Both the position numbers and the translations under genes were made by a program. The notes beneath the pieces were generated by a model. The model was not told where the DNA came from. It ran no database searches and was given only the letters and a program-made list of their open reading frames with translations. DNA of 39,372 nt from Comamonadaceae bacterium (lineage in GTDB: Bacteria; Pseudomonadota; Gammaproteobacteria; Burkholderiales; Burkholderiaceae_C), in NCBI GenBank assembly GCA_947373245.1, contig CANBWY010000017.1, positions 1 through 39,372 of the forward strand. The letters are read 5' to 3'. Below, one piece after another: positions 1 to 39,372 of the stretch (the first letter of the stretch is position 1; each line of letters starts with the position of its first letter).

Positions 1-104
1 CACACCCACAGAGCCATTCATGCAGGCACACCCAACACAGTTGTCAACCTAATCGAAAACGAGTGACAATCTCATACAAGTTAAGTGAATGAAGATAAAA
101 GCCA
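1..104. other. Leader region upstream of the HD-GYP gene
   Basis: No coding region can be supported here, although the last codons of a gene lying before the window cannot be excluded. An inverted repeat, TTGTCA (41-46) and TGACAA (64-69), with a 17-base spacer, lies about 35 bases before the HD-GYP start and could be an operator or chance. There is no convincing -35/-10 pair and only a weak GAAG-type ribosome binding site. Confidence 0.3.
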
Positions 105-1322
105 ATGAAACACCTCGACAACGCAAAAACTATTTGGCTCCATACATCTGAGCGGCTTAGCCTGATGATTTCAATCATTTTGGCTTTCCTGATTCAACAA
201 CTTTGGCTCAGATCGAGCGGTTTGCTGTGGGATGATTTGCCACTTATTTTTACGATCGTGTTGTTTGTGCTCAGCACCATAGATTGGTGGTCACTCAAAT
301 ATAGACATCGCGAATGGGCATTGGCTTTCTGCGTTCCAATTGCAGGACTGGTCGCTGCATTGGTGGCAGTTTGGAAGTTTTCACCTCATGCAGTTGCATG
401 GTTGCCGATTGTCATGCTGTATCTTTTTCTTCGCATAAAGCGGACCACAGCACAGCTGCTGTCCCTTGCCATGCTAGTAACGGCACTGGGCATCTTGGTG
501 CAGCATTGGCAGGCTGACGCGGCCATCATTACACGTGCATTCTTTACAAATATTTTGTGCCTTTGCATCTTGAGCATGTACTTTTCCGCGAGCCAAAAGA
601 TCTCTGAAGAACTTGAACAAACAAACCTGCAATTAAATGAAGTTTTGAAAGATTTTTTAAATCTTCGCCAAAGCCAGTTAGAACGTGCACGCGAGCAGAT
701 GGTCAATGCCCTTAGCAAATTAGCACTTTATAGAGATTACGAAACAGGCCGACATGTGCTTCGAACGCAAATGTACGTGAAGACACTGGCTCAATCACTC
801 ATTCGCTTGGGATATTACACACGTGAGTTAAGTGGCGACAACATCGATTTAATATTCAAAGCCACACCGATGCACGACCTTGGCAAGGTCGGAATTCCAG
901 ATTACATACTCAACAAGCCCGGCAATCACACACCCGAAGAGATTGAACTCATGCGAACGCATGCAACCATTGGTGAAAAAACACTGCTGATTGCTGCGCA
1001 AGATCAAAATGCAGATAGCTCCATTTTGATGGTCGCAGCGTCGATTGCTGGCGCCCACCACGAGAACTGGGATGGCAGTGGCTATCCGAGGGGCCTGAAA
1101 GCAGATGACATTCCATTGCCTGCACGTTTGATGGCACTGGCTGATGTCTACGATGCCCTCACAACTAAACGTGTCTACAAGGCAAGTTGGTCGCACGAAG
1201 ACTCAGCGGCAGAAATCTACAAACTCAGTGGTAAGAAATTTGATCCCCTCATCGTTGAGGCATTTAAAAACAGTGAGTCTGAATTCCAAGAAATTCTTGA
1301 GGATTTCAAGGATGAAGTATGA
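105..1322 (+). CDS. Membrane-anchored HD-GYP domain phosphodiesterase (probable c-di-GMP hydrolase)
   Basis: The protein has 405 residues. The first 160 hold about six hydrophobic segments (roughly 17-33, 45-61, 72-90, 97-112, 118-135, 145-161), followed by a charged helical stretch (163-205) that may be a coiled coil. The HD-GYP domain fills the rest: His217 in ETGRHVLRT, the HD pair H257-D258 in [10 protein letters not shown], His286, the HHE of 318-320, the GYP triplet at 326-328 and DVYDALT near 347. All expected metal ligands and the GYP signature are present, so it should be catalytically active. Family knowledge says HD-GYP proteins hydrolyse cyclic di-GMP. The membrane part is not a recognised sensor domain, so its signal is unknown. 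It is probably unrelated to the aromatic genes that follow on the other strand. Confidence 0.9.
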
Positions 1323-1385
1323 ATGTGTTGGCGCCGATTGAGTATTGACAGGGGGCTTGTACTCTAGAGCGCGCTGTCTTCGCTA

Positions 1386-3296
1386 CTAACGCAAAATTCC
1401 AGCAAAGAATTCTGTCAAATGGCTATAGCCATCTAACGGCAAGACGTGCGCAATGTACTGATCGGGACGAACCACCACGATGCAGCCTTGGTCACGATGG
1501 ATACCGCGCATATCGAAAATGTCACCAACACCTTTGTGGTCCACACAGAAGACTTTTTCGTGATCTTGCAGACCCAGCTTGCCGGTCTTGGGCTTGAGCA
1601 AAGAAGGCATGTGCTCATATTCAAGTTGGTCAAAGGTTTGCTGGAACACGGCACGGAAATCAATCACTGCATCAATGTCTTCACCCTTGCGTGTGTGCTT
1701 AACAATGGGTGAGTTTGGATTGGTTTCTAACCAGTTCGCAAGTTTGTGGATCGCTGAACCTTCATACGAGCTATCTGCCTTGCCAGCAAACGCATAAATG
1801 CGCCAACGTGCATCGGCTTCTGCCACATGGCCGAGTTGCATTTGCTTGGCGTCTGACACACGCACCACAGGTGCTGAGTGAAAACGGCGACCGACCTCTT
1901 CGCCTTTGGCCAGTGCTTGGTGCGCGCTGGCAGCAAACAAATAAGACGTGTCGTACTTCACAGCGGTGCCGCCCGTGAATTCCAAGTTGTCCTTGAACTG
2001 GCGAATGATGCGTGGCTCTTCTGAGCCATCCCGCTCGGCCAGTGTGGTGGGGGCTGACATCACGCGCGACCATTTGTGGTCGGTTTCCACCAGTCGCTGG
2101 GCTTCGGTCAAGCGCTCTTTGGAATAGCTGCGTAACAGGCTGGCATTGGCGCGGCCTTGCAGCACATGCACCAGTTTCCAGCCAAGGTTGAACGTATCTT
2201 GCATCGACACGTTCATACCCTGACCTGCTTTGGGTGAGTGGGTGTGGCAGGCATCGCCTGCGGTAAACACTCGTGGGTTACGGTCTTCACCTTCCGGTAC
2301 GTCATCGAATCTGTCAGTGATGCTGTGGCCGATGTCGTAAATCGACCACCAAACCACTTCTTTCACGTCAATCGTGTAGGGCTTGATGATGCGGTTGGCC
2401 GCAGCGATCATGTCAGTCTGAGTGAGCTTGCGCTGCGAGGCTTTTTCGTCTGGACGAAGTTTGTCGAGTTCGACATACATTCGAAATATGTGCCCCCCTT
2501 CGCGTGGTAGCAGCAGCACATTACCTTCATTCGCGGATGAGATGAGACATTTCTGACGCACGTCGGGGAAATCGGTATTGGCGAGAATGTCCATCACACC
2601 CCAAGCTTGATGCGCAGCATCTCCGTGCAGTTCTCCGCCGATCGCCTTACGAACGGCTGAATGTGCACCGTCGCAGCCAACGACATAATTAGCCCGAACC
2701 GTTCTGGTGGCCCACCAGTTAATTCCAGTGGCATCTTTGAGCGTCACCGTCACGGGATAGTCGTCAGTGGTCGGGTCAATCGTCAGGCCCACCACTTCCC
2801 AACCGTAATCAGGTTCAAGTCGCGAGGGTGAGTTTTTCATGACTTCAAGGAAGAGTTCATGAAGACGCGCTTGGTTGATCAGAATGTGCGGCATTTCCGA
2901 ACTGTCGTCAGCGACGTCTTGCACACGCCCGACCCGTTTGATGTGCTCGGGATTCTTGGGGTCTGGCATCCAAAAAGCCGTCTGGTTAACCCAGTAGGTT
3001 TCACGCTTAACCTTGTCGGCAAACCCAAAGGCTTGGAACATTTCCATGGTGCGCGTGTTGATGCCGTCAGCTTTGCCTTTGATGATGTTGCTTGGCATGC
3101 GTTCGATGATCATCGTCTCGATCTCAGGAAATTGAGCCAATTGCGCAGCAAGACACAAACCAGCCGGGCCAGTCCCTGATATGAGTACGTCTACCTTTTC
3201 AGGCAACGGCTCATTAATACCGCGATTACGACGGTTCGGCGCCGCTTCTTTAATGTCAGGATTACCGCCTCTAAATCCGTTTTTATAAAACTGCAT
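1386..3296 (-). CDS. mobA: 3-hydroxybenzoate 4-monooxygenase (FAD-dependent, MobA-like)
   Basis: A flavoprotein hydroxylase of 636 residues in the phenol hydroxylase-like family. Motifs are the FAD dinucleotide fold GTGPAG (41-46), the CDGAHSAVRK motif (208-217) and the second FAD motif GDACHTHSPK (347-356), with a C-terminal thioredoxin-like domain. Length and N-terminus fit the Comamonas testosteroni enzyme (about 639 residues). From memory of its active site, Asp77, His137, Lys249 and Tyr274 appear to be counterparts of its substrate-pocket residues. It would convert 3-hydroxybenzoate to protocatechuate with NADPH and O2 in the cytoplasm. A divergent MarR gene 152 bases away matches the known mobA-mobR layout and strengthens the substrate call over phenol. 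GGGAG lies nine bases before the ATG. No protocatechuate ring-cleavage gene is in the window. Confidence 0.85.
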   Translation of the reverse strand: MQFYKNGFRGGNPDIKEAAPNRRNRGINEPLPEKVDVLISGTGPAGLCLAAQLAQFPEIETMIIERMPSNIIKGKADGINTRTMEMFQAFGFADKVKRETYWVNQTAFWMPDPKNPEHIKRVGRVQDVADDSSEMPHILINQARLHELFLEVMKNSPSRLEPDYGWEVVGLTIDPTTDDYPVTVTLKDATGINWWATRTVRANYVVGCDGAHSAVRKAIGGELHGDAAHQAWGVMDILANTDFPDVRQKCLISSANEGNVLLLPREGGHIFRMYVELDKLRPDEKASQRKLTQTDMIAAANRIIKPYTIDVKEVVWWSIYDIGHSITDRFDDVPEGEDRNPRVFTAGDACHTHSPKAGQGMNVSMQDTFNLGWKLVHVLQGRANASLLRSYSKERLTEAQRLVETDHKWSRVMSAPTTLAERDGSEEPRIIRQFKDNLEFTGGTAVKYDTSYLFAASAHQALAKGEEVGRRFHSAPVVRVSDAKQMQLGHVAEADARWRIYAFAGKADSSYEGSAIHKLANWLETNPNSPIVKHTRKGEDIDAVIDFRAVFQQTFDQLEYEHMPSLLKPKTGKLGLQDHEKVFCVDHKGVGDIFDMRGIHRDQGCIVVVRPDQYIAHVLPLDGYSHLTEFFAGILR

Positions 3297-3342
3297 CTCT
3301 CATCTCCCAAAATGAAACCACCGAAAGCTCGGCACGCAGCAA

Positions 3343-3372
3343 ATGATAACTGTACTTATCAATTCCCGTCAA
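3343..3372 (-). promoter_or_regulatory. Predicted mobA promoter
   Basis: On the minus strand, TTGACG (3372 to 3367) and TATCAT (3348 to 3343) are separated by 18 bases. Each matches the sigma-70 consensus at five of six positions. The predicted transcript start near 3336 leaves about 40 bases before the mobA ATG. The -10 and most of the spacer are covered by the palindrome at 3344-3361. Confidence 0.65.
3344..3361. promoter_or_regulatory. Predicted MobR operator (18-bp palindrome)
   Basis: TGATAA (3344-3349) and TTATCA (3356-3361) form perfect six-base arms around a six-base centre. The size is typical of MarR-family dimer sites. It lies between the divergent mobA and mobR genes and overlaps the predicted mobA -10, so bound protein should block mobA transcription until 3-hydroxybenzoate is present. 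Assignment to MobR is inference from position. Confidence 0.6.
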
Positions 3373-3448
3373 GTTGGTATGTATGATTACAAATTAAGGA
3401 TGTAAAGCACGCCTGATTCAAATTTAACGTTTTAAGAGGAAAACAGGC

Positions 3449-3898
3449 ATGTCCGTACTCGACATGGCGGGACATCTCATCCGCCGCCTGCACCAACAGT
3501 CCACATCCGTCTTTGGACAGCGAACACAAGAAGCAGGTTTCGACCTGACCCCAGTTCAATTTGCAGCACTAGATGCCATCTATACACACCCCGGCTCGGA
3601 TCAAGCTTTCGTCGCAGAGATGATTGGCTATGACAGAGCGACTATTGGCGGTGTGATCGATCGTTTAGACAAAAAAGGCTGGGTTCGCCGCGTTGTCAGT
3701 GAACAAGATCGCCGCGCACGTGAGCTTTCATTGACGGCTCAAGGCAACAGCGTACGCATGGCCTTGCAGCCCATCGTGCAGGATTTACAAAAAGAAATTC
3801 TTGCGCCTTTAGGCGATGTCGATCAAGAAAATTTAATCAAATTAATACGTCAAGTCGTCATGCCATTGGACACCCTCGACACCACGGATGCCACTTAA
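3449..3898 (+). CDS. mobR: MarR-family repressor of mobA (MobR-like)
   Basis: A winged-helix protein of 149 residues, typical MarR length. The DNA-binding part runs from about 35 to 100: LTPVQFAALDAIY, the recognition region MIGYDRATIGGVIDRLDKKGW, and the wing with EQDRRAREL, the usual D-x-R signature. N- and C-terminal helices would form the dimer interface. It is transcribed away from mobA, the arrangement known for Comamonas testosteroni, where MobR represses mobA and is released by 3-hydroxybenzoate. A good AGAGGA site lies about nine bases before the ATG. The MFS gene begins 15 bases after its stop, so the two are probably co-transcribed. The ligand is inferred from context. Confidence 0.82.
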   Translation: MSVLDMAGHLIRRLHQQSTSVFGQRTQEAGFDLTPVQFAALDAIYTHPGSDQAFVAEMIGYDRATIGGVIDRLDKKGWVRRVVSEQDRRARELSLTAQGNSVRMALQPIVQDLQKEILAPLGDVDQENLIKLIRQVVMPLDTLDTTDAT

Positions 3899-3913
3899 TC
3901 CGGACATTTAAAA

Positions 3914-5281
3914 TTGAATCACTCAACCCTCACCCCACCCGCATTGCCCGTTACCAAGCATCACGAAATTCTTGCGCTGGTGGCCATTTTTTTGGGCGTC
4001 GGACTTAGCGCTATCGATACAGCCATTGCAAACACAGCCTTGCCCGCCATTGCAGCGGATCTTCACGCGCCCGCAGCCGCTTCCATCTGGATTATCAATA
4101 CCTATCAGATCGCGATTGTTGCCGCTTTGTTGCCCTTGGCTGCGCTCGGCGATTTGTGGGGCCCAAGACGCATTTTCATTGGCGGCCTAGCCTTGTTCAC
4201 GGCGGCATCTCTGGCTTGCGCACTGGCCACGACCTTGCCTATGTTGGCCCTTGTCCGTGCACTTCAAGGGCTCGGCGCGGCAGGGGTAATGAGTGTCAAC
4301 ATTGCGCTCATACGCTTGCTATACCCCCCTTCACGACTAGGACGTGGCGTTGGACTGAATGCGTTGGTTGTGGGCATTGGGTTCACGCTCGGGCCCGCAG
4401 TAGCGGCGCTCGTGCTTTCCGTGGCCACTTGGCCTTGGCTCTTTGCTATCAACGTACCGCTGGGTCTTTTGGCGCTCGCCTTTGCTTGGTCTGCGCTCCC
4501 GCGCTCGGTCCGACGTGGTCACGGCTTCGATCCTTTAACAGCAGTGCTCACGTCCTGCACCTTTGCGGGATTGATCCTCGCTTTGAGTTCTGCCGCACAG
4601 CGAGAGGCTTTGCCATTTGTGTTGCTGCCGTTGTCGATTGCTATGGTCAGTGGCCTTTTTTTAGTCCGACGACAAGCGGGGCATCCGGCACCGATGTTGC
4701 CGGTTGATCTGCTGCGGCGCCCCATGTTTGCGCTCTCCACCGTCACCGCCATTGCATCTTTTGCAGCCCAAGCCCTGGCCTTCGTTTCTTTGCCCTTTTA
4801 CTTTGAAGAAGTTCTGCATCGCAATCCGATTGACACAGGGTTCCTCATGACAGCCTGGTCGATCCTCGTCGCATTGATTGCGCCAATTGCTGGAAGGATG
4901 TCAGACCGTCATCCACCGGGATTGCTGGGCGGATGTGGCCTTTCTGTCTTGGCACTTGGCATGCTTTCATTGGCGTTCCTGCCCTCAGAACCGGACACTT
5001 GGGACCTTGTGATTCGCTTGGCCATTTGTGGGGCTGGTTTTGGATTTTTCCAATCGCCCAATTTGAAGGCGCTGATGTCCAGTGCGCCCCCTGAGCGCAG
5101 CGGAGGCGCAAGTGGCGTCATTGGCATGGCCAGGCTCATCGGTCAAACCACAGGCGCAGCCTTGGTTGCCTTGTGCTTCAGTCTTGCCGGTGTGCACGGT
5201 TCAACGTGGGCTTTGGGGCTTGGATCTGTTTGCGCAGGCTTAGCCGCGACCGCCAGTTTTGCCAGGCTCTGGGCCCGCTGA
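3914..5281 (+). CDS. MFS transporter, drug:H+ antiporter-like
   Basis: An integral inner-membrane protein of 455 residues with 12 to 14 hydrophobic segments. The N-terminal half has the family hallmarks: D35-T-A-I-A-N-T-A in helix 1, the loop GDLWGPRR between helices 2 and 3, and a motif-C-like GFTLGPAV. The arrangement resembles DHA2 (EmrB/QacA) proteins more than aromatic-acid symporters of the PcaK type, so export of an aromatic compound or toxic intermediate is as likely as uptake. The start used is TTG, since no in-frame ATG lies close enough to keep helix 1; the ribosome binding site is weak. It follows mobR by 15 bases, suggesting control by the same inducer. The substrate cannot be read from sequence. 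Confidence 0.8.
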   Translation: MNHSTLTPPALPVTKHHEILALVAIFLGVGLSAIDTAIANTALPAIAADLHAPAAASIWIINTYQIAIVAALLPLAALGDLWGPRRIFIGGLALFTAASLACALATTLPMLALVRALQGLGAAGVMSVNIALIRLLYPPSRLGRGVGLNALVVGIGFTLGPAVAALVLSVATWPWLFAINVPLGLLALAFAWSALPRSVRRGHGFDPLTAVLTSCTFAGLILALSSAAQREALPFVLLPLSIAMVSGLFLVRRQAGHPAPMLPVDLLRRPMFALSTVTAIASFAAQALAFVSLPFYFEEVLHRNPIDTGFLMTAWSILVALIAPIAGRMSDRHPPGLLGGCGLSVLALGMLSLAFLPSEPDTWDLVIRLAICGAGFGFFQSPNLKALMSSAPPERSGGASGVIGMARLIGQTTGAALVALCFSLAGVHGSTWALGLGSVCAGLAATASFARLWAR

Positions 5282-5331
5282 TACGACAGCCCCATGCTTG
5301 GCGCAATCGATGACACGAATGTCAACCAGCA

Positions 5332-7524
5332 TCAAACAAGGCCAGCAGCCTTCACTTTGCTAGGCAAGAACGGGACCGAACGCAAACGAACACCCGTCGC
5401 ATCAAAAACTGCATTCGATATCGCCGATGGCACCACCGTGGGAGCCATCTCACCAGCGCCCCACACGGGCATGTCAGGCCGATTGATGAGGCTAACTTGG
5501 ATACGTGGCACCTCTGGGAATCGCAAGATCGGGTAACTGGCCCAGTCGGTGCTGGTCACATGGGTTTGGTCAAATTTAAGTTCTTCAAGCAAGGTTCGGC
5601 TGATGGTTTGCACAATGCCGCCTTCGATTTGATTGATGGCACCATCAGGGTTGATCACCTGTCCACAATCGTGGCTGCACCACACATCGGTTACACGAAT
5701 GGCGCCCGTGCTGCGGTTCACTTCCACCTCCGCAACCAACGCCACAAATGTGCGCTCGTTGTCGTACTTCACAAACGACACACCACGGCCGCGCACTAAA
5801 TTGCCTGAAGTCTTTGCAGCTGGTGACGAACGGCTTTGCCATTTCGACAAACGTGCCACATCTTCCAATACAGCGCGCGCACGCGGTTCTTTGAGATAAG
5901 TCAGACGCCATTGAAGCGGGTCAGCGCCGGCAGCAGCGGCCAACTCGTCAAAGAACGATTCGTTGGCAAATGTGTTTTGCATGCGCCCTGGTGTGCGCAA
6001 ATGCGAGGTACGAAAAGCCGTGTCGGCCAGACGATGCACTTCAGTTTGGATGTTCGGGAACTGGTACAGCACATCGGCATTCTTTTGCAAGTTGCCCGTG
6101 TAATGCCCATTGCGCTTGACGCCAGACAGCACCGCCGCTAAGAGCGGAAACTCTTCAAGCGTGCCGTTGGCTTGCGCAATGAAAAACTCAGACCGCCAAG
6201 CCACCGGTTGACCTGCGGCGTCGAGGCCCGCTTCCATGTCCACCAAAGTGGGCGGGCTTTTAGGGTCCCAGCCATGCTCATCGGCGCGCATCCATTGCAC
6301 ACGCACGGGCGCACCCGCCAGCTGAGACACCAAGGCAGCATCACCCGAACAGTCTTCGTGACCATTGCGGCCATAGCAACCTGCGCCATCGAGATAAATC
6401 ATCCGAACTCGGTCTTTAGGAATATCCAGCACGGTGGACAATTCTGCTTGCAATGAGTGCGTGGCTTGCGACGCGGACCACACGGTACAGCTGCCATCTT
6501 TGAAATCAGCCACCGCACACGAAGGCCCGATGGAGCCATGCGTGTGTGGCGCGAAGTCGTAGGTGGCCTTGATGCGCTTAGCCGCACCCGCCAACGCGTT
6601 GGTGGCATCACCCGTTTTGATGACGGCTTCGTTTTTGGCCACAGGCAGTTTGCGCCAGTAGTCATAAAGCCTGGCTTGTTCGGGCAGCGTGTTGGGGGTT
6701 GCCCATTGCGTCTTGAGCGCGCGCGCTGCTTTGACGGCGGCCCACTCGGTCTTGCAGACCACGGCCAAAAAATCTTGTTTACGAACCACTTGGACAAAGC
6801 CATTCACTTTGCGCGCTGCCGAGTCGTCCACACTGAGCAATTTACCGCCCTGCCCGCTCGGGCGAATCATGCGAGCATGCAACATACCAGGCAACTTGAA
6901 GTCGTGCATGTAGAGAAACTTGCCCGTGAGTTTGTCCGGAATATCCACACGCGCAACGGACTGACCCACGATCTTATGCTCAGCATAAGCTTTGATAGGG
7001 GCTTTGGGGTCGAGCTTCACGTTCAGTGATGCACTATCCAAGAGTGCGGCGTAGCTGATCTTTCTGTCGCCTTGACGCGTTGAAATCACGCCATCGTGCA
7101 CGGTCAGATCTGCGGCATTCACTTGCCAACGTGTCGCGGCAAAAGACAACAAAGCCTGACGGGCGCTGGCCGCAGCTTGACGTAGCGTGCCGCCCCCGTT
7201 TTGCAAACTCAAACTGCCCGCCGACTGGCCTTGGTCTAGCGTTGTCAAGGTGTCGCCCATGACCATATCAATCTGCTTGAAATTGACATCCAACTCTTCT
7301 GCCACCATTTGCATGAGTGCGGTGCGCACACCCGTGCCTAAATCCACCTTACCCGAATAAACGGTCACGCGGCCATCTGCATTCATGCCAAGCCAAGCAT
7401 CCACCTGTGTGCCGACCATGCTCTTGGTAGATGCATGCACCTGTGCAAGACTTTGCGCGCTAGCCACAAAAGAGAATGAAACGACAAGGCTACTACCTGC
7501 CTGTAAAAATTTACGACGTTGCAT
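5332..7524 (-). CDS. Molybdopterin-binding large subunit, xanthine dehydrogenase / isoquinoline 1-oxidoreductase family, Tat-exported
   Basis: A molybdenum hydroxylase large subunit of 730 residues, matching the single-chain IorB-like group that pairs with a small 2Fe-2S protein. The N-terminus MQRRKFLQAG followed by a hydrophobic run and ASAQS is a twin-arginine signal, so the folded enzyme is probably exported with its partner. The conserved GAGE near the C-terminus contains the glutamate that acts as base in this family. The gene lies three bases after the 2Fe-2S subunit. Known members oxidise N-heterocycles, nicotinate or aldehydes, so sequence alone does not give the substrate. Position in the same run as benzoylformate decarboxylase, which releases benzaldehyde, suggests aromatic aldehyde oxidation to the acid. 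No cytochrome subunit or XdhC-like maturation factor is nearby. Confidence 0.82.
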   Translation of the reverse strand: MQRRKFLQAGSSLVVSFSFVASAQSLAQVHASTKSMVGTQVDAWLGMNADGRVTVYSGKVDLGTGVRTALMQMVAEELDVNFKQIDMVMGDTLTTLDQGQSAGSLSLQNGGGTLRQAAASARQALLSFAATRWQVNAADLTVHDGVISTRQGDRKISYAALLDSASLNVKLDPKAPIKAYAEHKIVGQSVARVDIPDKLTGKFLYMHDFKLPGMLHARMIRPSGQGGKLLSVDDSAARKVNGFVQVVRKQDFLAVVCKTEWAAVKAARALKTQWATPNTLPEQARLYDYWRKLPVAKNEAVIKTGDATNALAGAAKRIKATYDFAPHTHGSIGPSCAVADFKDGSCTVWSASQATHSLQAELSTVLDIPKDRVRMIYLDGAGCYGRNGHEDCSGDAALVSQLAGAPVRVQWMRADEHGWDPKSPPTLVDMEAGLDAAGQPVAWRSEFFIAQANGTLEEFPLLAAVLSGVKRNGHYTGNLQKNADVLYQFPNIQTEVHRLADTAFRTSHLRTPGRMQNTFANESFFDELAAAAGADPLQWRLTYLKEPRARAVLEDVARLSKWQSRSSPAAKTSGNLVRGRGVSFVKYDNERTFVALVAEVEVNRSTGAIRVTDVWCSHDCGQVINPDGAINQIEGGIVQTISRTLLEELKFDQTHVTSTDWASYPILRFPEVPRIQVSLINRPDMPVWGAGEMAPTVVPSAISNAVFDATGVRLRSVPFLPSKVKAAGLV

Positions 7525-7527
7525 AAC

Positions 7528-8019
7528 TCAAACCTTTTTCAAAGTCGTGACAGGGACCATTGCCAACGCATCAGATGCGCGTTTGACGGCCTTGACGATG
7601 CGTGTGTGCGTGCCACAGCGACATAAGTTGGCGGCCAGCGCTTCTTGAATCTGCCCTTCAGTGGGACGTGCATTCTTCGACAGAAAATCGACCGATTGCA
7701 TCACCATCCCGTTGATGCAGTAACCGCACTGCGCAGCCTGCTCATCAATGAACGCTTGTTGCACGGGATGTGGTTTTTCAGGCGTTCCCAGTCCCTCAAG
7801 GGTGACGATCTTGCCGCCTTTCAGACTCGCAACTGGGGTGACGCAACTTCGCACCGCTTGTCCGTTGATCAGCACTGTGCAAGCGCCACACTGACCTAGG
7901 CCACAGCCATATTTGGGACCATGCAAAGCGAGGTTGTCTCTCAGCACATAGAGCAATGGTGTGTCACTGTCAGCGTCAACCGTGACAGCCTTACCGTTCA
8001 CATTCAGCGGGTATTTCAT
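7528..8019 (-). CDS. 2Fe-2S small subunit of the molybdenum hydroxylase
   Basis: A protein of 163 residues with the two-domain layout of IorA/CoxS-type subunits. The plant-ferredoxin-like cluster is bound by Cys39, Cys44, Cys47 and Cys59 (CGLGQCGAC and a later RSC). The helical-domain cluster is bound by Cys98, Cys101, Cys133 and Cys135 (QCGYC and LCRCGTH). All eight cysteines are present. It carries electrons from the molybdenum centre of the adjacent large subunit to an acceptor not encoded here. It has no signal peptide, so if the complex is periplasmic it must be carried out with the Tat-tagged large subunit. An AAGGA site precedes the ATG. A strong stem-loop lies between this gene and the TRAP permease upstream. 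Confidence 0.88.
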   Translation of the reverse strand: MKYPLNVNGKAVTVDADSDTPLLYVLRDNLALHGPKYGCGLGQCGACTVLINGQAVRSCVTPVASLKGGKIVTLEGLGTPEKPHPVQQAFIDEQAAQCGYCINGMVMQSVDFLSKNARPTEGQIQEALAANLCRCGTHTRIVKAVKRASDALAMVPVTTLKKV

Positions 8020-8052
8020 TGTTTCTTGTCCTTGTTATTGGAAGGCTGATGT

Positions 8053-8082
8053 TCAGCGCAGCACCATGCTCTGCTGCGCTGA
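8053..8082. other. Strong intercistronic stem-loop
   Basis: TCAGCGCAGCA (8053-8063) and TGCTGCGCTGA (8072-8082) are perfect 11-base inverted arms around an eight-base loop. The stem sits between the TRAP large permease and the 2Fe-2S subunit in the minus-strand transcript. No T-run follows on either strand, so it is not a textbook intrinsic terminator. An mRNA-stabilising or processing stem that sets different levels for transporter and enzyme is more likely. Confidence 0.6.
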
Positions 8083-8117
8083 CGGAGGTTAGGCGTTGGT
8101 AATGTCATGACAAGTCC

Positions 8118-9419
8118 TTATCCCATGTGTTGGGGGAGATACATCGCAATCACGGGGAAGGCGATCAAAATCAGCAGCCGGATCAGGTCGGTGATCACAA
8201 AGGGAATCACGCCTTTAAAAATCGTCGTGAAACTCACGTCTTTCACGACACTTTTAATGACAAAGACGTTCATACCCACGGGCGGATGGATCAAGCCCAG
8301 CTCCACAGTCATCACGATGATGATGCCGAACCAGATCGGATCGAAGCCCAAGTCCATGATGACGGGGTAGATGATGGGCACGGTCAAGATAATCATCGCC
8401 ATGGCATCCATCAAGCAGCCCAGCACCAGATACATCACCATGATGAGTGCCAGCACGCCGTAACGTCCAACGCCCAGCCCCGTTAGAAACTCGGTCAGCC
8501 GCTGTGGTGTTTGTGTGATCGTCAGAAAGTAGCCAAACAACAACGCGCCAATCAATACCGTGAAAACGGCCGCCGAGGTGCGCGTGGCCTGAAGCAAGGC
8601 TTCTCTGATTTGGGCGCGTGACAGCTTGCCGCGCAACACGCCGAGCAAGAAGGCGCCACCAGCCCCCATGCCACCAGCTTCCGTCGGCGTGAACAGGCCT
8701 CCATACAAGCCGCCAATCACAAAAGTGAACAACACCAACGGTGCCCACACATCCTTGAGACCCTTCAAGCGCTCTTTCCACGGCTTGAACTCACCAGCGG
8801 GCAACAAGTCAGGCTTGATCTTGACGATCAAAATAATCGTGATCACATACATGGTGATGGCCAACAGACCCGGCAAGATACCGGCCATGAAGAGTTTGCC
8901 AATGTCTTGCTGCGTGATGATGGCGTAGACCGCGAGCACCGTCGAAGGTGGCAGCATGGCACCCAGTGTGCCGCCCGCCGCGATCACACCCGTCGAGAAG
9001 GATTGCGGATAGCCATAGCGGCGCATCTCGGGATAAGCCACCCCCGCAAAGGTCGCGGCAGTGGCCACTGAAGAGCCACAAATCGCTGCAAAACCACCGC
9101 AAGCCACCACCGTAGCAACGCCGAGTCCACCCCGCAAATGCCCAACGAAACTGTTGGCAGCACGGAACAATTCGTTGCTCACCCCCGAGATGGTCACAAA
9201 GGCCCCCATCAACATGAACATCGGAATCACGCCAAACGTGTAATCCGTCACCGTGCGCATCGAGGTCTGCCCAATGAGCTTCATCGCCGGCCCAACGCCC
9301 ACGATGAAGCTGTAACCCGCAACGCCGACAAACCCCATCGCCATGCCGACGGGCACGCGCAATAGCATCAAGATAAAAAGCACAACAAAGCCAAGCAAGG
9401 CCACTGCATCAGGACTCAT
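8118..9419 (-). CDS. dctM: TRAP transporter large permease (DctM family)
   Basis: The large membrane subunit of a tripartite ATP-independent periplasmic transporter, 433 residues with about 12 hydrophobic segments. Typical DctM features are the start MSPDAVALLGF, RVPVGMAMGF, PPSTVLAVYAI in the middle and IHPPVGMNVFVI near the end. The open frame extends 29 codons further upstream, but that would overlap the small permease; the ATG used here has GGAG six bases before it and leaves a ten-base gap. It uses the sodium or proton gradient to import an acid delivered by the DctP protein encoded upstream. Context suggests an aromatic carboxylate such as benzoylformate or mandelate, which is inference. 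Confidence 0.9.
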   Translation of the reverse strand: MSPDAVALLGFVVLFILMLLRVPVGMAMGFVGVAGYSFIVGVGPAMKLIGQTSMRTVTDYTFGVIPMFMLMGAFVTISGVSNELFRAANSFVGHLRGGLGVATVVACGGFAAICGSSVATAATFAGVAYPEMRRYGYPQSFSTGVIAAGGTLGAMLPPSTVLAVYAIITQQDIGKLFMAGILPGLLAITMYVITIILIVKIKPDLLPAGEFKPWKERLKGLKDVWAPLVLFTFVIGGLYGGLFTPTEAGGMGAGGAFLLGVLRGKLSRAQIREALLQATRTSAAVFTVLIGALLFGYFLTITQTPQRLTEFLTGLGVGRYGVLALIMVMYLVLGCLMDAMAMIILTVPIIYPVIMDLGFDPIWFGIIIVMTVELGLIHPPVGMNVFVIKSVVKDVSFTTIFKGVIPFVITDLIRLLILIAFPVIAMYLPQHMG

Positions 9420-9429
9420 GTCTCCAACC

Positions 9430-9942
9430 TCATTCGTTATATTTAGGTTCGGCTTTGTCTTGCAGCAACTCGGGCTGGAAAACGAGTCGATAAGTTCTGA
9501 TGCCAATCAGGAGCACGGCCGACACATCGCCCAACCAACCCACGGCAAAAAATGGCCAGGTTGGAATATTCAGGTCATAGGTCAACACGTTGTCGATGTA
9601 AGTTTGTTGAACTTTGTCGAACAGCGTGATGGTTTGAATCGTGACGACAAACAGCAACACCAAGGTCGCAAAGACATCGATCCAACGCTTGGCCCTAGGC
9701 CCGGCATTGCTCCACACCAGATCAACCGTGATGTGAGCCCCCCGGTAACTGGTGGCGGCAATTCCCCAAAAAATCAAGATGCCCAGCAGCATGCGACCGA
9801 AGTCGTAACTGTCGGGTATCGAGGTATTGAAGAATTTGCGCAAGAGCACCGAGACAAAAATATCCAGCGCCACCAAACCGACAAAAATCGCTGCAAGCCA
9901 TTCAATCGTGTCGATCACACGATCCATGAAATTACGTTTCAC
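9430..9942 (-). CDS. dctQ: TRAP transporter small permease (DctQ family)
   Basis: A protein of 170 residues with four predicted membrane helices, the normal size for DctQ. Family markers are the first helix region TIEWLAAIFVGLVALDIFVS, a FWGIAATSYRGAHITVDLV stretch in the middle, and a third helix followed by a short loop. It forms the membrane complex with the DctM protein encoded ten bases downstream. The start codon is GTG, supported by GAGGAG six bases before it and by homology over the first residues. It sits between dctP and dctM in the usual P-Q-M order. Confidence 0.88.
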   Translation of the reverse strand: MKRNFMDRVIDTIEWLAAIFVGLVALDIFVSVLLRKFFNTSIPDSYDFGRMLLGILIFWGIAATSYRGAHITVDLVWSNAGPRAKRWIDVFATLVLLFVVTIQTITLFDKVQQTYIDNVLTYDLNIPTWPFFAVGWLGDVSAVLLIGIRTYRLVFQPELLQDKAEPKYNE

Positions 9943-9988
9943 GCGCAGCTCCTCAAGTCAGATGGGTGGTTGTACATGCGCATGAGGT

Positions 9989-11005
9989 TCACAGTCCGGC
10001 TTTGTATTTGGTCAGGTTCTGTTTCAACGAATTCATCACGGCCACGGGATCTTGCCCCGCCTTCTTCATCGCATCGGCCCACTGCGCTTCGGCAGGGCCC
10101 ATGGCCTTCATCCACTGCGCTGATTGATCGGGCGTCAGCTTGACAATCTCGTGTCCTGACTGAGCAGCCGTCTTGGCGCGCCCCCCAAATTCGAAGTCGG
10201 CCCAAGGGCTCGCGACTTTTTCAGCCCACTCGGTCGTGCAGTGATCGTCGATCACTTTTTTCTGCGCCACAGAGAGTGATTCGTACTTGGCCTTGTTCAT
10301 GCCCCAAACGAACGGTGTGGTGTAGAGCGGAAAGTCAATGTGGTACTTGGTCACCTTGTCGATGCCGAACAGGCCGATTGAAGCCCACGGAAAGGCAATC
10401 GCATCAGCCACGCCACGCTCCAGCATGTCGCGCGACTCGGGTGCAGACGCCTGCACGTTGGTACCGCCCAGCGTGGTAATGATTTGCCCGACGGTGCTGG
10501 TCGCAGGGCGTACTTTCATGCCATTGATTTCTGAGGGTAAGGTGATTTTTTTAACCGAGTGGATCGTGCCTGGGTCATGCGCAAAGGCAAAGCAAAACTT
10601 GATGTCTTTCATCTCCTTGGCGGCATAGGGTCGGTACCAAGCGTCCAATGCGGCCGAGCCACCTTTGGCATTGGCAAACAAGAACGGCAGCGAAGCGCCG
10701 GCCATCACAGGAAAGCGACCTGGCTGGTAGCCCGGATTGATGTAAGTGAAGTCTGCAATGCCATCACGCGCCATGTCGTAATGGTCAAAGGCTTTGCCCA
10801 ATTGTTCAGACGGAAATAGGGTCGCCGTGATGGAACCCCCTGAGGCCTTCTTGATGTCCTCCGCCCAAGCCAGTAGCGATGGGTTTAAGGGATGCTGCGC
10901 TGGAACCCAGCTCGACATCCGCAGTTGAACGGGCTTATCTTGGGCTTGAGCGCCTAAGTTGACCAAGGCCAATGCGGCCAATGCGATACGTAATGTTTTC
11001 TTCAT
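9989..11005 (-). CDS. dctP: TRAP transporter periplasmic solute-binding protein (DctP family)
   Basis: An exported protein of 338 residues with a clear signal peptide (MKKTLRIALAALALVNLGAQAQ). The mature part starts DKPVQLRMSSWVP and continues with ADFTYINPGYQPGRFP and PSEINGMKVRPA; the arginine in the last motif is the conserved carboxylate-binding residue of DctP proteins, so the ligand is an organic acid. The frame opens 11 codons further upstream, but the ATG used has an excellent AAGGAG site seven bases before it and gives a clean signal peptide. Together with dctQ and dctM it makes a complete TRAP system. Its place just after a benzoylformate decarboxylase suggests an aromatic 2-oxo or 2-hydroxy acid as ligand. 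Confidence 0.9.
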   Translation of the reverse strand: MKKTLRIALAALALVNLGAQAQDKPVQLRMSSWVPAQHPLNPSLLAWAEDIKKASGGSITATLFPSEQLGKAFDHYDMARDGIADFTYINPGYQPGRFPVMAGASLPFLFANAKGGSAALDAWYRPYAAKEMKDIKFCFAFAHDPGTIHSVKKITLPSEINGMKVRPATSTVGQIITTLGGTNVQASAPESRDMLERGVADAIAFPWASIGLFGIDKVTKYHIDFPLYTTPFVWGMNKAKYESLSVAQKKVIDDHCTTEWAEKVASPWADFEFGGRAKTAAQSGHEIVKLTPDQSAQWMKAMGPAEAQWADAMKKAGQDPVAVMNSLKQNLTKYKAGL

Positions 11006-11042
11006 GTCTCTCTCCTTTGTTTGAATTTTCTTCAGCACTTTT

Positions 11043-11068
11043 CTCGTTGAATCTTATCGTTCAGCGAG
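11043..11068. other. Inverted repeat upstream of dctP
   Basis: CTCGTTGAA (11043-11051) and TTCAGCGAG (11060-11068) can pair over nine bases with one G-T pair and an eight-base loop. A smaller repeat, CAGTG (11094-11098) and CACTG (11104-11108), lies next to it. Both are in the 119-base gap between the mdlC stop and the dctP start. No T-run follows, so this could be an operator, a weak attenuator or an mRNA processing site. Confidence 0.35.
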
Positions 11069-11124
11069 CCACCTCAAAACGGGTCGTGTCGCGCAGTGGT
11101 CTGCACTGTTGGGGGGCACACGGT

Positions 11125-12759
11125 TCACGCAACTTCCACCTCCACCAAAATCGGCACGGGCGAGCGCAGCGCCTGCAACAAGGTGTCACGCAAGGTGGCG
11201 GCATCTTCAACCCGCACGCCATCACAGCCCTGCCCCTTGGCCAATGAAACGAAATCGATGTTCGGCAGATCTGTGCCTTGCACGTGTTCGGTGTCTGCAA
11301 AACCGAACACCGAAGCGAACTCTTGCAGCGCGGCATAGCGACGGTTCTTGACGATCACAAACACGATCGGCAATTTGAGCTGCGCAGCACTCCACAAGGC
11401 CTGAATGCCATACATGCTGGAGCCGTCGCCCATCAAAGCAATCACCTGGCTGTCCGGTTTGGCCAACGCAATGCCCACAGATGCGGGCATGCTGTGACCC
11501 AGCCCTCCGCTGCACATGGTGTAGAAGGTTTCGCTGCGCAAAATTGGCAAATAAGAATGCATGACCGAACGTGCAGTCGGCGCTTCCTCAACAATGATGC
11601 TGGCGGGGTCGCGAACGTCTGCCAAGGTTTGCAGCAAATAGGCGACCGACATGCGCTGGGAGGCATCCGTCAGCTGAGGTGGTTCGGCACGCGGTGGCTT
11701 GGCACGTGCGGGCGGCGAGGCCCGAGGAGCCGGTGCGGGTCGGGCCAGCAGGTCAAGCACACTGAGACGAATGCTGGCGACCACGGCAGTACCCTGTGGG
11801 GCCCAAGCTGCAATCGTGGGATCCTCGATCAACTGGCACAGCGTTGCGCCAACCGGCACATGCGGCCCAGCACCTTCGATGTGATAAGTGAACGCGGGGG
11901 CGCCGATGGCGAAAATCATGTCATGGCCCGCCAGGTTTTGCACGATTTTTTCGCGCATCGCCGGCAAGAAGCCAGCAAACAGCGGGTGGTCTTCGGGAAA
12001 GCCGCAGCGCCCCGACATGGGTGCCACCCAGACACGGGCGTTGTGCATTTCGGCTAAGCGCACCACTTCGTTCCAAGCATGGCCACGGTCCACCGATGCA
12101 CCAATGACAAAAGCAGGACGCAAGCTCGCATCCAGTGCGTCGCCAATTGACTTCAAAACAGAGGGCTCAGGGCGGGTTTCTGTGCTGACGGTGCGTGGCT
12201 CAACCCACTCCGTGGGTTGGTCCCAATCATCCGCCGGAATGGAAACCAGCACGGGACCCCGTGGCTCTTGCATGGCCATGTAATAGGCTCTGGCAATGGC
12301 GAGGGGCACATCTTGGGCACGGGCGGGTTCACAACTCCATTTGACATAGGGTTTGGGAAGCTCGGTGGCCTGCGCTGAGAACAGAAAAGGGTCGAACGGC
12401 ATGATGGAACGCGCCTGTTGTCCGGCGGTGATCACCATAGGCGTGCGGTTCTTGAATGCCGTGAAGATGCTGCCCATCGCATGACCGACGCCGGCAGCCG
12501 AATGCAAATTCACAAATGCGGCTTTGCGCGTTGCTTGGGCATAGCCGTCGGCCATCGCCACGACCACGGACTCCTGCAAGCCAAGAACATAGCGAAAGTC
12601 TTCTGGAAAATGACGAAACAGGGGCAGCTCCGTAGAACCCGGGTTGCCAAAAATAGCCGTCATACCAAAGTGGCGCATGAACTTGATGACCGCATCGCGA
12701 ACCGTGGGCCGACTCTCTCGGGCGGCATCTGTAGAAGTAGAGGAAGAGAGGGCTTGCAT
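11125..12759 (-). CDS. mdlC: Benzoylformate decarboxylase (thiamine diphosphate enzyme)
   Basis: A thiamine diphosphate enzyme of 544 residues, closely resembling Pseudomonas putida benzoylformate decarboxylase. Shared features are GNPGSTELP with the catalytic serine (Ser42), LQES with the cofactor-activating Glu63, NLHSAAG with His86, and a TYH motif with His293, corresponding to Ser26, Glu47, His70 and His281 of the Pseudomonas enzyme. The cofactor motif starts GDGSSMYGIQALWSAAQ. It splits benzoylformate into benzaldehyde and CO2 in the cytoplasm. The frame extends 25 codons further upstream, but only the ATG used here has a ribosome site (AAGGA, about seven bases before). A LysR gene diverges from it, and TRAP and molybdenum hydroxylase genes follow on the same strand. 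No mandelate dehydrogenase is present, so benzoylformate or a ring-substituted relative is the likely input. Confidence 0.85.
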   Translation of the reverse strand: MQALSSSTSTDAARESRPTVRDAVIKFMRHFGMTAIFGNPGSTELPLFRHFPEDFRYVLGLQESVVVAMADGYAQATRKAAFVNLHSAAGVGHAMGSIFTAFKNRTPMVITAGQQARSIMPFDPFLFSAQATELPKPYVKWSCEPARAQDVPLAIARAYYMAMQEPRGPVLVSIPADDWDQPTEWVEPRTVSTETRPEPSVLKSIGDALDASLRPAFVIGASVDRGHAWNEVVRLAEMHNARVWVAPMSGRCGFPEDHPLFAGFLPAMREKIVQNLAGHDMIFAIGAPAFTYHIEGAGPHVPVGATLCQLIEDPTIAAWAPQGTAVVASIRLSVLDLLARPAPAPRASPPARAKPPRAEPPQLTDASQRMSVAYLLQTLADVRDPASIIVEEAPTARSVMHSYLPILRSETFYTMCSGGLGHSMPASVGIALAKPDSQVIALMGDGSSMYGIQALWSAAQLKLPIVFVIVKNRRYAALQEFASVFGFADTEHVQGTDLPNIDFVSLAKGQGCDGVRVEDAATLRDTLLQALRSPVPILVEVEVA

Positions 12760-12873
12760 TAGAAATTCCTTGCACTCGGCAGAAGTGAGACGCGACGCTT
12801 GACAGGGCGGAGTATCAACAGATTGATCATGCATGAGAATTGCTTTATTTGGTAAAAGTCATTACATTTGGTT

Positions 12874-13782
12874 ATGGACTTTGACGGACGACAACTCTCT
12901 GCATTTCTAGCCATCGTGGCCCACGGAAGCCTCGGGCGCGCGGCCGAGGTGTTGCACATTACTCAACCGGCCCTGAGCAGAACGGTGAAACGCTTAGAGG
13001 GCCAATTGGGGGCCCCGCTGTTCGAACGCAACTCCAAGGGCATGCGCTTGACCCCGGTTGGGGAAGCGCTGTTGCCCCACGCCACCTTGATGGGGCGGGT
13101 GGCGGATCACGCCAGTGAGGAAATTAATGCGCTGCGTGGTTTGGCCAAAGGCACGATCAAAGTGGGTGGTATTGCCAGCGCTGTCAGTCTCATCCTGCCC
13201 CTTGCGCTTCACCGCGTGTTCACGCAGTGGCCGAACTTACAAGCCCATGTCATCGAAGGTGTTTGGGACCGCTTGGCAGAGGCACTGACCAAACATGAGA
13301 TCGATCTCGCGCTCGGTGTGGCCACCATTGAGAGCGACGAGATTGTGCCAATTCCCGATTGTGATTGGGAGGACAAAAGCTATATCGTCGCGGCCATGGA
13401 TCACCCGTTGCGGCAAAAAAAGGACCTGCAACTGACCGACACCTTGCAGCACTCTTGGGCCTGCACACCGCGTGGCACGGCACCTTTCACGCACATGCAG
13501 CAAACATTCAAATCGCACGGCCTGCCCTGCCCCGATGTGGTCGTTGAGTCCCGATCAATCATTGCCTTGAAAAGCTTGGTGTCTCACGCTGGCTTTTTGT
13601 GCTGGATGGCGGGACCCATGTTCGAGGATGAGCGCCTCGCCCAACAAATGGATGCGCTGCCGATTGCGGGCCTCTCGACGACCCGTCAGTTAACGGTGTT
13701 TCGCAGGCGCAATGGCATCTTGCCTGGGCCGGCACTGAAGCTGCTCGAGGAATTGAGGCAGCTCACAAAGATCGCCAAGTAA
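12874..13782 (+). CDS. LysR-family regulator, divergent from mdlC
   Basis: A regulator of 302 residues with the standard N-terminal helix-turn-helix (about 5-65): LSAFLAIVAHGSLGRAAEVL, then TQPALSRTVKRLEGQLGAPL and FERNSKGMRLTP. The C-terminal two-lobed effector domain follows, with VGGIASAVSLILPLAL early on. The ATG is preferred over an in-frame TTG two codons earlier. It is divergent from mdlC with 114 bases between the two starts, the usual LysR arrangement, so it probably controls the mdlC-TRAP-molybdoenzyme run. It may also act on the Liv importer that begins 116 bases downstream on its own strand. The inducer is unknown; benzoylformate is a reasonable guess. Confidence 0.85.
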   Translation: MDFDGRQLSAFLAIVAHGSLGRAAEVLHITQPALSRTVKRLEGQLGAPLFERNSKGMRLTPVGEALLPHATLMGRVADHASEEINALRGLAKGTIKVGGIASAVSLILPLALHRVFTQWPNLQAHVIEGVWDRLAEALTKHEIDLALGVATIESDEIVPIPDCDWEDKSYIVAAMDHPLRQKKDLQLTDTLQHSWACTPRGTAPFTHMQQTFKSHGLPCPDVVVESRSIIALKSLVSHAGFLCWMAGPMFEDERLAQQMDALPIAGLSTTRQLTVFRRRNGILPGPALKLLEELRQLTKIAK

Positions 13783-13898
13783 CGCCCATCTGGCGAGACG
13801 GCCTCCATACAAAGGGTAATCCCTCGCGTGGTATTTCGTATAGGCACCCCTGACTTTCGCCTTTACCATCGTTGAACATTACCAAGGGCGAGACGTTA

Positions 13899-14666
13899 GT
13901 GGACTGCATCCTAGAAACCAAACAGCTGACCAAAGAATTCAAAGGCTTTATCGCCGTTGACCACGTCAACCTTCGCGTCAAACGGGGCAGCATTCATGCC
14001 TTGATTGGTCCAAATGGGGCGGGCAAAACGACTTGCTTTAATTTGCTGACTAAATTTCTTAAGCCGACCTCTGGACAAATTCTTCTGGATGGCCAAGACA
14101 TCACACGGCAAGAGCCAGCAGAAATTGCGCGCCTTGGGGTGATTCGGTCTTTTCAAATTTCAGCCGTGTTTGCGCACCTGACTGTTCTTGAAAATGTACG
14201 GGTTGCTTTGCAGCGACAACTCCAAACCTCGTTTCATTTTTGGAAGTCAGAGAATTCTTTGAATGAATTGAACGATCAAGCCATGGCGCTGTTAAGCGAA
14301 GTCGACTTGGCAAACTTTGCCAGCCTCACTGCAGTTGAATTGAGCTACGGACGCAAACGTGCACTTGAAATAGCCACCACGCTGGCCATGGCTCCTAAAT
14401 TGATGCTTTTAGACGAACCCACCCAAGGCATGGGCCTCGAGGACGTGGACCGCATTCGCCAATTGATCAAGAAAGTAGCCGCAAGTCGCACCGTGCTCAT
14501 GGTCGAGCACAACATGAGCGTAGTGTCCAGCATTGCCGACACCATCACCGTGTTGCAACGGGGCGCCACGCTGGCCGAGGGCACCTACGCGCAAGTGTCA
14601 AAAAATCCTGCCGTGATCGAAGCCTACATGGGCAGCACCAACAAAGAACTCGCGGGAGCACACTGA
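13899..14666 (+). CDS. livG: Liv-type ABC transporter ATPase (LivG family), first cassette
   Basis: An ATPase of about 255 residues for branched-chain amino acid-type import. Motifs are Walker A GPNGAGKT, the Q-loop in IRSFQISAVF, the signature LSYGRKRALE, Walker B LMLLDEP and the switch histidine in VEHNM. The start is uncertain. A TTG nine codons upstream (13872) keeps the frame open, but the GTG used here has AAGGGCGAG in front of it and gives the usual family length. It heads a five-gene cassette, G-F-K-H-M, with one base between it and the next gene. ATPase-first order is common in Liv cassettes that serve aromatic acids. The substrate is unknown. Confidence 0.88.
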   Translation: MDCILETKQLTKEFKGFIAVDHVNLRVKRGSIHALIGPNGAGKTTCFNLLTKFLKPTSGQILLDGQDITRQEPAEIARLGVIRSFQISAVFAHLTVLENVRVALQRQLQTSFHFWKSENSLNELNDQAMALLSEVDLANFASLTAVELSYGRKRALEIATTLAMAPKLMLLDEPTQGMGLEDVDRIRQLIKKVAASRTVLMVEHNMSVVSSIADTITVLQRGATLAEGTYAQVSKNPAVIEAYMGSTNKELAGAH

Positions 14667-14667
14667 C

Positions 14668-15369
14668 ATGGCCGCTTTGCTTGAAGTCGAAAATTTGCAG
14701 GGCTGGTATGGCGAATCACATGTGCTGCACGGCGTGAATTTCCAAGTGAATGAAGGCGAAGTCGTCACGATCTTGGGCCGCAACGGCGCAGGTCGTACCA
14801 GCACGATGCGCGCCATCATGGGCTTGATCGGCACACGCACAGGTTCTATCCGAATTCGGGGCACCGAAACCATCGGACTCGCTACACACCGCATTGCAGG
14901 CTTAGGTCTGGGCTACTGTCCTGAAGAGCGCGGTATCTTTTCGAGCTTGTCGACAGAAGAGAACTTGCTCCTGCCGCCTACGCTTGCGCCAGGCGGCATG
15001 AGCTTAGAAGAAATTTACGACATGTTTCCCAACCTGAAAGAACGGGCCAGCAGCCAAGGCACCCGTTTGTCGGGTGGTGAGCAGCAAATGTTGGCCGTTG
15101 CACGCATCCTGCGCACGGGCGCCAAGTTGCTGTTGTTGGATGAAATTTCGGAAGGTCTTGCCCCCGTCATCGTGCAAAAACTAGCGGCCATGGTGCAAGC
15201 GCTTCGCCAACGCGGCTATACGATCGTCATCGTTGAACAAAACTTCACCTTTGCCGCGCCCCTCGCCGACCGGTTCTTGGTCATGGAGCATGGAGAGGTG
15301 ATTCAAGAATTCACGCAGGCAGAGCTCCCCTCTCGCATGGCGCGATTACACGAATATTTGGGTGTCTAA
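14668..15369 (+). CDS. livF: Liv-type ABC transporter ATPase (LivF family) with Arg in Walker A
   Basis: An ATPase of 233 residues, LivF-like throughout: signature LSGGEQQ (134-140), Walker B LLLLDE (154-159) with the catalytic glutamate, and the VEQNF end of the switch region. The odd feature is the Walker A loop at 37-45, which reads GRNGAGRTS: the lysine expected at position 43 is arginine (codon CGT). The second LivF in this window keeps the normal lysine. Lysine normally contacts the ATP phosphates, so this site may bind or hydrolyse ATP poorly and the LivG partner may do most of the work. The rest of the protein looks intact, which argues against a pseudogene. It lies one base after livG. 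Confidence 0.9.
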   Translation: MAALLEVENLQGWYGESHVLHGVNFQVNEGEVVTILGRNGAGRTSTMRAIMGLIGTRTGSIRIRGTETIGLATHRIAGLGLGYCPEERGIFSSLSTEENLLLPPTLAPGGMSLEEIYDMFPNLKERASSQGTRLSGGEQQMLAVARILRTGAKLLLLDEISEGLAPVIVQKLAAMVQALRQRGYTIVIVEQNFTFAAPLADRFLVMEHGEVIQEFTQAELPSRMARLHEYLGV

Positions 15370-15414
15370 CAACGCCCTCTTGGTCTTGAGAAAAACTTTT
15401 AACAGGAGATAGTC

Positions 15415-16623
15415 ATGAAACTTAAAAAAATCATTTCAGCATTGGGCATTGCCGGACTCAGCATGGTGGCTAGCCATGCACAAGCCCAAGTGTCTGGCGA
15501 TGTCATTCGCATAGGCTTCATCACCGATTTATCTGGTCTTTATGCTGACATTGACGGCCCAGCGGGTGCTGAGGCTATTCGCATGGCCATCGCTGATTTA
15601 GGTGGTGCCGTGGCCGGTAAAAAAATCGAGCTGCTGGTCGCCGATCACCAAAACAAACCCGACGTTGCCGCAGCAAAAGCACGCGAATGGTTTGACACCC
15701 AAGGCGTTGACATGCTGGTGGGCGGCACCAACTCTGGCACAGCCTTGGCCATGTCAAAAGTTGCACAAGAAAAGAAAAAACTATTCATCGCCATTGGTGC
15801 TGGCACATCAGCTTTGACCAACGAACAGTGCAGCCCGACGACCGTCCACTATGCCTATGACACCGTGGCCTTGGCCAAAGGCACAGGCGGCGCCGTGGTG
15901 AAAGCGGGAGGCAAAAGCTGGTATTTCTTGACTGCTGACTACGCCTTTGGCGCGTCATTGCAAAACGACACGGCCAACGTGGTGAAGGCGGCTGGTGGCA
16001 CGGTGGTTGGGGCGGTGAAGCACCCGCTGTCTGCCAGTGATTTCTCATCCTTCTTGCTGCAAGCACAAGGCAGCAAGGCTCAAATTTTGGGTCTGGCAAA
16101 CGCCGGCGGCGACACCATCAATGCCATCAAAGCAGCCAACGAATTCGGCATTACCAAAAGCATGAAATTGGCGGGCTTGTTGGTCTTTATCAACGACATC
16201 CATTCTTTGGGCTTGAAGTCCACCCAAGGCATGTACTTGACCGACAGCTGGTACTGGAACAAGGATGCTGAAACACGCACCTGGAGCCGCAAGTTCTTTG
16301 AGAAGCTCAAACGCATGCCCTCCTCTTTGCAAGCGGCTGATTACTCTGCGGCGCTGCAATACCTTCAAGCCGTCAAAGCCACTGGCACTGATGACACAGA
16401 CAAGGTATTGGTACAAATGAAAAAAACCAAAATCAACGATATGTTTGCCAAAGGCGGCTACATCCGAGACGATGGCCGCATGATCCATGACATGTATTTG
16501 ATGCAGGTGAAAACGCCCGACAAATCGGTCGAGCCATGGGATTACTACAACGTCGTGGAAACGATCAAAGGTGAGACAGCTTTCACGACCAAAGCTGAAT
16601 CAAAGTGCGCCTCCTGGAAATAA
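15415..16623 (+). CDS. livK: Liv-type ABC transporter periplasmic binding protein, first cassette
   Basis: An exported protein of 402 residues of the receptor-family ligand-binding type. The signal peptide is about 25 residues and ends ASHAQAQ. The mature start VIRIGFITDLSGLYADIDGP and the later VDMLVGGTNSGTALAM are typical of the group that binds aromatic acids and other non-amino-acid ligands. AGGAG precedes the ATG. It sits between the ATPase and permease genes of the same cassette. The ligand cannot be given from sequence; nearby genes suggest an aromatic acid such as benzoylformate, salicylate or a hydroxybenzoate. Confidence 0.88.
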   Translation: MKLKKIISALGIAGLSMVASHAQAQVSGDVIRIGFITDLSGLYADIDGPAGAEAIRMAIADLGGAVAGKKIELLVADHQNKPDVAAAKAREWFDTQGVDMLVGGTNSGTALAMSKVAQEKKKLFIAIGAGTSALTNEQCSPTTVHYAYDTVALAKGTGGAVVKAGGKSWYFLTADYAFGASLQNDTANVVKAAGGTVVGAVKHPLSASDFSSFLLQAQGSKAQILGLANAGGDTINAIKAANEFGITKSMKLAGLLVFINDIHSLGLKSTQGMYLTDSWYWNKDAETRTWSRKFFEKLKRMPSSLQAADYSAALQYLQAVKATGTDDTDKVLVQMKKTKINDMFAKGGYIRDDGRMIHDMYLMQVKTPDKSVEPWDYYNVVETIKGETAFTTKAESKCASWK

Positions 16624-16639
16624 TTAAATAAAGCCACCC

Positions 16640-17524
16640 ATGGAAATTTTCGGCATTCCCATTCAAGCGTTTTTGGGCCAGCTTTTGCTAGGCCTCGTGA
16701 ACGGTTCTTTTTATGCAATGCTGAGCCTTGGGTTGGCGGTTATTTTTGGCCTACTCGGGATCGTGAATTTTGCGCACGGTGCTTTCTACATGATGGGCGC
16801 TTACGTCGCCTTCGTGTCGTTTGATGTATTTGGTCTGAACTACTGGATCGCTTTGCTCCTCGCCCCCTTGCTGGTCGGGGTGGTGGGCGTAGTCCTGGAG
16901 CGAACCTTGCTCAAACACCTGTACAAAATTGATCCCATCTATGGTCTCTTGCTCACCTTTGGACTGGCGCTCATTGCGGAAGGTGTTTTTAGAGAATTTT
17001 TTGGCGTATCGGGACAGTCCTATCCCGTGCCAGAGCTATTGCAAGGTGCGACCAATCTTGGATTCATGATTTTGCCCAACTACCGTGCGTGGGTTGTCTT
17101 CGCATCGCTCAGTGTGTGTTTGGGGACTTGGTTCGTCATTGAACGCACGCGTCTGGGCTCGTACCTGAGGGCGGGCACAGAAAACCCACAACTGGTCCAA
17201 GCATTTGGCATCAACGTTCCGATGATGGTCATGCTCACCTATGGCGCAGGCTGTGGCTTGGCAGCGTTCGCGGGTGTCTTAGCAGCGCCTGTGATTCAAA
17301 TCAATCCACTCATGGGAAGTAATTTGATTATTGTTGTCTTCGCCGTCGTTGTCATCGGCGGCATGGGCTCCATCATGGGTGCCATCCTCACAGGGGTGGC
17401 ACTGGGATTGATTGAAGGCTTGACCAAAGTGTTTTATCCCGAAGCGTCCAACATTGTTGTGTTTGTCATCATGGCCATTGTTTTGTTGATTCGTCCTGCC
17501 GGACTGTTTGGGAAAGAAGTCTGA
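16640..17524 (+). CDS. livH: Liv-type ABC transporter permease (LivH family), first cassette
   Basis: A membrane protein of 294 residues with about eight helices. LivH markers are LVNGSFYAMLSLGLAVIFGL, GIVNFAHGAFYMMGAY and VVIGGMGSIMGAIL toward the end. It pairs with the LivM protein, whose start codon overlaps its stop (TGATG), so the two are translationally coupled. The gap after the binding protein is only 16 bases, with no clear ribosome site. Confidence 0.92.
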   Translation: MEIFGIPIQAFLGQLLLGLVNGSFYAMLSLGLAVIFGLLGIVNFAHGAFYMMGAYVAFVSFDVFGLNYWIALLLAPLLVGVVGVVLERTLLKHLYKIDPIYGLLLTFGLALIAEGVFREFFGVSGQSYPVPELLQGATNLGFMILPNYRAWVVFASLSVCLGTWFVIERTRLGSYLRAGTENPQLVQAFGINVPMMVMLTYGAGCGLAAFAGVLAAPVIQINPLMGSNLIIVVFAVVVIGGMGSIMGAILTGVALGLIEGLTKVFYPEASNIVVFVIMAIVLLIRPAGLFGKEV

Positions 17525-18495
17525 TGCACATGCCAACTCAAACGACGATGACACACAGAAACAGCCAATGGGCATGGGTTGGATTGTCAATCTGCTTAGC
17601 GTTGCTGATTGCAGCCCCCTTCATTGGCATCTACCCCATCTTCATGATGAAGGCGTTGTGTTACGCCATGTTTGCCATGGCCTTCAATTTATTGATGGGC
17701 TTCACAGGCTTGCTTTCTTTTGGGCATGCCGCATTCTTTGGGGCGGCGGGCTACACCACCGGGCTGTTGATGCGTTCATTCGACTGGTCACCTGAAATGG
17801 GCATTCTGGCCGGCACAGTGACCGCGGGCGTGTGCGGATTAGGCGTGGGATTGATTGCCATTCGTCGCCAAGGCATTTACTTCGCCATGGTGACCTTGGC
17901 CATGGCACAAATGTTTTACTTCGTTTTTCTGCAAGCCCCTTTCACCGGGGGTGAGGATGGTTTGCAAGGCGTGCCGCGTGGCAAGTTGCTAGGCCTCATT
18001 TCTCTGGAAAATGACCTATCGCTTTATTTTGTTGTGCTGACCGTCTTTGTTGCCATCTTTGTGTTCATCATTCGCATCGTTCACTCCCCCTATGGGCAGG
18101 TGCTCAAAGCGATTCGTGAAAATGAGTCGCGTGCCATTTCGTTGGGTTACAACGTGAACCAATACAAGCTGATGGCCTTTGTTCTATCAACGGCCATTGC
18201 AGGTTTGGCGGGCTCCATGAAAACGTTGGCCCTTGGCTTTGTGACATTGAACGATGCACATTGGTCACTGTCGGGTGAGGTGATTTTGATGACCTTACTA
18301 GGTGGCTTAGGCACTTTCACGGGCCCAGCACTTGGGGCCTTCACCATCATTGGCCTTCAGAACTTCTTAGCCGATCAAGTGGGCTCTTGGATTAACGTCA
18401 TCATCGGTGTGATTTTTGTGATTTGCGTTGTCGCTTTTAGACGTGGATTTGTGGGTGAGTTAAAGCATTGGATGACGCTTCGCAAGAAATCCTAA
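17524..18495 (+). CDS. livM: Liv-type ABC transporter permease (LivM family), first cassette
   Basis: A membrane protein of 323 residues, the second permease of the cassette. LivM markers are AMAFNLLMGFTGLLSFGHAA, IAIRRQGIYFAMVTLAMAQM and VKAIRENE-like text (LKAIRENESRAISLGYNV). It forms the heterodimeric channel with LivH. Its ATG overlaps the livH stop. It is the last gene of the cassette; the Stealth-type gene starts 54 bases later and is not obviously part of it. Confidence 0.92.
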   Translation: MHMPTQTTMTHRNSQWAWVGLSICLALLIAAPFIGIYPIFMMKALCYAMFAMAFNLLMGFTGLLSFGHAAFFGAAGYTTGLLMRSFDWSPEMGILAGTVTAGVCGLGVGLIAIRRQGIYFAMVTLAMAQMFYFVFLQAPFTGGEDGLQGVPRGKLLGLISLENDLSLYFVVLTVFVAIFVFIIRIVHSPYGQVLKAIRENESRAISLGYNVNQYKLMAFVLSTAIAGLAGSMKTLALGFVTLNDAHWSLSGEVILMTLLGGLGTFTGPALGAFTIIGLQNFLADQVGSWINVIIGVIFVICVVAFRRGFVGELKHWMTLRKKS

Positions 18496-18549
18496 AGCCC
18501 CATTAACCCGACTCAACCGAGGATAAAGCCTCACTTCTAAAATGAAGTC

Positions 18550-19629
18550 ATGCACCCCTCCTCTAACATCGACATTGTTTACCTGTGGGTCGATGGAAAC
18601 GATGATGGATGGCGCGCCAAGCGGCAAAACGCCTACAAGCAAATTTGTGCCGATGGCGACCATTCCGTTGCGCGATTTGGCAATGTGGAGGGCCGCTTTC
18701 GTGACAACGACGAGTTGCGTTTCAGTCTTCGGGCATTAGAAACATTTTTTCCTGACCATGGCCATGTCTACATCGTGACCGATGGGCAAGCGCCACATTG
18801 GTTGCAAACTTCATCTCAGTTAACGCTGATCGATCACCGCGACTTGATTCCCGAGGCATCCCTGCCCACCTTCGACTCGGGCAATATCGAGTCTTATATC
18901 CACCGCATTCCTGGTCTGTCCGAGCGCTATTTTTATTTGAATGATGACGTTTTTTTTGGTGCCCCGGTGCGTGTGGAAGATTGGTTTTTCGAGGGCGGCT
19001 TCTACGTTGCGTGGTCCGATGACCCGGAGGTACTCGGACACGCCATGCAAACCGACGGCACCTCTTTAGAAAATGCCAGTCGCCTGTCTCGGCAATGGCT
19101 GCAGGCCAAAGCTGAACAAATTCAATTGACGCATGCAGCGCCATTGAGACAGCTGAACAGCCGCTACACCCATACCGCTCGGACCTTCGCGCATTCACCA
19201 CGTCCCATGCTGAAATCGATCTTGATAGAGCTCGAGCACGAAGCGATTGACTTATTTGAGCGCGTGCGTTCGACAGTTTTTCGTCGCTGGGACAAGCCCA
19301 CCATCGTTTCAGACTTTGTGCTGCGATGGGCCCTCGCACATGGAGTTGCCCAAATTAAAAATCATGCTTATCTTTATATTTCCACAGGCGACGCATTGGC
19401 GAGTCAAGACCTTCAACACCTGAAGACGCAGTTTGGAAAACTTGACTTCTTTTGCCTCAACGACACCACCGATGACGCGCTGACCACAGACCCTCGGCTT
19501 ACACGCGTTCGCAGCGTGCTCATAGACCTCTTGCCCACCCCATCCGTACATGAAGTGGCACCCGATACGACACAAACGCCCTCGCACCATGCGAAACCTG
19601 AGCGAGCGACGGTTGAATGCGACGCCTGA
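18550..19629 (+). CDS. Stealth-family protein (sugar-phosphate transferase of capsule type)
   Basis: A cytoplasmic-looking protein of 359 residues with the order of conserved regions of the Stealth family: CR1 IDIVYLWVDGND (7-18), CR2 FRDNDELRFSLRALETFFP and YIVTDGQAPHWL (50-85), then FDSGNIESYIHRIPGLSERY and LNDDVFFG (108-137), CR3-like SPRPMLKSILIELE (about 215-230), and a CR4-like CLNDTTDD. Known members transfer hexose-1-phosphate from nucleotide sugars to build capsule or exopolysaccharide with phosphodiester links. It stands alone among catabolic genes, with no other glycan gene nearby. There is no clear Shine-Dalgarno site, and ACTTC (18533-18537) and GAAGT (18544-18548) could form a small hairpin right before the ATG. 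The acceptor and product are unknown. Confidence 0.82.
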   Translation: MHPSSNIDIVYLWVDGNDDGWRAKRQNAYKQICADGDHSVARFGNVEGRFRDNDELRFSLRALETFFPDHGHVYIVTDGQAPHWLQTSSQLTLIDHRDLIPEASLPTFDSGNIESYIHRIPGLSERYFYLNDDVFFGAPVRVEDWFFEGGFYVAWSDDPEVLGHAMQTDGTSLENASRLSRQWLQAKAEQIQLTHAAPLRQLNSRYTHTARTFAHSPRPMLKSILIELEHEAIDLFERVRSTVFRRWDKPTIVSDFVLRWALAHGVAQIKNHAYLYISTGDALASQDLQHLKTQFGKLDFFCLNDTTDDALTTDPRLTRVRSVLIDLLPTPSVHEVAPDTTQTPSHHAKPERATVECDA

Positions 19630-19836
19630 TTAACGCTGTTGGTTTTTGACGCCTATGAGATGGAAGAGCCTCAACGTGGCGTAAAGCGTAGGCCAAAAAT
19701 TGGGCGCAAGTGCGATGCGCCGCTACGGTGTCCATCATGCGACTCAAGAATCTGTAAACGATTGATAAATCGGGTTATCCCTAGGACGTTATAGATTCAA
19801 ATGTCTCGTATCAACACGTTAAACAAGGCGCTTCGC
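19630..19836. other. Intergenic gap with small inverted repeats
   Basis: This gap of about 200 bases has no supported gene. GGCGCA (19703-19708) and TGCGCC (19716-19721) could form a hairpin, without a following T-run. CGATT (19759-19763) and AATCG (19768-19772) form a second, smaller repeat. A TATAGA-like -10 lies near 19790, but no -35 sits at the right distance. A promoter for the exported-protein block is expected here and could not be placed with confidence. Confidence 0.4.
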
Positions 19837-20481
19837 ATGTCATTTCAAATCAGCAAATCCATCGCACTGATGCTGTGCGCGTTCAGCATGGCAGCGCAAG
19901 CGCAAACACCGCCCAAAGTCGGGTCGCCCAAGCGGTTTCCTCAAATCACGTTGGAACAAATCGCACCTGAAGGTCAAGCTTTGGCCAAGGAAATTATTCA
20001 AATTTCCAGCGTAGGCCTAGGTGGCCCCTACAACATCATGTTCAGAAGTCCCGTGTATGCAGAGCGCATGAAAAAACTACTGGACTACTTACGCTTCAAC
20101 ACATCGTTGCCCACACGCTTGAACGAATTTGCGATTTTGATTCAGGGCTACGAATGGAAGTCCCAAGTGGAGTGGTACGCCCACTATCCCTTGGCGCTGA
20201 AAGCAGGCTTGCCCCAGTCCGTCGCAGATGATTTGAAGATGGGCATTCGCCCGAGAAATATGGCACCAGACGAAGAGATGGTCTACGACATCAGCATGAC
20301 GCTGATGAAAGAGCACGAAATTTCAGACGCCTTGTTTGACAAAGCAAAAAAAGTTTTTTCAGAACAGCAAATCGTTGACTTAGTCGCCGTCAGTGGCACC
20401 TACGTCACCGTGGCCATGCTGCTTGCCGTAGGGCAAGAAATGTCCCCCGAGGGCAAACCACTGCCCTTTCCTGCCAAATAA
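19837..20481 (+). CDS. Exported carboxymuconolactone decarboxylase-like protein
   Basis: A protein of 214 residues from the start used here, with a signal peptide (MSFQISKSIALMLCAFSMAAQAQ) and then an all-helical domain of the carboxymuconolactone decarboxylase / AhpD fold. The central segment RLNEFAILIQGYEWKSQVEWYAHYPLALKAGL matches members that lack the CxxC redox pair of AhpD; here a glutamate and a histidine occupy that region, so peroxidase activity is unlikely. An in-frame ATG 12 codons upstream (19801) is possible, but the later one gives a normal signal peptide and has AAGG about nine bases before it. Cytoplasmic relatives decarboxylate lactones in protocatechuate breakdown. The exported type is not well characterised and its substrate is unknown. 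Confidence 0.78.
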   Translation: MSFQISKSIALMLCAFSMAAQAQTPPKVGSPKRFPQITLEQIAPEGQALAKEIIQISSVGLGGPYNIMFRSPVYAERMKKLLDYLRFNTSLPTRLNEFAILIQGYEWKSQVEWYAHYPLALKAGLPQSVADDLKMGIRPRNMAPDEEMVYDISMTLMKEHEISDALFDKAKKVFSEQQIVDLVAVSGTYVTVAMLLAVGQEMSPEGKPLPFPAK

Positions 20482-20523
20482 ACACACCACGCACCCCTCA
20501 GTCAAACCTACGGAGAAATCACC

Positions 20524-21375
20524 ATGAAATGGTTGAACATCATGAACTTAAAAGCCTGCATGGTGATTGGCTTCACCGCCCTCAGCATGCTCAGTGCAAG
20601 GGCCCAGAACGTGCCGAACACAGCCCAAGCCAAAACTGAAGTTCTGTGGTTAGGGCAAGCTGGGTTTCGCATCAAAACGCCTGGGGGTCAAACCATCGTG
20701 ATTGACCCGTGGCTCACGGGCGGTCCCAAAACACCAGCGCCCTACAAAACCGACATTGCTGCACTGGGCAAAGTCGACTTGCTGTTGGTCACACACGCAC
20801 ACGTCGATCACCTCGGTGATGCCCCTGCGTTGGCCAAGCTGCACAAAACAGTCCTCTATGGGCCCGCAGACATGATCACGCCCTTGGTCACCTTGGGCAT
20901 CATGCCCGCAGAGTTGACGCATCGGTTCAACAAATCGGGCAGCGTCAAGCCACTGCCGGGCATCAAAGTCACAGCCGTGCAGGCTGAACACTCGTCGCTT
21001 TTGGTTTGGAAAAACCCAGCGACAGAAAAACCTGAATCACACCCTGCGGGTGAGGCGGTGGGCTACATCATTGAGTTGGAAAACGGTTTCAAAATTTGGC
21101 ATATGGGTGACACAGGCCTGTTTGGCGACATGAAGTTCATCACCGAACGCTACAAGCCTGATCTGGTCCTCATGCCCATTGGCGGCAACTTCACGATGGA
21201 CCCAGAAGACGCAGCATTTGCAGCGCGCAACTGGATCAAGCCCAAGATGGTGATTCCTATCCACTACAACTCCAACCCACTCGCCAAAGGCACATTGGCT
21301 GAATTTCAAGAAGCCATGAAAGGCAGCAAAGTCAAAGTTGTGCCGATGACGGAAGGTCAAACCCTTGAGTTTTAA
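20524..21375 (+). CDS. Exported metallo-beta-lactamase-fold hydrolase (UPF0173-like)
   Basis: A protein of 283 residues with a signal peptide ending near Ala27-Gln28 (SARAQ). The metal site is complete: THAHVDHLGD gives His91, His93, Asp95 and His96, His156 lies in AEHSS, Asp196 in HMGDTGLFGD, and His247 in IPIHYNS. The overall pattern matches the UPF0173 group of metal-dependent hydrolases, close to UlaG-type lactonases, but those are normally cytoplasmic. Secretion is therefore notable. GGAGA precedes the ATG, and the gene lies 42 bases after the carboxymuconolactone decarboxylase-like gene. A lactone or ester substrate outside the cytoplasm would fit both genes; this is inference. Confidence 0.82.
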   Translation: MKWLNIMNLKACMVIGFTALSMLSARAQNVPNTAQAKTEVLWLGQAGFRIKTPGGQTIVIDPWLTGGPKTPAPYKTDIAALGKVDLLLVTHAHVDHLGDAPALAKLHKTVLYGPADMITPLVTLGIMPAELTHRFNKSGSVKPLPGIKVTAVQAEHSSLLVWKNPATEKPESHPAGEAVGYIIELENGFKIWHMGDTGLFGDMKFITERYKPDLVLMPIGGNFTMDPEDAAFAARNWIKPKMVIPIHYNSNPLAKGTLAEFQEAMKGSKVKVVPMTEGQTLEF

Positions 21376-21381
21376 ACTGCA

Positions 21382-22179
21382 GTGAAGACAACTTTGAAAC
21401 ACCTCTTGACAGAGCTCAGCATCATCGCCCTGTTGTGCCCTATGGCAAACGCACAAACGGATGCTGACATTGCGCGGCAAATCGCACCGACAGGCACCTT
21501 GCGTGCCGTGATCAATCTCGGCAATCCAATCCTTGCGCGCCAAGACACGTCAACAGGTGCGCCCGTGGGCGTGTCTGTCGATTTGGCCCAAGCTTTGGCG
21601 AGCAAGTTCAAACTGCCTTTGACGCTCATCCCTGTTACTTCTGCTGCCAAATCTGTCGAAGTCGTGACCCAAGGCATGGCAGACATTGGTTTTTTCGCTA
21701 TTGACCCCGTTCGCGGACAAGGCATTACTTACACGCCTGCGTATGTTTTGATTGAAGGCAGTTACTTGGTCAAACAAGCGTCACCGTTAACAGACAACGC
21801 ACAAGTCGATCAGGCCAAACACCGTGTGGTCGTCGGCCAAGGCAGCGCGTACGACTTATTCCTGAGTCGGGAACTCAAAGCCGCGCAACTGGTGCGAGCA
21901 CCCACCTCCCCCCAAGTCGTGCCCTTCTTTATGAACGGGGCTTACGACGTGGCCGCTGGGGTCAAGCAACAACTTGAATCAGATGTGAAAAATATACAGG
22001 GGCTGCGCTTATTGCCAGGCCGCTTCATGGTCATCGAGCAAGCGATGGGACAACCTAAAAACAGCGACCCTATGGCACACGCCGCACTCACTCGATTCAT
22101 TTCTGACATGAAATCCAATGGGTTTATTCATGAGAGTCTGCATCGCCATCACATTGAAGGAGCCATCGTTGCACCCTAG
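21382..22179 (+). CDS. Extracellular solute-binding protein, family 3 (orphan)
   Basis: A protein of 265 residues with an N-terminal signal (LTELSIIALLCPMANAQ) and a bacterial SBP family 3 body: GTLRAVINLGNPILARQD, GVSVDLAQALASKFKLPL and the hinge-region FFAIDPVRGQGITYTPAY. The start is GTG, only six bases after the preceding stop and without a clear ribosome site, so translation may depend on the upstream gene. Family 3 proteins usually deliver polar amino acids or small organic acids to an ABC permease, but no such permease is in the window. It may serve a distant transporter or act as a sensor. Confidence 0.8.
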   Translation: MKTTLKHLLTELSIIALLCPMANAQTDADIARQIAPTGTLRAVINLGNPILARQDTSTGAPVGVSVDLAQALASKFKLPLTLIPVTSAAKSVEVVTQGMADIGFFAIDPVRGQGITYTPAYVLIEGSYLVKQASPLTDNAQVDQAKHRVVVGQGSAYDLFLSRELKAAQLVRAPTSPQVVPFFMNGAYDVAAGVKQQLESDVKNIQGLRLLPGRFMVIEQAMGQPKNSDPMAHAALTRFISDMKSNGFIHESLHRHHIEGAIVAP

Positions 22180-23176
22180 TCAAAAAGCCATGTCCACCCT
22201 GCTTAAAAAATCATTGTGGGCCATCTCACTGGGCACTTGTAGTTTGCTGCAACCGAGCTGGGCACAAAGCGCGGCTGAGGCCTTCCCCACCAAACCCATC
22301 AAAATCGTCGTGCCGTTTCCTGCTGGCGGTACATCTGATGTCTTGGCGCGCATGTTGGGCATCAAGTTCACGCAAGCCTGGGGGCAACCCGTGGTGGTGG
22401 AAAACCGCCCGGGCTCCAGCGGCAACCTGGGTGCTGATATCGTCGCCAAGTCACCCGCCGATGGCTACACCTTGGTGTTGATGGACGTGGGCAATTTAGT
22501 CATCAGCCCTGCACTCTACAAATTGCCCTTCAATGTGCAAAGTGACTTTGCGCCCGTGGCGATGGTGGGCTATTCACCTCACCTGTTGGTGGTTAGCCAA
22601 AAAATTCCAGCCAACACCACGGCTGAATTGATTGCTTATGCCAAGGCGCAAAAAGGCAAGCTGAACTTTGCGGCAGCAGCGGGGACTGGCAGCGCTGCAC
22701 ACTTGGCGGGCTTGGTGTTTGCACAGCGCAGTGGCATTGAATGGGGCTACGTGCCCTACAAAGGAGGCGCCCAAGCCATGACCGATTTGATTGGCGGTCA
22801 AGTTGACGTCACGTTCAATGGCATGGTGGCCACCTACCCGCATGTCAAATCTGGAAAAATTAAACTCATCGCAGTTTCCAGCGCGAAACGCAATGCACAA
22901 CTGGGCGATGTGCCCACCGTGGGAGAAACACTGAGCGGTTTTCTGACCGGCAGCTGGCAAGGTTTGTTGGCCCCCGCAGGGACCCCAAAGGCCATTGTTG
23001 ACAAAGTGCATGCCGAGGTCATCCGAATTACCGCACTGCCTGAGTTCAAAGAGCGGCTCAACACACTGGGCGCCGAGCCGTCTGCCATGAGCACCCAAGA
23101 ATTTGCGGCATGGATGAAAAGCGAAATCCCAGCCATGGCCAAGATTGTGAAAGATGAAAAAGTTTCAGTCGACTGA
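22169..23176 (+). CDS. TctC/Bug-family tripartite tricarboxylate-type binding protein (orphan)
   Basis: A periplasmic binding protein of 335 residues from the start used. After the signal peptide (ending PSWAQ) comes the family pattern [48 protein letters not shown] and [18 protein letters not shown]. The TTG start is chosen because GAAGGAG lies six bases before it, inside the end of the preceding gene. An in-frame ATG seven codons later (22190) has no ribosome site but is the other candidate. No TctA or TctB permease is nearby, as is common for the many Bug proteins of Burkholderiales. Its 3' end overlaps the convergent ferredoxin gene by 12 bases. The ligand is probably a carboxylate. Confidence 0.88.
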
Positions 23177-23500
23177 CAGCTCAGGCGAATTCAGGTTTAA
23201 AAAAACACGTTGATTCTCTATGCGCACCGGATACACGCGGATGCCTTGCGTTAGCGGCGCACACAGCGCCTGACCGGTGCAAACATCGAATCGGCCTTGA
23301 TGCAAAGGACATTCAATTTCTTTGCCTTCCAGAAAACCATCACTCATGCGTCCTAGACCATGGGAGCACAGGTTGTCGGTGGCATAAATTTCACCATCGA
23401 CCTCGTACAAGGCAATCTCTTTTCCGTCCACATGCACAGCGGTGACATCACCCACAGGCACAAAATCAACCTCAAGAACTTCAATCCATTTTTCTGACAT
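23165..23500 (-). CDS. nagAb: Rieske ferredoxin of salicylate 5-hydroxylase (NagAb-like)
   Basis: A small Rieske protein of 111 residues. The 2Fe-2S cluster is held by Cys45 and His47 (CSHGLG) and Cys64 and His67 (CPLHQGRFD). Length and sequence fit ferredoxins of naphthalene and salicylate hydroxylases. It passes electrons from a reductase to the NagGH oxygenase. AAGGA precedes the ATG, and the gene follows nagH by 12 bases. In Ralstonia U2 the same ferredoxin serves both naphthalene dioxygenase and salicylate 5-hydroxylase; here no naphthalene dioxygenase is present. The reductase (NagAa) is also absent from the window. Confidence 0.88.
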
Positions 23501-23512
23501 GGTGGGCTTTCC

Positions 23513-23998
23513 TTAAATGGGGTAGATGATGGAGTTGGCGATCATTTCGCTGTCATACACACACAAACGTGATTGCAGTCGCAAGCCATCGGGTGTTCGA
23601 ACGATCACATCGCTGTAATAGCCCACGCTCAAGATGGTGGAATCTCCGTCAAATTTCGTGCGGATCACGGTGTAGTTGGCCTCAGAGTTGATGCGCTCGC
23701 CAGCACGCCTCTGTTCAATAGAAATGATGCGCGGCGTGCCCACAATGTGGCGCTGGTAGTAGGGGTCGTGGTACAGCGTTTCTTTCACGCCATACACACG
23801 GTCTTGAATCATGGCGCGACTCTCCAATGCCAGCAAGCACAAAGGTAGGCCTTGGTCAAAGTTCTCACGTGGCTGCAATCGGTAGGTGCCGTCTTCCACG
23901 AAAAAATCGGGCCATTTCTCCCACTCTTTCGAGTCGCACACCATGGCGTAATCGCTGTACAGATTCAAGAGTTCGTAATACGTTTTAAAGTCAACCAT
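23513..23998 (-). CDS. nagH: Salicylate 5-hydroxylase small oxygenase subunit (NagH-like)
   Basis: A ring-hydroxylating oxygenase beta subunit of 161 residues with the cone-shaped SnoaL-like fold expected of the family. [40 protein letters not shown] and [13 protein letters not shown] are very close to what I recall of Ralstonia U2 NagH, which makes the salicylate call more specific than a generic beta subunit. It has no catalytic metal and stabilises the alpha subunit trimer. The start lies two bases after the nagG stop, so it is translationally coupled. Confidence 0.87.
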
Positions 23999-24000
23999 CG

Positions 24001-25260
24001 TTATTCCCCCATCACCTGGCGCCAGTAGTGATACATGCCGCGAATCAAGGTTTCTGTGACCATGTGGTCTGCATTTTCAATCTCGTAGCCACCCATCTCA
24101 ATGACGGTGTGGTGGGATGGCTTTTGCTCAAAGCCCTGCTGGGACCACTCGATCACTTCGCCATCATCGGCTGAGACAAAGCCTGCTGGGCCAAATAAGT
24201 TCGCTTGAATCAAACGCCGTTCTTGCATTTCTGGCGTGTCGTCTTCAAAACCAAAATGTGTCCACACAAAATCAAATGACCCATGTCCGCTGGGTTGAAT
24301 ATGACGCGTTGAGACGCTGTTGACCTGCTGTTGAAGAATCACACTAGGGAAGATGGTGGTCATCACGGCCGTTGGACCACCCCACCACGCCTCGGGAACG
24401 ATGTCTAACAAGCGCGGATCCTTTAATGTCATGTGGTCTTTGAAACTGTCCACACCGGCGACCACCTCGTCGTTCTTGCCACCTTGACCGCGCGTCGAGA
24501 TCATGGCGGCGTGGCGGAACTTCTCGTCCATCTTCAACTCAGATTTGTTGTCCGCACGCCAAAGACCAAAGGTTGAGAACCACGTGTGAAGCAGGCCAGG
24601 GTGATACGGGTCTTTGATGTTTTCTTGCATCAACTTCCAATTGCCTGGAATGCGCTGACGACGATAGCCCAGCACCTTCAGTGGGCGGCCATTGAACACA
24701 CGATCGAAATAAGCCAAGATGGTGGGGCCAAGGAACGCTTCCAGTGATTCGATCTCATGGTCAAACGAGGCGAACACCACACCGCCACGCGTGGCAACTT
24801 TCAACTTGGTCAAGCCATGGTCTTCCAGCTTGAAGTCCTTGGGCATGCCACCATTGACCTTGCCATCTTGCTTGACACCACGACGAAACGGAACACCTTG
24901 CAAATCACCTTTGACGCTGTAATTCCACTGGTGATAGGGGCAGAAAAAGTCTTTGGCGTGGCCGTTACGCTCGCGACAAAAACGCATGCCGCGATGCGCA
25001 CAGACGTTCTCCACCACATTGATGCCGCCATCGGGGTCACGCACCATGATGACCGAACGCTCGCCCACCACCGTGCGCCTGAAATCACCCGAATTTGGAA
25101 TTTCCGCCTCCAACCCCACGTAACACCAGTGGCCTGAGTAAAAGAACTTATCCAACTCCTTCTTGTACAGGTCTTCGCGTGTGTATGCCCAAAACGGGAC
25201 CCTGCTTGTGCTGCTCCCCTCCCACTTGGGATCTTTTGGAAAAACGCTCGTCTCTTGCAT
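24001..25260 (-). CDS. nagG: Salicylate 5-hydroxylase large oxygenase subunit (NagG-like)
   Basis: A ring-hydroxylating oxygenase alpha subunit of 419 residues. The Rieske cluster is bound by Cys87 and His89 (CAHRGMRFC) and Cys107 and His110 (CPYHQWNY). The catalytic iron site shows Asp217, His220 and His225 in [13 protein letters not shown]. The enzyme hydroxylates salicylate to gentisate with O2 and electrons from the ferredoxin. The open frame continues 51 codons upstream and even into nagR, but the ATG used has a near-perfect AAGGAGG site and gives the family length. It is divergent from nagR, with a NahR-type binding site between the two. Gentisate dioxygenase is not in the window. Confidence 0.9.
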
Positions 25261-25304
25261 GGTCTGCCTCCTTTGTTTTGGCAACATTCTGAACAGCCCA
25301 CCTT

Positions 25305-25336
25305 TATAAGTAAATGCACAAGACCGTATAAGTAAA
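25305..25336. repeat. Direct repeat in the nagR-nagG intergenic region
   Basis: TATAAGTAAA occurs at 25305-25314 and again at 25327-25336, 22 bases apart, or about two helix turns. Read on the minus strand the copies cover the weak -35 and the -10 (TATAAA, 25308 to 25303) regions expected for nagG. They may be regulator half-sites or simply duplicated promoter elements. Confidence 0.5.
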
Positions 25337-25351
25337 ATCACAAATATGAAT
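25337..25351 (-). promoter_or_regulatory. NahR/NagR-type activator binding site
   Basis: The minus strand reads ATTCA, six bases, TGAT, which matches the NahR consensus remembered from nah and sal promoters (ATTCA-N6-TGAT). It lies 77 to 91 bases before the nagG ATG and 15 bases before the nagR ATG, about 48 bases upstream of a plausible nagG transcript start. The poor -35 for nagG fits an activator-dependent promoter. NagR with salicylate is the expected activator. Confidence 0.65.
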
Positions 25352-25365
25352 AATGAGGCCGCGTG

Positions 25366-26277
25366 ATGGATCTGCGACAAATTGACCTGAACCTCTTGGT
25401 GATCTTCCGTCAACTATTACAGGATCGACGTGTGTCAACATCCGCTGAAAAGCTGGGACTGACGCAACCGGCGGTCAGCAACGCCTTGAAACGTCTGCGA
25501 GCCCTGTTGAACGACGAACTCTTTGTCAGAACGGCGCGCGGCATGGCGCCCACGCCCTACGCGATGCACTTGGCAGAACCCGTTAACAACGCTTTGGGGA
25601 CACTTGAAAACGCACTCAACCAACGGGACACGTTTGATCCGGCCACGAGTCAGCGCACCTTCACCTTGGCGATGACGGATATTGGTGAGATTTACTTTAT
25701 GCCAACCTTGATCGAAGCCATGACCCGCTTGGCACCGACGATCAAAATCAGCACCCTTCGAAGCAGCGCTGGCAACTTACAGTACGAAATGGAGGCTGGC
25801 AGTGTGGACCTAGCCATCGGGCTCATTCCCAGCCTAAAAACAGGATTTTTTCAGCGTCGCCTATTCAAACAACGCTATGTCTGCATGTTTCGCAAGGGCC
25901 ACCCTTCTGCGAAAAACCCCATCTCCATCGAGAGCTTCCGTTCTCTAGGGCACATTGGTGTGACCTCCGCCAACACAGGGCACGGTGAATTGGACGAGTT
26001 GATGAAGCGAAAGGGCATCGAACGCGAGATTCGGCTGCATGTCCCCCACTTTGTGGCGGTAGGGCATATTCTTCAAGGCTCTGATCTGATTGCCACCGTG
26101 CCTGAGCGTTTTGCAGACAAATGCCAAAGTCCATTTGAGCTGGTGACCTCGCCACTGCCGGTCCAACTACCCGAGATTGGCATCCATTTGTTTTGGCATG
26201 CCAAATACAACCGCGACCCAGCCAATCTGTGGCTGCGCCAATTGCTGGTGGAATTATTTTCAGACACGACCCACTAA
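25366..26277 (+). CDS. nagR: Salicylate-responsive LysR-family activator (NagR/NahR-like)
   Basis: A LysR protein of 303 residues that closely follows NahR: MDLRQIDLNLLVIFRQLLQD, RRVSTSAEKLGLTQPAVSNA, LFVRTARGMAPTPYAMHLAEP, FTLAMTDIGEIYFMPTLIEA and VPHFVAVGHILQGSDLIATV. NahR-type proteins bind DNA constantly and activate on salicylate. The ATG is used rather than a GTG immediately before it; GAGG lies seven bases upstream of the ATG. It diverges from nagG with a consensus NahR box between. Its stop codon touches the stop of the convergent DUF2889 gene with no gap. Confidence 0.9.
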   Translation: MDLRQIDLNLLVIFRQLLQDRRVSTSAEKLGLTQPAVSNALKRLRALLNDELFVRTARGMAPTPYAMHLAEPVNNALGTLENALNQRDTFDPATSQRTFTLAMTDIGEIYFMPTLIEAMTRLAPTIKISTLRSSAGNLQYEMEAGSVDLAIGLIPSLKTGFFQRRLFKQRYVCMFRKGHPSAKNPISIESFRSLGHIGVTSANTGHGELDELMKRKGIEREIRLHVPHFVAVGHILQGSDLIATVPERFADKCQSPFELVTSPLPVQLPEIGIHLFWHAKYNRDPANLWLRQLLVELFSDTTH

Positions 26278-26829
26278 TTAAGTCTTGGCTTTTCTGTCCC
26301 ATTGAAAAAACATAGGGTAACGACGACTGACCAATGCGGTGTCGAAATTCCAAGCGACACAACGGCCCAGCTGAGGCGGCGGTTGATTGGGGTCTGTCAC
26401 TTGGAATGTGCTCGTGACGGTTTGAAACGCCGCCGTGGCCATATTAAAGAGCAGCTCTCGCAGATGCGCGCACCCCTTCGCGTTGCCCAAATGCGCTTCG
26501 ATGGTTTTACGCCACCCCGCGCCTAGCTTGGCACCCACCATTTTTTGCATTGGTGGCGCGGCTTGCGGGCACTCACCATGTGGCACGTCATGCATGGCCA
26601 CGTGAATCTCTTGGATCACCAGTTGATCATCAATCGTCAATCGGATGCTCATGTTGTGAATGGGCTCATGGGGGGCCCATGCTTTTTCACCGGGCACTTC
26701 AAAAGGCATTGGCTTTGAATCCAGCAAGTGTCCCTCGATGTCCCAGAGTCCATCGTCTCGGCGATAGCCCTCAAAGGTGACGCGTCGTTGGTGCGCAAGT
26801 GCGCGAGGCATAGCAATGGGTAATGACAA
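26278..26829 (-). CDS. DUF2889 domain protein, next to boxR
   Basis: A protein of 183 residues matching the DUF2889 family: RRVTFEGYRRDDGLWDIEGHL near the start, MSIRLTIDDQLVIQEIHVAM in the middle and GWRKTIEAHLGNAKGCAHLRELL later. No enzyme motif, signal peptide or membrane helix is seen. The function of the family is unknown. Members are often found near aromatic-acid genes, which fits this location 15 bases after boxR on the same strand. The start is TTG, supported by GAGGA about eight bases before it; an ATG six codons later has no ribosome site. Confidence 0.75.
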   Translation of the reverse strand: MSLPIAMPRALAHQRRVTFEGYRRDDGLWDIEGHLLDSKPMPFEVPGEKAWAPHEPIHNMSIRLTIDDQLVIQEIHVAMHDVPHGECPQAAPPMQKMVGAKLGAGWRKTIEAHLGNAKGCAHLRELLFNMATAAFQTVTSTFQVTDPNQPPPQLGRCVAWNFDTALVSRRYPMFFQWDRKAKT

Positions 26830-26844
26830 AAGAACGTCCTCGAA

Positions 26845-27729
26845 TTAAGGGTGCAACACGCGTTGCACCGTTGATTTCAAAATTTCAAAAGTGGCTTCTA
26901 AAGACTGGGCGCTGGTGTTGATTTTGTAATCCGCCTTCGAATAAAACTCTTCACGACCGCTCAGAATGGCCTTGAGGTCCTCCATCGCTTCTTTGCTCGA
27001 GGCCATGGGACGCATGTCCCCTTGCGCGATGACGCGATTCATGTGGTCCTCGGGTGCCGCCTGCAACCAAATGGTGGTGCAATGCGTCAACACATCGTTG
27101 AAATTAGCCGGATCAGAGACCAAACCGCCCGGGGTGGCAATCACCGCCTCGGTGTAAATTTGGATCGACTCTTCGAGTGCGCGCCGTTCATAACGACGGT
27201 AAGCCGTTTGCCCATACAGCGCCTGAATTTCAGAGATGCTGCACCCTGCGAATTTTTCAATTTCCGCACTGAGCTCGAGAAATTGAAAACCGAGAAACTC
27301 CGAGAGCATTTTTCCAAGCGTTGACTTACCCGCGCCACGAAGTCCAATCAACGCGATGCGTTGCTTGCGACCTGAAAACGAAGAGGTGGAACCCAACAAC
27401 GCCTGAATCGCGCCCCGCACATTGCGCAACGTCGCCTCGTCTTTGCCAGACAGCAACTCACGAATCATGAGCCACTCAGGCGTCGAGGTCGTGATGTCGC
27501 CAATGATCTCGGCAATCGAACACTCCAACGCTTGCGACAACTCGACCAGTACCAAAGTCGACACATTCCCCACCCCATGCTCCAAGTTGGCAAGGTGCCT
27601 TTCAGAGACGTGTGCGGCCAAGGCCGCCGCCTTGCGCGTCATGCCCTTGCGTGACCTCAGCTGGCGAACGCGCATGCCCATGGAAGCCAAGAATGGATCT
27701 TTGCCGGTCTTCGTGTCTTTTTCTGTCAT
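26845..27729 (-). CDS. boxR: BoxR/BzdR-type regulator: helix-turn-helix plus shikimate kinase-like domain
   Basis: A protein of 294 residues with an unusual, diagnostic fusion. An XRE-type helix-turn-helix (about 18-75; RQLRSRKGMTRKAAALAAHV, SERHLANLEHGVGNVST) is joined by a linker to a shikimate kinase-like domain with Walker A GLRGAGKST (129-137) and ATPGG later. The acidic shikimate-binding DxD is not seen, as expected for a domain turned into a ligand sensor. BzdR and BoxR of Aromatoleum/Azoarcus repress benzoate genes and respond to benzoyl-CoA. It diverges from the benzoate-CoA ligase operon across a 151-base gap holding a consensus-like promoter and repeated elements, so repression of that operon is the natural reading. 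Confidence 0.9.
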   Translation of the reverse strand: MTEKDTKTGKDPFLASMGMRVRQLRSRKGMTRKAAALAAHVSERHLANLEHGVGNVSTLVLVELSQALECSIAEIIGDITTSTPEWLMIRELLSGKDEATLRNVRGAIQALLGSTSSFSGRKQRIALIGLRGAGKSTLGKMLSEFLGFQFLELSAEIEKFAGCSISEIQALYGQTAYRRYERRALEESIQIYTEAVIATPGGLVSDPANFNDVLTHCTTIWLQAAPEDHMNRVIAQGDMRPMASSKEAMEDLKAILSGREEFYSKADYKINTSAQSLEATFEILKSTVQRVLHP

Positions 27730-27760
27730 TCATTCATCCCGATCGGGGTTTTCCCTAGAC

Positions 27761-27829
27761 GTGCATTATATTGCTTGACACGTAAAAAGCAAGCATCTAA
27801 AGTCAAAACATGAAAGATAGTGCATCATA
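27761..27829. promoter_or_regulatory. Candidate BoxR sites: GTGCATYATA direct repeat and a TTGCTT inverted repeat
   Basis: GTGCATTATA (27761-27770) lies just before the predicted -35, and GTGCATCATA (27820-27829) about ten bases after the predicted transcript start. An inverted repeat, TTGCTT (27771-27776) and AAGCAA (27787-27792), overlaps the -35. BzdR operators are known to contain TGCA cores near promoters, so the TGCA in both copies fits, but the match to BoxR is inference. Confidence 0.5.
27775..27803 (+). promoter_or_regulatory. Predicted box/bcl operon promoter
   Basis: A perfect TTGACA (27775-27780), a 17-base spacer, and TAAAGT (27798-27803), which matches the -10 consensus at four of six positions. 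The transcript would start near 27810, about 70 bases before the GTG of the first gene. A strong promoter held down by BoxR would fit. Confidence 0.6.
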
Positions 27830-27880
27830 CAAAAGGCGCACGATTTTTGAATTTGCAACCCTTGTTTAAAAGACCCACAC

Positions 27881-28345
27881 GTGACGCCCGAGAAATTCAA
27901 AGAACAACTTTCAGACATCACATCCGCCATCCAAGGGCGCGCCTTGAATCAGGAACTCGCGGACTGGCTCAATGAAAACCACGGCGCAAGCCGCCCCTCA
28001 TTTCAAGCCATCAAAGCCTCCTGCATGGCAGGCGTTCAAGAAGGCTGGCTGTGTGAACGCGAAGGCGGAGGCATCAAATATGGCCGCATCTTCAAACCTT
28101 CCGAAGAACTCTCAGGCTTTTCTGTCGACGTGGTTGACATGCAAAATATTGCAGGCCCTCACCACGTGCATCCCCTTGGCGAAATTGACCTGATCATGCC
28201 CATCGACGGACACGCCGAATTTGATGGTCATCCTGAGGGATGGCTGGTTTGCCCCCCGGGGAGCAGCCACAGTCCCACCGTGACACAGGGCCGTGCGCTG
28301 GTGTTGTACCTGCTGCCGGACGGAAAAATTGAATTCACGCGCTAA
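27881..28345 (+). CDS. DUF4863 cupin-like protein (4-hydroxylaminobenzoate lyase family relative)
   Basis: A protein of 154 residues, the first gene of the box operon. An N-terminal helical part leads to a cupin-like C-terminal half with the probable metal site PHHVHPLGEIDLIMP (His94, His95, His97, Glu101) and a further His130 in PPGSSHSPTV. The family includes PnbB-type 4-hydroxylaminobenzoate lyase, which makes protocatechuate in nitrobenzoate breakdown, but no nitroreductase is nearby. Members recur in benzoyl-CoA gene clusters, where the role is unknown. The start is GTG with no obvious ribosome site; the stop overlaps the benzoate-CoA ligase start by one base (TAATG). It may detoxify a side product or act on a benzoate analogue. 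Confidence 0.75.
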   Translation: MTPEKFKEQLSDITSAIQGRALNQELADWLNENHGASRPSFQAIKASCMAGVQEGWLCEREGGGIKYGRIFKPSEELSGFSVDVVDMQNIAGPHHVHPLGEIDLIMPIDGHAEFDGHPEGWLVCPPGSSHSPTVTQGRALVLYLLPDGKIEFTR

Positions 28346-29964
28346 TGACCTTCATCTTAGACACCAGAGACAAGCCCATGACCGAATCCACAACGACAGT
28401 TCAAGCCCCCAGTGAGCGTTTTAATTTTTCCCAACATTTGCTCACCTTAAATGCGATACGACCAAGCAAAATTGCCTTCGTCGATGACCACGGCACATTG
28501 AGCTATGGCGAACTGAGCGAGCGCGTCAAAAAAGTTGCGGCCGGACTCAAAGCCTTAGGACTGCGCCGTGAGGAACGCGTGTTGCTGTTGATGCAAGACG
28601 GCAACGATTGGCCCGTGAGCTTTTTGGGCGCCATGTACGCAGGCTTGGTCCCCGTGTGCGTCAACACCCTGCTGACAGCGGACGACTACGCCTACATGCT
28701 GGAACATTCCAGATCGCAGGCCGCGCTCGTGTCGGGCTCGCTGCTTCCCAATTTGACGGCCGCCATGGTGCGCTGTGATCATGAGGTGAGCAAGGTCATT
28801 GTGTCGCACCCCGTCACCCCATTGCATCCATCGGAAGTTGAGTTTGAAGACTTTCTCAAAGCACACACCCCCGCTCAAAAGCCCGCTGCGACAAACGCCG
28901 ATGACCCTGGCTTTTGGTTGTACTCATCGGGCTCCACTGGCCGCCCCAAAGGCACGGTGCACTCGCATGCCAACCCTTACTGGACATCGGAGCTGTATGG
29001 AAAAGGCGTCCTCCAGCTCCAAGAGCGCGACGTGTGTTTTTCAGCTGCCAAACTGTTTTTCGCCTACGGCCTCGGCAACGGCCTGACCTTCCCCATGAGC
29101 GTGGGAGCCACCACAATTTTGATGGGTGAGCGTCCGACACCCGACGCCACCTTCAAGCGCTTGAAAGGCGAGGTCGCAAACACGCAGCCGACCGTCTTCT
29201 TCGGTGCGCCCACGGGCTTTGCGGGCATGCTGGCCTCGCCGCAATTGCCGAAAAAATCTGAGGTACGTTTGCGCTTGGTGTCTTCCGCAGGCGAAGCATT
29301 GCCCGCCGAAATTGGTGAACGATTCAAGACGCACTTTGGCGTGGACATTGTCGATGGCATTGGTTCGACAGAGATGCTTCACATCTATTTGTCCAACCGT
29401 CCCGAGCGCGTGCAATATGGCACCACGGGTTGGCCAGTTCCAGGCTATACCATTGAATTGCGTGGCGAAGATGGCGGCCCCGTCCCTGCGGGAGAGCCCG
29501 GCGATCTGTACATACAGGGACCTTCCAGCGCCATGATGTATTGGGGCAACCGAATCAAAACCCGCGAAACCTTCCAAGGCGGCTGGACCAAAAGCGGCGA
29601 CAAATACATTGCCAACGCAGATGGCACCTACACCTACAGCGGGCGCAGCGATGACATGCTCAAAGTCAGTGGCATTTATGTGTCGCCCTTTGAAGTCGAA
29701 GCCACCCTGATTCAGCACGCGTCCGTGCTGGAAGCTGCGGTCATTGGTGTGAATGACATCGAAGGACTCACCAAAACCAAAGCCTACGTGGTACTCAAAC
29801 CAGGCGCCACAGCGAGTGAAGAGGATCTGAAAAACTTTGTCAAAGATCGTCTGGCCCCCTACAAATACCCCCGTCTGATTGAATTTATGCAGGAGCTGCC
29901 CAAAACAGCCACAGGAAAAATTCAGCGCTTCAAATTGCGCGAACGAGCGCAAAGCAACGCATGA
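28345..29964 (+). CDS. bclA: Benzoate-CoA ligase
   Basis: An acyl-adenylate-forming ligase of 539 residues. Core motifs are the phosphate loop YSSGSTGRPKGTVHSH (193-208), GSTEMLHIYLSN in the middle, YSGRSDDMLKVSGIYVSP before the hinge, and the catalytic Lys525 in KTATGKIQRFKLR. The sequence is of the benzoate-CoA ligase type rather than phenylacetate- or 4-coumarate-CoA ligase. It activates benzoate with ATP and CoA, the entry step of the Box pathway. The first ATG overlaps the upstream stop; an ATG 11 codons later (28378) gives 528 residues, nearer the family length, and could be the true start. The alpha/beta hydrolase gene overlaps its end by four bases. Confidence 0.92.
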   Translation: MTFILDTRDKPMTESTTTVQAPSERFNFSQHLLTLNAIRPSKIAFVDDHGTLSYGELSERVKKVAAGLKALGLRREERVLLLMQDGNDWPVSFLGAMYAGLVPVCVNTLLTADDYAYMLEHSRSQAALVSGSLLPNLTAAMVRCDHEVSKVIVSHPVTPLHPSEVEFEDFLKAHTPAQKPAATNADDPGFWLYSSGSTGRPKGTVHSHANPYWTSELYGKGVLQLQERDVCFSAAKLFFAYGLGNGLTFPMSVGATTILMGERPTPDATFKRLKGEVANTQPTVFFGAPTGFAGMLASPQLPKKSEVRLRLVSSAGEALPAEIGERFKTHFGVDIVDGIGSTEMLHIYLSNRPERVQYGTTGWPVPGYTIELRGEDGGPVPAGEPGDLYIQGPSSAMMYWGNRIKTRETFQGGWTKSGDKYIANADGTYTYSGRSDDMLKVSGIYVSPFEVEATLIQHASVLEAAVIGVNDIEGLTKTKAYVVLKPGATASEEDLKNFVKDRLAPYKYPRLIEFMQELPKTATGKIQRFKLRERAQSNA

Positions 29965-30749
29965 GCGACTGGGTTGACATTGAATGGCGCAAGCAACGCG
30001 TCTGCATCGAGTACACGTGGATTGAAGCCACGCGAGCCGATGCGCCTTTGGTCATTTTTTTACACGAAGGCTTGGGCTCTTTGCGCATGTGGAAATCGTT
30101 TCCTGAGCAACTCTGCGCGCAAGCACAGTGTCGCGGGCTGGTCTACTCTCGCCCCGGCTATGGCGAGTCCACGCCACGCGCCCCCGAGGAACATTGGGGC
30201 ACGGACTTCATGCACCAACAAGCCTTTGAAGTGTTGCCAGCGCTCCTGCAAGCCTTGCATGTCAAACCCTCAACACCCTATTGGCTGCTAGGCCACAGTG
30301 ATGGCGCGTCGATTGCCTTGCTCCATGCCAGCCGCTACATCGACAGCGTGGCTGGCTGCATGGTCTTGGCACCACACATCTTGGTTGAAGAGGTGACCCT
30401 GAAAAGCATAGAAGCCGCACGTCAAGCCTATCTGCACACAGACCTTCCCCAACGATTGGGCAAATACCACCACGCGCCTGACTCCGCATTTTGGGGCTGG
30501 AACAACATCTGGCTGGATCCCTCATTTCGCGATTGGTCTATCGAACGCGACCTTGAAACAATTACCTGCCCCGTGCTTGCGGTTCAAGGCCTCGATGACG
30601 TGTATGGCACCTTAGAACAAATTCATGGCATTGCACGCCGATTGCCACGCACACAGGTGCTCGAATTGGACGATTGCGGCCACTCGCCACACCAAGATCA
30701 GGCCGAAAAGCTGATACAAACTGCTTGTACTTTTATTTATAACCACTAA
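29961..30749 (+). CDS. Alpha/beta hydrolase of the box operon
   Basis: A hydrolase of 262 residues with the full catalytic triad: Ser113 in GHSDGA, an aspartate at 212 or 213 in GLDDVYG, and His241 in CGHSPHQD, with the oxyanion region LHEGLGS at 34-40. It overlaps benzoate-CoA ligase by ATGA, so the two are translationally coupled. Similar genes, described as putative lactone hydrolases, occur in box clusters of Aromatoleum evansii-type bacteria. It may open lactones formed as side products of ring-epoxide chemistry or hydrolyse unwanted thioesters; neither is shown by sequence. Confidence 0.85.
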   Translation: MSDWVDIEWRKQRVCIEYTWIEATRADAPLVIFLHEGLGSLRMWKSFPEQLCAQAQCRGLVYSRPGYGESTPRAPEEHWGTDFMHQQAFEVLPALLQALHVKPSTPYWLLGHSDGASIALLHASRYIDSVAGCMVLAPHILVEEVTLKSIEAARQAYLHTDLPQRLGKYHHAPDSAFWGWNNIWLDPSFRDWSIERDLETITCPVLAVQGLDDVYGTLEQIHGIARRLPRTQVLELDDCGHSPHQDQAEKLIQTACTFIYNH

Positions 30750-30759
30750 GGAGACATCC

Positions 30760-31944
30760 ATGAAACGCTTTCACAAAGGCATTCTTCAAACGGCCATCGC
30801 AGCGCTGTCGATCACCGCGTTGAGCGGTTTGACGCTGAGTGCGCATGCGCAACAGCAAAAAATCAAAATCGGTTTCATGCTGCCCTACACCGGCACCTTT
30901 GCCTCGCTGGGCAACGCCATCGAAAATGGCTTTCGCCTGTACGTGTCGGAGCAAGGCGGAAAGTTGAACGGTCGCGAGGTTGAATACGTCAAAGTGGACG
31001 ACGAGTCTGACCCCTCCAAAGCCACTGACAACGTGAACAAACTGATCAAACGCGACAACGTCGATGTGTTGGTGGGTTCTGTGCACTCCGGTGTTGCCAT
31101 GGCCATGGCCAAAGTGGCCAAAGACACGGGCACATTGTTGATTGTTCCCAACGCAGGCGCCGATGCCGTCACCGGCCCCATGTGCGCCCCCAATATTTTC
31201 CGCAGCTCGTTCTCTAACTGGCAACCTGGCTACGCCATGGGTGAAGTGGTTGCCAAAAAAGGCCACAAAAAAGTGGTCACCATCACTTGGAAATACGCCG
31301 CCGGTGATGAATCTGTGCGTGGCTTTAAAGAGGGCCTTGAGAAATCCGGTGGCACCGTCGTGAAGGAGTTGAGCCTGCCCTTCCCTGGCGTTGAATTTCA
31401 ATCTCTGTTGACCGAAATTGCCGCTGCAAAACCCGATGCGGTCTATACCTTCTTTGCCGGTGGTGGTGCCGTCAAATTTGTCAAAGACTATGCGGCGGCA
31501 GGTTTGAAAAAGACCATCCCACTCTATGGCGCTGGATTCTTAACCGATGGCACGCTGGAGGCACAGGGCGCAGATGCCGCCGACTTGTTGACCACCTTGC
31601 ACTACGCAGACAGCCTAGGCACCCCACGCGACAATGCGTTCCGTTTGGCCTATGCCAAGACCTACAAATTGCAACCTGATGTGTACGCGGTGCAAGGCTA
31701 CGATGCGGCGCAAATGTTGGGCATCGGGTCCAACGCGGTGAAAGGCGATCTGAGCAAACGTGCTGAGTTGATTGCCGCCATCGAGAAAGCCAAGATTGAC
31801 AGCCCGCGCGGCCCCTTCACCTTGTCTAAATCACACAACCCCATTCAAGATATTTACCTGCGCCAAGTCTCTGGTAAAGAAAATAAATTGGTGGGCATCG
31901 CCAGCAAGGCATTGGCTGACCCCAGTCGCGGCTGCCGCATGTAA
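30760..31944 (+). CDS. livK: Liv-type ABC transporter periplasmic binding protein, box cassette
   Basis: An exported protein of 394 residues with a signal peptide ending SAHAQQ. The mature part starts QKIKIGFMLPYTGTFASLG and includes VDVLVGSVHSGVAMAMAKVA and NIFRSSFSNWQPGYAMGEVV, typical of binding proteins found with aromatic degradation genes. AAGGAG lies before the ATG. It follows the hydrolase gene by ten bases and is in one operon with benzoate-CoA ligase, so benzoate or a near analogue is the probable ligand. It differs clearly from the first cassette's binding protein. Confidence 0.9.
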   Translation: MKRFHKGILQTAIAALSITALSGLTLSAHAQQQKIKIGFMLPYTGTFASLGNAIENGFRLYVSEQGGKLNGREVEYVKVDDESDPSKATDNVNKLIKRDNVDVLVGSVHSGVAMAMAKVAKDTGTLLIVPNAGADAVTGPMCAPNIFRSSFSNWQPGYAMGEVVAKKGHKKVVTITWKYAAGDESVRGFKEGLEKSGGTVVKELSLPFPGVEFQSLLTEIAAAKPDAVYTFFAGGGAVKFVKDYAAAGLKKTIPLYGAGFLTDGTLEAQGADAADLLTTLHYADSLGTPRDNAFRLAYAKTYKLQPDVYAVQGYDAAQMLGIGSNAVKGDLSKRAELIAAIEKAKIDSPRGPFTLSKSHNPIQDIYLRQVSGKENKLVGIASKALADPSRGCRM

Positions 31945-31992
31945 TTGCGCCCACACGCGCTACGCCACACGACACATCTACTCGAAAACGCC

Positions 31993-32874
31993 ATGGACAT
32001 CACCACCTTCCTCATTCAGTGCCTGAATGCACTGCAGTATGGATTGCTTCTTTTCTTGGTCGCTTCGGGACTGACGTTGATCTTTGGCATCATGGGCGTG
32101 ATCAACCTCGCCCATGGCAGCTTTTACATGATCGGCGCTTACATGGCTTATGCCTTAGCGCCGATTGTGCAAACCACGTTTGGTGGGGGATTCTTTGCCA
32201 CCTTGTTCGTCGGTATGGTGCTCGCCGTGTTGTTGGGCTACGTTTTAGAGTGGGTCTTTTTTAGCTTCCTCTACGAACGTGAACATCTGCAACAAGTCTT
32301 GATGACCTATGGCTTGATTTTGGTTTTCGAAGAGTTGCGCAGCATCTTGATTGGCGATGATGTACATGGCGTCGCCCTGCCTGAATTTCTCACAGGCACC
32401 TTGCCACTCGGTGACTTGATGACGTATCCGGTCTACCGGCTCTTCATTTCTGGCGTGTGTCTGCTGCTGGCCTTGGGCATGTACTTTGTATTCTCCCGAA
32501 CCCGCTTAGGCATGATGATTCGCGCGGGCAGCAGCAACCGAGAAATGGTTCAGTCGCTGGGCATTGACATCAAGTTTTTATACCGCGTCGTCTTTGCAGC
32601 AGGCGTGGCCATTGCCGTGTTTGCCGGCATGGTGGCCGCCCCCGTGTCGTCGGTCTATCCGGGCATGGGCAACAGCGTGTTGATCATTTGCTTTGTCGTC
32701 GTTGTGATTGGTGGCATCGGCTCCATCCGTGGCGCTTTATTGGCAGCGTTGCTCATCGGCATCGTTGACACCTTTGGCAAAGTGCTATTGCCACAAGCCT
32801 CCGGCGTGTTGGTGTATGTGTTGATGGCACTCATTCTTTTGTGGAAACCCGATGGCTTATTCAAAGCAGGCTAA
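31993..32874 (+). CDS. livH: Liv-type ABC transporter permease (LivH family), box cassette
   Basis: A membrane protein of 293 residues with about eight helices. Markers are LNALQYGLLLFLVASGLTLI, GVINLAHGSFYMIGAYMAYA and VVIGGIGSIRGALLAALLIG. The ATG at the start of MDITTFLIQ is used; the frame opens 16 codons earlier at a TTG right after the livK stop, but that extension has no family support. It pairs with LivM, encoded 15 bases downstream. Confidence 0.9.
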   Translation: MDITTFLIQCLNALQYGLLLFLVASGLTLIFGIMGVINLAHGSFYMIGAYMAYALAPIVQTTFGGGFFATLFVGMVLAVLLGYVLEWVFFSFLYEREHLQQVLMTYGLILVFEELRSILIGDDVHGVALPEFLTGTLPLGDLMTYPVYRLFISGVCLLLALGMYFVFSRTRLGMMIRAGSSNREMVQSLGIDIKFLYRVVFAAGVAIAVFAGMVAAPVSSVYPGMGNSVLIICFVVVVIGGIGSIRGALLAALLIGIVDTFGKVLLPQASGVLVYVLMALILLWKPDGLFKAG

Positions 32875-32889
32875 CGAGACCGTGCGCAA

Positions 32890-33900
32890 ATGAAATCTTC
32901 AAAAATAATTTTTATCGCGGCTTGCTTCTTTGGCCTTGCCCTATTTCCGGCGCTCAGCGGCAGCTTCGGGGTCGATTTGGTGACCAAGATCATGATCTTT
33001 GCCATCTTCGCCCTGAGCCTTGAGCTCTTAGTTGGTAGCACCGGCTTGGTGTGTTTTGGTCAAGCGGCGTTCTTTGGCATTGGCGCTTACGCCACGGTTC
33101 TCTTGTCACCACAAGATGGCGCAGCGTCTTTGTATGTCTTGCTGCCCGCGTGCATCGCGGTTGCAGGCCTGTATGCCTTGCTGGTGGGGGCCTTGTCGCT
33201 TCGCACCAAGGGGGTGTACTTCATCATGGTGACGCTGGCCTTCGCGCAAATGGCCTATTACGTCGTGCACGACACGCCCTTGGGCGGTGGTACCGATGGC
33301 ATCTATTTGATGATGAAGCCCGTGGGGGGATCACTCATTGATCTGGACGGCCCCTTGACCCTGTATGGCTTCACACTGCTGTGCCTCGTGGCGGTGTTTG
33401 GATTCTTGTCGGTTCTTTTGCGATCCCGCTTTGGCCGCGCACTCGCCGGCATACGTGTGAATGAACAGCGCATGCGTGCCACGGGCTTTTCCACCTACCC
33501 CTACAAATTAGCCGCCTTTGTTATTTCAGGCGGCATTGCAGGTCTTGCTGGTTTTTTATTCGCCGTCAAAGATGGCTTTGTCAACCCAGAACTCATGAGC
33601 TGGCATTTGTCCGGAGAAGTTTTGATCATGGTGATTTTGGGCGGCCTCGGCCATTTGCGCGGTGCCTTCATCGGTGCTTTCGCATTTGCCCTGCTGCAAG
33701 AGCTTTTCAAATCTGAAGCCATTTTTGGTGAGTTTGCAAAACACTGGCACATGGGCTTGGGGCTGACCATCATCACCAGCGTGGCTTTGCTGCCCAGGGG
33801 CCTTGTTGGGCTGCCTGAGCAATGGCGCGCCAGACTGATAGGCCGACGCACCCCTTTGGTTGCGCTTGACACTGCGGAGGCGCCACATGCTTCCCACTGA
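32890..33900 (+). CDS. livM: Liv-type ABC transporter permease (LivM family), box cassette
   Basis: A membrane protein of 336 residues. Markers are IFALSLELLVGSTGLVCFGQ, SLRTKGVYFIMVTLAFAQMA and GIRVNEQRMRATGFSTYPYK. A cytoplasmic tail of about 30 residues follows the last helix. It forms the channel with LivH. The last 14 bases overlap the start of the next ATPase gene, whose ribosome site lies inside livM. Confidence 0.92.
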   Translation: MKSSKIIFIAACFFGLALFPALSGSFGVDLVTKIMIFAIFALSLELLVGSTGLVCFGQAAFFGIGAYATVLLSPQDGAASLYVLLPACIAVAGLYALLVGALSLRTKGVYFIMVTLAFAQMAYYVVHDTPLGGGTDGIYLMMKPVGGSLIDLDGPLTLYGFTLLCLVAVFGFLSVLLRSRFGRALAGIRVNEQRMRATGFSTYPYKLAAFVISGGIAGLAGFLFAVKDGFVNPELMSWHLSGEVLIMVILGGLGHLRGAFIGAFAFALLQELFKSEAIFGEFAKHWHMGLGLTIITSVALLPRGLVGLPEQWRARLIGRRTPLVALDTAEAPHASH

Positions 33901-34639
33901 CATTTTGCTGCGCTGCACCCACATCACACGTCGCTGGGGTGGACTGGTGGCCTTGAACGGCGTCTCGCTCACGTTGCAACGCGGCACGGTACATGCCGTG
34001 ATTGGTACCAATGGCGCGGGCAAGTCCACCTTGATCAACATTCTCTCCGGTGAGCTTGCCCCCTCGAGCGGCGAAGTCGAACTGCTGGGCCAACGCGTCA
34101 CCCATTGGCCGCAACCCAAACGCGCGCAAGCGGGCTTGGGACGCAGCTACCAACGCAACACCATTTTTCCAAGCTTCACCGTCCTAGAGAATTGCCGCCT
34201 CGCGGCGCAAGCGCACACTCAAAAGCCATGGTATTGGTGGGAAGACGCACAAAAATGCGAGCGCAGCACCCACGCCGCGCGCGAGGCCGCCCTTCGTGCG
34301 GGGTTGGAGCAACTGCTAGAGCGCCCCGCAGGCCTGCTCTCGCATGGCCAAAAACGTCAACTCGAAATCGCCATGTGCTTGGCCACACACCCGCAAGTGT
34401 TGCTGCTGGACGAGCCCCTGGCAGGCATGGGCGCCGAAGAAACCGAACGCATGCTGGCACTCCTGACAGAACTCAAGAAAAACCACGCCATCTTGTTGGT
34501 CGAACATGACATGGATGCGGTGTTTCGCATTTCTGACTGCATCACGGTCATGGTCAATGGTGCGGTGATCGCCTCAGGCTCACCTGAGTTTGTGCGCAAC
34601 AGCCACGAAGTACGACAAGCATATTTAGGAGAGCATTGA
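33887..34639 (+). CDS. livG: Liv-type ABC transporter ATPase (LivG family), box cassette
   Basis: An ATPase of 250 residues: Walker A GTNGAGKST, Q-loop RSYQRNTIFP, signature LSHGQKRQLE, Walker B VLLLDEP and the switch histidine in VEHDMD. The ATG at MLPTDILLRC is used because GGAGG lies seven bases before it; a TTG nine codons upstream has no such site. It overlaps livM by 14 bases and is followed one base later by livF. Confidence 0.91.
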   Translation: MLPTDILLRCTHITRRWGGLVALNGVSLTLQRGTVHAVIGTNGAGKSTLINILSGELAPSSGEVELLGQRVTHWPQPKRAQAGLGRSYQRNTIFPSFTVLENCRLAAQAHTQKPWYWWEDAQKCERSTHAAREAALRAGLEQLLERPAGLLSHGQKRQLEIAMCLATHPQVLLLDEPLAGMGAEETERMLALLTELKKNHAILLVEHDMDAVFRISDCITVMVNGAVIASGSPEFVRNSHEVRQAYLGEH

Positions 34640-34640
34640 G

Positions 34641-35354
34641 ATGCACTCAGAACTCATCGTCCACGCGGAGAACGTTCACGCTTGGTACGGCTCCAGCCAT
34701 ATCTTGCATGGCATTGATCTGCAAATTCAGCGCGGTGAAACCGTCGGTCTTCTGGGGCGCAACGGCATGGGCAAAAGCACCTTGATACGAACACTGCTGG
34801 GCCATGTCACGCAACGCGATGGTCGCATCAGTTTGTTTGGGCAAGACGCCTCTCAATTCAAACCCCATCAGGTTGCGCGATTGGGCGTGGCCTATGTGCC
34901 TGAAGGCCGTGGCGTATTTCCAAACTTAACCGTGCGTGAAAACTTGGTCATGGCAGCGCGCCCTGCAGTCGATGGTCGAAATGACTGGACGTTCGATCGC
35001 GTGATGCACACCTTTCCACGCTTACAAGAACGCTTGACCAATTTGGGTTCTGAGCTGTCTGGGGGAGAACAACAAATGTTGTCCATTGGCCGGGCGTTGA
35101 TGACACACCCTGACTTGATCATCTTGGATGAAGCCACCGAAGGTTTGGCCCCGCTCATCGTGGCAGACATTTGGCGCGTCATTGGTGAAATCCGCGCGAG
35201 CGCCATCGCCACGCTGATCGTTGACCGCGACTACCGCAAAGTGTTGGCGCAATCCGATCACGCCATCGTCCTTCAAAAAGGACAAGTGGTCATGCGCGAC
35301 ACCTCAGAAAACGTCGCGAATGACCCCGAGTTATCGGTCTACCTAGGCGTCTGA
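34641..35354 (+). CDS. livF: Liv-type ABC transporter ATPase (LivF family), box cassette
   Basis: An ATPase of 237 residues with an intact Walker A (GRNGMGKST), signature LSGGEQQML, Walker B LIILDEA and a C-terminal YLGV. The usual EQN after the switch strand is replaced by VDRDY, a mild departure. It ends the benzoate uptake operon. The last codons and stop are tandemly duplicated as a 12-base unit just beyond the gene. The next gene, pcaF, converges on it with 40 bases between. Confidence 0.91.
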   Translation: MHSELIVHAENVHAWYGSSHILHGIDLQIQRGETVGLLGRNGMGKSTLIRTLLGHVTQRDGRISLFGQDASQFKPHQVARLGVAYVPEGRGVFPNLTVRENLVMAARPAVDGRNDWTFDRVMHTFPRLQERLTNLGSELSGGEQQMLSIGRALMTHPDLIILDEATEGLAPLIVADIWRVIGEIRASAIATLIVDRDYRKVLAQSDHAIVLQKGQVVMRDTSENVANDPELSVYLGV

Positions 35355-35367
35355 GTAGGCGTCTGAG
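35344..35367. repeat. 12-bp tandem duplication over the livF stop
   Basis: TAGGCGTCTGAG occurs twice back to back (35344-35355 and 35356-35367). The first copy includes the last codons and the stop of livF; the second carries the same in-frame stop 12 bases on. The protein is unchanged. It looks like a slippage duplication in the short gap between convergent operons. Confidence 0.8.
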
Positions 35368-35394
35368 GCGCTGCATGGCTCTCGTGGATAGAGG

Positions 35395-36597
35395 TTAGAC
35401 CCGCTCCACGATCAGCGCAATGCCTTGACCCACGCCAATGCACATGGTGCACAAGGCATAGCGTCCACGCGTGCGGTGCAGCTGGTTCACGGCCGTGGTG
35501 ACCAGTCGAGCGCCACTCGCTCCCAAAGGATGACCCAAAGCAATAGCCCCCCCGTTGGGGTTGACGCGCGGGTCATCATCTTGGAGCCCGAGCTGCCTCA
35601 GCACCGCCAAACCCTGCGCCGCAAAGGCCTCATTGAGTTCAATCACATCCATTTGCGCAAGTGTCAGCCCCGTCAGCGCCAAGACCTTTTGCGTCGCAGG
35701 CGCAGGCCCGATGCCCATAATGCGAGGCGGCACACCCGCCGTTGCCATGCCCACAATTCGGGCGCGGGGTGTTAACCCTTGGCGCGCGGCTGAGGCCTCA
35801 TCGGCCAGCAAGACGGCACATGCGCCATCGTTCACGCCACTGGCATTGCCAGCCGTCACCGTGCCATCGACGCGCACCACGGGTTTGAGTTTGGCCAAAG
35901 ACGCCATGCTGGTCGCGCGTGGATGTTCGTCTTGGTGCACCACCACCGCATCGCCTTTTTTTTGCGGGATCGTGACCGCACAAATTTCCGCGTCAAAGAA
36001 ACCCGACTCTTGGGCCGCCACCGCTTTCAATTGACTGGCCAAGGCCATCTTGTCTTGGTCTTCGCGGTTGATGTGGAATTCGGTGGCCACGTTCTCTGCC
36101 GTTTCAGGCATGGCGTCCACACCGTACTTGTCTTTCATCAACGTGTTGATGAAACGCCAGCCAATCGTGGTGTCGTAAACCGCGTTGTTGCGGCTGAAGG
36201 CACTTTCGGCTTTGGGCATGACGAAGGGGGAGCGGCTCATGCTCTCCACGCCACCCGCAATCATCAAGGTGGCCTCGCCCGCTTTGATGGCGCGCGCTGC
36301 GGTACCAATCGCATCCATGCCAGAGCCACACAAACGGTTGATCGTGGTGCCGGGCAACTCCAACGGCAGGCCTGCCAACAAGCTGGACATATGGCCCACG
36401 TTGCGGTTGTCTTCGCCAGCTTGGTTGACGCAGCCATAGATCAAATCGGTCACCGCCATCCAATCCACATTGGGATTGCGTGCCATCAAGGCCCGCAGGG
36501 GCACAGCCCCTAAATCATCGGTACGCACGGACGACAACGCGCCCCCGTAACGCCCAAATGGTGTACGGATGGCGTCACAGATAAACGCTTGTTTCAT
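35395..36597 (-). CDS. pcaF: 3-oxoadipyl-CoA thiolase
   Basis: A thiolase of 400 residues. The nucleophile is Cys90 in NRLCGSGMDA, with His356 in GHPLGASGARL and Cys386 in CTMCIGVGQG. The start MKQAFICDAIRTPFGRYGGA and the CVNQAGEDNRNV segment are those of PcaF/PaaJ-type thiolases rather than acetoacetyl-CoA thiolases. It cleaves 3-oxoadipyl-CoA to succinyl-CoA and acetyl-CoA, the last step shared by the Box, phenylacetate and protocatechuate routes. It is the last gene of the minus-strand run boxB-boxA-hydratase-pcaF. Confidence 0.9.
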   Translation of the reverse strand: MKQAFICDAIRTPFGRYGGALSSVRTDDLGAVPLRALMARNPNVDWMAVTDLIYGCVNQAGEDNRNVGHMSSLLAGLPLELPGTTINRLCGSGMDAIGTAARAIKAGEATLMIAGGVESMSRSPFVMPKAESAFSRNNAVYDTTIGWRFINTLMKDKYGVDAMPETAENVATEFHINREDQDKMALASQLKAVAAQESGFFDAEICAVTIPQKKGDAVVVHQDEHPRATSMASLAKLKPVVRVDGTVTAGNASGVNDGACAVLLADEASAARQGLTPRARIVGMATAGVPPRIMGIGPAPATQKVLALTGLTLAQMDVIELNEAFAAQGLAVLRQLGLQDDDPRVNPNGGAIALGHPLGASGARLVTTAVNQLHRTRGRYALCTMCIGVGQGIALIVERV

Positions 36598-36625
36598 ATT
36601 CCCTAGGTCCCTATGTCGTCCATCG

Positions 36626-37417
36626 TCATGCCATCCAGCTGGGGGGGCGTTTGCTCAAGAATGCGGCAAAGCCTTCTTTGGCCTCGTCACTGCCGCGCAC
36701 TCGGCTGATGGTTTGCGCCGTCAGTTCACGGACCTCATCCGTGATGGGGCCGACCTCCAGCTGACCAAACAGTTGTTTAATTTCTCGCATCGCCATCGGC
36801 CCACTGGCCAGCAACTCATGCACCATGGCCTCCACGGCTGGGTCCAGCGATTCCAAGGGCACCACTTTTTGCACCAAGCCCATCATCAGCGCTTCCTCCG
36901 CTGGGATTCGGGTGGTCGTCAACGCCAATCGCTTCGCATGGCGCTTACCCACCGCGTTGGTCACATAAGGGCCAATCACCGCAGGCAAGATACCAAACTT
37001 CGCCTCGCTCACGGCAAAGCTGGCATTGCTGGCCGCGATGGCCATGTCACACGCGGCCACTAGGCCGACACCGCCGCCCAGCGCAGCGCCCTGCACGCGG
37101 GCCACCGTGGGTTTGGGACACGACTCAATCCTCGCCAGCATGGCTGCAAATTTTCTGGCGTCTTGTAAATTCCAATCCTGTGTGGCTTGACTGGCGCGTT
37201 GCATCCATTGCAGATCCGCACCCGCACTGAAATGTTTGCCGTCGCCTGCCAACACAATCACTCTGACCTTGGGGTCGAGGATCAATTGTTCAAACGCTTG
37301 GTCAAGCTCCGAAATCATCAGCTCATCAAACGCATTGAAAACCGCAGGTCGCGACATCGTCACGGTCGCAGCACCTGATTGAGATTGCACGACGGCAATG
37401 GTTTTCCATTCGGTCAT
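36626..37417 (-). CDS. Enoyl-CoA hydratase/isomerase (crotonase family) of the box pathway
   Basis: A crotonase-fold protein of 263 residues. The oxyanion-hole regions are GKHFSAGADLQWM and GAALGGGVGLVAACDMAIA, followed by VSEAKFGILPAVIGPYV. This last segment resembles methylglutaconyl-CoA hydratase-like (LiuC-type) members. Position between boxA and pcaF suggests it hydrates or isomerises the dehydroadipyl-CoA made after ring opening, leading to 3-hydroxyadipyl-CoA. The frame extends five codons to a TTG overlapping boxA, but the ATG used has GAGG nine bases before it. A 3-hydroxyadipyl-CoA dehydrogenase is not seen in the window. Confidence 0.82.
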   Translation of the reverse strand: MTEWKTIAVVQSQSGAATVTMSRPAVFNAFDELMISELDQAFEQLILDPKVRVIVLAGDGKHFSAGADLQWMQRASQATQDWNLQDARKFAAMLARIESCPKPTVARVQGAALGGGVGLVAACDMAIAASNASFAVSEAKFGILPAVIGPYVTNAVGKRHAKRLALTTTRIPAEEALMMGLVQKVVPLESLDPAVEAMVHELLASGPMAMREIKQLFGQLEVGPITDEVRELTAQTISRVRGSDEAKEGFAAFLSKRPPSWMA

Positions 37418-37428
37418 CGCACGCAACC

Positions 37429-38709
37429 TCAATAAGTTTCTAAATGCAATCGGCCTTGTTTCTTCAACAAGGGGCCTAATTTTTCCCAGTTCTCACCGTG
37501 GCTCTCAGCGATATCTCGCAGCGCCAAGACCACGCCTTCTTCCATGCTTTTCAAACCGCACACATAAAAGTACGTGTTGGGGTCTTTCAGCAGCTCTGCC
37601 AAATCAGCTTGACGTTCGCGCATCAAATCTTGGACGTAGCGCTTGGGCTGCCCGGCGGTGCGTGAAAAGGCGAAATTGATGTCGATGAAATCTTTGGGCA
37701 ATTTCTGTAGCGGCCCAAAATACGGCAACTCTTCTTTGGTTCTCGCGCCGAAAAAGAGCATCAGCTTGCCGCTGACAAATTTGCCGCTTTGGCGCAGGCG
37801 ATGGCGCCACTCCGTCATGGCACGCATGGGGGCGCTGCCCGTGCCTGTGCAGATCATCACCAGATGCGACTTGGGATGGTTGGGCATCAGAAAACTCGTG
37901 CCAAACGGACCAATCACTTGGACCTCGTCACCGGTTTTCAAATCGCACAAGAAATTAGACGCCGTCCCTTTCACAGGCTTGCCGTGGTGGTCCTCCACCA
38001 CGCGCTTGACGGTCAACGACAAGTTGTTGTAACCCGGGCGTTCGCCATTGCGGGGGCTGGCAATGGAATACTGGCGTGCATGATGCGGCTTGCCTTGCTC
38101 GTCCAGCCCGGGCGGGATGATGCCGATCGACTGCCCCTCCAACACCGGAAAAGGCATGCTGCCAAAGTCCAACACAATGTGATGCGTCTCGTTGGCCGTC
38201 CCGGCCTCATTGACTTGCACATTGCCAACCACGCTTGCGGTGACAGGCGCTTTGGGCCCATGCAAGTTGGCATAAGGATGCGCTGCGGACCAAGGGGGTG
38301 TGGTTGCGCCATACACGCTTGAGTTGAACTCGCCGCCCTCACCTGCGTTGGCGCTGGTGGAGGCCATGGTCGAGCTCATGGGGGCGCTGCTGAGCACGGC
38401 ACTGTCAACCGCGCCGCCAGCCGCTTCAAGCGCAGCGTCTGTCAACGGGGCAGGCAACTCATCCCACGTCAGTTGTTCTTCAATGCTGTAGGCCGAGGCT
38501 TTGGGCATTGTGTGCCAGTGGTCAATCGAGCCCGTCGGGCAAGGGGGCACACAGGCCATGCAGCCATTGCATTTGTCTGCCATGACCACATAGTTGCGCG
38601 CGTCATGCGTGATCGCCCCCACCGGACAAGTCGCTTCACACGTGTTGCATCTGATGCAGATCTCTGGATCAATCAAATGCTGTTGTATCAGTTCGGTGGT
38701 GGCGTTCAT
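37429..38709 (-). CDS. boxA: Benzoyl-CoA 2,3-epoxidase reductase subunit BoxA
   Basis: A protein of 426 residues that joins a two-cluster ferredoxin to a flavin reductase. Two 4Fe-4S motifs are [12 protein letters not shown] (Cys18, 21, 24, 28) and [12 protein letters not shown] (Cys47, 50, 53, 57). A linker of about 65 residues rich in Ala, Ser and Gly follows (90-155). The FNR-type domain shows RQYSIASP for FAD and [12 protein letters not shown] and [11 protein letters not shown] for NADPH. BoxA delivers electrons to the di-iron epoxidase BoxB, which converts benzoyl-CoA to its 2,3-epoxide. It lies 21 bases after boxB. A cytoplasmic enzyme. Confidence 0.92.
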
Positions 38710-38730
38710 GAGACGAGTTAATGCGAAGGG

Positions 38731-39372
38731 TTAGTTGAATCGAACGTAATCAAAGTCTACGGCTTGGCGGTTGATGCCCATCACAGGAGGCGCAATCCAG
38801 TTGGCAAACTTGCCAGGCTCCACGACGCGGCCCATCAGGCTTGCCACAAAGGCGCGGTCTTCGTTCGAAGGCAACCACTCGCCGACCTTGGCCATCCACT
38901 CTTCATCGCTCACCACACGGCCGTCGGGCGTGATTTTGGCGCCGGACAAAGAGCCGATGTTGCGGTGGAACGCTTTGTGTGGCGCTGTCAATGTGAAAGG
39001 AATACCAGCCTTGGTGATCACACGGTTCCAACGGTCGATGCCGCCTTTGGAGTCGGTAATGTAGTCGTCGCGCAGCACTTCGTTCAAAGCGTTGAGCATC
39101 GGCACTTCTTTCTCGACCAGTGAGCCGTTTTCCACGGACAAGATCTTGTAGGTGTTGCCCTTCAAAACATGGTCGTCACTGCGCTTGCCTTCTTCGTAAC
39201 GGCCCTTCAAGCCGGAGCTGTAGAAGGTGGCGGCGTTGGACGACTGGTCGGCACCGAACAAATCGATGGTCACCGAGAAGTGGAAGTTGATGTAGCGCTG
39301 GATGGTCGGCAAATCGATCACACCGGCAGCGCGCAGCTTGGCCACGTCGTCGGTCTTGAGCTGGTTCATCAC
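38731..39372 (-). CDS. boxB: Benzoyl-CoA 2,3-epoxidase oxygenase subunit BoxB, C-terminal part
   Basis: Only the last 213 codons or so are in the window; the reading frame runs off the right edge, so the ATG seen near the edge is an internal methionine, not the start. The C-terminus matches BoxB: LRAAGVIDLPTIQRYINFHF, SVTIDLFGADQSSNAATFYS, LNEVLRDDYITDSKGGIDRW and the end VDFDYVRFN. BoxB is a class I di-iron monooxygenase that makes 2,3-epoxybenzoyl-CoA; its iron ligands are mostly in the missing part. boxC, for ring opening, would be expected just beyond the edge. Confidence 0.88.
   Translation of the reverse strand: MMNQLKTDDVAKLRAAGVIDLPTIQRYINFHFSVTIDLFGADQSSNAATFYSSGLKGRYEEGKRSDDHVLKGNTYKILSVENGSLVEKEVPMLNALNEVLRDDYITDSKGGIDRWNRVITKAGIPFTLTAPHKAFHRNIGSLSGAKITPDGRVVSDEEWMAKVGEWLPSNEDRAFVASLMGRVVEPGKFANWIAPPVMGINRQAVDFDYVRFN

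Follow-up and report, generated by a model that had tools for sequence, protein, structure and literature searches.

The locus raises the question of how benzaldehyde, the product of benzoylformate decarboxylase, is oxidised when the decarboxylase gene (mdlC) is followed by a TRAP transporter (dctPQM) and a two-subunit molybdenum hydroxylase (MoS and MoL, together MoSL). The window of 39,372 nucleotides spans a complete contig from a draft assembly of 2.29 Mb that is 84% complete, and statements of absence are limited by this scope. The earlier note had described six minus-strand genes, mdlC, dctPQM, MoS and MoL, and all six ORFs are present where it had placed them (Table 1). The locus counts given below rest on tblastn, because called ORFs are crude in G+C-rich DNA.

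Table 1. Positions of the features discussed, in window coordinates, with the evidence for each.
Feature	Position	Strand	Evidence or remark
MoL, Tat-type molybdenum-binding large subunit, IorB/AldH-like	5332-7524	-	MoCoBD_1, MoCoBD_2; start MQRRKFLQ
MoS, [2Fe-2S] subunit, no signal peptide by eye	7528-8019	-	PF00111, PF01799; eight Cys
Segment missing at the corresponding position in G082 and G009	8023-20511		dctMQP, mdlC, LysR, liv genes, Stealth gene, orf226
Strong hairpin lacking a T tract, dctM-MoS gap	8055-8080	-	Pattern found once in window
dctM, TRAP large permease	8118-9419	-	PF06808, TIGR00786
dctQ, TRAP small permease	9430-9942	-	PF04290
dctP, TRAP solute-binding protein, Sec-like leader (by eye)	9989-11005	-	PF03480
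mdlC, benzoylformate decarboxylase	11125-12759	-	NCBIfam NF005485, 841.8 bits, cut-off 493; PDB benzoylformate decarboxylases
Probable LysR operator, GTAATG-N-CTT ... CAAT	12839-12865		Aligns with 13 selected bzf-type loci
LysR regulator, BzfR-like, divergent from mdlC	12868-13782	+	HTH_1, LysR_substrate
Metal-dependent hydrolase, older MoSL neighbour	20524-21375	+	NF001911, 203.3 bits, cut-off 144
SBP_bac_3 protein, older MoSL neighbour	21382-22179	+	Adjoins MoSL in G082 and G009
boxR	26845-27729		Box-pathway gene in window
Benzoate-CoA ligase, likely benzoate sink	28345-29964	+	TIGR02262, 804.3 bits, cut-off 375
boxA	37429-38709	-	TIGR03224, 728.7 bits, cut-off 459
boxB, cut by contig end	38731-39372	-	TIGR03225 positions 261-471 of 471, 320.6 bits

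The identification of mdlC as a benzoylformate decarboxylase gene held up against its NCBIfam model. Residues S42, E63, H86 and H293 of MdlC occupy the alignment positions of what we take to be the four catalytic residues of the P. putida enzyme; the H293 position is a Tyr in the aligned PDB chain shown. A longer ORF starting at 12834 is possible. Relatives of mdlC were sampled as the best 80 of 272, which biases the set towards close relatives, and 39 plasmid records that also carry mdlC fall outside the 80-locus order count. A LysR homologue of >50% identity, divergent from and at most 700 bp from mdlC, was found at 59 of the 80 loci. The strict operator pattern was present in 32 of the 59 LysR-mdlC intergenic regions; the 80 loci, which amount to 3.18 Mb as single-strand sequence, contain 38 matches in all on the two strands together. 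The locus thus shows two features of bzf/mdl-type operons, the decarboxylase and the divergent LysR gene with its shared predicted operator. A mandelate operon was rejected, since the window yielded no FMN 2-hydroxyacid dehydrogenase; the rest of the draft has one strong and three weak FMN_dh matches.

An aldehyde dehydrogenase gene lies directly downstream of mdlC in 71 of the 77 testable relatives (L113, L182 and L183 were excluded, the flank being too short). The six loci without an adjacent dehydrogenase are L158, L167, L189, L190, L191 and L192; in L191 it lies further downstream. The query for the searches of the window and the draft was the gene 3' of mdlC in L119, whose benzaldehyde role is assigned by position and which passed no NCBIfam cut-off among its 25 best models. 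It had no match in the window up to an E value of 1, and no Aldedh gene was found among the window genes scanned, which agrees with the earlier statement that an NAD-dependent benzaldehyde dehydrogenase is absent. Elsewhere in the draft genome there are five Aldedh genes and one weak match, the best being 36% identical to the L119-type enzyme; a close copy of the mdlC-linked dehydrogenase was not found in the 84%-complete draft. Four of the five genes were typed and pass the HpaE, SSADH, ExaC and MMSDH cut-offs. General aldehyde dehydrogenases could act on benzaldehyde, and the dedicated enzyme could be encoded in the 16% of the genome that the draft lacks. The MFS aromatic acid carrier and the porin of bzf/mdl-type operons gave insignificant matches only in the window.

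The transporter found here is of the TRAP type, with DctP, DctQ and DctM passing their Pfam cut-offs; DctP has an MKVRP motif at residues 163-167, the Arg of which is presumably the carboxylate-binding one. Of 40 DctP relatives that are 55% or more identical, 34 have an IOR-alpha-like gene no further than 6 kb away; the IOR alpha representative scores below its model cut-off (254 of 651 bits). For this count 54 of the IOR places were entered, and the six DctP contigs without one were checked against the full IOR list, where none appeared; one of the six genomes (G054) has zero IOR matches genome-wide. Neighbourhoods were taken for 18 of the 40 DctP places and three of nine plasmid records. IOR-like genes, an FMN 2-hydroxyacid-dehydrogenase-like gene and dctPQM are consecutive in Variovorax. 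The ThDP enzyme that follows dctPQM in Bosea is not a benzoylformate decarboxylase by the model (141 of 493 bits). In Neorhizobium an apparently broken ThDP enzyme comes after dctPQM, which is preceded by a relative (61%) of the missing dehydrogenase. Because relatives in this clade adjoin 2-oxoacid-oxidoreductase-like genes, benzoylformate is a credible cargo of DctPQM, and the TRAP clade fits an aryl 2-oxoacid. The clade would thereby gain a testable cargo class, aryl 2-oxoacids, where assignment of cargo by sequence is usually poor. Literature searches found nothing that pairs benzoylformate decarboxylase with a TRAP transporter, or DpgC with phenylglyoxylate. The pairing of phenylglyoxylate with a TRAP transporter led to work on marine Dehalococcoidia.

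MoSL has the make-up of a xanthine-oxidase family Mo hydroxylase: two [2Fe-2S] domains, MoCo domains and a catalytic Glu, with E692 in the GxGE motif of MoL present in 33 of 33 aligned rows. The N-terminal MoCo stretch and the twin-arginine leader of MoL are of the IorAB/AldGH type. The Tat signal had been placed on the large subunit and not on the [2Fe-2S] subunit; it is seen on MoL, is not seen by eye on MoS, and is usual on the large subunit of relatives (by eye, in 27 of 33 rows). The clade of MoL has the leader in all of its 16 members, and a cytoplasmic MoSL was rejected on this ground. In the PDB, MoL aligned with 8gy3_C over residues 2-725, the sole full-length single-stretch match among the matches listed; we take 8gy3 to be an AldFGH-type membrane aldehyde dehydrogenase. 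The PaoABC type, which had served as the model, was rejected, since the PaoC and PaoA models reached only 165 of 1180 and 141 of 322 bits, respectively, and the scanned window genes yielded no FAD subunit. Judged by sequence, MoSL is an IorAB/AldGH-like two-subunit exported-type enzyme, not PaoABC. XdhC-type maturation genes are present. The draft, 84% complete, has ten matches to PF13442, the single haem model used; none of them lies in a reading frame that contains three CXXCH motifs, and an AldF/PaoG-like cytochrome acceptor was not found among them. Between dctM and MoS lie 98 bp, without a listed terminator-like site; a 101-nt stretch for this gap, which holds the hairpin of Table 1, has a folding energy of -27.2 kcal/mol (z -2.5; reached by 4 of 200 shuffled sequences).

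The gene order was followed in 33 other MoL loci (23 from 70 of 149 genomes with a match, seven from seven other genomes, and three from 330 plasmid records; several are short contigs). MoS or MoL was found near none of the 80 mdlC loci, within the available flanks, and at 1e-8 mdlC was near none of the 33 MoL loci, all of which come from other genomes or records. The same order was thus not recovered elsewhere, and an ancient conserved operon is rejected on these counts. MoSL homologues end a meta-cleavage operon in Cupriavidus (MoL 64%) and a boxB-boxA operon in G073; the Methylobacterium copy lies among insertion sequences. The fetched stretches of the 33 loci contain a TctC-type receptor gene in 19 cases, boxA in one, and in three (L039, L040 and L050) a dctM-like gene from a different clade (28-29% identity). 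The draft sister genomes G082 and G009 both have MoSL orthologues, 91-92% identical, next to a ModA-like gene and a metallohydrolase; the hydrolase adjoins MoSL in three of the 33 loci (these two and G408). Neither mdlC nor a close DctP was found in the sister drafts. Collinearity with both in blastn ends at 8022, three bases upstream of the MoS start codon, and restarts at 20512; the operon is therefore a mosaic seen only here, and the join of MoSL to mdlC-dctPQM looks like a rearrangement. An assembly chimera at 8022 is unlikely, because both flanks match one locus in two sister genomes. 'Self-contained', as the operon had been called, is therefore too strong. Since close MoSL orthologues occur without mdlC, the older task of MoSL was something else or broader; the replaced segment removed its former upstream gene, so a new promoter for MoSL is probable.

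The sequence shows a LysR gene with its operator-like site, a benzoylformate decarboxylase gene, a TRAP importer where bzf-type clusters have an MFS carrier, and an exported-type Mo hydroxylase at the place where the dehydrogenase is missing. We tentatively propose, at slightly less than an even chance, that the cluster is a rearranged bzf-type operon in which MoSL oxidises benzaldehyde. Import of benzoylformate or a ring-substituted form by DctPQM and decarboxylation of benzoylformate by MdlC in the cytoplasm are its probable steps. Benzaldehyde passes freely through membranes, and periplasmic MoSL would oxidise it to benzoate and hand the electrons to the respiratory chain; this step is the best single reading, plausible though a little short of an even chance. 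Benzoate would re-enter, perhaps through the Liv importer as had been suggested, and be converted to benzoyl-CoA for the box pathway. Box genes had been pointed out as a sink, and boxR, the benzoate-CoA ligase gene (about 15.6 kb from mdlC), boxA and a partial boxB do lie in the window; the boxB fragment stays below the TIGR03225 cut-off of 499, as expected for a fragment. It is possible, if rather doubtful, that the periplasmic Mo enzyme displaced a cytoplasmic NAD-linked benzaldehyde dehydrogenase, with acid moving in, aldehyde out and acid back, and that three modules were joined: LysR and mdlC from Burkholderiales, the TRAP importer of clusters with 2-oxoacid-oxidoreductase-like genes, and a MoS-MoL pair that was already in place. 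If true, a toxic aldehyde made inside would be handled outside the cytoplasm within one pathway, and operon assembly from three modules would be traceable, its recombination edges visible against the sister genomes.

Benzaldehyde oxidation by MoSL is favoured by the missing dehydrogenase, by the full-length PDB match to an aldehyde dehydrogenase, by homologues that end aromatic operons, by the lack of a terminator-like site in the dctM-MoS gap, by the XdhC-type maturation genes and by the PaoEFG precedent. Against it count the gene order, seen in no other sampled locus, the MoSL orthologues without mdlC, the TctC-type receptor genes and rarity of boxA at other MoL loci, the hairpin in the gap and the lack of a three-CXXCH protein among the draft PF13442 matches. 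MoSL could instead be a chance neighbour, a resident pair upstream of which mdlC-dctPQM was rearranged and which keeps an older role with the metallohydrolase and the ModA-like protein, while a general or undetected aldehyde dehydrogenase handles benzaldehyde. The partners of MoSL in the sister genomes, its highly variable neighbours across the 33 loci, the five Aldedh genes of the draft and, again, the hairpin argue for this; however, the replaced segment ends so close to the MoS start that the former upstream gene is gone and MoSL is probably on a new promoter, and the missing gene is precisely the dehydrogenase usual at mdlC. We consider this explanation doubtful, yet one to be reckoned with.

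MoSL might also act before import, oxidising aryl keto-aldehydes (for example phenylglyoxal; lignin-type aryl C2 fragments) in the periplasm to benzoylformate, which DctPQM would import and MdlC decarboxylate. Such a topology has no re-entry step, the TRAP clade fits aryl 2-oxoacids, and a keto-aldehyde precursor of 4-hydroxybenzoylformate has been proposed (PMC7760541). The order is nevertheless unlikely, as the benzaldehyde step would be left without a dedicated enzyme and the substrate is hypothetical. MoSL might instead hydroxylate N-heteroaromatic compounds, as enzymes of the isoquinoline/nicotinate type do, and have nothing to do with aldehydes. Its domain order is that of what we take to be the same structural class, and neither the ModA-like nor the metallohydrolase partner points to aldehydes; with an aldehyde dehydrogenase as best full-length PDB match and some MoSL homologues ending aromatic-ring operons, we regard this as improbable.

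Among known systems, PaoABC of E. coli shares with MoSL the xanthine-oxidase superfamily and, as predicted for MoSL, action on aromatic aldehydes, and differs in its FAD subunit, which was not found here, in models that remain far below cut-off and in its Tat signal, presumably on PaoA and thus on the other subunit than in MoL. The AldFGH-type enzyme (PDB 8gy3) aligns with MoL over its whole length and has the RR leader, whereas its cytochrome subunit was not found here. The TRAP-IOR-like clusters of related species have dctP relatives mostly 64-75% identical (79% in Variovorax), with 2-oxoacid ferredoxin-oxidoreductase-like genes where MdlC stands here. A Burkholderia three-subunit flavin-containing enzyme is reduced by benzaldehyde and has, as far as the available text of PMC5131310 describes it, a subunit plan unlike that of MoSL. 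In bzfRABCD of Pseudomonas sp. LLC-1, according to the part of PMC7760541 available, a LysR gene likewise lies beside the benzoylformate decarboxylase gene and benzoylformate is routed towards benzoate, as predicted here; our window likewise yielded no mandelate dehydrogenase gene. Its BenK-like MFS carrier and porin were not found in the window, which has a TRAP system instead, and its benzaldehyde dehydrogenase is absent here, where a Mo enzyme ends the unit. Precedent for the previously suggested export of aldehyde oxidation with subsequent acid uptake is given by PaoEFG of P. taiwanensis and P. putida, in the available parts of PMC12064950 and PMC11144800. PaoEFG differs in its cytochrome c subunit, none being found beside MoSL or in the draft; judged by description, PaoEF resembles MoSL in its exported [2Fe-2S] and molybdopterin subunits and in aldehyde oxidation outside the cytoplasm, as predicted for MoSL.

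The window is the entire contig C17 of a draft assembly of 2.29 Mb in 112 contigs (84% complete), which its named homologues place in Burkholderiales. All six minus-strand genes described in the earlier note were recovered as open reading frames with matching domain or family models: mdlC, dctPQM, and the genes for the [2Fe-2S] (MoS) and molybdenum large (MoL) subunits of a molybdoenzyme, together MoSL. DctP, DctQ and DctM make a full TRAP system by domain search. MdlC scored 841.8 bits on the benzoylformate decarboxylase model (cut-off 493), and solved benzoylformate decarboxylases (PDB) align along its length. It retains S42, E63, H86 and H293, the four positions that we take to be catalytic in the P. 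putida enzyme.

Positions of genes and other features in the window
Feature	Position	Strand	Remark
MoL	5332-7524	-	
MoS	7528-8019	-	
dctM	8118-9419	-	
dctQ	9430-9942	-	
dctP	9989-11005	-	
mdlC	11125-12759	-	
LysR gene	12868-13782	+	
DNA similar to sister genomes	5342-8022		83-84% identity
Hairpin	8055-8080		9-bp perfect inverted repeat, 8-nt loop, 11 pairs in fold
Stealth-family gene	18550-19629		amid transport and aromatic genes
Metal-dependent hydrolase (presumably UPF0173 type) and SBP_bac_3 protein genes	20524-22179		co-occur with MoSL in two sister genomes
Rieske ferredoxin and AndAd/AndAc-like ring-hydroxylating dioxygenase genes	23165-25413		below anthranilate dioxygenase cut-offs
PnbB (4-hydroxylaminobenzoate lyase) family gene	27881-28345		immediately 5' of benzoate-CoA ligase gene

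The surroundings of mdlC were compared at 80 loci of named genomes (the best 80 of 272 relatives, 56-73% identity to mdlC). A divergent LysR gene related to that of the window lies within 700 bp of mdlC at 59 loci, and an aromatic-acid MFS carrier is encoded at 54. Of the 77 loci with sufficient flank, 71 have an aldehyde dehydrogenase gene of a single family immediately downstream of mdlC; at L191, one of the other six, it is present further along. This dehydrogenase reached no cut-off among its 25 best NCBIfam models, and its benzaldehyde role is thus assigned by position. The LysR-mdlC intergenic stretch of the window contains GTAATG-N-CTT...CAAT, a strict pattern shared by 32 of the 59 corresponding regions (38 occurrences in total in 3.18 Mb of single-strand sequence from the 80 loci), which suggests that LysR, mdlC and their control site descend from clusters of the benzoylformate (bzf) type. 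A homology search of the window found no bzf-type dehydrogenase, MFS carrier or porin, which bears out the earlier observation that a benzaldehyde dehydrogenase is missing here. In the 84%-complete draft, the nearest aldehyde dehydrogenase is 36% identical to the mdlC-associated one; four of the five strong aldehyde dehydrogenases were typed, and all four pass other families' cut-offs.

Relatives of DctP (at least 55% identity) were found at 40 places in 149 related genomes, the window excluded. A gene for the alpha subunit of an indolepyruvate-ferredoxin-oxidoreductase-like (IOR) enzyme lies within 6 kb at 34 of them, and the remaining six are on a contig without any IOR match. The IOR name rests on one representative, in which the beta subunit exceeds its family cut-off (494 bits against 348) and the alpha subunit falls short (254 against 651). 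At 1e-100 the draft genome of the window is free of IOR matches. Variovorax PDNC026 carries dctPQM (77-84% identity) behind IOR alpha, IOR beta and an FMN 2-hydroxyacid-dehydrogenase-like gene, which stand in that order. In Bosea dctPQM is followed by a ThDP enzyme gene, whose product has 24% identity to MdlC and reaches 141 of the 493 bits required by the benzoylformate decarboxylase model. The Neorhizobium dctPQM genes are preceded by a relative of the missing dehydrogenase (61% identity) and followed by an apparently broken ThDP gene. These neighbourhoods make an aryl 2-oxo- or 2-hydroxyacid the likeliest TRAP cargo and suggest that MdlC takes the place of IOR in the window. DctP-like genes of another clade adjoin mdlC at six loci from Leptothrix, Hydrogenophaga and Paenalcaligenes (L174, L180, L181, L184, L185, L191), all of which retain the usual aldehyde dehydrogenase; L174 and L191 also have a dctM-like gene. 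It appears that TRAP genes were added to mdlC clusters repeatedly.

A separate cluster in the genus mates G019, G051, G073, G083 and G012 (loci L096, L100, L102, L103 and L106, respectively) combines IOR-like alpha and beta, dctPQM, a 4HBT-type thioesterase, an AMP-forming CoA ligase and a DpgC-like protein, the domain assignments coming from L096; boxB and boxA, of the aerobic benzoyl-CoA (box) pathway, adjoin it in L096 and L100. The DpgC-like protein (384.8 bits against a DpgC cut-off of 530) has matches at 1e-60 in 15 of the 149 genomes. As DpgC makes arylglyoxylates from arylacetyl-CoA, the cluster may represent an aerobic route from arylacetate via arylglyoxylate and aroyl-CoA to the box pathway.

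Two draft sister genomes, G082 and G009, carry MoSL orthologues (91-92% identity) with a ModA-like binding protein gene immediately upstream and a divergent metallohydrolase and an SBP_bac_3 gene nearby; they gave no mdlC match at 1e-80, and DctP matches of only 31%. Similarity to their DNA ends at 8022, three bases short of the MoS start codon, and restarts at 20512, just before the metallohydrolase, which adjoins MoSL in genome G408 too. On this collinearity, about 12.5 kb (dctMQP, mdlC, LysR and the liv cluster) evidently occupies the place of the ModA-like gene. A simple assembly chimera is unlikely, because both flanks match one locus. The gene order of the window, which the earlier note proposed to seek elsewhere, was seen at none of 33 other MoL loci and none of the 80 mdlC loci; from this and the sister genomes we infer the direction of change. 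The 98-bp dctM-MoS gap has no terminator-like site, so transcripts begun at the mdlC promoter may run on into MoS. A strong hairpin in the gap, without a T tract and of a pattern found once in the window, could lower this read-through.

MoS has both [2Fe-2S] domains with eight cysteines, and MoL has both molybdopterin domains and a twin-arginine leader; E692 lies in a GxGE motif present in all 33 aligned rows. The suggested likeness to PaoABC was not upheld (PaoC model, 165 of 1180 bits; PaoA model, 141 of 322), and PaoC matches MoL only piecemeal. MoL does carry the Tat signal described, and this is not odd: the signal is kept in 16 of 16 clade members and, by eye, in 27 of 33 aligned rows.

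That MoSL oxidises benzaldehyde is a tentative reading, to which we give slightly less than an even chance. It draws on the missing dehydrogenase, on PDB 8gy3_C, a named aldehyde dehydrogenase large subunit that matches MoL residues 2-725, and on two homologues that end aromatic operons. One is in Cupriavidus necator (hydratase, acetaldehyde dehydrogenase, 4-hydroxy-2-oxovalerate aldolase, MoS, MoL; 64% MoL identity), the other in G073 (locus L043; boxB, boxA, MoS, MoL on one strand with a gap of ~225 bp; MoS 66%, MoL 51%). Against an aromatic-aldehyde role, however, boxA occurs in the stretch fetched at one of the 33 MoL loci and was not found in the stretches fetched from the nearest tree relatives of G073 (G012, G019, G027 and G083). 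A TctC-type receptor gene is present in the stretches of 19 of the 33. The sister genomes carry MoSL without mdlC, a Methylobacterium copy has insertion sequences all around, and no three-CXXCH protein was found among the PF13442 matches of the 84%-complete draft. MoSL could instead be a chance neighbour of mdlC-dctPQM that keeps an older role, which we consider a lesser but serious prospect. Oxidation of aryl keto-aldehydes to benzoylformate in the periplasm, before import, is improbable, and hydroxylation of N-heteroaromatics slightly more so.

Import and decarboxylation of benzoylformate, feeding benzoate to the box pathway, is probable. The earlier note had worried that, with an exported oxidase and a cytoplasmic decarboxylase, benzaldehyde would have to leave and benzoate be taken back by the Liv importer, a role for Liv that is conjectural. 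This topology is no strong objection: benzaldehyde is membrane-permeant, and for HMF there are published accounts of aldehyde oxidation in the periplasm by PaoEFG with subsequent import of the acid (PMC12064950, PMC11144800). The loci of the mdlC relatives are close in layout to bzfRABCD of Pseudomonas sp. LLC-1, where BzfC is a benzaldehyde dehydrogenase (PMC7760541). The unit in the window is a variant of this known benzoylformate operon.
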